Shown here one piece after another: positions 1 through 41,462 of a stretch of DNA of 41,462 nucleotides. How positions within the stretch are numbered: the stretch's first letter is position 1; each line of letters opens with the position of its first letter. The notes under the pieces were generated by a model that was not told the DNA's origin, made no database searches, and saw nothing but the letters and a program-made list of their open reading frames with translations. Source of the stretch: a virus; the IMG/VR virus record IMGVR_UViG_3300035180_000144, positions 1 to 41,462 of that record; one strand, 5' to 3'. Both the position numbers and the translations under genes were made by a program.

Positions 1-1
1 G

Positions 2-1183
2 ACGTTCGTGCTCAGGCCAGCACCGAACGTGGAGATTGAGTTCATGTTTCGCCCACTGGATACCGAGGCCGACATCGCACGACTGCTATCGCTGGAGGTC
101 AGTGGCATCTGGTTCAACGAGGCGCGGGAGATCAACGAGAAGGTGTTCATCGCGGCGGTAGGCCGGATCGGACGTTACCCCTCGAAACTGATGCTGCCTG
201 ACACGCTGGATCAGGACGGAAACATCCTCCGTGAAGGTGGCTGTGACAGGCCGGTCGTGTTCCTGGATACAAACCCACCCGAGGAAGACAGCTGGTTATA
301 CAAGCTGATTGAGGAGAACACGCCAGAGAACATGTCGGTGTTCATCCAGCCCCCTGCGTTGATCCCAGGTACGTACGACGTTAACCCGGACGCGGAGAAC
401 CTGGAGAACCTGCCGAAGGACTACTACGAGACCCAGGTAAAGTCGGCGGTCAACAACGAGGAGTACATCAACGTCTATCTGAGGAACATGTATGGTCGAA
501 CGAACGCTGGAAAGCCCGTATTCCCTATGTTCAATCCAGGACTCCACATTGCTCGGGGACCACTCATGCCCAATCCACTTCTGCCCCTTGCCATTGGGTT
601 TGACCCTGGACTCAACAGTGGCCTCACGTTCGGACAGTACACCCTCAACGGACAGCTGCTCGCCTACGACTGCCTAAGCACCCAGGACATGGGCACCGAG
701 CGACTGATCGACCTAAAGATCAAGCCCCTGCTGGCGCAGAAGTACAAGGGCTACGAGGTGTTCTTCACCCCAGACCCAGCAGCAAACAACCGCTCATCGA
801 ACGACGAGAAGACTGCAGTGGACTGGCTGCGCAAGGCCGGGTTCAAGGTCAAGTTCGTGGACATGAACAACACGCTGCAGCCTAGACTGGAGGCAGTGGA
901 ACACTTCCTGACACGCCTGACGGACAACGGCCCGGCTGTGCTGCTGGACCCCGTGGGATGCAAGCCTCTGATCAAAGCGCTCAGCGGCGGGTACAGGTAC
1001 GCTAAAACGAAAGCACCCGATCAGGACCGCGCAGAGCCGGAGAAGAACATCTGGTCCCACCCAGCAGATAGCTTCCAGTACCTGTGCAGATACTTCCAAC
1101 ACACCGCAGCGCGATCGGCGCGTTACAATACCCAGAAGCGGTTCGTACCGCCCACATTCCAGAATACGTACGCGATGCGGTAA
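2..1183 (+). CDS. terL: Terminase large subunit (5'-truncated by window edge)
   Basis: This is the DNA-packaging motor, an ATPase plus nuclease that cuts concatemers and pumps DNA through the portal. The frame is open to the first bases of the window, so the N-terminus with Walker A is missing and only about 393 codons are seen. A Walker B-like region with catalytic Glu is visible (GIWFNEAREI, about nt 107-136). The C-terminal RNase H-like nuclease shows three acidic motifs: GFDPGLNSG (Asp at nt 602), PDPAANN near nt 770, and SHPADSFQYL near nt 1054. It lies 24 bp upstream of the portal gene, the usual phage order. The terminase small subunit is presumably outside the window. The GTG at nt 8 is only an internal codon. 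The family assignment is secure; the exact TerL subtype cannot be judged from the fragment. Confidence 0.95.
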   Translation, partial: TFVLRPAPNVEIEFMFRPLDTEADIARLLSLEVSGIWFNEAREINEKVFIAAVGRIGRYPSKLMLPDTLDQDGNILREGGCDRPVVFLDTNPPEEDSWLYKLIEENTPENMSVFIQPPALIPGTYDVNPDAENLENLPKDYYETQVKSAVNNEEYINVYLRNMYGRTNAGKPVFPMFNPGLHIARGPLMPNPLLPLAIGFDPGLNSGLTFGQYTLNGQLLAYDCLSTQDMGTERLIDLKIKPLLAQKYKGYEVFFTPDPAANNRSSNDEKTAVDWLRKAGFKVKFVDMNNTLQPRLEAVEHFLTRLTDNGPAVLLDPVGCKPLIKALSGGYRYAKTKAPDQDRAEPEKNIWSHPADSFQYLCRYFQHTAARSARYNTQKRFVPPTFQNTYAMR

Positions 1184-1207
1184 GATGCCCCCGCCCAAAG
1201 GACAGAA

Positions 1208-3400
1208 ATGATCCCACCGAACACCCAAGCCCCCGCTACAGTCGTACCGCCGCCTCCAAACAGACAAGCTCTCGATGCCCTGGGCGGGCGGCTGATGTCG
1301 CGCTTCACGCAGTACGAGACTGAGCGGCGTCTGGCTGAACTGAAGTGGATGCGCAACCTGCGCCAGTTTCTGGGTGAGTACGACCCGGACATCAAGGTCA
1401 AGCTCGACCCGAACCGATCGCAAGCATACCCCCGCTTGACGCGGGTGAAGTGCGTCAGCACTGTATCCCGGCTGATGAACCTGATGTTCCCCAGCAGCGA
1501 GAAGAACTGGTCCATCGAGCCGTCACCTGTACCCAACTTGCCGATCGAGATCATGCAGTCCCTGCTGGCTCAGGTGCAGCAGCAGATTATGCAGGCGCAG
1601 CAGCAGGGTCAGCCGGTAGACGTAGCACAAATGGTTGAGCTGGCAGTGCAGGCTGAGGCGAAGGTTCGCGCAGAAGCGATGAGCCAGGAGATTGATGACC
1701 AGCTGGATGAGCTGGGCGGGACGAAAAATCAAGATTACGTGACGCTGTGCCGTAAGGTGGTGGCGTCAGGCGTGCTGTACGGCGCAGGCGTTCTTACCGG
1801 GCCGTTCGTGAGAGAGCAGCAGCAGCGGTCATGGCAGATGAACCCAATGACAGGGCAGCTTGAGCCGAGCGTGGCGTCCGTCATGCGCCCGCAGTTCGAG
1901 TTCGTGCCGATCTGGGACTACTACCCTGACATGAGCGCGAAGACCTGGGACCAGATGGACGGGCAGTTCCAACGCTACGTCATGAGCCGTCATCAAGTGC
2001 GCAAGCTGGCTGATCGAGAAGACTTCTTCGGTAGTGTGATCAAGGAGTATCTGGCCCAGCATCAGCAGGGGAACTACAAGCGCCGTACCTACGAGACTGA
2101 GCTGAAGTCTTTAGGTGTGCATACTGCTGTGGGAGACAACCAGGGGCGCAAATACGAGCTGATCAAGTGGGAAGGCTTCGTGTACGCACCTGAGCTGTCG
2201 AACATCGGCATCGAAGTGCCGCCTGAGATGATGGCCGAGGATGTGCCTGCAGTCGTGTGGGTGCTGGATGGCACCGTGATCAAGGGTGACTTGAATCCGT
2301 GGTTCCGGCTTTCCGAGGGTGGCTTCGTCAACACGTACCACCAGTTTGTATTCGAAGAAGATGACACTGCGCTGATCGGTAATGGCCTGCCCAACGTGAT
2401 GCGTGACAGCCAGATGGGTGTCGCAGCTACCGCGCGGATGGCGATGGACAACGCCTCAGTGGTGTGTGGTCCGCAGCTAGAGCTGAATACGGACCTGATG
2501 CGTCTGGACCAAGACCTGAAGAGCATCGGTCCGTACAAAATCTGGTACAGGGAAGGCACGGGTGCGGACGCGAGCTTACCTGCAATACGCGAGATCAAGA
2601 TCGACTCACACTTGCAGGAACTGATCTCGATGATGAACGTGTTCAAGGAGTTCGCAGACACGGAGACGTTCGTGAACCCGGCGAACAGCGGCGACATGAG
2701 CAGGGGACCGAGCGAGCCGTACCGGACAGCAACAGGCGCGAGCATGTTGAAGGGCGATGCAGCCTTGCCGTTCAAAGATGTGGTGCGCAATTTTGACGCG
2801 TTCACGCAATCTGTGATGACATCCCTGCTGGCGTTCAACCAATACCTGAGTACAAAGGACAGCATAAAAGGCGACTACCAAGCGGTGGCGCGCGGTGCCA
2901 TGAGTCTCGTAGCGAAAGAGATCAGAGGTAGCCAGCTGGATCAGTATGTGATGTCATTACAACCAGAAGAACGTGCGTTCGTGAACTGGTACGAGATGGC
3001 GTTGGAACGCGGTGCAGCGCGTGACATGCCGTTGAGCAAGGTGTTCGTGGCGCAGATTGAGGCTGACCAGATCAAGGCAGGACAAGCGGCACAGCAGCAG
3101 AAAGAATCGCAGGATCAGGAAGAACTGATGAAAGCATCGGTACGGAAGATTCTTGCAGAAAGTCTCAAGAACCTGTCGCAAGCGGGTAAGAACGATGCAG
3201 CCGCAGCGACAACTGTTTTTTCCACACTTTTGAAGGGGCTTGAAGCCGGTGTTACACCAAACGAGGTCGCAGCTGCTGGAGGTGCGAAGAACTATGTTCC
3301 AGTGTCACCAGGAACCGGGGTTGATAGCAGTCAAGCAGTGGCTGCAGCACCGGATGGACAAAATCCAGGTGGGGCTGACCTCGGCCAGTTCCTGGGATGA
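1208..3400 (+). CDS. Portal protein
   Basis: This 730-aa protein directly follows TerL. It has the long mixed alpha/beta layout of podovirus-type portal proteins, which form the dodecameric ring at the capsid vertex through which DNA enters and leaves. The N-terminal part (about residues 30-110) is charged and helical with conserved-looking stretches such as LNPDR-type sites and FPSSEKNWSIEPSP. A Gln-rich coiled segment (about residues 118-150) follows. The C-terminal third is helical and rich in Gln, Lys and Glu, fitting the crown/barrel. An AAAGGA ribosome-binding site sits 7 bp before the ATG. Its last 107 bp also encode the start of a small gene in another frame. The portal call rests on position, length and sequence character, not on a catalytic motif. 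Confidence 0.9.
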   Translation: MIPPNTQAPATVVPPPPNRQALDALGGRLMSRFTQYETERRLAELKWMRNLRQFLGEYDPDIKVKLDPNRSQAYPRLTRVKCVSTVSRLMNLMFPSSEKNWSIEPSPVPNLPIEIMQSLLAQVQQQIMQAQQQGQPVDVAQMVELAVQAEAKVRAEAMSQEIDDQLDELGGTKNQDYVTLCRKVVASGVLYGAGVLTGPFVREQQQRSWQMNPMTGQLEPSVASVMRPQFEFVPIWDYYPDMSAKTWDQMDGQFQRYVMSRHQVRKLADREDFFGSVIKEYLAQHQQGNYKRRTYETELKSLGVHTAVGDNQGRKYELIKWEGFVYAPELSNIGIEVPPEMMAEDVPAVVWVLDGTVIKGDLNPWFRLSEGGFVNTYHQFVFEEDDTALIGNGLPNVMRDSQMGVAATARMAMDNASVVCGPQLELNTDLMRLDQDLKSIGPYKIWYREGTGADASLPAIREIKIDSHLQELISMMNVFKEFADTETFVNPANSGDMSRGPSEPYRTATGASMLKGDAALPFKDVVRNFDAFTQSVMTSLLAFNQYLSTKDSIKGDYQAVARGAMSLVAKEIRGSQLDQYVMSLQPEERAFVNWYEMALERGAARDMPLSKVFVAQIEADQIKAGQAAQQQKESQDQEELMKASVRKILAESLKNLSQAGKNDAAAATTVFSTLLKGLEAGVTPNEVAAAGGAKNYVPVSPGTGVDSSQAVAAAPDGQNPGGADLGQFLG

Positions 3401-3491
3401 AGTACGCAAATTGCAGGGGCAGCACGCAGAATGTAAATCTCTGCTAGACTGCATTGAGAAACCAACATTTGATGAGGTGAAGTCGGAATGA
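3294..3491 (+). CDS. Small 65-aa protein overlapping the portal 3' end
   Basis: This is an out-of-frame gene beginning inside the portal gene. The ATG at 3294 is preceded by a strong Shine-Dalgarno (GGAGGTG, 3278-3284) at good spacing. Longer in-frame extensions would need a weaker TTG at 3240. The product is a charged helical protein containing LIAVKQWLQHRMDKIQVGL, then a predicted helix around DEVRKLQGQHAECKSLLD. This hydrophobic heptad pattern is common in small proteins found between portal and scaffold genes of many phages. The stop overlaps the scaffold ATG (ATGA at 3488-3491), and the gene fills what would otherwise be an 87-bp gap, suggesting translational coupling. The function is unknown; a head-assembly accessory role is an inference from position. 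Confidence 0.75.
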   Translation: MFQCHQEPGLIAVKQWLQHRMDKIQVGLTSASSWDEVRKLQGQHAECKSLLDCIEKPTFDEVKSE

Positions 3492-4345
3492 GCGACGTTA
3501 AAGCGGTTTACGAGCAGGAACCCGCAGCAGTAATTCTTGGAGGGGGTGATGCGTTCAATGATGCGTTTAACGATGCGGTCGCTGATAAGCCTCAAGGCGA
3601 GGACCAGACCGTGCCTGTGGTCGTTGAGCCGGAAGCCGAGGTTGAAGGTGCCGCACAGACCGAGACGGCTCCTGCAGAGGTTGCGCCTGAGCCGGAAGTC
3701 GAGACTGCTGAGCCAGACTACCAAGCCGAGCTTGCTCGGATGCGATCCGAACTTGATGCCCTGAAACGTCCGTCTGAACCACAGCAACAAGCTCAGCCTG
3801 AACCGGAAGCGCCGCCGCTGTACACAGCGGAACAACAACAAGCCCTGGACGGTTTCAAGAAAGAGTGGCCTGAAGTCGCTGCCGGGATCGAGCTTATGAT
3901 GCGCCAAGTACAGTATGAAACGGCGCAGCAGGTGTTCAACGCGCTTGCGCCCACACTGAACCCCGTTCTGGACTACTACCAGACTTCGGCGGTGGATATG
4001 CAGTATGCTCAACTGGTCAAAGCTCACCCCGACTATGACCAGATTTATGAAAATGTTTTGCAGTGGGTTGACAAACAGCCTAGTTACATGAAAACTGCGA
4101 TGCAGCATGTAGTGGAAGAGGGGTCTGCCGCCGAGGTGGTGGATATGATCAACCGCTACAAAATGGAAGCAGGCAAGCCGTTAGCAGCTGTACCGGCCCC
4201 TGCAGCCAAAGTAACTGACTTACCGGAAGCGGCTAAAAAAGTAGCTCGATCTCTCGGGGTTGTCAGTTCAAAGCGTAGTGCAGTTCCGCAAAGTCAAGAC
4301 CCTACGGATTTTGATGGCGCATGGACCGAAGCAATGAACGGGTAA
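3488..4345 (+). CDS. Probable capsid scaffolding protein
   Basis: This 285-aa protein lies between portal and major capsid genes, where scaffolds are normally encoded. The N-terminal half is strongly acidic and rich in Pro, Ala, Glu and Gln (residues about 25-115), with a short duplication (AFNDAFNDAV). The C-terminal half is helical and ends in a more basic segment (AAKKVARSLGVVSSKRSAV) before a short acidic tail. Known scaffolds are disordered or helical, acidic, and carry a basic C-terminal capsid-binding region, which matches. The start ATG overlaps the stop of the preceding small gene, and the sequence GATGAGGTGAAGTCGGA supplies a GAGGTG ribosome-binding site. No protease motif was seen. 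The assignment is based on composition and context. Confidence 0.75.
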   Translation: MSDVKAVYEQEPAAVILGGGDAFNDAFNDAVADKPQGEDQTVPVVVEPEAEVEGAAQTETAPAEVAPEPEVETAEPDYQAELARMRSELDALKRPSEPQQQAQPEPEAPPLYTAEQQQALDGFKKEWPEVAAGIELMMRQVQYETAQQVFNALAPTLNPVLDYYQTSAVDMQYAQLVKAHPDYDQIYENVLQWVDKQPSYMKTAMQHVVEEGSAAEVVDMINRYKMEAGKPLAAVPAPAAKVTDLPEAAKKVARSLGVVSSKRSAVPQSQDPTDFDGAWTEAMNG

Positions 4346-4365
4346 TTCTTTTTTAGGAGATTGAT

Positions 4366-4548
4366 ATGGCAGCAATCAAGGGCACGCAGGTCGATCCTGC
4401 AACCCAACAGGTTTTGCTGGCAGTGTTGGCTGATCTTACAGCGTTGAAGACTCAGCTTGCACAGCTGATTACTGACTACAACGGCAATGCCACGATTGCG
4501 ACGGATACCACTGCTGTGGCACCGACGCTCACCACGACCGCAAGCTAA
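4366..4548 (+). CDS. Hypothetical 60-aa protein between scaffold and capsid genes
   Basis: This small protein has a good ribosome-binding site (TAGGAGA, about 9 bp before ATG). The N-terminal two thirds form one amphipathic helix (PATQQVLLAVLADLTALKTQ) with leucines at heptad spacing, suggesting oligomerisation. The last 20 residues are Thr/Ala-rich and likely disordered. There is no recognisable domain. Its place between scaffold and major capsid genes suggests a minor head protein or assembly factor, but nothing in the sequence proves this. Confidence 0.7.
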   Translation: MAAIKGTQVDPATQQVLLAVLADLTALKTQLAQLITDYNGNATIATDTTAVAPTLTTTAS

Positions 4549-4558
4549 CTTTTTTAAC

Positions 4559-4570
4559 GACTCAGGAGTC
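4559..4570 (+). promoter_or_regulatory. Palindrome enclosing the capsid gene ribosome-binding site
   Basis: The sequence GACTCAGGAGTC is a perfect 5-bp inverted repeat around AG, and it contains the AGGAG Shine-Dalgarno of the major capsid gene (ATG at 4576). A T-run (4550-4555) precedes it. As a hairpin the loop would be very tight, so it may be only a weak structure, but it could modulate access of ribosomes to the most highly needed message. Confidence 0.35.
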
Positions 4571-4575
4571 ACACT

Positions 4576-5661
4576 ATGTCCAGCGTCATCAACTACGGCG
4601 ACATCTCGCCTCGTACCGCAGCGTACGCCATCAAAGATATGCTCAAGCGCGGCATGCCGTACCTCTGTATCGAGAAGTTCGGTCAGACGTACCCCATACC
4701 CACCAATGCCACTAAAGTTGCCAAGTTTCGTCGTTATTTTCTGAGCGGTACGACGGGTGCTGCGGGTGCAGGTACTGCCTCCGGTTCTTCCGGTGGTGCT
4801 AACCCCGCCTACTACGTCCCACTGGCGACCACAGCGCTCGTTGAAGGTGTGACCCCATCTGGCCGTAACCTCGCAAACCAGGATTACACTGTCACCTTGG
4901 CGCAGTACGGAGACTACACCACCATTACCGATGTGGTTATGGATACCCATGAAGACCCGGTGCTGCAGCAAGCTACCGAGATTCTTGGGGAGCAGGCCGC
5001 ACTGACTGTTGAGACCTTGCGTTTCAATGTCCTGAAAGCCGGCACCAACGCGTTCTACGCTGCTGGTACTACGGGTCAAGTCACCACCGTGCGTACTTCG
5101 GTTATCGGGCCTATCAACCGCGAGTTGCAACGCAAGATCACGACTGCACTGACTCGTCAGAACGCACGCCCGATCACCCAGGTTGTTTCGTCCACCCCCA
5201 ACTTCCGTACTGAGCCGGTGGAAGCCGCGTTCATTGGTCTGGTTCACCCCGACTGCGAGAGCGACATCCGCAATATGAACGGGTTCATCTCTACGAAGCA
5301 GTACGGCACCGTGACCCCGTTCGAGAACGAGATCGGCTCCGTTGAGCGCGTTCGTTACCTGTCGTCCACTGTGTTCGCCCCCTGGGTAGATGCGGGTGCG
5401 GCTACCTCGGGTGGTACGACCTACCGTTCCACGACCGGCACTCTCTGGGACGTGTACCCGATCCTGTTCCTGGCACGTGATGCTTATGGTATCGTACCGC
5501 TGAAGGGCAAGGACTCACTGACCCCGATGGTCGTGAATCCGAAACCTGCCGCTGGCGACCCGCTGGCTCAACGTGGTACTGTGGGTTGGAAGACCATGCA
5601 GGCAAGCGTGATTTTAAACGAGGCTTGGATGGCTCGTGCTGAAGTCACCGCCACGTCCTAA
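4576..5661 (+). CDS. Major capsid protein, N4-gp56 family
   Basis: This 361-aa protein assembles the icosahedral shell. The N-terminus (NYGDISPRTAAYAIKDMLKR, then an Ile-Glu-Lys-Phe-Gly-Gln stretch and KVAKFRRYF) and the later conserved pattern around GVTPSGRNLANQDYTVTLAQ and YGDYTTITDVV are characteristic of the N4-gp56 family of HK97-fold capsid proteins. The region VHPDCESDIRN and the tail segment MQASVILNEAWMARAEV also fit that family. Length is close to the usual 350-400 aa. The Shine-Dalgarno AGGAG lies 7 bp upstream of ATG. It sits between scaffold/small genes and a small beta-rich gene, the expected head cluster. I see no cleavable prodomain. The assignment is from recognised sequence patterns. 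Confidence 0.93.
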   Translation: MSSVINYGDISPRTAAYAIKDMLKRGMPYLCIEKFGQTYPIPTNATKVAKFRRYFLSGTTGAAGAGTASGSSGGANPAYYVPLATTALVEGVTPSGRNLANQDYTVTLAQYGDYTTITDVVMDTHEDPVLQQATEILGEQAALTVETLRFNVLKAGTNAFYAAGTTGQVTTVRTSVIGPINRELQRKITTALTRQNARPITQVVSSTPNFRTEPVEAAFIGLVHPDCESDIRNMNGFISTKQYGTVTPFENEIGSVERVRYLSSTVFAPWVDAGAATSGGTTYRSTTGTLWDVYPILFLARDAYGIVPLKGKDSLTPMVVNPKPAAGDPLAQRGTVGWKTMQASVILNEAWMARAEVTATS

Positions 5662-5674
5662 GCTACGCTGAGCT

Positions 5675-5694
5675 GAGAGGGCTCCGGTCCTCTC
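5675..5694 (+). terminator. Intercistronic hairpin after the capsid gene
   Basis: The inverted repeat GAGAGG/CCTCTC has an 8-nt loop and starts 14 bp after the capsid stop codon. It is followed by CGCTTAACCC, with no clear T-run, so it is more likely a weak or leaky terminator or an mRNA-end-protecting hairpin than a strong terminator. Confidence 0.5.
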
Positions 5695-5721
5695 GCTTAA
5701 CCCAAATTTCAGGAGATACAC

Positions 5722-6057
5722 ATGGCTGCACAAATTCTCGCCCCCAACACCCAGACCAATTTGGCCGGTGTTACCAATCACGCTGTTGGTAAAGTCGTTT
5801 CGGATTCTGGTACTGCCGCTGCACAGACGTTCACCCTGGGCTTCGCTCCCCGCGTTGTCCGCTTCCACAACCTGACCGACCGCATCTCTGATGAGTGGTA
5901 CGAAGGCATGGACCCCGCCTCCTCGCTGCACTCGGTTGCTGCTGGTACGCGCACTCTGGAAACCACCAACGGCATCGCCGTGTCGGGTAACACCTTCACT
6001 GTGACCGCTACCACGATGGTTGCCAGCAAGACCTTCTATTGGGAAGCGATTGGCTGA
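5722..6057 (+). CDS. Putative capsid decoration or minor head protein (111 aa)
   Basis: This 111-aa protein is Ala/Thr/Val-rich and almost entirely predicted beta, with the pattern AQTFTLGFAPRVVRFHNLTD, then GNTFTVTATTMVASKTFYWE. Such small beta proteins right after the major capsid gene are often decoration (cement) proteins on the outside of the head, or subunits of head fibres, but no specific family is recognised. It has an AGGAGA ribosome-binding site 6 bp before ATG. It is flanked on both sides by RNA hairpins (5675-5694 and 6068-6087), which suggests its message may be processed or expressed at a different level from the rest of the head operon. Confidence 0.75.
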   Translation: MAAQILAPNTQTNLAGVTNHAVGKVVSDSGTAAAQTFTLGFAPRVVRFHNLTDRISDEWYEGMDPASSLHSVAAGTRTLETTNGIAVSGNTFTVTATTMVASKTFYWEAIG

Positions 6058-6067
6058 CCGCATGACT

Positions 6068-6087
6068 CTGGGGACTTTGGTCCCCAG
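6068..6087 (+). terminator. Perfect 8-bp stem-loop in the head operon
   Basis: CTGGGGAC and GTCCCCAG form a perfect 8-bp stem with a TTTG loop, 11 bp after the putative decoration gene. No T-run follows (ACCATCAGG), and the next gene's Shine-Dalgarno begins 6 bp later. It is probably an attenuator or an RNA-stability element rather than a full terminator. It is GC-rich and should be stable. Confidence 0.6.
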
Positions 6088-6103
6088 ACCATCAGGAGTT
6101 CGT

Positions 6104-6361
6104 ATGGATGATTGTGTACTCAAGATTGAGGTTAATCGAGGCGGATTTGGTGTCTACGTCTGCGATCCAGAGATCAACAACGACGACCCGAAAAAGCCGT
6201 GGAAAGACCCGTGGGTCGAGTACAATTTCGACACGGTGCAAGGTGTGTGCGCTTTCGTTACCGAGGTGCTACCCAAATTGAAACCGCAAGATAGTTCCAG
6301 TACCTTCGATGCCGCTTTCGCGCGTGCAGTGAAGGAAGATGAAAACGCAGAAGGAGATTGA
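6104..6361 (+). CDS. Hypothetical 85-aa head-region protein
   Basis: The start at 6104 was chosen because an AGGAG Shine-Dalgarno (6094-6098) lies just upstream and the reading frame before it runs through the preceding hairpin. The product begins MDDCVLKIEVNRGGFGVYVC and contains the acidic, Lys-rich segment DPEINNDDPKKPWKDPW. The rest is mixed alpha/beta and ends in an acidic tail. I do not recognise a family. The pattern of residues resembles small conserved proteins encoded between capsid and adaptor genes of podoviruses, whose roles are unknown. The following gene starts 1 bp after this stop. Confidence 0.7.
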   Translation: MDDCVLKIEVNRGGFGVYVCDPEINNDDPKKPWKDPWVEYNFDTVQGVCAFVTEVLPKLKPQDSSSTFDAAFARAVKEDENAEGD

Positions 6362-6362
6362 C

Positions 6363-6683
6363 GTGGCAGCGAACCCCGTAGTGGACAAAGCAGAAACCAA
6401 GGTAAAAGGTTACGCGTGGCAAAAGCGCTACCCTGAAGCCAAGGCTGTTCGTGTGGTATTCGAGGAAAATCCTGAAATTCCACCTACAGGGCTGTTTATT
6501 CAGATCAACGGTGATCCGTTCGTCGTTGTCGCAGGAGAAGAGGTCGAAGTACCTGACTTTTTGCTCGAACATATGGATAATGCTGTCATGGGTGCGCCCG
6601 TATTCAACGCTCAGACCCAGCAGGTTATGGGCTACCGCAACAAAACCCGTTTTCCTTATCGGGTGATCGCAAGAGACGTGTAA
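6363..6683 (+). CDS. Hypothetical 106-aa head-region protein
   Basis: The GTG at 6363 is the preferred start: it has AAGGAG at 6351-6356 with a 6-bp spacer and follows the previous stop by 1 bp. The alternative ATG at 6339 has a Shine-Dalgarno that is too close. The protein contains a beta-rich core (GLFIQINGDPFVVVAGEEVE) followed by VPDFLLEHMDNAV and ends with TRFPYRVIARDV. The pattern of a peptide binding loop then PDFLLEHM-type helix and FPYRVI ending recurs in small head or connector-region proteins of phages, but no function is known to me. Its position before the adaptor gene suggests a virion or assembly role. Confidence 0.7.
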   Translation: MAANPVVDKAETKVKGYAWQKRYPEAKAVRVVFEENPEIPPTGLFIQINGDPFVVVAGEEVEVPDFLLEHMDNAVMGAPVFNAQTQQVMGYRNKTRFPYRVIARDV

Positions 6684-7421
6684 ATGACCCTGACAGAATT
6701 GCTTGACGAACTTCGTAAGAACATTCTTCGAGACAGTTCTGGTCTTGTCTCAGGTACGTCTGACAGCCTTTGGTCGGATGAAGCCCTTGTTCGGTACATC
6801 AACGACGCGTATTTTCGGTTCTGCCGGTTGACGCTTTCTCTCACTGACCGCACATCATCGCTGACTGAGGTGGTGTTGGAGCCAGGGGTGTCTGTCTACC
6901 CGTTGGACAAGTCCGTCCTTAGTGTCATATCTGCTCGCTTGGCGGGTGCGCCAACCGATTTATCCCGTACCGGGCATGGTGTGCTAGATACGCCGTTTCG
7001 TACGGACGACTCCCTGTTCTTCGACATCAACCTCCTTGCAGCGCTGCCTCCGGGTAAGCCGATGGCATTCGCCACTGACGAAGAAGATGCGTCATTTCGG
7101 GTGTACCCGGAGCCTTCTGCTGATTACGCAGATCAGGTGATTAACCTCCGCCTGATACGGCTACCTTTGGCGAAATTGTCCTTAGACAACCCCGAGGAAG
7201 AGCCCGAGATTCGTGAAGAGTGGCAGCTTGGGATGCTTGACTGGGCAGCGTACAAGGCGCTTTCGAATCATGACGTGGATGCAGAATCGCTGATACGCGC
7301 GAAAACGCGCAAAGCTGCCTTCGAAGAGTGGGTTGCTGACGCGAAACTTGAAGCTCGCCGTCGCCGTTTCGCCGGTACGGTATGGAGTTTCGGTCGTGAC
7401 GGCTTCGCATGGGTTAAGTGA
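6684..7421 (+). CDS. Head-tail adaptor-like protein (245 aa)
   Basis: The ATG follows the previous stop codon directly. The N-terminus (MTLTELLDELRKNILRDSSG, then LWSDEALVRYINDAYFRFCR) is the helical signature of phage adaptor proteins of the DUF6682 type, which bind under the portal ring. A central beta part (residues about 70-150, with VYPLDKSVLSVISARL) and a C-terminal helical part (EEWQLGMLDWAAYKALSNHD) ending in an Arg-rich tail (EARRRRFAGTVW) complete the fold. The Arg-rich end may contact DNA or the portal. The call is based on this N-terminal pattern and gene order. Confidence 0.8.
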   Translation: MTLTELLDELRKNILRDSSGLVSGTSDSLWSDEALVRYINDAYFRFCRLTLSLTDRTSSLTEVVLEPGVSVYPLDKSVLSVISARLAGAPTDLSRTGHGVLDTPFRTDDSLFFDINLLAALPPGKPMAFATDEEDASFRVYPEPSADYADQVINLRLIRLPLAKLSLDNPEEEPEIREEWQLGMLDWAAYKALSNHDVDAESLIRAKTRKAAFEEWVADAKLEARRRRFAGTVWSFGRDGFAWVK

Positions 7422-8377
7422 TGCACGAGTACCCGAGCACAGAACCCTTACCCCCGGTTGTGCTTGGCCCTTGGCCTGTAGGGATGAACAACCGGAAAGA
7501 GGGGTACAAACTTCCTCCAGGCGCGGCGAGTAATATTGTGAACGTAGATTTGGACGATACGGGCAATGCCCGCCGTCGAGCAGGTTACACAAAGATCGTC
7601 TCAGGACTGAACACACGCGCGGGGTACTCGTGCGATGTGGGTACGTTCTACATCTCTGGCACGAACTTAATGCGGCTGAACGATGACAACACATCAACCG
7701 CGCTGTTTTCAGGTGTCCTGGGGGAAGTTGTCGCGTTTGAGTGCTCCAATGGCGTAGTGTATTTCACGGACGGCTTGATTACCAAGCGTATCGTGAACGG
7801 AGTCGTTACCAGCTGGGATATCGACGCACACCTCGCAGCTGACCCTGAGTACATGGCAGTACCTGCCGGCTCGATAGTGCGTGAGTTCTACGGGCGCGTT
7901 TATGTCGCAGTGGGTAAGGTGGTCTGGTTCACCGACCCATTCATGCTGGGCAGCGTGCAGAAGCAGCGCAATTTCATTCAGTTCCCGGCAGACGTGACGA
8001 TCATGGAGCCTGTCTCGGGCGGCATCTGGTTCGTCGCAGACCAGACGTACTTCTACGCAGGTGGCGGGCCAGATGAGTTCATGCCGAAGTCCCAGTTGAA
8101 CTACGGCGCAGTCCCAGGTACGAGCATCAAAGTACCATATACTAACGACGTTATGTGGTACAGCGTGAGAGGAGCAGTCGTGGGCACTCAAGACGGTCAG
8201 ATCAAGAATATTCAGGAAGCGAATATCGCAGCTGAGTCGGGTACGGTTGGAACCACTTTGATCCGGGAAGAGAACGGCATCAAGCAGTTCATCGCAAGCA
8301 TCAAAAACCAAGGTGTGTCACCGCTAGCCACAACTAGCTGGATGGACATGGAAGTCATTCGCAAGGCAGGAGAATAG
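7421..8377 (+). CDS. Probable tail/connector structural protein (318 aa)
   Basis: The ATG at 7421 overlaps the adaptor stop (TGATG). A GTG codon one triplet earlier is possible but less likely. The 318-aa protein is beta-rich with regularly spaced Gly-Tyr/Phe-Val strands (SNGVVYFTDGLITKRIVNGV, FYGRVYVAVGKVVWFTDPF, GGIWFVADQTYFYAGG), as in a propeller or barrel of repeated four-stranded sheets. The opening GPWPVGMNNRKEGYKLP motif, typical of proteins that assemble under the adaptor, is followed by the ALxNIVNVDLDDTGNARRRAGY pattern. This NxxV-D-xGxxRRRxGY pattern is shared with many phage tail-nozzle or stopper genes. A nozzle or stopper role is an inference. Confidence 0.75.
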   Translation: MHEYPSTEPLPPVVLGPWPVGMNNRKEGYKLPPGAASNIVNVDLDDTGNARRRAGYTKIVSGLNTRAGYSCDVGTFYISGTNLMRLNDDNTSTALFSGVLGEVVAFECSNGVVYFTDGLITKRIVNGVVTSWDIDAHLAADPEYMAVPAGSIVREFYGRVYVAVGKVVWFTDPFMLGSVQKQRNFIQFPADVTIMEPVSGGIWFVADQTYFYAGGGPDEFMPKSQLNYGAVPGTSIKVPYTNDVMWYSVRGAVVGTQDGQIKNIQEANIAAESGTVGTTLIREENGIKQFIASIKNQGVSPLATTSWMDMEVIRKAGE

Positions 8378-8379
8378 TT

Positions 8380-8892
8380 ATGGACTTGATTCACCAAGCA
8401 GACATCGGGTTCGTGTACGTCTACGAATGCTTCGATATCAACGGCAAGCTCAAATGGCATGACCGAGAAGAGAACCTCATCCCCAACGTAGGGCGTGACT
8501 ACATCCTCACCGCTGCGCTGCTCGCAGGCTCTCAGCTCCCCAACTGGTATATCAGTCTGTACGAGAACACCCGGGTACCTTTGGTCAGTGACACCATGGC
8601 TACACTGATGGCTGATTGCGGTGAGGTTACGGCATACACCAGCGCGGGGTCGTTACGTCTGGCTCTGACCCCAGATGCGCTGAGCAACGGCGTGTTCTCG
8701 AACCTGACTACACCAGCTCAGTTCGTTTTCACTGCAGCAAAGACCATCAAAGGCGGGTTCATCACATCCAGCGCGGCCTGGGGGTCTACTTCGGGGACGC
8801 TGTTATCTGCAGTAGCGAACACTTCACCCAAGTCGGTCGGTGTCGGTGAGACGCTGCATGTCACCGTCGGTCTCTCACTTACTACGGTTTAA
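8380..8892 (+). CDS. Putative virion protein (170 aa)
   Basis: This 170-aa protein starts with AGGAG (8368-8372) 7 bp upstream of ATG. The N-terminal segment (YVYECFDINGKLKWHDREEN) followed by NLIPNVGRDYILTAALL is a recurring opening of small phage structural proteins, and the rest is predicted beta (Ala/Thr/Ser-rich, with the strand pattern PAQFVFTAAKTIKGGFITSS near the middle and VGVGETLHVTVGLSLTTV at the end). It is the first of three consecutive small beta-rich genes. It may be a tail appendage or head-decoration subunit; the exact role cannot be told. Confidence 0.7.
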   Translation: MDLIHQADIGFVYVYECFDINGKLKWHDREENLIPNVGRDYILTAALLAGSQLPNWYISLYENTRVPLVSDTMATLMADCGEVTAYTSAGSLRLALTPDALSNGVFSNLTTPAQFVFTAAKTIKGGFITSSAAWGSTSGTLLSAVANTSPKSVGVGETLHVTVGLSLTTV

Positions 8893-8901
8893 GGAGCCAT
8901 C

Positions 8902-9306
8902 ATGTCCCTGACGAATACTGCTGAAGACATGCTAGTAAAGTGGATGTTCACTAATGCCACCACCCCTACTCGCCCAACCGCATGGTACGCCGCGCTGCAC
9001 ACAGCAGACCCTGGTGAAGCGGGTACAGCCAGTGAGGTCGTGGTGGGTACTGACGCGCACTACGTGCGCAAGAGCGTCACGTTCGCGGACCCTGTGACAG
9101 ACTCAGGCCAAGTGCTGTCTGAGGGCGCTGTGACCTGGACAGTGGATACGGCTTCTGCCGGGTACACCGTGACGCACCTCTCGATCTGGACTGCCAGCAC
9201 CGCAGGCACCTGCCTGATCTCCGGCGCGTTGCCTGTTCCGCGCGCACTCACTGCTAACCAAGTGCTCACTTTCAGCATTGGCGACATCATCGCCGCTCTC
9301 AACTAA
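8902..9306 (+). CDS. Tail-fibre-like virion protein, Gp80-like family (134 aa)
   Basis: The protein starts with a helix (TAEDMLVKWMFTNAT), then WYAALHTADPGEAG, a strand-rich centre and a final part with YTVTHLSIWTAS and GDIIAALN. The order of an N-terminal helix, a LHTADP-type motif and beta strands with hydrophobic THLSIW near the C-terminus is that of small phage proteins annotated as tail-fibre-like or Gp80-like. The gene at 32510 encodes a second member of the same family (compare YVTLHSADP and THFSIGELASG). AAGGAG lies just upstream of the ATG. It probably forms part of a virion appendage; the precise location is unknown. Confidence 0.7.
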   Translation: MSLTNTAEDMLVKWMFTNATTPTRPTAWYAALHTADPGEAGTASEVVVGTDAHYVRKSVTFADPVTDSGQVLSEGAVTWTVDTASAGYTVTHLSIWTASTAGTCLISGALPVPRALTANQVLTFSIGDIIAALN

Positions 9307-9315
9307 GGAATCGCC

Positions 9316-9759
9316 ATGTCGTTCAAAATTTCAACTGGGTTGCGCAATCACATGCTGGTTACGGGTTCCGTCAAGTCGGGTATGGACGGCGGCGTCATCA
9401 AGATTTACGCGGGTACTGAGCCAGCAGACGCGGACGCTTCGATCGGCGCAGCAACACTGCTGGATACGATCAGCAACAACGACACAGGCACTGGCATCAA
9501 CTTCGACGCGACACCGACATCAGGTGTGCTGGTCAAAGCGCCTGCAGAAGTCTGGAGTGGTACTTGCGTAGCCAGTGGTACGGCGACGTTCTACCGCTTC
9601 GTCAGCTTGGCAGATGATGGCACCAGCTCTACTACGTTCAAACGGATGCAAGGCACGGTCGGCGTTGTCGGTGCGGACTTGCTGGTCTCCAGCACAGCGT
9701 TCGTCTCTGCTAACCTGCGGCAGATCAACTCGTTCTCTGCAGGTATGCCTGCGGGTTAA
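9316..9759 (+). CDS. Putative virion protein (147 aa)
   Basis: This 147-aa protein has an AAGGA ribosome-binding site and follows the previous gene by 9 bp. The first 45 residues (ISTGLRNHMLVTGSVKSGMD, then VIKIYAGTEPADADAS) followed by GAATLLDTISNN and a beta-rich region (SGTCVASGTATFYRFVSLAD) resemble small virion proteins that sit in the same cassette of many phages. The pattern IKIYAGTEPADAD is shared widely. The C-terminal 30 residues (LLVSSTAFVSANLRQINSF) form a strand pair. Function unknown; possibly a tail or head surface subunit. Confidence 0.7.
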   Translation: MSFKISTGLRNHMLVTGSVKSGMDGGVIKIYAGTEPADADASIGAATLLDTISNNDTGTGINFDATPTSGVLVKAPAEVWSGTCVASGTATFYRFVSLADDGTSSTTFKRMQGTVGVVGADLLVSSTAFVSANLRQINSFSAGMPAG

Positions 9760-9762
9760 GTC

Positions 9763-11472
9763 ATGAGCATCTACGTTGACGGCGAGCGCAGTCGTCAACG
9801 ACTCGGCTTCGCCAAGAGCCTGCTGAACAAACTGAAGATGTTGGGGCTGCGCAGCAAGAAGCTGTTATACGATGGCTTTTTGTACCGGGTTGATGTTCTC
9901 GCTCCTGGTCTGGATAAGATCGCCGTCACTGCGCCGATGGGTGCAGCAGTTGTGTGTTCTCAGCCCAGCGGGATGAAGCTCATGACCGCTGACTACTGGC
10001 TGACTGGACTCACTCCAGGCAGGGATGTTTACGTCGTGGACAATACTGTTTCATCGGGTACGGAATACACAGCCATATCAAATAACGCCGTACTACCGAA
10101 TGCCAAGTTCGTCCCGCGAGCTACGACTTCACCACTTGTTGTATCGCCTTACACAGATTACCCAGACCACGTTCCAACACCTGCGCTGTACTCGTTCCCG
10201 AGTGAAGCGTTTTGGGTAACAGTTAGTGCTTCCCCTGCGACGAGTGCCTTGTGTTTAGTCGAAGCGCGATTGAACTTTTACTCACAAGCAGGTGCTGCTG
10301 AAAAACGCATTTCGGCATTTATTGAGGGCCAGATTTCGGGTGTCGGTTATCAAGTTACACAAGGGGTTTCGTCAGCGTCGTTGTCTATAGTGAGTCACTC
10401 TGTAGGTGTCTACAGGTTCAACTCGGTTAGTCATGAGCTGGAGTGTGCACAAAGTTTTATTGGCAACCCGAGTGGTATGGGTGCTGCAACATTCCCAGGC
10501 TGGATCATGTTTTACGGAGCACCGTCTGGGCTACAAACTCTCCTACTAGCGTACCCAACAAACAGCGCTTCTGCGATAGGCAGCTTCGCTTTTGCGGTGT
10601 CAGCAGGTGATCAACCCACACTGCTGCATTGTGTGAGTGCTGTAAATTTTGGGTCCTACTTCGCAGCGAATCCTACGCATGAGCCTTGGCGCATCTTCTT
10701 TAGCATATACACCCTTGGAGCGGGTTCAGTAACAACCTACCCGGTCAACACGACCCTGCTGAATACGCTTGCGCCTGGCGTAGTAACGGCAGGTGTTGTT
10801 GATTGGGGTAAAGCTCGAGCCATGATGTGGCAACTGTTTCCTTGGCCAAACAATAACTACACAGTGGCACCGGATTCTGCGATGTTTTACTCAGCTGCTG
10901 GAAACGTCTACACATGGACACGCAAGTACGGCTCGGTTGAGTTTTCGGTGTCAGGTATGCAGGGTGTGTCATTGGTCCTACCGACACTTGTTGCCACCAC
11001 TCCAGGTGTGCGACCAGAGATTTACCATGTGGGTGGCGGCAAGTATTTTTGCAGTGCTTTCAAGCCAAACAAGCTAACCGACCAAGCAGACCCGGATGAC
11101 CACATCGGTGTTGTTGGGCTCTATTACGGTTCTCCGTTCGTCAGCTGGGAAACCCTACCTACGCCTACAGAACGGCTTCTGCAGGTGCGCGTGCTTCGAG
11201 CTTCAAGCACCGAAATTGTGGTTCTAGGGGTGCTGTTCGACGCAGGTACGTGTTATTTCGGGATACTTCGTCGTACATACTCCCTGGGGACCTGGACAGG
11301 GGAGTGGCAAAAGCTGGCTCCGCTGGATGTGACAGTGACTGACCCCGACGAAGCTGCATGGGCGCTTGGGGTGTTTGGGGAGGTCAAGCCAAACGAATAT
11401 CTGGCAGGCCCACCCGCACTGCCGCAGATGCCGAATATACCGTACAGCCACTATGCTACGACGATGCCCTAA
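9763..11472 (+). CDS. Large beta-rich virion surface protein (569 aa)
   Basis: The gene follows its neighbour by 3 bp and has only a weak Shine-Dalgarno, so translational coupling is likely. The N-terminus has a basic helix (RQRLGFAKSLLNKLKMLGLR) followed by SKKLLYDGFLYRVDVLAPGL; the remaining about 500 residues are strand-rich with many Ser, Thr, Tyr and Gly. The basic N-terminal helix could anchor the protein to the virion, and the beta part would be exposed. I recognise no enzyme motif. It is probably a tail appendage or a component of the tail tip; other roles cannot be excluded. Confidence 0.7.
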   Translation: MSIYVDGERSRQRLGFAKSLLNKLKMLGLRSKKLLYDGFLYRVDVLAPGLDKIAVTAPMGAAVVCSQPSGMKLMTADYWLTGLTPGRDVYVVDNTVSSGTEYTAISNNAVLPNAKFVPRATTSPLVVSPYTDYPDHVPTPALYSFPSEAFWVTVSASPATSALCLVEARLNFYSQAGAAEKRISAFIEGQISGVGYQVTQGVSSASLSIVSHSVGVYRFNSVSHELECAQSFIGNPSGMGAATFPGWIMFYGAPSGLQTLLLAYPTNSASAIGSFAFAVSAGDQPTLLHCVSAVNFGSYFAANPTHEPWRIFFSIYTLGAGSVTTYPVNTTLLNTLAPGVVTAGVVDWGKARAMMWQLFPWPNNNYTVAPDSAMFYSAAGNVYTWTRKYGSVEFSVSGMQGVSLVLPTLVATTPGVRPEIYHVGGGKYFCSAFKPNKLTDQADPDDHIGVVGLYYGSPFVSWETLPTPTERLLQVRVLRASSTEIVVLGVLFDAGTCYFGILRRTYSLGTWTGEWQKLAPLDVTVTDPDEAAWALGVFGEVKPNEYLAGPPALPQMPNIPYSHYATTMP

Positions 11473-11510
11473 CGTGATAGACTTGACAAACAGAGCTTTC
11501 GGGGTGGTGT

Positions 11511-13556
11511 ATGACCTGCTGCATACTTGAGAAAAGGGCGACAACAACCGTAATCCCCGGAAGCCCCGGCTCGCCTGCAGTTCCAGGTTCTCCGTACATC
11601 CCTGCGCGCTGCTACACCCAAGATGTGACATCATGCGCGTGGATACCGAACCCGTCCATCACCTACGTATGGGAGTTGATTCCCGCGTGGTATGCCAACG
11701 GGGTGCTGGTGCAAGCAGCGTACTACACGTGGGTAGCGTATATCTACGGTGTGCGTTTTGGCGATCAAGGGTTAAATGGGTACTCCCCATACATCTACTC
11801 GTGTACCACAACGACTCAGTATGTGTGTACGCCTGCAGTTGCGGCAGTGCCTTCGATTCCAGGAATACCTGCTACACCGTCGCAGGTCATTGTATCGTTG
11901 AACGTCGGTTGGACATCGCACTCACGCAGCATCACAACCCTAGACGAAGGCAGTTACCTTGCGTTCACACTTGACCCGGCCAACACAGGCACGTTCGTCG
12001 GTGTGGATGTCGCAGGTAAAGACACTCAACAGCCCGCGCTGTTCCCACATGGTTTGATGATCGACCCTTCAGGGGTTTACGTCTACGAGAGTGGGAACGT
12101 CATTACGCAGCTAGCAGGGGGATACACAAGCCTGACTGAGTTTCACATCGAGCGCCGTCCTGACAGAACGATTCAGTACACAGCTGACACTGCCCGTTAC
12201 ATCAGCACTGTCCCAGCCAGCTCGACGGACGATCTCTACGTTTATACGCTGCTGTACTCCGGTAACGACAGGCTGATATGCGCATCACTCCAAACGATCG
12301 GCGTGGATACGCTGCTTGAGTCCATAACTTTCAGCGGTGCAGGTGCGCTTAATCTGGCTTCTCCCCTGGTTGACAACACGGCTTTCTCCGCTCTGACGCT
12401 GAGCGGTTCAAGCGACCTGCTGGCAGACGGCGTGGTCACAACTTCTGGCGGCGTGATTATCGGGGTGAGCGCTGCAGGCTGGATGGGTACAGGCACAGGT
12501 TCGCTGACGATGACGTTCAGCACCATCGACGGTCTGGCGTATTTTCCAGCACTGACTGCGTTCGGCGCAGAGATGAGCGATCTCACGTACGGCTCGTCAT
12601 ACTTCCCTGCGATGACAGTCTCCGGTGACATGTACGGCGCGTATGTACCCGCTACAGCTACGACGGCGTACGGCGTGCTGCCTCAGCTGGTGTCAAGTGG
12701 GATCGTGATCAGTGTGGACTACTGTCAGGGTGACGCGAACTTCCCTGCGCTTCAAGCCATTGGCGGTGACTACGCGTACGGCATAGGGTCGGCGTATCTG
12801 CCTGCGATGCTGTCTTGGGGGGATGAGGGGCAAGTGGGCACGATGTGGATGATGTCGCATAGTGTCATGGGTGATGCTCAGACTCAGCTCTCCGAACTTG
12901 TGCTGGTGATCAACTCCTACGGCATCCTTCAGAGTGTCTACTCGGACAGCGTGATCAAGGTCCAGGAGTACATCAGTGCCCTGCTGGCGGAAAGTCAGTT
13001 CTCACTGATCGGCACGTATGGGATGTCGCAACTCTCCGCGCTGACTGTCATGTCACTGCAGAACCAGGCGGTTTCCGGCCAAGCTGATCTGGATACTATC
13101 GGTCGCGTGTGGGTGGTCAACACGGAGTCCAGCGCTTCGACGCAGTACAGCAACTACGGCTTCAATAGCTTCTTCGTCCGTGATGGTGAGAGCTACGGCG
13201 TGGCTGATGATGGCATCTACCGCCTGTCCGGTGATACTGACCTGCTTGAACCCATCGACGCTCAAATCAACGTCGGCTCGATGCGCCTGGGAACTACGAA
13301 CGACAAGCTGCTGCCTGCGGTGTACATCAACGCAGCCTCGGGCGGCAAGCTGATCCTGAAGATCGAGGTGGATGGTGCCGACCCGTACTATTACGAGGCA
13401 CGGTCAAGCAGCGAGGAGTTGGATAATCACCGGGTAGACACTGGGCGCGGCTTGAAAGGAAACAACTGGACGTTCACACTGATGAACCAGAACGGTGACA
13501 ACTTTGAGCTGGCGAACCTTGAGTTCGTACCGCTGCAAGGCAGCAGGAGAATCTGA
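11511..13556 (+). CDS. Tail appendage protein with Pro-Gly collar and repeated beta motifs (681 aa)
   Basis: The N-terminal region (residues 1-130) is unusual: CC near the start, a Pro-Gly-Ser stretch (VIPGSPGSPAVPGSPYIP), several cysteines and aromatic residues, then a second Pro-rich stretch (PAVAAVPSIPGIPATPSQ). Middle repeats of the type YFPALTAFGAEM, YFPAMTVSGDMYGAY, NFPALQAIGGDYAYG and AYLPAMLSWGDEGQ (about residues 340-445) suggest a beta-solenoid or repeated sheet. The C-terminal part is beta-rich with GKLILKIEVDG and ends NGDNFELANLEFVPLQGS. The stop overlaps the next start (TGATGA). It could be a fibre or spike subunit; no catalytic residues are evident. Confidence 0.7.
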   Translation: MTCCILEKRATTTVIPGSPGSPAVPGSPYIPARCYTQDVTSCAWIPNPSITYVWELIPAWYANGVLVQAAYYTWVAYIYGVRFGDQGLNGYSPYIYSCTTTTQYVCTPAVAAVPSIPGIPATPSQVIVSLNVGWTSHSRSITTLDEGSYLAFTLDPANTGTFVGVDVAGKDTQQPALFPHGLMIDPSGVYVYESGNVITQLAGGYTSLTEFHIERRPDRTIQYTADTARYISTVPASSTDDLYVYTLLYSGNDRLICASLQTIGVDTLLESITFSGAGALNLASPLVDNTAFSALTLSGSSDLLADGVVTTSGGVIIGVSAAGWMGTGTGSLTMTFSTIDGLAYFPALTAFGAEMSDLTYGSSYFPAMTVSGDMYGAYVPATATTAYGVLPQLVSSGIVISVDYCQGDANFPALQAIGGDYAYGIGSAYLPAMLSWGDEGQVGTMWMMSHSVMGDAQTQLSELVLVINSYGILQSVYSDSVIKVQEYISALLAESQFSLIGTYGMSQLSALTVMSLQNQAVSGQADLDTIGRVWVVNTESSASTQYSNYGFNSFFVRDGESYGVADDGIYRLSGDTDLLEPIDAQINVGSMRLGTTNDKLLPAVYINAASGGKLILKIEVDGADPYYYEARSSSEELDNHRVDTGRGLKGNNWTFTLMNQNGDNFELANLEFVPLQGSRRI

Positions 13557-15370
13557 TGATAAATCCCCCCAACGCAGCGACGATCGCAGCGAACAGCCAA
13601 TACGTAAACGGAGTTGTTTTTTCCGTAACGGGTTCATGGATTAGTATTTCTAACGACCTTGGTGAGTCATGGTCGGAGGGATCAAACCCATTTGGTACGA
13701 CGCAGATAGGTAATATAGTTTGGAACGGCTCTAAGTATGGAGTAATTGAGGAATTCTATCCATACAGGTTTATGTATAGCTCAGATGGCCTAGCTTGGAC
13801 AGGAGTAGACCTGAGTACGTTAGTTGCCGCCCTAAACGATGCGGAATTAACGGTTGCAGACGGGTACTTTGTTGTTTCTAGTTATATTGGGGACACGGTC
13901 ATATCGGATAACGGAGCAACATGGACTCGACTCGGCCTAGATAGCTCCAACAGGTCGTACAGACCTATTCCAGCCTCCAGTGGTTTTGCGTGTTTAGTGA
14001 CTGACAAAGCAACGGGGCGTGACGGGATTGCTACAACCAGCACCCCTGGGGGTACGTGGAGTGCAGTTGCATTGATCCCAGTTGGAACAGTGTACATGGC
14101 TTCTGGGAATGGATCACACGTAGTTCGTATAAGTACAGGAATAAAACACTCTGAAAACAATGGCAGTTCTTGGACAGACAATACTTTCCCAGCTGATACG
14201 TATGGCACGAATAGCTTGGTTTTTGGGAACAATAAGTGGGTTTCTGGGGGACAAGGATTCGGACAAATTCGTGTTGCGGATACCAGTTTTACACTGACGA
14301 ATTCACCGAATGCTGGTTTTTCGAGTGTGTACGACAATAGTGTCAGTGTTGCCTATGATGGAACGCAATGGATTGCGTTGTCTCATCTAAATGAGATTGC
14401 AACATCACCTAATGCTGTGGCATGGACGTTACGCACAAACCCTGGTTTTGTTGTAGGGAATCTCGTTTCCGGGGGAGGTGTCACGCTTGCGAATACTACC
14501 AGCGCAGGTAATTCGTTTGCTAGAACAACGGATGGGATTACGTGGACTCAGGTTACGATACCTGATACTGATTACGAGAACTCTCCGCTGATTAGTTATG
14601 CCGGTTCTTTGTTTGTTTTAAATTTCTTCACATCGAACAGGATGTTTACGTCTTCAGATGGTTTAACGTGGACTGAAAAAACAGCTTTCCTAGCGGGCAG
14701 TTATGTTACTTACGCCTCTGGGTATTGGCTTCTTCCAGGAGCGGCATTTACACAAGACTTCATAACGTACACCGCAACACAGAGGATGGTCACACCAGGT
14801 CGTGCAGCCGTATCAGCGACACCAACAAAGGTTGTATATTTCGCAGGCGGTGATCTAGGGTCACAGACACTAAGTTCAACTTTCCCTTTTGTTTGGACGA
14901 AAGTTGGGAACGCAGACTTACCGTATGGGGTATCTCTTGACTCTATTTGGGGTACAGCCAGCCTAAACGAAAATGTGCTGAGTTGGGTGCGGGACCAAAG
15001 TACGGGATTTCCAGAAATCTTTGTTACCGCAGATGGTGCAGTATGGAGCGCGCCCACAGAGGTGGGTATAGAGAGTGCAGATTCGGTTTGGTTGCACGCC
15101 TCCAGTAGTGCGTTCTATGTGCTGACATTCAAAGACCTCAGTTATGGGTACAATCAGGATGTCACTGTGAGGATGTATTCTTCAACGGATGGGGTTACAT
15201 GGGGGCTTTTACATACGGAACTCGGTTTGGAGAGTGTGAAGTTACTATTCGCGGCGGAAGGTTGTTTTTACCTTGAGGATACCAGTGGGTTTTTTACAAT
15301 GTGCGGCACGCCACCCGCATGTATTCCTTTCTGGACAAATCATACAGGTCAACGTGAGGTAGTGCTGTAA
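13556..15370 (+). CDS. Asp-box (BNR) beta-propeller virion protein (604 aa)
   Basis: About ten copies of an Asp-box-like motif (S-x-D/N-x-G-x-x-W) are spaced along the protein: ISNDLGESW (residues 31-39), YSSDGLAW, ISDNGATW, HSENNGSSW, RTTDGITW, TSSDGLTW, VTADGAVW and, near residue 541, YSSTDGVTW. Asp-boxes occur in sialidases, other propeller glycosidases and photosynthesis-factor-like propellers, so a surface-carbohydrate-binding or hydrolysing role is possible, but I do not see a sialidase active-site set. The DNA is visibly richer in A and T than its neighbours, which suggests recent acquisition. ATG overlaps the preceding stop (TGATGA), and its own stop overlaps the next ATG (TAATG). Confidence 0.75.
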   Translation: MINPPNAATIAANSQYVNGVVFSVTGSWISISNDLGESWSEGSNPFGTTQIGNIVWNGSKYGVIEEFYPYRFMYSSDGLAWTGVDLSTLVAALNDAELTVADGYFVVSSYIGDTVISDNGATWTRLGLDSSNRSYRPIPASSGFACLVTDKATGRDGIATTSTPGGTWSAVALIPVGTVYMASGNGSHVVRISTGIKHSENNGSSWTDNTFPADTYGTNSLVFGNNKWVSGGQGFGQIRVADTSFTLTNSPNAGFSSVYDNSVSVAYDGTQWIALSHLNEIATSPNAVAWTLRTNPGFVVGNLVSGGGVTLANTTSAGNSFARTTDGITWTQVTIPDTDYENSPLISYAGSLFVLNFFTSNRMFTSSDGLTWTEKTAFLAGSYVTYASGYWLLPGAAFTQDFITYTATQRMVTPGRAAVSATPTKVVYFAGGDLGSQTLSSTFPFVWTKVGNADLPYGVSLDSIWGTASLNENVLSWVRDQSTGFPEIFVTADGAVWSAPTEVGIESADSVWLHASSSAFYVLTFKDLSYGYNQDVTVRMYSSTDGVTWGLLHTELGLESVKLLFAAEGCFYLEDTSGFFTMCGTPPACIPFWTNHTGQREVVL

Positions 15371-16290
15371 TGGCCGATTCAGTAGACACGATGATTGAGA
15401 ACGCCTACAACCGGGCAACGATCTGGGGCAGCTGGGCTAATCAGAAATCCTACGACGCCGTTCACGGTGTGGACGTGTTTGTCGAAGGCGTTCCTACCCG
15501 TAAAGGGACGCTGGCGCTTTACCCTAAAGTCACACAACCACCGACGTACGCGGCGCTCCCAACGCTTCCGACGATGCCTACGACGGCTCAGATGCAAGCG
15601 TTCAGGCAAGCGCTGCAGAACATGCTGGATGACTTCTTCGGAGCGTACTTCTCACCGGCTGATGCCTACGCAGCGGCTGAAGCGTGGGTGCTAGATGCTC
15701 TGAGCACTGATGATCCCGACCTGCCTGGGACGAACCTCGATCTGATCTGGGGTCGTGCGCGGAATTACACGCAAGCCCTGGGCGACGACCTGACTGGCCT
15801 GAACCTGCCCGCTGAGGCGCTGACAGCACACGTGACCCCCGCTTATGCGGCCTTCACGCAAGCAGAGTCGTACGCGCGATCATCAGTCAAGGTAGACCTC
15901 TGGCAGCACGCTGCAGCTTTGAAATTGCGCGACCTGCGTGCAGACGCGATCACGGCGACAGGGGAGTACATCAGGGCTTTGTCCAGCACCGATGCAGTGG
16001 TTATGGATGCCCAGACATCTATCCTTGAAGCGGAGATCAGGATGAAGACCGCTGCGGCTGCGTGGTACACCGCACAGCTTGGACCGACAATCCGCGATAC
16101 TGAACGCCTCACAACATCTGTTACGGAAGACCGCAGCGGAGAGATAATCTCCGATGACCTCAAGGCGCAGTACGCCGAGCTGGCAGTGAAAGCCGCGATT
16201 AGCGGCTCGCAAGCGGTAGCAATGGCGGCGCAGGCGGCAACAGCTTCGTTGAACAGCATCATCTCCAGCTCAGTCGCTGGCTTTGCATAA
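15370..16290 (+). CDS. Helical virion protein, paralogue A (306 aa)
   Basis: This Ala-rich, almost fully helical protein opens with MIENAYNRATIWGSWANQKS, has a Pro-rich segment near residue 60 (LPTLPTMPTTAQMQAF), and ends AATASLNSIISSSVAGFA. The next gene encodes a similar protein ending LNTIVSASTAGFA and sharing the same order: N-terminal helix, Pro-Thr segment, FFxxYF-type aromatic helix, the long Ala-rich helix bundle. The two are a tandem duplication. Position just before the ejection-protein genes suggests an internal virion or tail-tip role. The start overlaps the previous stop by 1 bp (TAATG). No domain is recognised. Confidence 0.75.
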   Translation: MADSVDTMIENAYNRATIWGSWANQKSYDAVHGVDVFVEGVPTRKGTLALYPKVTQPPTYAALPTLPTMPTTAQMQAFRQALQNMLDDFFGAYFSPADAYAAAEAWVLDALSTDDPDLPGTNLDLIWGRARNYTQALGDDLTGLNLPAEALTAHVTPAYAAFTQAESYARSSVKVDLWQHAAALKLRDLRADAITATGEYIRALSSTDAVVMDAQTSILEAEIRMKTAAAAWYTAQLGPTIRDTERLTTSVTEDRSGEIISDDLKAQYAELAVKAAISGSQAVAMAAQAATASLNSIISSSVAGFA

Positions 16291-16299
16291 GGAGCCACC

Positions 16300-17259
16300 A
16301 TGAGCATGACCGTTGATACGCTGATTCAGAACCTGAGCACTCAGGCGAACGCATACAACAGCGCTGCGTACAACTACACGTATCAAGCGACTGAGCAGGT
16401 CAAAGGAGATGCGCAGTCTACGGACTCTCGGTTCGTGCCGTACATCGTCCCGAGCATAGCCAACCAGTTAGACACGACGATCCCACCTGAGTTGTACGGT
16501 GTGCCTACGACGCAGATCGTCGATGGTCTGCGGGCCGAGCTTGAGCTGTACTTCAATGAGTTCTTCCCTGATATCTCGACCCAGTACACCACGTGGATAG
16601 CCGAGATTGCCGACGCTGTATCAACTGGTGTGCCGCTGACGTTGGACAATGAGACGGCGAACAGGCAGGCCCAGGTGTTCGGTGAAGCTGAGGGCATTCG
16701 GATACAGCGCAAGCTACGTGCTGCTTGGGCAGGCAAGGGCTACACCCTCCCGCCCGGGGCGATGGTGGGTATGGTGCTGGACGAGTCAGACACGCGGACG
16801 GAGCAGCTGATCACAGGTGCGATCGGTAACGCGAATAAGGCCACAGATCAGGTGTTGTCTACCTACAAGATCGTCCTGGCTACAGCCCTTGCAACGTCGG
16901 ATGCTCGCGTAGCTGCTGTCAATGCCATGAGCGCACTGATAAAAACGGCTGCGGCGATCTACTCAACAGACGTTGACGCGAAGATCGCCATACTGAAAGC
17001 CCGTGCAGCTGCAGCGGACGCAGCGCTTGCGTATTACTCTGCCGAGTTGAAACTGGACTCGGTGAACACAGGTTTGTACAAGCAGAACGTACAACTTGCG
17101 GTTCAACGCTTCGAGAAAGACGGATCACTCTTCTTCAGGAATGAAGGGGCACAGGTGGAATCTGCTATCGCAGGAGCCGTAGAAGCCGGTAAAATCGCGC
17201 AAGCGGCGTTCTTGTCACTCAATACCATCGTCAGCGCATCGACTGCTGGGTTTGCATAA
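16300..17259 (+). CDS. Helical virion protein, paralogue B (319 aa)
   Basis: This is the second member of the tandem pair. It has TLIQNLSTQANAYNSAAYNY at the start, a YGVPTTQIVDGLRAELELYF helix matching the aromatic helix of paralogue A, an Ala-rich helix bundle (about residues 190-300), and the same Leu-Asn-x-Ile/Ser-rich ending with AGFA. The final dozen residues and overall plan are the clearest match; the middle has diverged strongly. AAGGAG lies 7 bp before the ATG. Both products may form a hetero-oligomer, for instance a component of the ejected DNA-delivery conduit, but this is an inference from position and helix content. Confidence 0.75.
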   Translation: MSMTVDTLIQNLSTQANAYNSAAYNYTYQATEQVKGDAQSTDSRFVPYIVPSIANQLDTTIPPELYGVPTTQIVDGLRAELELYFNEFFPDISTQYTTWIAEIADAVSTGVPLTLDNETANRQAQVFGEAEGIRIQRKLRAAWAGKGYTLPPGAMVGMVLDESDTRTEQLITGAIGNANKATDQVLSTYKIVLATALATSDARVAAVNAMSALIKTAAAIYSTDVDAKIAILKARAAAADAALAYYSAELKLDSVNTGLYKQNVQLAVQRFEKDGSLFFRNEGAQVESAIAGAVEAGKIAQAAFLSLNTIVSASTAGFA

Positions 17260-17270
17260 AGGAAATTGAC

Positions 17271-18848
17271 ATGGCTGGATTGAGTTTTGGTGGAGCAATG
17301 GACCAACGGCTGCGGCTGGCAGACGATAGTCATCGGATGGAGCAGTTGAAAATTGACGATGCTTATAAGATCGGCATGATAAGCGCACTGAAACCGAACA
17401 GGGGCTGGGGTGGTGGCGGCGGCGGTCAAATAGTCGCAAACCCCCCAGTTCGTCCAGCAACGAACTTCAGCTCTGTTGGTTCTGGTAATACCCGCTCTGG
17501 TGCGGAGGGGATACTCCCGCCTGCGATGGTTCAACCCTTTGCCGCTGATGTACCGAAACCAGTGCCCCCGGTAAGTACTGTAGGGGCTATTGGCCTTACA
17601 GGCGCTGAAAGCATCCCCGAATACACCGGAGGGCCGCGCGCACCTAGCGATGGTACAGCACTACCACCGAGGATGTATTCGGATAATGTCCAGACTGACC
17701 CGCTGGAGCGACAGAAGGCGGGTGTAGGTATGCGCGTAGGCGGAATGATCCGCGACCCCAACGGTTCACCGACGAAAGACACCGTACCGGCAAAGCTTGC
17801 TGATGGTGAGGCTGTGTTGAACGCAGGCGCAGCGAAGTTCCTCGGTAACGACATGGTTCAGCGCTTGAACAAGCTCGGCCTGAAGTCTATGGGTATGCAG
17901 GGTATGCCCGGCCCAGAGGTTGTAGACGGGGAACTTCATGCTGCCGCTGGCTTGGGGGCTACGGATAGGCTTGGCTACCCGGTAGAGCGTGAAACCACAG
18001 CTGAACCTATAAAGTATATTGCGCGCCGTGGTCAGGGGCTAGTAGCAGATACGTTACCTTTGTACGGCCAAGGAAAAATGTCTGCAGCTGTACAACCCTC
18101 TGCGGCTGTACAACCCTCTGCGGCTGTACAACCCGTATCTGCGGTAGTTCCTGCAGCTAAGAGTACGGACACAGCCCCCGCTATTGCGCAAGTGCAACCT
18201 GTGCCCAATCCCACAACGCCGCAACAGCAAACAGCACTCACTGACATGGGGATTACGCGGGATCACGTGGTTAATCCTGGGCAAGGTATGACCCTGGACG
18301 CAGCTCGCGTAGCTCAAGACAAAGTACCCACGAACAAGGTCTACCAACTGAGCGGGTATGGCGATCAGAACAGTATTTATGCCTCGGCAGGGAAAGACGG
18401 GGAATTGAACACGTTTAGTGGTGCCGGTACAGGAAAAGCCAGTACAGGGATGCCGTCACCTGAATCAGCCCGGAAGTTGCTCGATGACTACCAAAACCAG
18501 CAGCTAATGAGCATAGCTAGTTCGACTCCGGAAACGGCTGCGCATGTGGTCGCCTCTGAGAATGCGCGCAAAGGGGTAGAAACTTCAGCTCAAGATCGTA
18601 TCTTGGGTGAAAATGCAAAAGCAGAAGCCAGGACTGAGCTAGCCGCTGCGAGTATAGAGGCCAAAAAGGATTTAGCGAAAGACTGGACTCCGGTAGCAGA
18701 CGCTATGGGGAAGACGGTGTTGGTGAACCGGAGAGGCAAGCAAAAAGCGCTATTTGCTGATTTTGCTGTAAAGTCGCGTATGGTTCACCCTGACGCTACG
18801 GACGAACAACTTGCGAAAGCCTATGACGATTATTTGGGGGCTGTGTGA
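17271..18848 (+). CDS. Probable internal virion protein, Pro/Gly-rich (525 aa)
   Basis: The N-terminal third is low-complexity with a GGGGGG run near residues 47-52 and many Pro and Gly. Residues about 155-205 carry the motif DTVPAKLADGEAVLNAGAAK followed by MVQRLNKLGL, a pattern (P-A-x-L-x-x-G-E-x-V-x-N) common in minor structural proteins of phages. Residues 272-289 are three tandem copies of a 6-residue repeat (AAVQPS type). The C-terminal third is helical and charged (TRTELAAASIEAKKDLAKDW) and ends with HPDATDEQLAKAYDDYLGAV. The gene precedes and overlaps the giant ejection-protein gene (GTGATG), so it likely acts with it inside the capsid. Function inferred. Confidence 0.75.
   Translation: MAGLSFGGAMDQRLRLADDSHRMEQLKIDDAYKIGMISALKPNRGWGGGGGGQIVANPPVRPATNFSSVGSGNTRSGAEGILPPAMVQPFAADVPKPVPPVSTVGAIGLTGAESIPEYTGGPRAPSDGTALPPRMYSDNVQTDPLERQKAGVGMRVGGMIRDPNGSPTKDTVPAKLADGEAVLNAGAAKFLGNDMVQRLNKLGLKSMGMQGMPGPEVVDGELHAAAGLGATDRLGYPVERETTAEPIKYIARRGQGLVADTLPLYGQGKMSAAVQPSAAVQPSAAVQPVSAVVPAAKSTDTAPAIAQVQPVPNPTTPQQQTALTDMGITRDHVVNPGQGMTLDAARVAQDKVPTNKVYQLSGYGDQNSIYASAGKDGELNTFSGAGTGKASTGMPSPESARKLLDDYQNQQLMSIASSTPETAAHVVASENARKGVETSAQDRILGENAKAEARTELAAASIEAKKDLAKDWTPVADAMGKTVLVNRRGKQKALFADFAVKSRMVHPDATDEQLAKAYDDYLGAV
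18084..18137 (+). repeat. Three tandem 18-bp repeats
   Basis: Three adjacent copies of an 18-bp unit (GCGGCTGTACAACCCTCT and near-identical variants) lie in frame inside the internal virion protein gene and encode AAVQPS-type hexapeptides. The copies differ at a few bases, consistent with recent slippage expansion in a disordered linker. Confidence 0.9.
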
Positions 18849-21800
18849 TGCCGTTACCGGATAACTGGGGTAAGACATTTGATCCCTTGGCGGCTTCTCC
18901 GCAAGCCGCTCAAGAAAAGTCTGTCTTTCTCCCCGCGCTGGCGCGCAGTGCCGGGGGCATGGTGCAAGATGCTGGACATCTGGCGTCAGCGCTGGGTGCC
19001 GAGTCGATCGGTACGGGGATGCAGGCGTTTGGTAAAGGTGTCGAAGACGCCAACCCTGCGCAGTTCAATGGCATGGCCGGACTCAAAGCATCGCCTTGGG
19101 GCTTCGTCAAAGAGACGATGGGGGAACTGCTACCTACAGCAGCGGGTATGGTGATCCCTGGCGGCATCATCGGTAAGGGGCTGATGAAGGTGGCACCTGC
19201 AGTCTTTGGTGAAGGTACAGCAGCACAACTGCTGGCTCCGAAGGTCATTCCAGGGCTGTCTCGTGGATTGCAGGTTACTGGTCCTGGTGCTGCGATGGGT
19301 CTTGGTATGGGCGCAGGCTCTACTGTGATGGAGACGGGAGGGATTCTCAGTGACCAGATGGACGAGACGGGCCAGTACAATCTTGGTCGTGCCGCGCTGT
19401 TTGGTTTGGGTGCAGGTTCACTGGATGCTTCAATGGGTATCGGCGGCGTCATTGGGAAAGGCTTGGCTGGTCAACTTGGTCATAGTGCTATCGAGAAGGT
19501 CGGATTACGTCAGATTGGCAAGCAGGCACTCAAGACAGGTGCGGAAGAAGGTCTGCAAGAAGGCGTCCAGACAGGTCTGGAGATGGAAGGCACTAAAGAG
19601 GGTGGCTTCAACCAGAAGATAGCTACCGCGCAAGGTGTGGATGACCTACTCACGTCCATCGTCAAGGGCTTCATCGGCGGTGGCGCGTTCGGCGGTGTAC
19701 ATGGTGGGAAACAGTACCTTGAGCGGAAGTCAGTGGAGTCTGAGGTTAAGGCGCAGCTGGCAGAGTCGCAGAAGCAAGAGAATGAGGAAAAAGCGAAAGC
19801 CGCAGCACAGCAACAAACTCAGGATACAGCTACACGAGGTGCAGAACAGGTAGCGGCTCAAACCCAAGGTGTGCCGGGCCAGATGGGGGACTTGTTCCCT
19901 GAGACTGTACAAGCTGGGCCGCTGCCTGAACAAGCTGCACCAGAAACAGAGATATCAACCACGGATACGCAGACTAGAGATTGGGTGGCAGAACAATCTT
20001 TGACGCAGGAAGCTGCTCGTCGGGCCCGAATGCAGGCTTTAGCACAGTCGGTAGCTGACACGAATTTACCTCCCCCAGAAGCGCCTTTTGATCAGGTAGC
20101 CGATGCTGAGGCTAACTTGCAGCGGATGCGAGCACGGCAGGAAGCAGCTCCTGGAACACAAGGTATGGCGGTTGAAGAGATTCCGATCGAAGATACGATC
20201 ACAGCCCAACCAGCGATTCCAGCGCATGTAGGTAATTTCTTAAAGCTCACAGCAGCGCAGTACGTTGGTGCGAACCAGGAACAGAAGAAGAAAATCCTAC
20301 GCGCTCGGATACAGGTTCGACGGGTGTTGTCTCAGCAGGGTGTCCCTGAAGAATCGCTGCCGTCAGTAGAGCCTACGGCTCAAGAGATGGCTGGGGCGGT
20401 TGAAGAGATCGCGATCAAGTCTCCTGAGAAGATGGCACAGGAAAAAATCCCTACGTACGCTGTTACGGAGGTTGCCGCAGCGCCCGTCCCAAAGTCCGCG
20501 AAGCAAGTAAACCCCGTGCCCGTACAAAAGGTACAGCCAAATGAAAAAGCTCCCGCCGCAGATCAAAGCGTTGATGCCACGCCTGCCGCCGAAACACCTG
20601 CAAGGGCCGGACCAACAGACGCCGGTAAGACCAGGACCGAAGTTAAGTCCGCTCCTGCCAGCGAAGCTGCGCGGAATGGTTCATCCACGAATGAAGATGT
20701 AACCACTAATGGCCTGCAAACCCAAGAAACAAGGAATGCCCCCGCCGCCGAAACGCAAGTAGGAGGTAAAGACGCCGTTCAAGTCGGAAGCGCAAAGACG
20801 GCTCCTGTGGGCCAAGGAACCGAAGCTGGCAAAGGAGTGGGCACACAAGTACCCAACGCTAAAGAATCTGCCGCAAAAGCTCGGAATGCCGAAACCGAAG
20901 AAGTAGTCGGTGAATTTCCTGCAGCTCTAAAGCTGTCAGGGGAGAAAGCACTTCAGTATGCCAAGTGGGGTGCGAAGCTCAAAGCGACAAAAAGTTTGGC
21001 TCGGGCGAAAGACACTGCAGATGGTGTCACACGCGCGGAGAAAATCTCGGATGGCACAGCTACGCTGGAAGCTATCGGTCGTTTGCTGTCTGGGAAAACG
21101 AAATCAGATACTCACGTCCCTGGGATTGGGCCGTATAACAGCGACCTATTCGCTTTGGCAAACGAAGCCAGAAACAAGAAATCTGAGGGTGGTAGAGCAG
21201 GTGTGCGCGATGTAGCGAAACAGGCTTTGGATTACCTGCGTGTCGAACATGCTACGGAAGTGCAGCGGGCGGAAAAAGCTGCGGATAAAGCAATCCAAAA
21301 TACGAAAGAGGTTCTTGATCAGCAGGATAAAGAGGCTGTAGCTGAGGAGGTTAAAGCCAAGACCAGCGGGCCGATGGTGGGTGAGGAAGAGCACAAACCT
21401 GGAAAAGCTACGATCACAATCTACGATTCTGCCGGTGTAGAACACACATTCGACAACAAGCAGGATGTGGCTAAATTCAAGAAGGATCAGAAGAAACTTA
21501 CACCTGAGCAGGCTGCGAACAATCTTGTTGGGGAGAAAGTAACAGACGCACCGGAGGCTGTGCGCCCGAACGCCGACAAGATGCAGAAGGCTTTATTTCC
21601 TGGGCGTGAGTTTGATAACACAACAGAAGACTTCGCAGCAGAGACTTACGACGGGCGTAAGTTTGAGTATCGTTCTTCCCACCCGATGCCGAACCAGAAG
21701 GTCTATGACAAGGCTGTCAAGGCGGGTGATCTGGCGGGCATTCAGACCCTGATCCGCAGCCACTTCAAGACGAACAAGGCCATGCAGCGCATCCTTGATT

Positions 21801-24800
21801 GGGTTGAGTCAAGTGTCGGGGATGTCAAGATCGTCCATGTCAATGAAGACATGACGGACGATTACGGCCACTACGTGGGCGCTGAGTACGACCCGGCTAC
21901 GCACACGACCACGGTCTACCAGGGTGGATCGAACCCGGTGGTACTGGCTCACGAGCTGGTTCACGCTGCGATGGAGCGTCAGCTTCAGGAGGTAGCGAGC
22001 TACAAGGGGCCGAAGACCGAGGCCATGCAGCGCAAGGTCAAGGCGTACAACGAGCTGAAGGCTCAGTACGAGAAGTTCAAGACGGCGATGCCCAATAGCG
22101 AGGCGTACGGGCTGACGAACTTGTCCGAGTTCATGGCTGAGGTGTTCAGCAATGTGGACTTCCGCGCGGCTCTGCAGACGCAACCAAAGACCAGCTTCTT
22201 CCGGGGGCTGATGCGCTCGATCGCAAACTTCCTCGGGTTCAAGACAGCAGAGAAGAGCGCGCTTGAAGATATCTTTAGTGCCGCGCAGGTGCTGGCGTAT
22301 CGCAACCCGGGCGAAGTGTTCACACCCACTGCGTGGAAGACGGTCTACAGTGTGGCAGACACCATGCCGTCTATCACAAAATATGTGAACGAGACCTATG
22401 ATAACAACACCAAGCTAGGCATCTGGGGCGAGCGGGGTAAAGGCGTATTGTCCCAGGCGAAGGCAAAGCTACAGAACGCGTTGTTCGGGCTCAGCACAGG
22501 TCACAACATAGATGAGATGTTTGGCTGGATTCCAGGTGTGCGGGACATCTTCACAACCCAGAATGCGCAGGAAGCTTTTGCAACGAAGTTACAGGATCGT
22601 GTGTCTATCGGTGCTGAAGGGTTACTGAAGTTCAAGAAGCAGGCCAAAGAGGCGTCCGACCACATGTGGACAGGTCTTACCCAAAGTTCGATCTTCCGTC
22701 TGAGCATGGACGAGGTGGAGAAGGTTGCTACCGGCAAAGAAAACTACGACTCACTGCTAGAGAAGCAGAACAACCTCCCGAAGAACCAGAAGCTGGAAGG
22801 CACTAACCTGCAGGGCACGGCAGAGGATCGGAAGCAGTTTGACTCGATGGTGTCGCATCTGAGGGCTATTGGTTGGGGCAAGAAGCCTACACGAACCGAG
22901 ACAGCCAACAAGCCGGAAAACGTCTTACCTAGCGATAACTCAAAGTGGACGCCGCAAGAGTGGGGGGAGTGGATCGTTCGGGAGAATCGGAAGACTGCGC
23001 AGAACCTGTATGAATCGTCGCTGCTCAACGTGGTGGCACGGCTGTACAAGGGCAATGACCAGGCGCTGGAGAAACTCTATAAGCCCAGCACCACGTTCCC
23101 GATGATCGAGAAGATGTACGTTGAGGCTGACAACAAGACTTCCCGGGATGCAGACTACGTGAGCAACATCAAGCGGATGCGCGATCAGGCGATGTCACAC
23201 GTGTACATCCATGTGCATCGTAAGGGCGACTACTTCGTTACGCTGTCTAAACCCAAGGAGTCTGCTTCCGAGTCGGATCAGGTCAAGGATTTTGTCCGAT
23301 TTGAGTCCGAGTATGAGGCCAAGCAGGCCGCTGAGGCGATGCGCAATAACCAGCAGGTCAAGGATGCAGGACTTGTTGTGTCTTCTGGTCAAATTTCAGA
23401 CTTCACGCGTCAATCAGCAGTAGGTGGGATGATGCAGCTGGCGGATCAGATGACCGCGCACCTTGAGGCGATGAAGGAAGTTTCAGGGATGGATCAGAAG
23501 CACATCGACCTGACCAAGGATATCATTCGTCAGACGATGTACGACCTGATGCCTGAAAGCAACATCATGAAAAGCTACCTGCATCGTAAGGGTACGCCCG
23601 GTTGGAAACCGGAAGAGCAGTTCCAGGGATTCGTACAGCACCTGATTCAGTCGAACTTTCACTATGCGAACAACCGCTTCCTGGGTAAGTACGAGCTAGG
23701 GTTTGCCAAGATCAAGGAAGCCATCAAAGACATGGAGGAGCCGCATCGTCTCGATGGGATGAAGCAGCTTGATGCTAAGGGTACGCTCCCCCAAGACCAG
23801 AAAGACTACCTGAGCAAGATCGCGCATGGGAACCCGCATATCGCCAAGAAGCTGCTGAACGAATTGTTGCTGAGGCACACAGGTAATTTCGTGACGATGG
23901 AGACCCCAATAGCTGACAGGTGGCGTTCGGCTACGTACGCATGGCAACTGGGTCTTGCACCGGGCTACCTGCTTGCCAACTTGGCGCAACCAATCCAACT
24001 AGGTATGCCAACGTTGGGTGGGCGCTACGGTTGGAAGAACAGCACCAAGGCGCTGATGGATGGCTACAAGGTAGCAGCGGATGTCATGGGCGTCATGACT
24101 GCTGACGGAGGTATGTGGAAGGCGCGGACAACGGAGGATGTAACCAAAGCACTGGAAGGCAAGTTCGATGGGCAAACGCTGCTAGCGTTGAGGCACATGC
24201 TCGATTCAGGCAAGGTTACTTACACACTGGCAAAAGAAGCCGGGATGTTGGCGGAAGGGCAGTCGCTTAACGGCATATTCGCCTCTCGTGTTGTTTCTTC
24301 AGCAGCACACTACTCCGAGATGCTAAACCGCGTGGCTGTTGGTATGGCTGCGTATGGGCTGGAAACAGCGCGTAGTAATAGCCAAGAGAAGGCAGAAGCT
24401 GCAGCCATCTGGGCGATAGACGAAACCCAGTTCGACTACAACAAGATGAACCAGTCGCGCTTCTTGGGTCGCAATAGTCCGCTTGGGCGGTACACCCCGC
24501 TGCTGTCGGTGTTCATGTCATACAATGTCCAGATGATGGAGCTGTACGCGCGGCACATGCGTACGGCGATCATGACATCTGACATGTCCTGGTTGAAGAG
24601 CGACTGGGGTCCGAAGTTTGCAGGCACAGAGGCTGAGATGCTGGTAGCTCGAAAGGAAGCCTGGAACACCCTGGCCGGGATGTTCGCCACCACATTCACA
24701 TTGGCTGGAGCGATGGGTCTGCCATTCTCGTCACTGATCTACGCGCTTGCTGGTCAGATGGGTGGTGACGATGATGATCCGCTGGATGTACCGCTGGCGA

Positions 24801-25552
24801 TGCGCGCATGGGCGACAACGGCGTTCGGCAGTGACGGTGGTCTAGCAGCGACCGAGGGTTTGCCTGCGGTGTTTGGGGTAAACATGTCCCAACGTCTGGG
24901 CCAGAACGACATTGTGCCGTACTCACGCTTCCTGACTGATCATCGTACGTTGTCCGAGATGCCAGCAGAGGTGCTGGCGAAGAACATCTCTGCCCCGATC
25001 GCCACGCTGCTGAGCTGGAGTACAGGTCTTAGCAAGGCGTACGACTACATGATGGACGGCGCTTCAGGTGGTGGGGATGCAATGATTAAGGCACTGCCTG
25101 CCGCGCTACGGGGTGTAGGTACAGCGATGTACGGCTACCACGACGTGGCAGGACAGGAGCTTCCACACGAGGTTACAGCTTGGCAGACAGCCATGCAGAT
25201 GTTAGGGATCGCGCCTCAGTTCAGGAACGACCAGATGATGCTGCTCATGGCTGACAAGTCGAAGGAAGCCATGCTTGCCAAGCGGGCGGCGTATATCCGA
25301 AGCAACTTGGCGTATTACACCAAGGAAGGCGACCAGGAGATGGTCGATCGGTTCCGGGAGAAATCGCAGGTGTTCATTGAAGCCAACCCAAGCTTTGCGT
25401 CACGGATGAGTATTGCCCCGCTCCTGAAAAAGATGGATAGTAACCGGGCGTTCTACCAGATGACCGGTATGGGTTCGGTCGTACCCAAGAAGAGGTTGGA
25501 AGAGGTCTACGGTTTGGCCCAGATGCTTGATCTACCGGAGAAAGAAGAGTGA
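18848..25552 (+). CDS. Giant polyvalent internal virion/ejection protein with metallopeptidase motif (2,234 aa)
   Basis: This is the largest gene here. The ATG at 18848 was chosen over GTG 18845 because GGGGG is 7 bp away; both overlap the previous stop. Residues about 80-270 contain Gly-rich hydrophobic stretches (GMVIPGGIIGKGLMKVAPAV, GLGAGSLDASMGIGGVIGKG) that could insert in membranes. Residues about 300-760 are a charged Ala/Gln/Pro-rich linker. A zincin motif HELVH lies at residues 1035-1039, with SEFMAEVFS about 55 residues later as a candidate third-ligand region. Near residue 1857 IDETQFDYNKMN followed by LLSVFMSYNVQMMELYARHM matches a domain associated with large polyvalent proteins (LPD38-like). 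A hydrophobic stretch near 1940-1970 follows. Probable role: injected with DNA, remodelling host envelope. Exact substrate unknown. Confidence 0.85.
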   Translation: MPLPDNWGKTFDPLAASPQAAQEKSVFLPALARSAGGMVQDAGHLASALGAESIGTGMQAFGKGVEDANPAQFNGMAGLKASPWGFVKETMGELLPTAAGMVIPGGIIGKGLMKVAPAVFGEGTAAQLLAPKVIPGLSRGLQVTGPGAAMGLGMGAGSTVMETGGILSDQMDETGQYNLGRAALFGLGAGSLDASMGIGGVIGKGLAGQLGHSAIEKVGLRQIGKQALKTGAEEGLQEGVQTGLEMEGTKEGGFNQKIATAQGVDDLLTSIVKGFIGGGAFGGVHGGKQYLERKSVESEVKAQLAESQKQENEEKAKAAAQQQTQDTATRGAEQVAAQTQGVPGQMGDLFPETVQAGPLPEQAAPETEISTTDTQTRDWVAEQSLTQEAARRARMQALAQSVADTNLPPPEAPFDQVADAEANLQRMRARQEAAPGTQGMAVEEIPIEDTITAQPAIPAHVGNFLKLTAAQYVGANQEQKKKILRARIQVRRVLSQQGVPEESLPSVEPTAQEMAGAVEEIAIKSPEKMAQEKIPTYAVTEVAAAPVPKSAKQVNPVPVQKVQPNEKAPAADQSVDATPAAETPARAGPTDAGKTRTEVKSAPASEAARNGSSTNEDVTTNGLQTQETRNAPAAETQVGGKDAVQVGSAKTAPVGQGTEAGKGVGTQVPNAKESAAKARNAETEEVVGEFPAALKLSGEKALQYAKWGAKLKATKSLARAKDTADGVTRAEKISDGTATLEAIGRLLSGKTKSDTHVPGIGPYNSDLFALANEARNKKSEGGRAGVRDVAKQALDYLRVEHATEVQRAEKAADKAIQNTKEVLDQQDKEAVAEEVKAKTSGPMVGEEEHKPGKATITIYDSAGVEHTFDNKQDVAKFKKDQKKLTPEQAANNLVGEKVTDAPEAVRPNADKMQKALFPGREFDNTTEDFAAETYDGRKFEYRSSHPMPNQKVYDKAVKAGDLAGIQTLIRSHFKTNKAMQRILDWVESSVGDVKIVHVNEDMTDDYGHYVGAEYDPATHTTTVYQGGSNPVVLAHELVHAAMERQLQEVASYKGPKTEAMQRKVKAYNELKAQYEKFKTAMPNSEAYGLTNLSEFMAEVFSNVDFRAALQTQPKTSFFRGLMRSIANFLGFKTAEKSALEDIFSAAQVLAYRNPGEVFTPTAWKTVYSVADTMPSITKYVNETYDNNTKLGIWGERGKGVLSQAKAKLQNALFGLSTGHNIDEMFGWIPGVRDIFTTQNAQEAFATKLQDRVSIGAEGLLKFKKQAKEASDHMWTGLTQSSIFRLSMDEVEKVATGKENYDSLLEKQNNLPKNQKLEGTNLQGTAEDRKQFDSMVSHLRAIGWGKKPTRTETANKPENVLPSDNSKWTPQEWGEWIVRENRKTAQNLYESSLLNVVARLYKGNDQALEKLYKPSTTFPMIEKMYVEADNKTSRDADYVSNIKRMRDQAMSHVYIHVHRKGDYFVTLSKPKESASESDQVKDFVRFESEYEAKQAAEAMRNNQQVKDAGLVVSSGQISDFTRQSAVGGMMQLADQMTAHLEAMKEVSGMDQKHIDLTKDIIRQTMYDLMPESNIMKSYLHRKGTPGWKPEEQFQGFVQHLIQSNFHYANNRFLGKYELGFAKIKEAIKDMEEPHRLDGMKQLDAKGTLPQDQKDYLSKIAHGNPHIAKKLLNELLLRHTGNFVTMETPIADRWRSATYAWQLGLAPGYLLANLAQPIQLGMPTLGGRYGWKNSTKALMDGYKVAADVMGVMTADGGMWKARTTEDVTKALEGKFDGQTLLALRHMLDSGKVTYTLAKEAGMLAEGQSLNGIFASRVVSSAAHYSEMLNRVAVGMAAYGLETARSNSQEKAEAAAIWAIDETQFDYNKMNQSRFLGRNSPLGRYTPLLSVFMSYNVQMMELYARHMRTAIMTSDMSWLKSDWGPKFAGTEAEMLVARKEAWNTLAGMFATTFTLAGAMGLPFSSLIYALAGQMGGDDDDPLDVPLAMRAWATTAFGSDGGLAATEGLPAVFGVNMSQRLGQNDIVPYSRFLTDHRTLSEMPAEVLAKNISAPIATLLSWSTGLSKAYDYMMDGASGGGDAMIKALPAALRGVGTAMYGYHDVAGQELPHEVTAWQTAMQMLGIAPQFRNDQMMLLMADKSKEAMLAKRAAYIRSNLAYYTKEGDQEMVDRFREKSQVFIEANPSFASRMSIAPLLKKMDSNRAFYQMTGMGSVVPKKRLEEVYGLAQMLDLPEKEE

Positions 25553-25725
25553 AACTTGAAACCCAGACCCAGGGATGGTACTCTGAACGCGATCTGACGA
25601 ATCAGTGCTCCGGATGCTACTGGGTGCTGAAAGAACATCGACTGGCTTGTTGTGAGTTCGCTAAAGCAGAGTTTCCACGTGCTCAGAAGTGTGAGAAGTT
25701 TGAAGATGAAGGGATAAACCCATGA
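25549..25725 (+). CDS. Cys-rich small protein (58 aa)
   Basis: This short gene starts with GTG overlapping the previous stop (GTGA) and ends in the ATGA overlap with the endolysin. GGAG lies 8 bp before the GTG. The product has five cysteines: CSGC, then a CC pair 10 residues later, and a final C before EKFEDEG. The C-x2-C...CC...C order looks like a metal-binding knuckle. There is no signal peptide or membrane segment. It fills the 169-bp gap exactly with overlaps on both sides, which supports it being real. Position before the endolysin suggests the lysis module or late control, but the role is unknown. Confidence 0.7.
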   Translation: MKLETQTQGWYSERDLTNQCSGCYWVLKEHRLACCEFAKAEFPRAQKCEKFEDEGINP

Positions 25726-26192
25726 GCGACTTCCCCCGTGCCTTCCAGATCATTCTCGACCACGAGGGTGGTTATGTTGACCACCCAGATGATCCAGGCG
25801 GCGAAACGAACTTCGGTATATCCAAACGTAGCTATCCTCAGCTCGACATCAAAAACCTCACTAAGAAGGACGCGGCGGACATATATCGCCGCGACTTCTG
25901 GGGCGCTTGCCGCTGTGACGAGATCAACTGGCCGCTGAACCTGTACTTGTTCGATAGCGCAGTAAACCAGGGCGTCGGAACAGCCATCACGATCCTACAG
26001 CGCGCGCTGGGCGTCCGCCTAGATGGTGTCATCGGGCCAGAAACCTTGGCCGCTGCCAACGCCGCACGCGACTCGATTGGCTCTGACTTTATGACAGAAC
26101 GCGCACTAACCTATACCCGCCTGAGCTCATTCGGTGTCTTCGGGCGCGGCTGGCTGCGTAGGTTATTCAAAACTGTGGAGGTAGTGGTATGA
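25722..26192 (+). CDS. Endolysin, GH108 muramidase (N-acetylmuramidase)
   Basis: This 156-aa enzyme degrades peptidoglycan for host lysis. The N-terminal motif DHEGGYVDHPDDPGGETNFG (residues 13-32) is the GH108 signature, with Glu15 as the likely catalytic residue. The C-terminal part contains the VRLDGVIGPETLAAANA sequence of the peptidoglycan-binding module (PG_binding_3 type) typical of this family. There is no signal peptide, so a holin must give access. The ATG overlaps the previous gene's stop (ATGA) and the stop overlaps the holin start. Length is slightly below the family's usual 170-190 aa. Confidence 0.93.
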   Translation: MSDFPRAFQIILDHEGGYVDHPDDPGGETNFGISKRSYPQLDIKNLTKKDAADIYRRDFWGACRCDEINWPLNLYLFDSAVNQGVGTAITILQRALGVRLDGVIGPETLAAANAARDSIGSDFMTERALTYTRLSSFGVFGRGWLRRLFKTVEVVV

Positions 26193-26449
26193 GATACCTT
26201 CTTCTAACCTACCTCACAAAGTTCTGGGACTTTATTGACAACAGGGGGGTGATTCGCCGCATCGTGTTGGGCGCAACCATGTGGATGACATTCTGGGTAT
26301 CATTCCGTGCTACGGAACTGGCGATGAGAGCCTTAGAACTCGACCGCCTCACTGCTGTTGTTCCCACTACAATCGCTGCGATTACGCTGCCCATCGTCAC
26401 CCTAGGTGGGTACGTCTTCAAAGTATATTTAGACTCAAGGGCAACATGA
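26189..26449 (+). CDS. Holin-like protein with two membrane helices (86 aa)
   Basis: The protein has two predicted membrane helices: about residues 25-45 (VLGATMWMTFWVSFRATELA) and about 58-80 (VPTTIAAITLPIVTLGGYVF). Its N-terminus (FWDFIDNRGVIRRIVLG) is basic and its C-terminus short. It lies between endolysin and spanin genes with ATGA overlap, the usual holin position. The RRIVLG-MW-TxWVSF pattern and the GGYVFKVY ending resemble small phage holins. It would form inner-membrane lesions at a set time. The call is based on topology and context. Confidence 0.85.
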   Translation: MRYLLLTYLTKFWDFIDNRGVIRRIVLGATMWMTFWVSFRATELAMRALELDRLTAVVPTTIAAITLPIVTLGGYVFKVYLDSRAT

Positions 26450-26450
26450 A

Positions 26451-26972
26451 ATGCTCACAATTTTCACGTTCCTTAGAAGCCCTATTACGAAATGGCTTGG
26501 CATTGTTCTTACTATCTCCGGTGTTTGTATTGGCGGCTATCTATCTATCTTTAATCGCGGTGTGGCTGATTGTGAGCGAAAGCATCAAGTGGAGCTTGCA
26601 GCGCATATCGAGCGTGCAGCGTCGCAGGCGCATCAGATCGCTTTGCAGGACGCAGAAGTGATATCATGGGCAGACGCCAAGACACGGGATGTGTTCAAAA
26701 CGAGATGGAAAGAACATGAAACCATTGCTTATGCTGATTGTGCTCTCTCTCCTGCTGGCAGGGTGCTGTGGAACCGTGCCTCCCGCTCCGCAACCGACTT
26801 CACCGATACCGGCGAGCAAGGTGAACCCGATCAACCCGCTGCCGATGCTGGAGACGGGGACGCTGAAGGAAATGACAGCAGCTCATCTGCGCGACATGGA
26901 AGCGATGCGGCAACTGGTGATCGACCGGGAAGCGGTACGCCGGATGCTGCAAAGCCGGGGACTGCTTGGTAG
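26451..26972 (+). CDS. Inner-membrane spanin (i-spanin, Rz-like; 173 aa)
   Basis: An N-terminal membrane anchor (about residues 14-34, WLGIVLTISGVCIGGYLSIF) is followed by a soluble helical region with heptads (CERKHQVELAAHIERAASQA), as in Rz-type i-spanins that span the periplasm. The C-terminal half is low-complexity (Asp, Gly, Ser, Ala-rich) and overlaps the o-spanin gene in another frame, which may explain its odd composition. It follows the holin by 1 bp. It would pair with the outer-membrane lipoprotein to fuse the two membranes at the end of lysis. The core assignment is by topology and neighbours. Confidence 0.88.
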   Translation: MLTIFTFLRSPITKWLGIVLTISGVCIGGYLSIFNRGVADCERKHQVELAAHIERAASQAHQIALQDAEVISWADAKTRDVFKTRWKEHETIAYADCALSPAGRVLWNRASRSATDFTDTGEQGEPDQPAADAGDGDAEGNDSSSSARHGSDAATGDRPGSGTPDAAKPGTAW

Positions 26973-26991
26973 AGATTCTGGCAATGAGTAG
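26716..26991 (+). CDS. Outer-membrane spanin lipoprotein (o-spanin, Rz1-like; 91 aa), nested
   Basis: The start at 26716 gives a classical lipoprotein signal: MKPLLMLIVLSLLLAG then Cys17, with lipobox LLAGC. An upstream in-frame GTG or ATG would place a charged tail before it. GGAAAG sits at good spacing. The mature part has a Pro-rich segment (TVPPAPQPTSPIPAS) and a helix (MTAAHLRDMEAMRQLVIDRE), as in o-spanins. It lies in a different frame within the i-spanin gene and runs 19 bp past its end, the nested Rz/Rz1 architecture. It overlaps the next small gene by 8 bp. Confidence 0.9.
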   Translation: MKPLLMLIVLSLLLAGCCGTVPPAPQPTSPIPASKVNPINPLPMLETGTLKEMTAAHLRDMEAMRQLVIDREAVRRMLQSRGLLGRDSGNE

Positions 26992-27121
26992 TGTCGTTGC
27001 GTTCAGGCCCTGTGAAACCCAACACATACAAGGCGTGGCGTTTTGTATGCAGTGCAGTCATAGCTGGCAGGCCATTTCTCCGGTAGGTGTTGGCTGGGCA
27101 GCACGGGAGACATCGGAATGA
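26984..27121 (+). CDS. Small zinc-ribbon-like protein, possibly truncated (45 aa)
   Basis: The reading frame ATG 26984 to TGA 27121 overlaps the o-spanin by 8 bp and the next gene by ATGA (27118-27121). The product contains CETQHIQG and FCMQCSHSWQAISPVGVGW. Many phages encode a small zinc-ribbon protein with C-x2-C-x-H-x-W-x-A...VG followed by LECPxC. Here the first Cys pair and the HSWQA-PVG part are present, but the second CxxC is replaced by a charged end (AARETSE). It may be a shortened or frame-shifted form. There is no strong Shine-Dalgarno, so it may depend on coupling. Confidence 0.55.
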   Translation: MSSVVAFRPCETQHIQGVAFCMQCSHSWQAISPVGVGWAARETSE

Positions 27122-27354
27122 TCCCTGCCGACATGATCGCCGCACTACAGTACCGGCGACCAGAGATTGCCGAGCGCATCGTGCAGACCTGGAACGACCC
27201 GCTTTGTGTGTCCTACATGACTAGCTTACTGCTTCCCGACGAGTGGGGAGAGAAAGAACCTTTCGACCAGCCGACAGCTAGTGCGCTGATGGGGCTGATT
27301 GAACTGCACGAGGGGCTGTACCCAAGGGCTTCTGAGGTGTGGGTGCTACGATGA
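27118..27354 (+). CDS. Hypothetical 78-aa protein in the lysis region
   Basis: The ATG overlaps the previous stop (ATGA), and the stop overlaps the following start. The protein is mixed helical, with MIAALQYRRPEIAERIVQ, then a segment LPDEWGEKEPFDQPTASALM and LIELHEGLYP. There are no membrane segments or signal peptide. I recognise no family. Its place in an ATGA-linked chain suggests one co-translated message with the lysis genes. Could be a small regulator or accessory protein; unresolved. Confidence 0.65.
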   Translation: MIPADMIAALQYRRPEIAERIVQTWNDPLCVSYMTSLLLPDEWGEKEPFDQPTASALMGLIELHEGLYPRASEVWVLR

Positions 27355-27716
27355 CAGACTGCCACATACATGCTGCGAGGAAGTTCCATTCCGGCGAGGC
27401 TAAGTGGATATGTTTCCGGCGCACTCGCAAGAGCAAACTCGTTCGGCTGTGGAGTACCCAGCCGATACTTCTGCGCACCTTGCTGCTGTTTTTTCAAGCC
27501 ATCTTATTCACGCCATTGGGCACCGTTGTCGGCGTGATCGCTGGTTTTCTGATGCACGTCGAACAGTTCCTGCTGACTGGCGACTGGAAGCACGCCTCCT
27601 GGATTAACTGGGCAGGCGAACATTGGGAATATCGTCCAGAGGGCGACTGCCCAGAGCGGTGGTTCCCGCCCATTCTTTTCGACGGAATAGAGCAACGAGT
27701 AAAGGACAAGGAATGA
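27351..27716 (+). CDS. Membrane protein of the lysis region (121 aa)
   Basis: The start at 27351 (ATGA overlap) was chosen over a GTG four codons earlier. A basic N-terminal part (RRTRKSKLVRLWSTQP) precedes a single strongly hydrophobic segment of about 30 residues (ILLRTLLLFFQAILFTPLGT, then VVGVIAGFLM), which could be one long or two short helices. The C-terminal 55 residues are soluble and Trp-rich (WKHASWINWAGEHWEYRPEG). The topology fits an additional lysis-related membrane protein, such as an antiholin or a membrane adaptor, but no family match is recognised. It is linked to the next gene by another ATGA overlap. Confidence 0.65.
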   Translation: MTDCHIHAARKFHSGEAKWICFRRTRKSKLVRLWSTQPILLRTLLLFFQAILFTPLGTVVGVIAGFLMHVEQFLLTGDWKHASWINWAGEHWEYRPEGDCPERWFPPILFDGIEQRVKDKE

Positions 27717-27973
27717 CCGGAGAATACCAAACTGCTTTTAACATGCTTCTTTCACTTGTTGCTTTCCTTGGTGGGTGGGTGTTGAACTCAGTAAGAGATA
27801 GCGTTAAATCCTTGCATAGTTCTGATGAAGTGCTAGCAAATAAAGTGCAGGCTATTGAGGTACTGGTGGCGGGGCAATACGTGAAAAGAGACGATATGGA
27901 GAAAAGCATCACAGCCATATTTTCAAAATTAGATCGTATTGAACAGAAAATAGATGCAAAGGCAGACAAATGA
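27713..27973 (+). CDS. Membrane-anchored coiled-coil protein, possible second holin/antiholin (86 aa)
   Basis: The start at 27713 overlaps the previous stop (ATGA) and has AAGGA upstream. Residues about 8-24 (AFNMLLSLVAFLGGWVLN) form an N-terminal membrane helix; the rest is a coiled-coil-like helix (LANKVQAIEVLVAGQYVKRD, then ITAIFSKLDRIEQKIDAKAD). A single N-terminal anchor followed by a cytoplasmic or periplasmic coil occurs in DUF2730-like and XhlA-like lysis-associated proteins, but the helix order differs from XhlA. The sequence is locally AT-richer than the neighbouring genes. Function is inferred. Confidence 0.65.
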   Translation: MTGEYQTAFNMLLSLVAFLGGWVLNSVRDSVKSLHSSDEVLANKVQAIEVLVAGQYVKRDDMEKSITAIFSKLDRIEQKIDAKADK

Positions 27974-28063
27974 AATACGCCATTTTACTTCTATGAAAAA
28001 ACTTATGTGTTTTCTCATTCGCTGGAACCGATTTCGTTGCTCAGTTATTCCGAAGAGGCCGCT

Positions 28064-28291
28064 ATGAAACAAGCCTTCTGGCAATTCCTCGTCTGGCTCG
28101 ACATCGAGGTTAACGACAAGTGGTTTCATGGCCGCTCAGAAACTATTTCCAGCCGCGTTTATCGCCGTGGCAAGCAAGGGAAATGCCCGTTGTGCATTTG
28201 GCTGTGTAATCAGCTTGAGGCTATTGATCCAGGCCACTGCGATCGGGCCTATTTGAATGATCGTAAACGCAACCCAAATCTTCCAATTTAA
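28064..28291 (+). CDS. Conserved-type small phage protein (75 aa)
   Basis: ATG 28064 has AAGAGG upstream. The product (AFWQFLVWLDIEVNDKWF, SETISSRVYRR, PGHCDRAYLNDRKR) shows the pattern D-x-x-x-N...G-x-x-x-E-T-I-S-S-R...H-C...A-Y seen in small proteins encoded next to phage lysis genes. Three Cys (KCPLCIWLC) and HC near the end could bind a metal. No signal peptide. The function of this family is not known to me; the recurring position beside lysis genes suggests a late role. The 90 bp before it hold no recognised gene. Confidence 0.65.
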   Translation: MKQAFWQFLVWLDIEVNDKWFHGRSETISSRVYRRGKQGKCPLCIWLCNQLEAIDPGHCDRAYLNDRKRNPNLPI

Positions 28292-28303
28292 GGAGCAACA
28301 CAC

Positions 28304-28723
28304 ATGTCCTCATTTATTCTCAACTCGGCAGTGCGCGACGAAGCCGTCGGGGCTATCGGCTATGACACCGACACATTCAAGGTCATGCTGCTGACCAGTA
28401 CCGCCGCTCCGAACAAGGATACATGGGCCAAGAGGTCTGATGTGACCGACGAAGTTTCTGGCACGGGTTACACCGCCGGCGGCGCAACAGCTACGGTCAC
28501 GGTCGAAGCCACTGACACCACAAATGACCGCGTTGTTATCACCCTCGGAGGTACAACGTGGAGCACTGCGACAATCACAGCGCGATACGCGGTATACTAT
28601 AAGTCACGCGGCGGTGCATCGAGTGCCGATGAACTGATTGCAGTGATTGACTTCGTGGCCGACAAGACATCGACAGGCGCGAGCTTCACACTGTCGGGCA
28701 GCACAATCACCAAGCAAAATTAA
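28304..28723 (+). CDS. Small virion protein preceding the receptor-binding gene (139 aa)
   Basis: AAGGAG lies at a good distance from ATG. The protein begins MSSFILNSAVRDEAVGAIGY, then DTFKVMLLTS, and continues as Thr/Ala-rich beta strands, ending GASFTLSGSTITKQN. Small proteins with this layout commonly sit just before fibre or receptor-binding genes and are counted as tail or fibre accessory proteins. The receptor-binding protein gene starts 3 bp after its stop. Role inferred from position. Confidence 0.7.
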   Translation: MSSFILNSAVRDEAVGAIGYDTDTFKVMLLTSTAAPNKDTWAKRSDVTDEVSGTGYTAGGATATVTVEATDTTNDRVVITLGGTTWSTATITARYAVYYKSRGGASSADELIAVIDFVADKTSTGASFTLSGSTITKQN

Positions 28724-28726
28724 ACC

Positions 28727-30547
28727 ATGGCCACCCCTAGCATTAAAAACAGAGTAGGTAACGCCGTCTCCGGCACACCCGGAACAGGCACGATCACGCT
28801 CGCTAGTGCTGAGACGGGCTATCAATCGTTCACTACAGCCTACGCAGCCGATGCCAACGTCGATATCCTGATTGAGGACGGTGATGCCTGGGAGATTGCG
28901 CTAGACTGCACCTACACACACAGCGACACTACAGTTACACGCGGCACGTTTGAGGCGAGTAGCACAGGATCGACGGTAAGTTTCACCAGTGCTGCGAAGG
29001 TTTATGTGATTTTTTCGGCGAACCGGCTGGCTGACCTCGTTGGCCGCATTTCGATCAACGCTATTGGAAACCCAGGACGACAAGGTTTCGGCGTTGGCAT
29101 CTGCCCCGCATTGCCCTCGGGTTTTGCTGCGATAGCTGGCAGCACCGATCCCGCGTCCGACAATTACGGCAACTACCAGTACAGCGACGGCTCTGTCATG
29201 TGCTGGATTCCGGCGTTCTATTACCGGACCAACGATGTGCGCAATCCGACCTATGCCGCGTACACGACAAACAGCATCGATGTGCAACCCTATAGCGTGT
29301 TCGTTGATGTCGCCACTGCCAACGCTGCCGGCTACGCGCTGCACCGTGCGTTCTACGATGGCGGGGCAATCCAGCCTGGTTTTTTCATCGACAAATACCA
29401 GGTCTCGAACAATGGCGGCGTGGCATCCAGCATCGCACTGGGCAACCCCCTCTCCATAAACGCCACGCTTCACAACCCGATCAGCGCGTTGAATGGCGCG
29501 CCGGTTGCCAATTACGGCGGTTGTTTTGCTGCCGCCAAAACGCGCGGCGCGCGTTTTTCCCCGGCCATGCGCTACCAGTACGCAGCACTAGCGCTGCTGT
29601 CGATGGCGCACGGTCAGTCGGCAACCAATAACGTGTGGTGTGCCTGGTACGATGCCGTCGGCGTAACCAATTATCCCAAGGGCTGCAACAACAATGCGCT
29701 GAAAGACCAGAACGACACCACCGTGGTGTATCAGTCGGACGGCTATAGCAACTGCGGAAAGACCGGTAGCGCCACCAACTTCGCCAAAACCACCCACAAC
29801 GGACAGAACTGCGGCGTGGCTGATCTCAATGGCAACATGTGGGAGGTGTCTCCCGGAATCACCTACGTTGCCGGTACAAAAGCCATAACCGGAATCACGC
29901 TCTCAAATCCGGTCGATCTACTAATCGTCGGCCACGGCAGGACGACCGGCGATATCGTACAGATCGAAAGCATCGTCGGCACGACGCAGCTAAACGACAA
30001 AATCTACAAGTGCACCGTGGTGGACGTTGATAACATCACGCTCGATGGAGTTGACGGTACGGGTATGACCGCGTACGCATCAGCGGGAACACTGACGTTT
30101 GGCACGTTCTACGCGCTCAACACTAGTTATGCCGCCAAAAACCTGACCGGCGGCAATACGCTCTCCACCGATCAATGGGGAGCCACCGGCGTGGCTGCGC
30201 ATAGCACACCCATCGTGCCCACGATCCGCACCGACTATTCACAAAACGGTTTCGATAAACGCTTTGGCAAATCAACCAATCAGGTGCTCAGCGCCGCCAC
30301 GTCAGGCGCTGGCTGGGTGCTAACCGGGTTAGGGATGCCGCTGAGCACGGGCATCTCCGATGGCACGTCCGGCAGCAACCTATTCGGCGCAGACTATTTT
30401 TATCAAAAAATTTTAAATGAGCTTTGTTTGCTCTCCAGCGCCAGCTGGAGCTACGGCTCGAGTGCCGGGGTCTGGGCCGCGAGCTGGAACAACACGCGGA
30501 CGGGCTCGAGCGATCGCGTGGGCTCGCGCGCCGCCAGTTACCTGTAG
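28727..30547 (+). CDS. Receptor-binding protein with C-type-lectin/FGE-like domain, candidate DGR target (606 aa)
   Basis: The N-terminal about 110 residues are a beta head (IKNRVGNAVSGTPGTGTITL, then VYVIFSANRLADLVGRI). From about residue 140 on, the sequence shows formylglycine-generating-enzyme/C-type-lectin features: FFIDKYQVSN, NGAPVANYGGCFAAAKTRGA, RFSPAMRYQYAALALLSMAH and ADLNGNMWEVSPGIT. An extra domain of about 80 residues (AITGITLSNPVDLLIVGHGR onward, residues about 386-463) is inserted before FYALNTSYAAKNLTGGN. The last about 37 residues (SASWSYGSSAGVWAASWNN, then TRTGSSDRVGSRAASYL) match the variable end of DGR-diversified phage receptor-binding proteins. It is probably the tail adhesin. 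No reverse transcriptase or template is in the window. Confidence 0.8.
   Translation: MATPSIKNRVGNAVSGTPGTGTITLASAETGYQSFTTAYAADANVDILIEDGDAWEIALDCTYTHSDTTVTRGTFEASSTGSTVSFTSAAKVYVIFSANRLADLVGRISINAIGNPGRQGFGVGICPALPSGFAAIAGSTDPASDNYGNYQYSDGSVMCWIPAFYYRTNDVRNPTYAAYTTNSIDVQPYSVFVDVATANAAGYALHRAFYDGGAIQPGFFIDKYQVSNNGGVASSIALGNPLSINATLHNPISALNGAPVANYGGCFAAAKTRGARFSPAMRYQYAALALLSMAHGQSATNNVWCAWYDAVGVTNYPKGCNNNALKDQNDTTVVYQSDGYSNCGKTGSATNFAKTTHNGQNCGVADLNGNMWEVSPGITYVAGTKAITGITLSNPVDLLIVGHGRTTGDIVQIESIVGTTQLNDKIYKCTVVDVDNITLDGVDGTGMTAYASAGTLTFGTFYALNTSYAAKNLTGGNTLSTDQWGATGVAAHSTPIVPTIRTDYSQNGFDKRFGKSTNQVLSAATSGAGWVLTGLGMPLSTGISDGTSGSNLFGADYFYQKILNELCLLSSASWSYGSSAGVWAASWNNTRTGSSDRVGSRAASYL
30437..30547 (+). 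other. Candidate DGR variable region (VR)
   Basis: These last 37 codons of the receptor-binding gene encode W-S-Y-G-S-S-A-G-V-W...W-N-N-T-R-T...V-G-S-R-A-A. Many codons are AGC, TAC, GGC, GAT or CGC at positions where related proteins have Asn, as expected if AAC/AAT codons of a template were altered at adenines. An unchanged AAC AAC pair remains at 30488-30493. GC-rich bases (30518-30535) near the stop could act as an initiation-of-homing-like element. I found no near-identical second copy in the window, so the template would lie elsewhere. Confidence 0.5.
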
Positions 30548-30706
30548 CGCGATCCAACCGAAAGCGTGACAGCGAGATGATCAGGCCAACCGCGATACAT
30601 CCGGGTGCGTGCGACGGACTGGTTGATGCCGTGGTTTCCAGACTCGGCTACGTCTGCCGCACCGCATAACTGCGCCATATGACCCGCCACCTCAAGGAGC
30701 ATCACC
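30548..30706 (+). other. 159-bp gap after the receptor-binding gene
   Basis: There is no convincing gene here. The sequence is GC-rich and holds a short frame beginning MIRPTAIHPGACDGL of about 30 codons, with no good ribosome-binding site. I see no template repeat of the variable region and no strong terminator. AAGGAG near the end is the ribosome-binding site of the next gene. Confidence 0.6.
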
Positions 30707-31141
30707 ATGCCCTCTATCATCAGCTACCAAAAAGCCTACGACGCGACCACCACTTACCAGCTCACGCTGCCTGATGGTGCCACGGAGTTGTGCGAAATTG
30801 CGGGTATGACGTATATCGTCCTGCCGGATGGTGCCATGCTGCCGCCTCAAGCCGAACAGATTGATGCCAGTGTATCCGTCGTCACGCTAGATGCCGCGCT
30901 GCGCACCGCGATCATCGCCGCCAGCCCGCACTGCGCGCTGATTGATGAGCGGATGCACACAAAAATCCGCGATGTCTACCAGCTCGAAGATGAACTGAAA
31001 TACGCCCGCATCGGCGTCGGTGCCGCCATGGGCATGTATCAGCCCACAGCAGATGAAGTGGCCGGCATGATTGCGTTTGGCACGCACGTCGAGACTGTCC
31101 GGCAGTGGGGACGAGACGAGCGGGCAAAGCTGGGGTTGTAA
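30707..31141 (+). CDS. Tail-fibre-associated hypothetical protein (144 aa)
   Basis: The protein has a beta-rich N-terminal half (TTYQLTLPDGATELCEIAGM, then YIVLPDGAMLPPQAEQI) and a helical C-terminal half with DAALRTAIIAASPHCALIDE, then MHTKIRDVYQLEDELKYARI and ending VETVRQWGRDERAKLGL. The pattern I-x-A-A-S-P-H-x-x-L-I...RY-x-x-x-D-E...W-G-R-x-E-R/K-A-K-L-G-L is found in small genes beside fibre or receptor-binding genes in other phages. Such proteins may help fibre assembly. AAGGAG lies 10 bp upstream of ATG. It is not similar to the accessory protein of known DGRs as far as I can tell. Confidence 0.7.
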   Translation: MPSIISYQKAYDATTTYQLTLPDGATELCEIAGMTYIVLPDGAMLPPQAEQIDASVSVVTLDAALRTAIIAASPHCALIDERMHTKIRDVYQLEDELKYARIGVGAAMGMYQPTADEVAGMIAFGTHVETVRQWGRDERAKLGL

Positions 31142-31142
31142 G

Positions 31143-31679
31143 ATGATCATCGGCGCAAGCGCAGTCGGTAAATGGGCGGTTGGTAAAGCGCCGGTTTCTG
31201 CTGTTACCGTTGGCGGCGCGGCATTATCTTTTGCGCTATCCTTATCAACTGGCACTGCTACAGGTGCCTCTAGCGTATTGGGTTCATCCCTTACTCAGTC
31301 CCTTTCAGTCACACCTGGCGCTGCTTCCGGTGCTGCAAATATACCCGGTACGTCTCTCAGTCAATCTCTGGGTCTTTCCGCTGGCACTGCTACAGGTGCT
31401 GCGAGCGTAGCGGGTACGTCTCTCAGTCAAGCGCTATCAGTTCAATATGGCACTGCTACAGGTGCCGCATTAATTGACGGCATAAGCCTCACCGAGTCAA
31501 TTTCGCTGATGGCGGGATCGGCCTCGATATTTACCCTGTCGCCGGGTGATATTGCGGCCATCGCGCATCAGCTTGGCACCAGAACGTACGTCCTCGACAA
31601 ACAAGGCCGCGTAATCGTTGTTCAGACAGACGATGAAATAGTCTCGCTTGACGAGGGTTCGGAGGTTGTGTATGCCTAG
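31143..31679 (+). CDS. Repeat-containing virion protein (178 aa)
   Basis: The start at 31143 follows the previous stop by 1 bp. The N-terminus (IIGASAVGKWAVGKAPVSAV) is followed by four tandem 22-residue repeats (residues 37-124) of the type GTATGAASVAGTSLSQALSV, and then a soluble end (DIAAIAHQLGTRTYVLDKQG and VVQTDDEIVSLDEGSEVVYA). The repeats are Gly, Ala, Ser and Thr-rich with alternating hydrophobics, as in a beta-solenoid or fibre shaft. It sits in the tail-fibre cassette and may form a short fibre or collar. There is no recognised enzyme motif. Confidence 0.7.
   Translation: MIIGASAVGKWAVGKAPVSAVTVGGAALSFALSLSTGTATGASSVLGSSLTQSLSVTPGAASGAANIPGTSLSQSLGLSAGTATGAASVAGTSLSQALSVQYGTATGAALIDGISLTESISLMAGSASIFTLSPGDIAAIAHQLGTRTYVLDKQGRVIVVQTDDEIVSLDEGSEVVYA
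31251..31514 (+). repeat. Four tandem 66-bp repeats
   Basis: Units start at 31251, 31317, 31383 and 31449, each 66 bp (22 codons). GGCACTGCTACAGGTGC is identical in units 1, 3 and 4, and unit 2 carries GGCGCTGCTTCCGGTGC. The sequence GGTACGTCTCTCAGTCAA is shared by units 2 and 3. The copies keep the reading frame, so their number can change without breaking the protein. Confidence 0.9.
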
Positions 31680-31720
31680 AGTATTTGCTGTAGAATTCCA
31701 CAAAGGCTGATGGAGCAGTG

Positions 31721-32497
31721 ATGACCCCGAAGAAACAAGACATCGAGATACTGCAAGGCAAGAGTTTTGAGCTACCCGTAAAGTGGGAGGTCGAACCTAT
31801 TGTTTACAAGGCGATCACTGGGATTACCCAGGCGGCACCTTGTGTCGTCACCTGCACCACGCACGGGGTGCCTGACGGCTGGCGCGTAGCTATTGTGTCA
31901 GTCAAAGGGATGACCCAGATCAACGCAAGTAACCCACCGAAAGACAGCGAGTATGTCGTGGCTACGAAACTGGATACAGACAGTATTGAGCTGAACACTG
32001 TCAACGCAGCTGGGTACAAACCTTATACCAGTGGTGGCTACGTTCAGTACAACACCCCGAAAGACCTAGCGAACTACACGGCACGAATGAGCATCAAAGA
32101 CAAGCTCAGTACACCTACGGCCATGCTCTGGGTTGCGTCCACCGTGTATCCCGAAGGTTACTACGTGTTGACTTCTACGGGGATTGTGCTCAGGGCAACG
32201 ATCGGTGGTACATCAGGTATGACCGAGCCGACAGCGGCGGGTGTTGACAACACCGTGACATGGGAAGAAGTCACATCGTTTTCAGGTAGCCGTGAGCTAA
32301 TGTCACTCACCACAGCGAATCTCCGTATCATCCTCGACAACACAACGAAGACGATCAAGCTAGACATCGACGCAGCTGACACTGCGGCGATTACGTGGAA
32401 AAAAGGGTTATATGATCTTGAGCTTGAATCCCCCGGTGGAGTAGTTACTGCTCTGCTGTATGGCTCTGTAACCGTAACACGTGAAATCACTACCTAA
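31721..32497 (+). CDS. Virion protein with FCCH-like domain (258 aa)
   Basis: ATG 31721 is preferred because GGAG (31712-31715) is 5 bp away; GTG 31718 would be too close. The N-terminal part (QDIEILQGKSFELPVKWEVE) is a beta sandwich start found in phage tail proteins. Residues about 31-110 (AITGITQAAPCVVTCTTHGV, then VAIVSVKGMTQIN and LDTDSIELNTVNAAGYKPYT) form an FCCH-like domain, also present as an insertion in the 28727 gene. The C-terminal part (TARMSIKDKLSTPTAMLWVA, then GLYDLELESPGGVVTALLYG) resembles tail-associated beta proteins. It probably belongs to the fibre or collar set. Confidence 0.7.
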   Translation: MTPKKQDIEILQGKSFELPVKWEVEPIVYKAITGITQAAPCVVTCTTHGVPDGWRVAIVSVKGMTQINASNPPKDSEYVVATKLDTDSIELNTVNAAGYKPYTSGGYVQYNTPKDLANYTARMSIKDKLSTPTAMLWVASTVYPEGYYVLTSTGIVLRATIGGTSGMTEPTAAGVDNTVTWEEVTSFSGSRELMSLTTANLRIILDNTTKTIKLDIDAADTAAITWKKGLYDLELESPGGVVTALLYGSVTVTREITT

Positions 32498-32509
32498 AGG
32501 TAGCCAATC

Positions 32510-32944
32510 ATGGCAGGCAAGTCAGACTATCTCGAAAATTTGGTGTTGGACCTGATCTTCAAGGCCACTACAAACGCAACCTTTGCCAGCGCTGCAGGCA
32601 CTGCCGCCAACCTCTACGTAACGCTGCATTCCGCTGATCCGTATGCGTCAAACGAAACGGGCACACAGTCTACTTCGGAAATCGCCTATACTAGCTACGC
32701 GCGCGTGGCCGTTGCCCGTTCCGCTGGTGGTTGGACTCGTACGGGCAACTCAATCAGCCCTGCTGCGAACATTGACTTCCCGCAGTGTACTGGCGGTACC
32801 GCAACAGCTACTCACTTCTCCATTGGCGAGTTGGCTTCCGGTACAGGTGCGCTGTTGTACGCAGGTGCGATCAGCCCGACCATCTCGATCAGCAACGGCG
32901 TGATCCCCCGTCTCACGACTGCTTCGACCGTCACTGAAGACTAA
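32510..32944 (+). CDS. Tail-fibre-like virion protein, paralogue of the 8902 gene (144 aa)
   Basis: This protein opens with DYLENLVLDLIFKATTNATF, has YVTLHSADPYASNETG and then a strand region including ATHFSIGELASGTGALLYAG. The order and the LHSADP and THFSIGE motifs match the 8902 protein, so both belong to the same Gp80-like family. They lie 23 kb apart at the two ends of the virion gene block. The Shine-Dalgarno is weak (AAAGGTAG). Its stop codon overlaps that of the convergent primase gene. Confidence 0.7.
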   Translation: MAGKSDYLENLVLDLIFKATTNATFASAAGTAANLYVTLHSADPYASNETGTQSTSEIAYTSYARVAVARSAGGWTRTGNSISPAANIDFPQCTGGTATATHFSIGELASGTGALLYAGAISPTISISNGVIPRLTTASTVTED

Positions 32945-35910
32945 GCTGGATTAATCAGGCTGACCGGCTCCATACGGGGCTTGTCAGGTAGCTTCGCGCT
33001 GGTAATGGGTACGATCTTGGGCCCGATAGATTTGATCCGCTCCAGTTCGGGCTCACTACCCGCGAACGCCTCGGCATTGGTGTCGATCAGAATGCACTTG
33101 ACCTGACCTGTCTTGAACTCTGTGCCTGCACCCAGTGTCTTCAGTATGTTCTTGTTGGTCACAATCTTCTTCTCGTACAGCTCGTTCACCGTGTCCTGGT
33201 ACACCCGGCCATTCTTGACGCACCACGCCTTGAATAATCCAGACGCAATCCAGACCTGACCTGAAACGCGATCGTAGCGTCCGATAACCGCGCGCCTTGG
33301 AGGCTCTACCAGCGTGGTGTTCGCGCCCCTTGACTCAGGTACCCACTCGTCTACCACGATGATGCCCTGGACGAACTGGTTGAGGTACTCAGCTGCAGCC
33401 TCGGGAGCTGTCTGTGTCGTCTCTACCGCGCGTTCACGCATGTTCCTGATCTGGGTCACGATGTAGTCAAACAGCGGCTTCGCAGACATGGTGTGCAGGC
33501 CACACAGCTTGGCAACCATGAACCCTGCAATGTTGGTAGCTGCCAGGGCAGACCACACGCGTTCTTCGGCGGTGACTTGCAGCAGGTAATCCAGACGCTT
33601 CATGACCTTGTGCAGCAGCGCCTCTACCTGCGCCCGGTTCTGTGTGATGAACTCTATGTAGACGCGTCCGGCATGACCGTAGTTCCGGCGCATGGGCATC
33701 TCGAACTTCCGCTCGAAGTCATTCTTGTTGTAGACCGTTGTTGACGGCACACGCAGCTCCAGCACCCGGTACGCCTTGGCGGCAGCACCCTCGACGTTGG
33801 CGAGCTTCTCGTTGATGGACGAGTTCGAGCTGGACAACATGGAGAGGCACCAGTCAGAGAACGCAGCCAGCAGCTTCCGGTCTGCCGTCAACACAACCTT
33901 CGGCTTACCGTGCGAGATGCTGTAGACCAACGCACCTAAGGCGTCAGGAGGCATGTCTGTAATCTCTTCAGCACACACCGGCAGGTTGCCCATCGTGGCT
34001 ACGAGGCTGATCTTCGCATTGTAGGTACTGCCCTTGCTATCCGCAGGGATCATGAGTTCGAGCGGATGGCCCCACACTGAGTTGACCAGTCGCTGAACAG
34101 TGGACTTGCCCTCACCCGATCTACCCAGTAGGTTGATCACACCCCCAGCGATACCTGTAAAGGCCATCAACGGCGCACCGAACGCGGTAGCGAACGCGAA
34201 TTGGTGGCAGAGGAACTTCGGGTGGTTGTACATGTTGACGATGCGCTTCCACTCATCCAGCGTACCATCCGTGCGGATTGCCTTGGCAACCATGTTCTCT
34301 TTCTCTATATCGCATCGATATGCCCCGGTCGGGGTGTACAGGGTTTCGCCCAGTACGAACTCGGTGTTGTTCTCACGCCAGCCGAGCCGGGAGAAGAGCT
34401 TGTCCCGCTGCGCGTGCTTTTGTAGCTCTTGGATGTAAGCGACCATGTAATTCCTCACGTGATCAAGGCAGTCGTTGGTGACGTACACGCCTGCGTTTGT
34501 AAGATTGGCTGTGAACTGCTTCTTGTCGTACATGTCTGCTGACGGCATGACGATCGTGTGGGTTCCTTCCAGCGGCATGACCACCTTCCACATCACGTGC
34601 TCACGGTTCTGCGACTCGTAGTACACCCGCTTGAGGGGGAACATGTCGTAGTCGAGGATGGGCTTGTCGTACTTGTCGCCGTCTTTCTTGGTGGTACTGA
34701 CGAATACTCTGCCTGCAGACCGCACAAAGGGGTACGGCGCGTCGGGGATGGTTACTGCCAGGGTAGTTCCGTCATCCTGCTCTACTTCGGTCTGTGGCGG
34801 CGGGGAGGCTACGACTGTTGACTCTCTGCCGAGGACGATGGGTGACTTGATGCTCCCCCGGTACTGGCACTCGTCACAGTCTGACGTGTGTTCCCCGATC
34901 GTGGTGCAGAGGGAGGGGCCGACGTTGTTGCGCTCGAACCTGTCGAGCACTTGGTCGGTGTAGTCCTTGCTGTAGTTGGGGCTGTTCTTCGACAGCTCGT
35001 GGTAGTGCTCCCGCCCGTTCTCAGCGTGCCGGACAACCTGACCCACATGCCACCAATGGTTGTAGGGTACATCGCCACCTGCATCCACCACGGTCTTGAT
35101 CGCTGCGCACTTGAGTAGCAGCTCAAACTTTGCCGGCGGGCCGTCGTACGTTGTCTGGACGTTACCCTCACCTCCGAAGTCGAGGTAGTCAGGTAGGTCA
35201 GACTTTGCAGGCAGTGCAACACCCATCTCGGTCGCCACGAGGTTCAAGGATGCAGCCAGTGCATCAGGCGAGTACGCCACCGAGGCTTTGACCAGCTCTA
35301 CCGGCTGTGGGTTGTCAGCCAGCTTGTAGTTGTGGGTTCCGACAACGCGGTAGACGCGGTTCATGTCGATGGCACCGGGGTCGAGCTTGAAGCCTGTGGC
35401 CTTGGCGACCTGCTTGAGCTGCTTGGCAACCGGAGCGAAGGTACTGGTGGGTACGGCGCGATCGAGGGGGAAATAGATGTGGAAGCCAAACCCGCTACTG
35501 ACGACTGTGGGCTGGGGCCAGCCGATGATCTTGGTAAACTCTTTCAGTGCTGCGATAGCGTCTTGGCGCGTTGGGTATGTCTTGGCTTTCTTGAGGTCGG
35601 TTAGGGTATCCCACTCACCCGGTTTGGCGATGTCCATCTCGAAGAAGAACACCTGTAACTGATTGAGGTTGCTTGTTGTTCTGTAGTGCGTTCGGCCATC
35701 GCCGTCAACGACCTTCTGTTCTTTGAGTGTTGACATGCAGTAGTAGACGTTGATTCCCTGGGAGTCGAGGGACATGGCGGCGGTGGCCGCTGCATCTATG
35801 GTATCGAAGATGTGGTGCTTGTAACCTCCTAAGTTCTTGTTTACTGGTATTGCTATGCAGTAGTACCCGGTATCGGGCCAGACGAAACGCAAGAAGCTGC
35901 TGGCGATCAT
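32941..35910 (-). CDS. Primase-helicase: AEP primase domain plus DUF927-like ATPase (989 aa)
   Basis: The N-terminal third is an archaeo-eukaryotic-type primase: FFFEMDIAKP (acidic pair E91 and D93), SGFGFHIYF (residues 139-147) and DMNRVYRVVGTHN (residues 182-194). A Cys-rich segment (CTTIGEHTSDCDECQYRG, about residue 340) resembles a zinc-binding linker. The C-terminal part has a DUF927-like ATPase with Walker A GRSGEGKST (residues 596-604) and acidic VCAEEITDMP about 50 residues later as Walker B. It would prime and unwind DNA at the replication fork. It reads toward the virion genes and its stop overlaps the last + strand gene. It follows an intrinsic terminator, so it may have its own promoter. 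Confidence 0.9.
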   Translation of the reverse strand: MIASSFLRFVWPDTGYYCIAIPVNKNLGGYKHHIFDTIDAAATAAMSLDSQGINVYYCMSTLKEQKVVDGDGRTHYRTTSNLNQLQVFFFEMDIAKPGEWDTLTDLKKAKTYPTRQDAIAALKEFTKIIGWPQPTVVSSGFGFHIYFPLDRAVPTSTFAPVAKQLKQVAKATGFKLDPGAIDMNRVYRVVGTHNYKLADNPQPVELVKASVAYSPDALAASLNLVATEMGVALPAKSDLPDYLDFGGEGNVQTTYDGPPAKFELLLKCAAIKTVVDAGGDVPYNHWWHVGQVVRHAENGREHYHELSKNSPNYSKDYTDQVLDRFERNNVGPSLCTTIGEHTSDCDECQYRGSIKSPIVLGRESTVVASPPPQTEVEQDDGTTLAVTIPDAPYPFVRSAGRVFVSTTKKDGDKYDKPILDYDMFPLKRVYYESQNREHVMWKVVMPLEGTHTIVMPSADMYDKKQFTANLTNAGVYVTNDCLDHVRNYMVAYIQELQKHAQRDKLFSRLGWRENNTEFVLGETLYTPTGAYRCDIEKENMVAKAIRTDGTLDEWKRIVNMYNHPKFLCHQFAFATAFGAPLMAFTGIAGGVINLLGRSGEGKSTVQRLVNSVWGHPLELMIPADSKGSTYNAKISLVATMGNLPVCAEEITDMPPDALGALVYSISHGKPKVVLTADRKLLAAFSDWCLSMLSSSNSSINEKLANVEGAAAKAYRVLELRVPSTTVYNKNDFERKFEMPMRRNYGHAGRVYIEFITQNRAQVEALLHKVMKRLDYLLQVTAEERVWSALAATNIAGFMVAKLCGLHTMSAKPLFDYIVTQIRNMRERAVETTQTAPEAAAEYLNQFVQGIIVVDEWVPESRGANTTLVEPPRRAVIGRYDRVSGQVWIASGLFKAWCVKNGRVYQDTVNELYEKKIVTNKNILKTLGAGTEFKTGQVKCILIDTNAEAFAGSEPELERIKSIGPKIVPITSAKLPDKPRMEPVSLINPA

Positions 35911-35953
35911 AGAGGATGCCTTTCAGGTGGGGGATTTCGCGGCGGGATTTTGT

Positions 35954-35983
35954 AGTGTAGCCCCGCTCTTCTAGGTCTAGCAA
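35954..35983 (-). promoter_or_regulatory. Weak candidate promoter for the primase gene
   Basis: On the - strand TTGCTA (35978-35983) and TACACT (35954-35959) are 18 bp apart and each match sigma70 boxes at 4 of 6 bases. The pair lies between the terminator at 35991-36014 and the primase start at 35910. It is only suggestive; a phage-specific promoter is equally possible. Confidence 0.25.
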
Positions 35984-35990
35984 GGAAGAA

Positions 35991-36014
35991 GAGTCAGGGG
36001 TTCGCCCCTGACTC
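35991..36014 (-). terminator. Intrinsic terminator after the ssDNA-binding protein gene
   Basis: GAGTCAGGGG and CCCCTGACTC form a perfect 10-bp stem with a 4-nt loop. On the - strand the stem is followed by TTCTTCCTT, a T-rich tail, and it lies 25 bp after the stop of the upstream gene at 36039. It should end or reduce transcription before the primase gene. Confidence 0.85.
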
Positions 36015-36038
36015 TATGTGATACGGCGTGGTTCTTGC

Positions 36039-37046
36039 TTACGCGTCCCACTCGTCCATCAACGATGCCAGCTTGCTCCCGATTGATTCAGAAGGGGATG
36101 GCGCAGCAGGCTCGGGTGCGGCAGCTGCCGCTATAGCCGTCACGGGCGCAGCGGGGGTAGGTGCAGACTTCGCGGGCTTTGCCGGCTTTGGGGCGACCGG
36201 AGGAGCGATGGTAGCCTGTGCCGGGGGTGCGACATTCTCGAACAGCTCCTGAACTGCACCACCGGTAGCCTCGTGCTCCTTCGCTTCCAGCAACGCTTTG
36301 ACCTTCTCGCTGTTCCACACGTCCTTGATCTGCATGGCTTCTTCTCGCGTCAGGAAACGGTCGGGCTTGAACAGCAGCTTCGGGTACTCCGTAGCCGAGT
36401 CGAACTTGACCATCGTAATGATCGCAGCCGTGTGCTTGGCACCGCGAGAAGCAATGAATTCAAGGTACTGCTGCCATGCGTACCAGTTCTGGCTCTCGTT
36501 TTCAGCATTGTCCTTATCCCAGGCTGAGGTCGGTGCCAGACGCATCAGCAACGGCTCAAAGTCAAGCTTGGATGCCGGTACGACAGCCAGACGACGCTGC
36601 ATGGTGCAGGCGGTGATCGCCTTGCCGCTGGCTTCGCTGATCTTGGAGCCCTTCTGGGACATCGGGCAGCTGGCACAGGTAGAGGACTGTGGCTCAGCGA
36701 CAGACGCATCAGGTTGCTCGCCGTCCAGAGAGAAGCAGGCAGGGCCGGTCACATTCTCGGGGTTGTACTTTCCCGGGTAGTACGATCGAGCCGCGCGCTT
36801 GCCTGTGTTCAGGACGACCAGCTTCACCAGAGCGACCGGCTCAGGCTCGTTGGTATCGGGGTTATTACGCATCATGACAGTCTCGTCACCGTCGAGGATG
36901 ATACGGAACTTTCCGCCCTTGACCGACAGCTGTGGAATGGACGCTTTCTGGGGGATGTTGGTCTCGGCACCGAAGATGTCAGCGAAGTAGTTGGGGATAG
37001 CGACTGCAGTGCTGCCGCCGAAGGGGATGAGTTGTTGTGTGGTCAT
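36039..37046 (-). CDS. Probable ssDNA-binding protein (335 aa)
   Basis: The protein has a globular N-terminal part (about residues 1-240), then an Ala/Pro/Lys-rich linker and an acidic tail ending SLMDEWDA. A linker plus acidic end is the hallmark of ssDNA-binding proteins, where the tail recruits partners. Four cysteines (C104, C124, C127, C147; CASCPMSQKGS pattern) could bind zinc. The order beside a primase-helicase and recombination genes supports the call. GGAGA is upstream of ATG. It has no OB-fold signature that I can name by eye, so the function is an inference from architecture and neighbours. Confidence 0.65.
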   Translation of the reverse strand: MTTQQLIPFGGSTAVAIPNYFADIFGAETNIPQKASIPQLSVKGGKFRIILDGDETVMMRNNPDTNEPEPVALVKLVVLNTGKRAARSYYPGKYNPENVTGPACFSLDGEQPDASVAEPQSSTCASCPMSQKGSKISEASGKAITACTMQRRLAVVPASKLDFEPLLMRLAPTSAWDKDNAENESQNWYAWQQYLEFIASRGAKHTAAIITMVKFDSATEYPKLLFKPDRFLTREEAMQIKDVWNSEKVKALLEAKEHEATGGAVQELFENVAPPAQATIAPPVAPKPAKPAKSAPTPAAPVTAIAAAAAPEPAAPSPSESIGSKLASLMDEWDA

Positions 37047-37058
37047 TTGATTCTCCAG

Positions 37059-37460
37059 TTAAACGGGTGACTTGCGGATTTTCATGATTTGCTGCGAGAA
37101 GGTATTGACCCCAGGCGGGATCGCACCCTCGTGCTCGTCCATGTACTTCTTGATCTCAGTTGACTTGATTCTCCTTTCAAGCATATCTAGCGCGTCGTTC
37201 TCCTTCATCCAGTTGTAAAACACACCCCAGTCTGAGCCAGAGCATTGCAAATCCACGTCGATGTAGGTCGTACCTACACCTGCTACCTTGAACCCGGTAA
37301 CGCCATCTTCATGCGCCTTGGCAAGCAGGGCATTGTTGATCAGGTCAAGCTGTTCTTTCAACGCAGCATCATGTTTCTTGTGCTCAGAACTAGCCGCCGC
37401 CCTTGCGTCACGTATCTTGATGTACGTGGCTACGAGCCGGTCAACCGTTACGTCAGTCAT
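37059..37460 (-). CDS. Hypothetical 133-aa protein upstream of the ssDNA-binding gene
   Basis: The N-terminal part is a coiled helix (YIKIRDARAAASSEHKKHDA, then LKEQLDLINNALLAKAHEDG), followed by VTGFKVAGVGTTYIDVDLQC, a strand pair, and a helical end (WMKENDALDMLERRIKS) with PPGVNTFSQQIMKIRKSPV. This pattern (helix hairpin plus beta pair plus PPGV) recurs in phage genes next to ssDNA-binding or recombination proteins. AAAGGAG precedes ATG at good distance. No catalytic motif. Probably an accessory DNA-metabolism protein; exact role unknown. Confidence 0.7.
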   Translation of the reverse strand: MTDVTVDRLVATYIKIRDARAAASSEHKKHDAALKEQLDLINNALLAKAHEDGVTGFKVAGVGTTYIDVDLQCSGSDWGVFYNWMKENDALDMLERRIKSTEIKKYMDEHEGAIPPGVNTFSQQIMKIRKSPV

Positions 37461-37472
37461 CTCAAACTCCTT

Positions 37473-37712
37473 TCAGTGTTTTACAGCGGTCCGCGACTCG
37501 TGTGTCGCTATGTAGTAGTTGCGTACTTCAGTAGCTATTTTAGCGAATGCGCCAATAATAGCAAACCCTGTTTCTTCGTCATAAAATGCTACGTTACGTA
37601 TGAACGTCAGCGCTGCGCTTGTGGCAACTGTCAGGTTTTCTGAGGCTACATCATCCAGAAGGCGATACAACCCTTCGAGCATCGCACCTTCTTCTTCAGT
37701 AAAGTCGTTCAT
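37473..37712 (-). CDS. Hypothetical small acidic protein (79 aa)
   Basis: This helical protein starts MNDFTEEEGAMLEGLYRLLD and contains TVATSAALTFIRNVAFYDEE and GFAIIGAFAKIATEVRNYYI. There are no cysteines or known motifs. Its ATG overlaps the helicase stop (ATGA), so it is translated with the helicase message. It could be a regulator or partner of the helicase, but this is speculation. Confidence 0.65.
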   Translation of the reverse strand: MNDFTEEEGAMLEGLYRLLDDVASENLTVATSAALTFIRNVAFYDEETGFAIIGAFAKIATEVRNYYIATHESRTAVKH

Positions 37713-39292
37713 TTCACACCACCTTTCTCAAGCTCGTTATTATACAGGCTAAGGATGCTTTCCTGCCCTTGTTTGCGACTATCTACCAGATTGTATATGT
37801 TCCACTCAAGATTAACAGCACCTATTTGCACGATAGTCATGTTGCGTGTCTGTCCGGGGCGGTTGATGCGCTCGACTACCTGGCCTGCTTCGTCGTTGCT
37901 GTAGATCGGTGCGTAGAAGATCATCGTGTCAGCTTCAGTCAACGTCAGGCCATGCGACATGACCTTCGGGTGGCAGAGCAGCACGTGGGGATCAGCCGAT
38001 TCCTTGAACGCGCCGATGATTTCGTTGCGCTTCTTGACCGACACGTCACCGTTCAGCACGGCGCAGCTGTAGTGCTTGCTGACCTCCTTCTCCAGAGCAT
38101 ATGTGATCCCCTTAAACGGTACGATGACGATGACCTTGGCACCCGCTTCTTCAATACACTCCAGCAGCAGCTCAAGACGTGGCTTGAAGTCGAGCGTGAT
38201 GTACTCGCCGGTCTCAGTATTTTTGACCGAGCCGGCCAATATTTGTCTGAGCTTATTGATCTTGTCCGCCGCGTTGACGGCTGTGATCGTGTTTGTCTTG
38301 GCCTCGGTCTCCATCAACGTGTGCATCTGCTTGTACATGTCCTTCTGCTCGGTGCTGAGGTTGCAGTCGCGCTTCTGCCACATCATCGGAGGGAGGTCGA
38401 GACAGTCTTCCTTCCTAAACCTGATACCCGGCTGCATGGCGTCGTACGCGATCTTGTACCCCTCAACCTTCGGCACCCACTTGAACTGGGTCGCTTGGTT
38501 CATGGTCAACCGTTGGAAGGAGCCAAAATACTCGGGCACACCGCCAGGGTTAACCAGCTTTGCCATCGCCCATGCGTCTGTTGGGGCGTTCGGGCAGGGT
38601 GTGCCGGTCATCAGCCAGAGTCGCATCCAAGGCTGTAACATCTTCTTGAACGTCTTGTAGCGACCTGTACTGGCGTTGCGGTAGCCGTTGCTGGCCTCGT
38701 CCACGATGATCAGGTTGATGTCCTTCCGCTTGGCTACCTCGTCAGCGATGATCTTGAGACCGTCGAAGTTGATGACCGCGAACTCCCAGTCAGTAGCCAG
38801 CAGTTCTAGCCTCCTGGCCCTGGAGCCATGCAGCACTACAGCCGTGCGGTGCATCAGTACCTGAAACACCTCGTTCCGCCATACACGTTCGAGCGTGGAC
38901 AGCGGAGAGACAATCAGTACCCGCTTGACGACCTTCTCGTGCATCAGGTAGTCCGCCGCCCACAACGCACTGGCCGACTTGCCAAGGCCCATCGTGTTCA
39001 GACAGAACGCGCGGTAGTGCTGCGACAGGAACGCCGCTGTCGTCTTCTGGTGCTCGAACGGTGTGAACCGTCCAGGCCACTTGTAATAGCTCAACATGGG
39101 TGCAGGGATGTCAGCGCCAATGTTCTTCAGCAGCTTGGTTTCTTCGATGCCGTGGTACACAGCCAGATTGTGGCCGTTTGCCTGCGCGGATACTTCGGGT
39201 GACAGCAGCCGTGATCGGGGTATCAGGGATAGCACTGACTCAGGGTTACGATGCTTCAGCAGCACCGTGTGCTTTTCGGGGATGAGGATCAC
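37709..39292 (-). CDS. SNF2-like DEAD/H-box helicase (527 aa)
   Basis: The protein has motif-like FTPFEHQ (residues 76-82), Walker A MGLGKS (101-106), DEAS (198-201) as the DEAH-type box, and LMTGTPCPN as motif III. The second lobe shows VLLCHPKVMSHGLTLTEADT and ERINRPGQTRN as motifs V and VI. These are the order and spacing of SNF2-family ATPases, which translocate on duplex DNA; in phages such genes occur in replication and recombination modules. The start GTG at 39292 overlaps the previous stop (GTGA), with GGAGG upstream. It might remodel replication intermediates or dislodge host proteins. The specific role is not shown. Confidence 0.9.
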   Translation of the reverse strand: MILIPEKHTVLLKHRNPESVLSLIPRSRLLSPEVSAQANGHNLAVYHGIEETKLLKNIGADIPAPMLSYYKWPGRFTPFEHQKTTAAFLSQHYRAFCLNTMGLGKSASALWAADYLMHEKVVKRVLIVSPLSTLERVWRNEVFQVLMHRTAVVLHGSRARRLELLATDWEFAVINFDGLKIIADEVAKRKDINLIIVDEASNGYRNASTGRYKTFKKMLQPWMRLWLMTGTPCPNAPTDAWAMAKLVNPGGVPEYFGSFQRLTMNQATQFKWVPKVEGYKIAYDAMQPGIRFRKEDCLDLPPMMWQKRDCNLSTEQKDMYKQMHTLMETEAKTNTITAVNAADKINKLRQILAGSVKNTETGEYITLDFKPRLELLLECIEEAGAKVIVIVPFKGITYALEKEVSKHYSCAVLNGDVSVKKRNEIIGAFKESADPHVLLCHPKVMSHGLTLTEADTMIFYAPIYSNDEAGQVVERINRPGQTRNMTIVQIGAVNLEWNIYNLVDSRKQGQESILSLYNNELEKGGVK

Positions 39293-39588
39293 AGAACCTC
39301 CAAGTCTTGTACGTCTTCCAGGTTCGTCTCGTTCACCACCATAAACACACCCCCGTGTGTCTGGACGTTCATCCCAAAACGCAGTTGCATCGTTGTTGCT
39401 GAGTTCCTACCGAACTTAGTTTCTATGGCGAAGAACTTCCCGCGATGCACACCGATGAAGTCTGAAATACCTGTGCGTCCAAACGCCCCTGATGGTGGCA
39501 TGAAGTAGAACGCTCCGATGCGGTCAAGGATGCGCTTTACTTCTCGTTTGACATCTGCTTCTGAAGCGAATACATTCGCTTTACTCAC
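39289..39588 (-). CDS. VRR-NUC domain nuclease (99 aa)
   Basis: The protein is a minimal VRR-NUC (PD-(D/E)XK) nuclease. It has a helical start (EADVKREVKRILDRIGAFYF), then GRTGISDFIGVHRGKFFAIE with D43, E56 and K58 as the active-site set, and a C-terminal strand-helix (GVFMVVNETNLEDVQDL). In phages it commonly sits beside SNF2-like helicase genes. The start is GTG at 39588 with GGGAGG about 8 bp away. It probably acts as a structure-specific or nicking nuclease together with the helicase, which starts within its stop codon (GTGA). The family assignment is firm; the substrate is not known. Confidence 0.9.
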   Translation of the reverse strand: MSKANVFASEADVKREVKRILDRIGAFYFMPPSGAFGRTGISDFIGVHRGKFFAIETKFGRNSATTMQLRFGMNVQTHGGVFMVVNETNLEDVQDLEVL

Positions 39589-39618
39589 TGGCTTTCCCTC
39601 CCTTTCAACAGTGGGTTT

Positions 39619-39654
39619 GACCCCCTTGTGCTCACTCCGAGGGGGTCTCTTTTT
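39619..39654 (+). terminator. Stem-loop with T-run, oriented on the + strand
   Basis: GACCCCC (39619-39625) pairs with GGGGGTC (39641-39647), and TCTTTTT follows on the + strand. All genes here are on the - strand, where no T-run follows the stem. It may be a terminator of antisense transcription, or a hairpin that protects the upstream message. It fills most of the 67-bp gap between two nuclease genes. Confidence 0.55.
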
Positions 39655-39655
39655 G

Positions 39656-40318
39656 CTAACTACGTTTCGGTTTCCAGAACTGGCACGATGTCACCGGACA
39701 CCAGCCGAAACATAGTCCTGACTGCTTCGCTAACCAGATGTCTTGTTCGAACGAATACTCGTAGCGTTTCAGGTCAGCAGCGTAGCTGTCCCACAGCATG
39801 GGCGCTTCATTACGTGTGTGGTGTCCGACTGTCATCGTATCGTTTTGTAACCAGTAGAACACCGTCCGACAGATGTTGACTTCGGGGAAGTTCGCAAACA
39901 CCAGCAACGAGTTGAGCATCAGCTGTGCCGATGGCTTCACCTTCCCGCTCTTGTGGTCGAGGATGAACGCCTTATCTCCACGCACGATAAGCACGTCGAT
40001 GATGCCCCGAGACCATACCTCGTCGTCCCGGAAGCCGCAAGGTTTCAAGTCGCGCGTCACACCCAGCTCGTGCTCGACGTACCGGGTGCCTGTGAACCGG
40101 CTGAGCTGATCGACGTAGTGCTGGTACATCGACAACTCGGCAGGCAGTTGTGAGCCGGTCTTCAACCCCTCTTCGAACGCCTCATGCAACCGCGTGCCCC
40201 AGGCCGCAGCTTCACCCGCTGTTTCTACAACATCTTTGGCTACCTTCGTGTGGTAATACTGCTTCGGGCAGGTCCTGAACTTCTCAATCGTGGAGTGTGA
40301 CCAGGGTAGAGGCTTCAT
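39656..40318 (-). CDS. Cas4-like PD-(D/E)XK nuclease with four cluster-type cysteines (220 aa)
   Basis: The start at 40318 (MKPLPWSHSTIEKFRTCPK) overlaps the previous stop (ATGA), and a longer upstream frame lacks support. Active-site candidates are H45, D108 (SRGIIDVL), D121 and K123 (ILDHKSGK), the RecB-like set. C17 in RTCPKQYY and C203, C207 and C212 in the C-terminal CFGWC-PVTS-C segment recall the four cysteines that hold an Fe-S cluster in Cas4 and AddB-type nucleases. It likely degrades DNA ends during recombination or host-DNA breakdown. The family is confident; the Fe-S cluster is inferred. Confidence 0.87.
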   Translation of the reverse strand: MKPLPWSHSTIEKFRTCPKQYYHTKVAKDVVETAGEAAAWGTRLHEAFEEGLKTGSQLPAELSMYQHYVDQLSRFTGTRYVEHELGVTRDLKPCGFRDDEVWSRGIIDVLIVRGDKAFILDHKSGKVKPSAQLMLNSLLVFANFPEVNICRTVFYWLQNDTMTVGHHTRNEAPMLWDSYAADLKRYEYSFEQDIWLAKQSGLCFGWCPVTSCQFWKPKRS

Positions 40319-40863
40319 TTGATTGCTAACTTCTGCATGATGTACTGCAGGTGGCGGGCTTGGCTCATGGCATCGTGCATGGCGTTGTGATGCGTACCTA
40401 GGCGTTCGATCTTTACGTCGGGGGCGAAGCTCTTCATTGTGCGGTAGCACTTGTCGTCCCAGTACGCCCACGGGCGTTCCATGCCGCACGCAGTGTACGC
40501 GTTGCTCAGGATCACATTGTCGAACGTGGCACCGTTACCCCAGACCGGCAGGGACTCCTTGCCAAACCACTTGGAGAACTCTTCCAGCGCTTCAGGCAGG
40601 CTCATGCGCTTGGCCTCAACCTGATACTGCTGCGACTCTTTGCTCTGGGCCAGCCACCACATGACGGTGCTGGTATCCATCGACAGCCCGTGCATGGCAC
40701 ACGAAGCGGGGTCCACATACACATGGAAGGTCTCGTAGGGGGGGTCTTCTTCGGGGACGATGCTGGGGGCTTGCATGGGGTCAAACTTGACCGCACCGAT
40801 CGACAAGATGGATGCGTAGCTGTTCTTGCCCAGGGTCTCAAGGTCGATCATTACGTTGTTCAT
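40315..40863 (-). CDS. DnaQ-like 3'-5' exonuclease (182 aa)
   Basis: The protein begins MNNVMIDLETLG with D7 and E9 of motif I. WGNGATFDNVIL places D115 in motif II, and HHNAMHDA gives H159 and D164 of the DEDDh motif III. These four acidic residues plus the histidine define an RNase T/DnaQ-type exonuclease. It resembles stand-alone phage exonucleases of the DexA kind. AAAGGA precedes ATG. It overlaps the next gene by ATGA and the previous HNH-like gene by ATGA, so it is part of one tightly coupled nuclease block. Confidence 0.9.
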   Translation of the reverse strand: MNNVMIDLETLGKNSYASILSIGAVKFDPMQAPSIVPEEDPPYETFHVYVDPASCAMHGLSMDTSTVMWWLAQSKESQQYQVEAKRMSLPEALEEFSKWFGKESLPVWGNGATFDNVILSNAYTACGMERPWAYWDDKCYRTMKSFAPDVKIERLGTHHNAMHDAMSQARHLQYIMQKLAIK

Positions 40864-41162
40864 TTGCTTTCCTTTCGAGGAGTCTGGCTCTTCATCGAGC
40901 CATCTGGGTTACGAGCGAACGAACGATTCGCGCTCGGGGTTGCTGCCCGGTAGTTGCTCGGGTCGTTACTGCCGCCTTTGCTGAGCGGTTTCTTGTGATC
41001 CAGGTCTTGCCCCTTCTTGACCATACCCAGCTTAAGCGCCTTACGCCTTGCGCGTTTGCGTTTAGCGTTGGGACTGTCACTGCCCTGGGCAACCTCGCCT
41101 CGGGCCTTCTGGGTGGCGTACTCCTGGCCGTAGTTACGAACGTAGTTGGGGCTGGATGGCAT
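40860..41162 (-). CDS. HNH-like small nuclease (100 aa)
   Basis: The basic N-terminal half (SPNAKRKRARRKALKLGMVK) is followed by QDLDHKKPLSKGGSNDPSN with D55, H56 and N70, and RAATPSANRSFAR with N79. This is the DH...L...GG...N...N pattern of HNH endonucleases without the two zinc-binding CxxC pairs. Such minimal forms occur in phages, sometimes near packaging genes or as homing nucleases. It overlaps the exonuclease start by ATGA. It could nick DNA during replication; activity is not shown by sequence alone. Confidence 0.75.
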   Translation of the reverse strand: MPSSPNYVRNYGQEYATQKARGEVAQGSDSPNAKRKRARRKALKLGMVKKGQDLDHKKPLSKGGSNDPSNYRAATPSANRSFARNPDGSMKSQTPRKESK

Positions 41163-41193
41163 AGTAGTCTCTTCCGAAGTGGGTGTTTAGAGC

Positions 41194-41379
41194 CTAGATT
41201 GTAGTCTCTCCCACGCGATCCCAACACTCCTTACCACTCTGTCTTGCGGCTGCCAGATCGGGGTACTTGTCCACAGCGGATTCCATGCGGGCAACCAGCT
41301 CGGCTAGCAGGTACACCGGGTCCAACGTGTGCCACGCTCTGAGCAGTTCGTTGTTGGTCAGGTGGGCGTACTTAGTCAT
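41194..41379 (-). CDS. Hypothetical 61-aa protein
   Basis: The start ATG at 41379 has a near-perfect AGGAGG Shine-Dalgarno at a 6-bp spacer; a TTG two codons earlier is unlikely. The product is helical (TKYAHLTNNELLRAWHTLDP, then LLAELVARMESAVDKYPDLA) and ends ARQSGKECWDRVGETTI. I recognise no family. It overlaps the stop of the cut gene at the window edge and precedes the HNH-like gene, so it is in the same - strand operon. Confidence 0.7.
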   Translation of the reverse strand: MTKYAHLTNNELLRAWHTLDPVYLLAELVARMESAVDKYPDLAAARQSGKECWDRVGETTI

Positions 41380-41462
41380 CTTCAACCTCCTTCACGAGTG
41401 TGTACTGCAGCTTCTCCATCTTCTCGTCGGACAGCTCTTCTTCCCACTGCGCCCCGCTCGGA
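41372..41462 (-). CDS. C-terminal end of a small protein (cut at window edge)
   Basis: Reading from the right edge on the - strand, a frame ends at TAA (41372-41374) and overlaps the next ATG. The visible 29 residues (PSGAQWEEELSDEKMEKLQY, then TLVKEVEDD) are acidic and helical, as in small phage proteins. The frame is open to the window edge, the Shine-Dalgarno of the next gene lies within it, and overlap with the downstream start is typical for this operon. Function unknown. Confidence 0.6.
   Translation of the reverse strand, partial: PSGAQWEEELSDEKMEKLQYTLVKEVEDD

Follow-up and report, generated by a model that had tools for sequence, protein, structure and literature searches.

Diversity-generating retroelements (DGRs) hypermutate a target gene with the help of a reverse transcriptase (RT). 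In BPP-1-type phage DGRs (mtd/avd/TR/RT), the C-terminal variable region (VR) sits on a C-type-lectin fold and carries an adenine-specific signature. Efficient homing in BPP-1 requires that the VR be followed by a hairpin, and in phage DGRs this hairpin has a GC-rich stem of 7-10 bp and a GRNA loop (PMC3240598). Leftover DGR targets are also known. Among isolates of Treponema denticola, VR-bearing targets were left after the core DGR (RT/TR) was lost (PMC4891356). In Nostoc PCC 7120, all3226 is a target with remnant homology between TR (template repeat) and VR and with no RT nearby, and the authors suggest that components may be removed after a good variant has been selected (PMC7517822).

We analysed a linear virus record of 41,462 bases from IMG/VR, IMGVR_UViG_3300035180_000144 (the window). 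A receptor-binding gene in the window shares the lectin fold, the C-terminal VR, and the adenine signature with BPP-1-type DGRs, and its relatives share the avd-TR-RT order and the GRNA-loop hairpin after the VR. In contrast to the BPP-1 type, the window has no avd, no TR, no RT gene, and no recognisable GC-rich hairpin with a GRNA loop, and only the VR and a 3' stub of the RT remain. We think it very likely that the VR was written by an adjacent DGR whose cassette was later deleted, which would make this locus a relic in cis with one fixed binding variant. A preliminary description of this DNA had proposed that the system was completed outside the window, acted in trans, or was a relic. The usual site of the cassette is present and is empty except for the RT stub, which favors the last of these. 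The features of the locus are listed in Table 1.

Table 1. Features of the target gene and of the emptied cassette site (positions in the window).
Feature	Positions	Strand	Basis or remark
DGR target gene, FGE/C-type-lectin-like receptor-binding protein, 606 aa	28727..30547	+	homology, profile, fold match of relative
Variable region (VR), diversified at adenine sites	30425..30538	+	homology to 60 VR/TR pairs
Junction zone	30548..30603	+	no GRNA-loop hairpin could be recognised; traces of avd 5' or RT sequence possible
RT pseudogene stub, 34 codons of DGR RT C-terminus	30604..30706	+	tblastn and DNA similarity
AAGGAG within what was RT coding sequence, the likely Shine-Dalgarno of o144	30694..30699	+	sequence; RT/o144 overlap in relatives
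o144, gene after RT in intact relatives, with its start overlapping the RT 3' end there	30707..31141	+	homology

The protein encoded by the target gene ends in LSSASWSYGSSAGVWAASWNNTRTGSSDRVGSRAASYL, followed by the stop codon. The profile of its family matches TaqVP from Thermus aquaticus, a DGR variable protein whose structure has been solved (PDB 5VF4, PMC6328139; E = 1e-9). The model of the window's own protein was poor (pLDDT 53), so we modelled a relative that does not have the FCCH insert (L023; pLDDT 85). The predicted fold of this relative matches 5VF4 (E = 2e-12) and also Mtd (1yu2, E = 2.5e-3). The family profile and the model of the relative support a C-type-lectin fold for the target, in line with the carrier fold that had been predicted from the sequence. 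By profile and structure search, TaqVP belongs to the same fold family as the window's protein, but the latter has an extra FCCH-like insert and has lost its DGR. This FCCH-like domain, of a kind found in ubiquitin E1 and in phage tail proteins, interrupts the central part of the target (about amino acids 385-460), and a second, related one is found in a nearby open reading frame (o259, 31718-32497). Some weak sequence matches to antibody chains were set aside as chance.

The C-terminus of the target has the signature of adenine-specific mutagenesis. Since the window's own TR is lost, we took the adenine sites from the TRs of 35 relatives whose VRs match the window's in length. The VR in the window differs from that of its nearest relative (L001) at 13 of 23 template-adenine sites and at 7 of 79 other sites (Fisher p = 4e-6). 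It differs from the VR of L002, which has one extra residue, at 18/23 and 9/79 sites (p = 2e-9), and the VRs of L001 and L002 differ from each other at 15/23 and 2/79 sites. The body of the target gene is 72% identical to that of L001, so the backbone of the VR has changed less than the sequence around it, and the adenine sites have changed more. If we compare the window's VR to the nearest surviving TR (from L003), then the contrast is weaker (12/25 vs 17/77, p = 0.014), as one would expect from a template other than the window's own. The codons agree with the earlier proposal of adenine-specific change at Asn codons (AAC or AAT): where the TRs of the 35 relatives have AAY, the window has AGC AGC TAC AGT AGC AAC AAC GGC AGC GAT CGC, so all 11 of these codons are NNY (p = 0.008, from the gene's own NNY frequency). 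These comparisons confirm, at the level of sequence, that 30425-30538 is a real DGR VR made by mutagenic retrohoming. The preliminary description was right to place a VR at this end of the gene, although it gave slightly shorter limits (30437-30547).

We identified relatives of the target at 80 loci in viral contigs and at 22 loci in bacterial genomes (including Thiobacillus, Rhodoferax, Spongiibacter marinus, and Zetaproteobacteria). In 60 of these about 100 loci, the C-terminus of the target is near-copied by a TR that lies 542-780 bp downstream of the VR. (We sought pairs up to 1.5 kb apart, with one search without a distance limit inside each locus.) Within the 80-nt cores of these 60 pairs, 513 of the 534 mismatches are at TR adenines. 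We accepted a pair only if at least 75% of its mismatches were at adenines, and nearly all of the pairs were far above this threshold. The gene order in intact relatives is target-avd-TR-RT-o144. The Avd between the target and the TR matches PF22296 (bAvd, E = 3e-17), and the RT on the 3' side of the TR exceeds the Pfam cutoff. These cassettes are standard DGRs. The end of the RT overlaps the start of o144 in 36 of 38 intact loci (median 67 nt), and o144 starts about 1.6-1.8 kb past the stop codon of the target.

In the window, o144 starts 160 bases past the target's stop codon, and the sequence in between includes the 3' end of an RT gene. When we searched the gap alone, with o144 excluded, ten RTs matched it by tblastn (best match 60% identity over 30 amino acids, E = 1e-9), and searches of RTs against the whole window landed on the same site. 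The DNA of the stub is 74% identical to that of L017 over 77 nt, all of which are outside of o144. The RT frame has an in-frame TAA (30667-30669), and the conserved LGHA has become LGYV. A remnant of the cassette is thus present at the syntenic position, between the target and o144. The preliminary description saw no RT, accessory gene, or second copy of the VR. It was correct in that the window contains no match to the RT domain (PF00078), no match to Avd after the target, and no second copy of the VR or template repeat by a near-copy search, but it missed the RT C-terminal fragment directly downstream of the target. Pattern scans of IMG/VR with the VR did not find a TR either, and returned only the VRs of L001 and L002. 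We also considered a trace of the 5' end of avd at 30568-30585, but its score was within the range of shuffled sequences, so we do not claim it.

The hairpin is also not recognisable. Among perfect stems that close a 4-nt loop after the window's VR, the best has 2 bp, and there is no GC-GRNA-GC core within 45 nt after the VR. A core of this type is present in 46 of 56 intact relatives and in 9 of 24 cassette-less loci, and close intact relatives of the window retain the post-VR hairpin.

We propose the following order of events. The last ~38 codons of the target would have been written by mutagenic retrohoming from a TR about 550-600 bp downstream, within an avd-TR-RT cassette. A later deletion would have removed avd, the TR, and the RT except for its last codons. 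The 3' end of the RT also holds the ribosome-binding site and the start of o144, which is probably why it was spared, and we infer that the overlap between RT and o144 is why RT 3' stubs survive. The target gene would have been left intact, giving a phage with one fixed binding variant and no diversification in cis. The VR is most likely frozen now and no longer rewritten.

Similar losses recur among the relatives. We assessed the 80 loci with enough downstream sequence, including the window; L001 and L002 were left out of this scoring, as both end within 22 nt of the VR's stop codon. The cassette is intact in 56 of these loci and missing in 24 (two of the 24 rows duplicate other rows: L038/L104 and L077/L111). 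RT or avd scraps remain in 16 of the 24 cassette-less loci: 11 keep RT fragments (weak in L056) and 5 have just avd, whole or in part, while 8 keep nothing. These remnants indicate that the direction of change is loss. In a tree built from the conserved region of the target by a quick search without bootstraps, parsimony requires 17 changes in the presence or absence of the cassette, of which at least 9 are forced by well-supported branches. Some cassette-less loci stand beside intact sisters (93.5% DNA identity for L061/L063 and 89.5% for L067/L064). In other pairs the cassette was apparently lost longer ago, as in L013/L014, whose adenine bias has faded (14/23 vs 44/79).

The scars are of various kinds. 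The scars of the window and of L004 differ, so these look like separate losses. In L104 (11130-11420) and L038, the hairpin is kept, o144 is at +151, and the start of avd is apparently fused to the 3' end of the RT, which would be due to an internal deletion. L010 (11597-12010), which has retained Avd and an 8-bp hairpin with a GATA loop but has lost TR and RT, shows that the losses differ in kind. At three loci, an HNH endonuclease gene on the minus strand occupies the position of the cassette's interior, between the VR or the 5' end of avd and the RT 3' stub or o144 (L048, 9542-10072; L063, 11569-12180; and L064, 11633-12238). The three HNH proteins are 41-47% identical, their loci are in three separate clades, and the one from L063 matches phrog_374 (E = 2.5e-72). 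It is possible, though we consider it somewhat less than an even bet, that this target family uses DGRs transiently: the tip would be diversified and then the cassette would be repeatedly deleted or replaced, which would freeze the selected variant, with the overlap of RT and o144 dictating the scar.

The window's portal protein matches those of HMO-2011-group podoviruses (best match Pseudomonas phage Rollin, 40%). We saw no terminal repeat in a repeat search within the window. Records that are longer and carry a related portal measure about 54-69 kb, so roughly one third of this phage's genome is probably missing and the window is probably about two thirds of it. This phage was also assembled a second time, as L123 (99.99% identical over positions 1-12248 of the window, to which the overlap is confined), and L123 adds only 1,053 bases upstream, which complete the start of the terminase. 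Among the records with the window's backbone that we searched, some of which are fragments, we found neither a full target nor an RT (0/30 records had an RT, and several of these are 54-69 kb). What four other records (G004, G005, G007, and G080) have in common with the window is limited to the target, o144, and the FCCH-like domain. Because the backbone records lack the module and these four share nothing else, the target and o144 probably entered an HMO-2011/Rollin-like podovirus backbone together by horizontal transfer.

Could a TR and RT that lie in the host, in a co-infecting phage, or in the missing part of this phage still diversify the VR in trans? Other DGRs do have remote targets (PMC4891356, PMC7517822), the window does not hold the whole genome, and the non-adenine backbone of the VR is still well conserved relative to L001 (7/79 differences). 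We nevertheless consider this unlikely. The TR lies close to the VR in all 60 of the relatives in which we found one, none of the 30 records with the window's backbone has an RT although several are 54-69 kb long, and the scans of IMG/VR yielded no TR. Also, the hairpin that BPP-1 homing requires (PMC3240598) cannot be recognised here and is kept in close intact relatives.

Another scenario is that the target gene arrived without the cassette, and that no DGR has ever occupied the gap at this locus in the phage's lineage. Neither the target nor an RT is otherwise present in the backbone family, so the gene was probably imported. But the RT 3' stub lies between the VR and o144, exactly where the RT ends in intact relatives, so the imported piece came from a cassette-bearing locus, whether the deletion took place before or after import. 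We consider acquisition of the gene alone to be very unlikely. We give even less credence to the idea that normal selection on an ordinary lectin tail, and not DGR action, produced the variation at the C-terminus. C-type-lectin loops can vary without DGRs, but here the variation is concentrated at the relatives' template adenines, the codons are NNY throughout, the backbone is conserved, and the adenine pattern is seen in the TR/VR pairs of dozens of relatives. A relic in cis remains the best explanation.

As in T. denticola (PMC4891356), the window's target has persisted after loss of the core DGR. There, however, the loss was inferred from isolates and no RT scrap was reported, while here we have a phage, an RT stub, and many parallel losses. 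Similarly, Nostoc all3226 (PMC7517822) has no RT pseudogene and the window does. The window is ordinary in kind and is unusually well documented. With a few word searches of the open-access literature, we found no description of RT-stub scars or of HNH replacement of phage DGR cassettes, which does not prove that there is none.

A VR-like adhesin tip without an RT need not imply a system that acts in trans. The main interest of the window lies in the repeated losses of the cassette around it, in its relatives. Are DGRs kept for standing variation, or are they discarded once a good variant has been found? This target family can address that question, as it offers many parallel, datable losses beside intact sisters, which makes the question testable.

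Follow-up and report, generated by a model that had tools for sequence, protein, structure and literature searches.

The four nuclease-like genes and the SNF2 gene that follow each other near the end of the window (the whole 41,462-nucleotide stretch of viral DNA analysed here) are probably the central part of a tailed-phage replication and recombination operon, running from ORF63 through the primase-helicase gene, with a family-A DNA polymerase probably encoded beyond the contig end. The ORF list and the sequence place these genes in succession on the minus strand, and the region is composed as follows:

41194..41385, minus strand: ORF63, the gene preceding the block, with no match in Pfam or PHROG
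40860..41162, minus strand: HNH-like small basic protein, 100 aa (phrog_4590; PF01844 below cut-off)
40315..40863, minus strand: DnaQ-like, Rv2179c-like DEDDh 3'-5' exonuclease, 182 aa (PF16473, phrog_255)
39656..40318, minus strand: Cas4-like PD-(D/E)XK nuclease with a four-Cys (Fe-S type) pattern, 220 aa (PF12705)
39589..39655, minus strand: gap of 67 nt between the Cas4-like and VRR-NUC genes, with a short inverted repeat (from the sequence)
39289..39588, minus strand: VRR-NUC, predicted four-way-junction resolvase, 99 aa (phrog_93, profile, residues)
37709..39292, minus strand: SNF2-family ATPase/DNA translocase, 527 aa (PF00176, PF00271)
37473..37712, minus strand: ORF79, overlapping SNF2 by 4 nt
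37059..37460, minus strand: ORF133, DUF7307, Pam3 gp33-like (PF23984, E=2.3e-6)
36039..37046, minus strand: ORF335, predicted Cys4 OB-fold ssDNA-binding protein with an acidic C-terminal tail (phrog_27714, E=4.9e-26)
32941..35910, minus strand: primase-helicase with DUF927, PriCT-2 just under cut-off (PF06048, PF08707, phrog_25314, phrog_8841)

The five block ORFs are consecutive, as the original prediction had described them, and the statement that most junctions overlap by four bases holds for three of the four inside the block: HNH/DnaQ (40860-40863), DnaQ/Cas4 (40315-40318) and VRR/SNF2 (39289-39292). The Cas4/VRR gap is the sole non-overlapping junction, and the SNF2/ORF79 junction is again a 4-nt overlap (37709-37712). 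The range first assigned to the block, 39289-41162, contains the nuclease genes and ends at the SNF2 start, so the SNF2 gene itself (39292-37709) lies outside it. The longest ORF of the Cas4-like gene begins at 40489, and the ATG at 40318 agrees with the family alignment. The hairpin in the Cas4/VRR gap was considered as a terminator and rejected, since the coding strand has no T-run and the fold energy is no better than that of shuffles (z -1.24). Scans for tRNAs and promoters added nothing. Elsewhere in the contig, a DGR at 28727-30547 was considered and discarded, as the contig gave no reverse transcriptase match.

The order Cas4, SNF2, DUF7307, SSB, primase on one strand is found in all 129 metagenomic loci that hold at least three of the five genes, loci that are partly non-independent (two SNF2 clusters hold 38 and 26), and such constancy makes the order more than chance. 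These loci came from two separate scans, by SNF2 and by Cas4, and the two groups share no exact 60-mer (sampled every 7 bases). SNF2 lies downstream in 49/49 Cas4-found loci having at least 2.5 kb downstream. Of the 49 loci that were named or found by SNF2 and extend far enough, 48 carry Cas4 no more than 3.5 kb upstream of SNF2, and DUF7307 follows SNF2 in 63/63 loci with room; ORF79 has no relative among the loci retrieved. A family-A polymerase was detected in 29/33 relative records (27 above cut-off), and in relatives the block genes lie between this polymerase and the SSB-like and primase genes. The window contig gave no family-A polymerase match.

A similar arrangement is seen in Rhizobium phage RHph_TM3_14A, Pseudomonas phage Rollin, Xanthomonas phage Xp15 and Acinetobacter phage Effie, which carry family-A polymerase, Cas4-like, VRR, SNF2, DUF7307 and SSB-like genes on one strand; Rollin and TM3_14A also possess the primase-helicase, as the window does. 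Unlike in the window, the DEDDh gene of these four phages is elsewhere or was not found, and the HNH-like profile was not found near their SNF2 genes, TM3_14A having one on the opposite strand. Cas4-HNH-SNF2 is widespread, and the four-nuclease set as listed above was found only in this phage.

It is also conceivable, if unlikely, that the block is merely a co-transcribed early cluster, whose products have separate jobs and whose order comes from common regulation or shared descent with no physical cooperation. The VRR, HNH and DEDDh genes shift place or go missing among relatives, Xp15 and Effie keep Cas4, SNF2, DUF7307 and SSB together with no primase profile found downstream, and the loci are related, as the two SNF2 clusters indicate; all of this agrees with such a cluster. 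Against it, the order persists although the SNF2 proteins of these clusters are only 31-55% identical to that of the window, and HNH and SNF2 overlap by 4 nt in 49/73 relative loci. A replication and recombination operon remains the preferred reading.

The Cas4-like protein (PF12705, E=3.5e-11) combines a PD-(D/E)XK core with the four conserved cysteines of the pfam12705 branch. C17, C203, C207, C212, D108, D121 and K123 are invariant in a 24-sequence alignment, the four-Cys pattern is present in 102/102 distinct complete sequences, and the best PDB match of the profile is the Cas4 structure 8d3l (E=4.7e-6). In Rollin, the gene harbors an intein-like LAGLIDADG insert after the D-x-K motif. The Cas4-like pfam12705 nucleases described for the Campylobacter CP220 group and Rhizobium RHph_TM3_14A likewise have a PD-(D/E)XK domain and conserved cysteines and are free-standing and phage-borne (PMC5704561); that of the window stands in a conserved order ahead of SNF2, DUF7307, SSB-like and primase genes. 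The Campylobacter phage proteins can be recognised as its relatives (identity 26-28%, E as low as 3e-10); the hypothesis published for them is that they switch on the acquisition of host spacers, which would serve as a decoy (PMC4283603). Among the helicases of PADLOC, SNF2 resembles ZorD and DpdE (best 1.3e-32). Both observations would suit a counter-defence role, either through self-spacer uptake triggered by the Cas4-like protein or through the blocking of a host system by the nucleases and SNF2. We regard such a role, which the original prediction had also offered, as highly improbable: the SNF2 matches concern the helicase part of larger proteins, PADLOC gave none for the Cas4-like, HNH-like, VRR and ORF335 proteins and matched only SNF2 and DEDDh, at the superfamily level, and the setting is that of a replication operon. 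Cas4-like, SNF2 and VRR-NUC, as an order-conserved set, most likely serve phage replication and recombination and not defence or CRISPR adaptation.

As a single sequence, the VRR-NUC protein had no match in Pfam at 0.1, and PHROG returned phrog_93 (E=2.7e-8); on five VRR relatives, the Pfam VRR_NUC model scored below cut-off in two and did not match three. The family profile against the PDB ranked the VRR-Nuc structures 4qbo (8.8e-8) and 4qbn (9.4e-5) at the top, followed by RecU (about 0.001). E10, D43, E56, K58 and Q68 are invariant in 28/28 aligned sequences, and the D...ExK...Q pattern (spacing 8-11 allowed) occurs in 44/44 distinct complete sequences, so that the catalytic residues, the Gln ten residues after the Lys and the profile similarity all place it among the VRR-Nucs. 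This VRR-specific Gln is reported in characterised VRR-Nucs as K47/Q57, and the stand-alone enzymes are described as dimers that cleave four-way junctions (PMC4103454). stNUC (from Streptococcus equi phage P9), saNUC and psNUC are small and single-domain like the window protein and share with it the E, D, E-x-K and Gln (here K58/Q68) (PMC4103454); the window protein is distant from them in sequence (profile E 8.8e-8), and its dimerisation and cleavage are predicted. Pfam Hjc matched two VRR relatives weakly, and a phage Hjc-like resolvase is on record (PMC8805305). An Hjc identity was rejected in favor of VRR-NUC because of the Gln after the Lys and the PDB ranking. VRR was detected in 23/33 records, at varying positions; several of the 10 in which it was not found are short fragments.

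These similarities also bear on a third possibility, that the block is a host-DNA breakdown set supplying nucleotides for phage synthesis. One operon with several nuclease families could be read in this way, as the original prediction had suggested, and yet the genes of relatives keep company with those for polymerase, an SSB-like protein and primase, the VRR profile has VRR-Nucs and junction resolvases as its closest solved structures, and SNF2 translocases are not known to be needed for bulk degradation. Host-DNA breakdown gained no support and appears very improbable. The coordinated set for recombination, also among the functions first proposed, is the reading best supported, by the polymerase, SSB-like and primase context and by VRR residues that are those of junction-resolving VRR-Nucs.

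The SNF2 protein has both domains of its family (PF00176, E=8e-21; PF00271, E=4.5e-12), and its best solved relative is 1z63, a 'helicase of the snf2/rad54 family' (E=4.2e-25). In two relatives, inteins were found inside SNF2. Inteins and such elements tend to occupy essential sites. The same tendency is described in mycobacteriophages (PMC5050341). Further downstream, ORF335 has four cysteines invariant in the alignment (C104, C124, C127 and C147), and its family shows the Cys4 pattern in 89/90 members and an acidic tail in 80/90. Its structure model, of medium confidence (pLDDT 68.7), has OB-fold ssDNA-binding proteins among its VIA matches (Z up to 5.8); Foldseek gave no significant match to the model. 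An SSB role is proposed for PHROG 27714, so far without function. The model is matched best by the phiC31 RDF gp3 (Z 8.0, rmsd 4.4, 153 aligned), which was rejected as a homologue (hhalign probability 0.1, profile without match) and kept as a lead; the available text of PMC5814800 gives no OB fold for phiC31 gp3. In a 12-protein search, the HNH profile reached 10.9 bits with phiC31 gp7 and the Cas4 profile 8.6 bits with gp1, both of them marginal. The primase-helicase carries PF06048 (E=2.7e-30), and PF08707 reaches 21.5 bits against a cut-off of 22.

The HNH-like protein (pI 10.6) is best matched in PHROG by phrog_4590 (E=3.2e-16), a family without functional annotation. Its PF01844 score (E=0.0058, 17.2 bits) is under the curated cut-off of 21.4, and it is therefore called HNH-like and not a member of the HNH family. 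HNH motifs comprise an Asp or His metal ligand before the catalytic His and a terminal Asn or His, and the window protein has Asp55-His56 and Asn79. Most relatives keep an upstream Asp and the His, and the terminal Asn is nearly always kept. At the metal-ligand position, 131 family members show A (68), S (38), D (23), N (1) and H (1); counted over distinct sequences, Ala or Ser occupies it in 76/96, as opposed to Asp in the window. The structure model is weak, and a bba-Me fold is suggested only by weak matches. The frequent loss of the metal ligand suggests that elsewhere the HNH-like protein may be a non-cleaving partner of SNF2. Tentatively, from these sequence patterns, a mostly uncultured large phage group might encode in its replication operon an SNF2 protein with a dedicated basic HNH-derived partner, acting as a non-cleaving clamp or targeting subunit. 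If so, SNF2 remodelling would be a core part of the polymerase-A/Cas4-type replication machine, and phages of the window type would keep, or have regained, a cleaving form. This singles out PHROG 4590 as an HNH-like family that recurs with SNF2 and may be its non-catalytic partner.

The DEDDh protein is covered over the whole domain by PF16473 (E=8.1e-47, 159.6 bits, positions 1-177 of 177), a family that Pfam names after an exoribonuclease, and matches phrog_255 (E=4.7e-52); the D-x-E and H-x4-D residues are present in the sequence, which assigns it to the Rv2179c-like DEDDh family. It is the odd, non-core member of the block: the gene was detected in 4/33 relative records, never within 600 bp of Cas4 (0/138 relatives), and none of the 7 loci retrieved with a DnaQ-like gene carries another block gene. 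The original prediction had named, as what would refute it, an order not conserved in relatives with single genes moving independently; this was half borne out, since the order held for Cas4, SNF2 and the downstream genes and failed for DnaQ-like and for VRR, which changes place, and of the two members that had been called less usual, Cas4-like is usual and DnaQ-like is odd. PF01612 was detected in 0/4 DEDDh-bearing records versus 20/29 others, an apparent complementarity that is attributed to profile sensitivity because the polymerases read keep the D-x-E exonuclease motif (7/7, 5 of them from DEDDh carriers). These polymerases were those of named phages and of L002, L116, L146 and L083, some without DEDDh. 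In Rollin, the search pattern for the second exonuclease motif failed. A role for DnaQ-like as a replacement proofreader was ruled out by the D-x-E motif of these polymerases and by L116, which has DEDDh as well as PF01612.

Gene content, residues, order and its conservation were observed, and from them we infer activities, physical association and the flow of substrate. The Cas4-like Fe-S nuclease would trim DNA ends to single strands, which the Cys4 OB-fold protein (ORF335) would coat; the SNF2 translocase may travel on duplex DNA and remodel or branch-migrate joint molecules, and a VRR-NUC dimer would cut the resulting four-way junctions, making branched concatemers linear and packageable. 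The HNH-like protein, with its D-H...N site here, may work alongside SNF2 on branched DNA, nicking or binding it, and the DEDDh enzyme could serve as an optional exonuclease for 3'-5' trimming. Neither a recombinase nor an annealing protein was identified in the block. The recombination modules of T4 and T7 comprise a resection nuclease, an SSB, a branch-migration helicase and a resolvase. The window block would cover the same set of jobs, a likeness of function with no homologous membership claimed, the places of UvsW and gp49 or gp3 being taken by SNF2 and VRR-NUC. Titles and abstract openings in the literature gave no description of this gene set, and a passing mention in the full texts that name VRR-NUC, SNF2 and phage together is possible. 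A prophage search of genome contigs returned a single relative, which lies on a 6.5-kb contig binned to an uncultured beta-proteobacterium.

The 41,462-base virus record that forms the window carries capsid, adaptor, tail-like and endolysin genes on its plus strand, and the block of nuclease-like genes occupies the minus strand at the contig end; a comparison of positions 30000–41462 with 50,697 phage records gave no close match at the DNA level.

Genes of the block, in order of transcription
41385–41194, minus strand, ORF63
41162–40860, minus strand, HNH-like
40863–40315, minus strand, DEDDh (Rv2179c-like, first described as DnaQ-like)
40318–39656, minus strand, Cas4-like
39588–39289, minus strand, VRR-NUC
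39292–37709, minus strand, SNF2
37712–37473, minus strand, ORF79, overlapping SNF2 by 4 nt
37460–37059, minus strand, DUF7307
37046–36039, minus strand, ORF335, a predicted Cys4 OB-fold single-stranded DNA-binding protein (SSB)
35910–32941, minus strand, DUF927 primase-helicase

As originally noted, most junctions among the five genes from HNH-like to SNF2 overlap by four bases (3 of 4). At the remaining one Cas4 and VRR-NUC lie 67 nt apart, with a short inverted repeat between them whose stability is no greater than that of shuffles. ORF79 (37473–37712) has no relative among loci L001–L085.

Relatives were sampled through an SNF2 scan of viral contigs (best 80 of 157 confirmed loci), a Cas4 scan (61 loci) and a DEDDh scan (7 loci), to which Rhizobium phage RHph_TM3_14A, Pseudomonas phage Rollin, Xanthomonas phage Xp15, Acinetobacter phage Effie and one bacterial bin contig were added. 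The SNF2-found and Cas4-found sets share no exact 60-mer at the sampled positions. Grouped at 70% identity, the SNF2 proteins of the first set plus the named phages form 14 clusters, not counting the window. As two large clusters hold 38 and 26 loci, locus counts are not independent. The order Cas4-SNF2-DUF7307-ORF335-primase on one strand was found in 129/129 loci with at least three of the five genes (141 loci in the SNF2-found set, the same best 80 of 157, and the Cas4-found set together, less 12 with fewer than three; named phages excluded), and it is complete in 10 of 13 SNF2 clusters, the exceptions being Rollin, Xp15 and Effie. Among the 84 loci of the SNF2-found (best 80 of 157) and named sets, counted where the contig left room, Cas4 lies at most 3.5 kb upstream of SNF2 in 48/49 (it is farther off in Rollin, the sole miss), DUF7307 is present in 63/63, ORF335 in 47/47 and the primase in 36/38 (not found in Xp15 and Effie), and an HNH start lies at most 700 nt upstream of SNF2 in 67/76. 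Additionally, 49 of the 61 Cas4-found loci have at least 2.5 kb downstream, and there SNF2 occurs in all 49, HNH in 48 and an intervening VRR-NUC in 2. The "putative integrase protein" of RHph_TM3_14A (L083 14402–17485) is a homologue of the window primase-helicase.

The core order of the block is conserved in relatives; DEDDh and VRR-NUC speak against the full set as first proposed. Searches of 33 whole records found DEDDh in 4, none of 138 loci with Cas4 has it within 600 bp of that gene, and the 7 DEDDh-found loci hold no further block gene at E 1e-4; it is not a core member. In L116 it shares 4 nt with the polymerase gene and in L146 it extends into the longest polymerase ORF, so phages that have it can carry it in this operon, though at different positions. 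VRR-NUC was found in 23/33 records and seldom directly precedes SNF2 (its start is at most 700 nt away in 5/76 of the SNF2-found and named loci with room). In Xp15 an unannotated VRR-NUC ORF (L084 9652–10005) runs into the 5' region of the helicase annotated as gp42; the start given for gp42 is probably too far upstream.

A family-A polymerase was found in 29/33 records (27 above cut-off), ending at most 1.5 kb upstream of Cas4 in 23/45 SNF2-found, 33/39 Cas4-found and 3/4 named eligible loci; most others have it at a greater distance upstream or running into the longest Cas4 ORF. None was found in three eligible loci (L008, L014, L149), and the window, whose contig stops at the block, shows no match. 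SNF2 carries inteins from about residue 190 in L117 (1090–3504) and L137 (2320–4734), with intein splicing models above cut-off; the unusually long SNF2 of L112 and L125 and polymerases of L116 and L146 gave no intein match. The Cas4-like gene of Rollin (L082 7081–8826) has a LAGLIDADG intein-like insert immediately past its D-x-K catalytic motif, and inteins in the PD-(D/E)XK motif are described for mycobacteriophage Cas4/RecB-like nucleases in PMC5050341.

DEDDh, SNF2 and Cas4-like all have Pfam matches above cut-off. In the Cas4-like family, whose profile matches Cas4 structure 8d3l, D108, D121, K123, C17, C203, C207 and C212 are invariant in 24 aligned members, and the Cys pattern occurs in 102/102 distinct complete sequences. 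The window VRR protein as a single sequence has no Pfam match; its family profile places VRR-Nuc structures 4qbo and 4qbn on top, RecU next and Hjc weaker, with unrelated chance matches interspersed and beneath. Pennell et al. (PMC4103454) describe stand-alone VRR-Nucs as dimers that cut four-way junctions and in which the catalytic Lys is bonded to a Gln (K47, Q57), a bond missing in archaeal resolvases. In the family studied here these two residues are likewise 10 positions apart, without exception (K58, Q68).

A divergent HNH fold is moderately supported for the HNH-like protein. It scores below the Pfam HNH cut-off, a PDB sequence search returned nothing up to E 1, and the structure predicted by AlphaFold is weak (pLDDT 67.8). 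Foldseek gave 36 matches, all short of significance (best E 0.86); judged by title, 29 of them are HNH or bba-Me nucleases. VIA places the HNH nicking enzyme 4h9d at Z 2.8, beneath 6itw (Z 3.0), which has no HNH label. All 131 members (96 distinct) have an upstream Asp and the His, as read by the pattern that located them, and the terminal Asn was found in 128 of the 129 in which the pattern matched. The residue preceding His, the ligand position, is A in 68, S in 38, D in 23, N in 1 and H in 1 (distinct sequences: 50, 26, 18, 1 and 1). A tree of SNF2 from 48 representatives (37 with scorable HNH), built by a quick method with long branches flagged, needs at least five changes of the state (ligand or not), counted without a shuffled control. 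The window copy has Asp there and therefore may cleave. In RHph_TM3_14A a relative lies on the opposite strand, distant from SNF2 (L083 19018–19299), and the annotated HNH gp61 matches another family, HNH_3.

ORF335 has four invariant Cys; its family shows the Cys4 pattern in 89/90 and an acidic tail in 80/90. Its model (pLDDT 68.7) gave nothing significant in Foldseek. VIA ranked the phiC31 recombination directionality factor gp3 on top (Z 8.0), above matches including the OB-fold ssDNA-binding proteins BRCA2 (5.8), Teb1 (4.0), RPA (3.8), Cdc13/Stn1 (3.4) and Rim1 (3.0), and a Z under 8, by the warning given with the tool, may reflect a mere common arrangement. The model of ORF335 (36039–37046) resembles gp3, in which three Cys likewise lie close together in a single stretch; sequence support is absent.

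To the families, residues and gene order observed here we add a putative scheme: the Cas4-like nuclease would resect DNA, ORF335 would coat it, SNF2, perhaps with HNH-like as its partner, would remodel it, and junctions would be resolved ahead of packaging, VRR-Nuc junction cleavage being taken from PMC4103454. No annealase or recombinase was identified. SNF2 beside VRR-NUC, rightly called a known phage pairing, is already annotated, for example in Paenibacillus phages, and phage Cas4-like nucleases are already known (PMC5704561). No description of the Cas4-HNH-SNF2-DUF7307-SSB-primase arrangement was found among the titles and abstract openings of the papers listed.

Elsewhere in the window, a 2235-aa ORF (18845–25552) lies within the structural gene region. 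A 606-aa protein (28727–30547) has a Trp/Ser-rich C-terminus and resembles DGR target proteins; the contig gave no match to a reverse transcriptase. The ORF at 31071–31679 contains an 89-nt repeat in three overlapping copies at 66-nt spacing (31249–31469).
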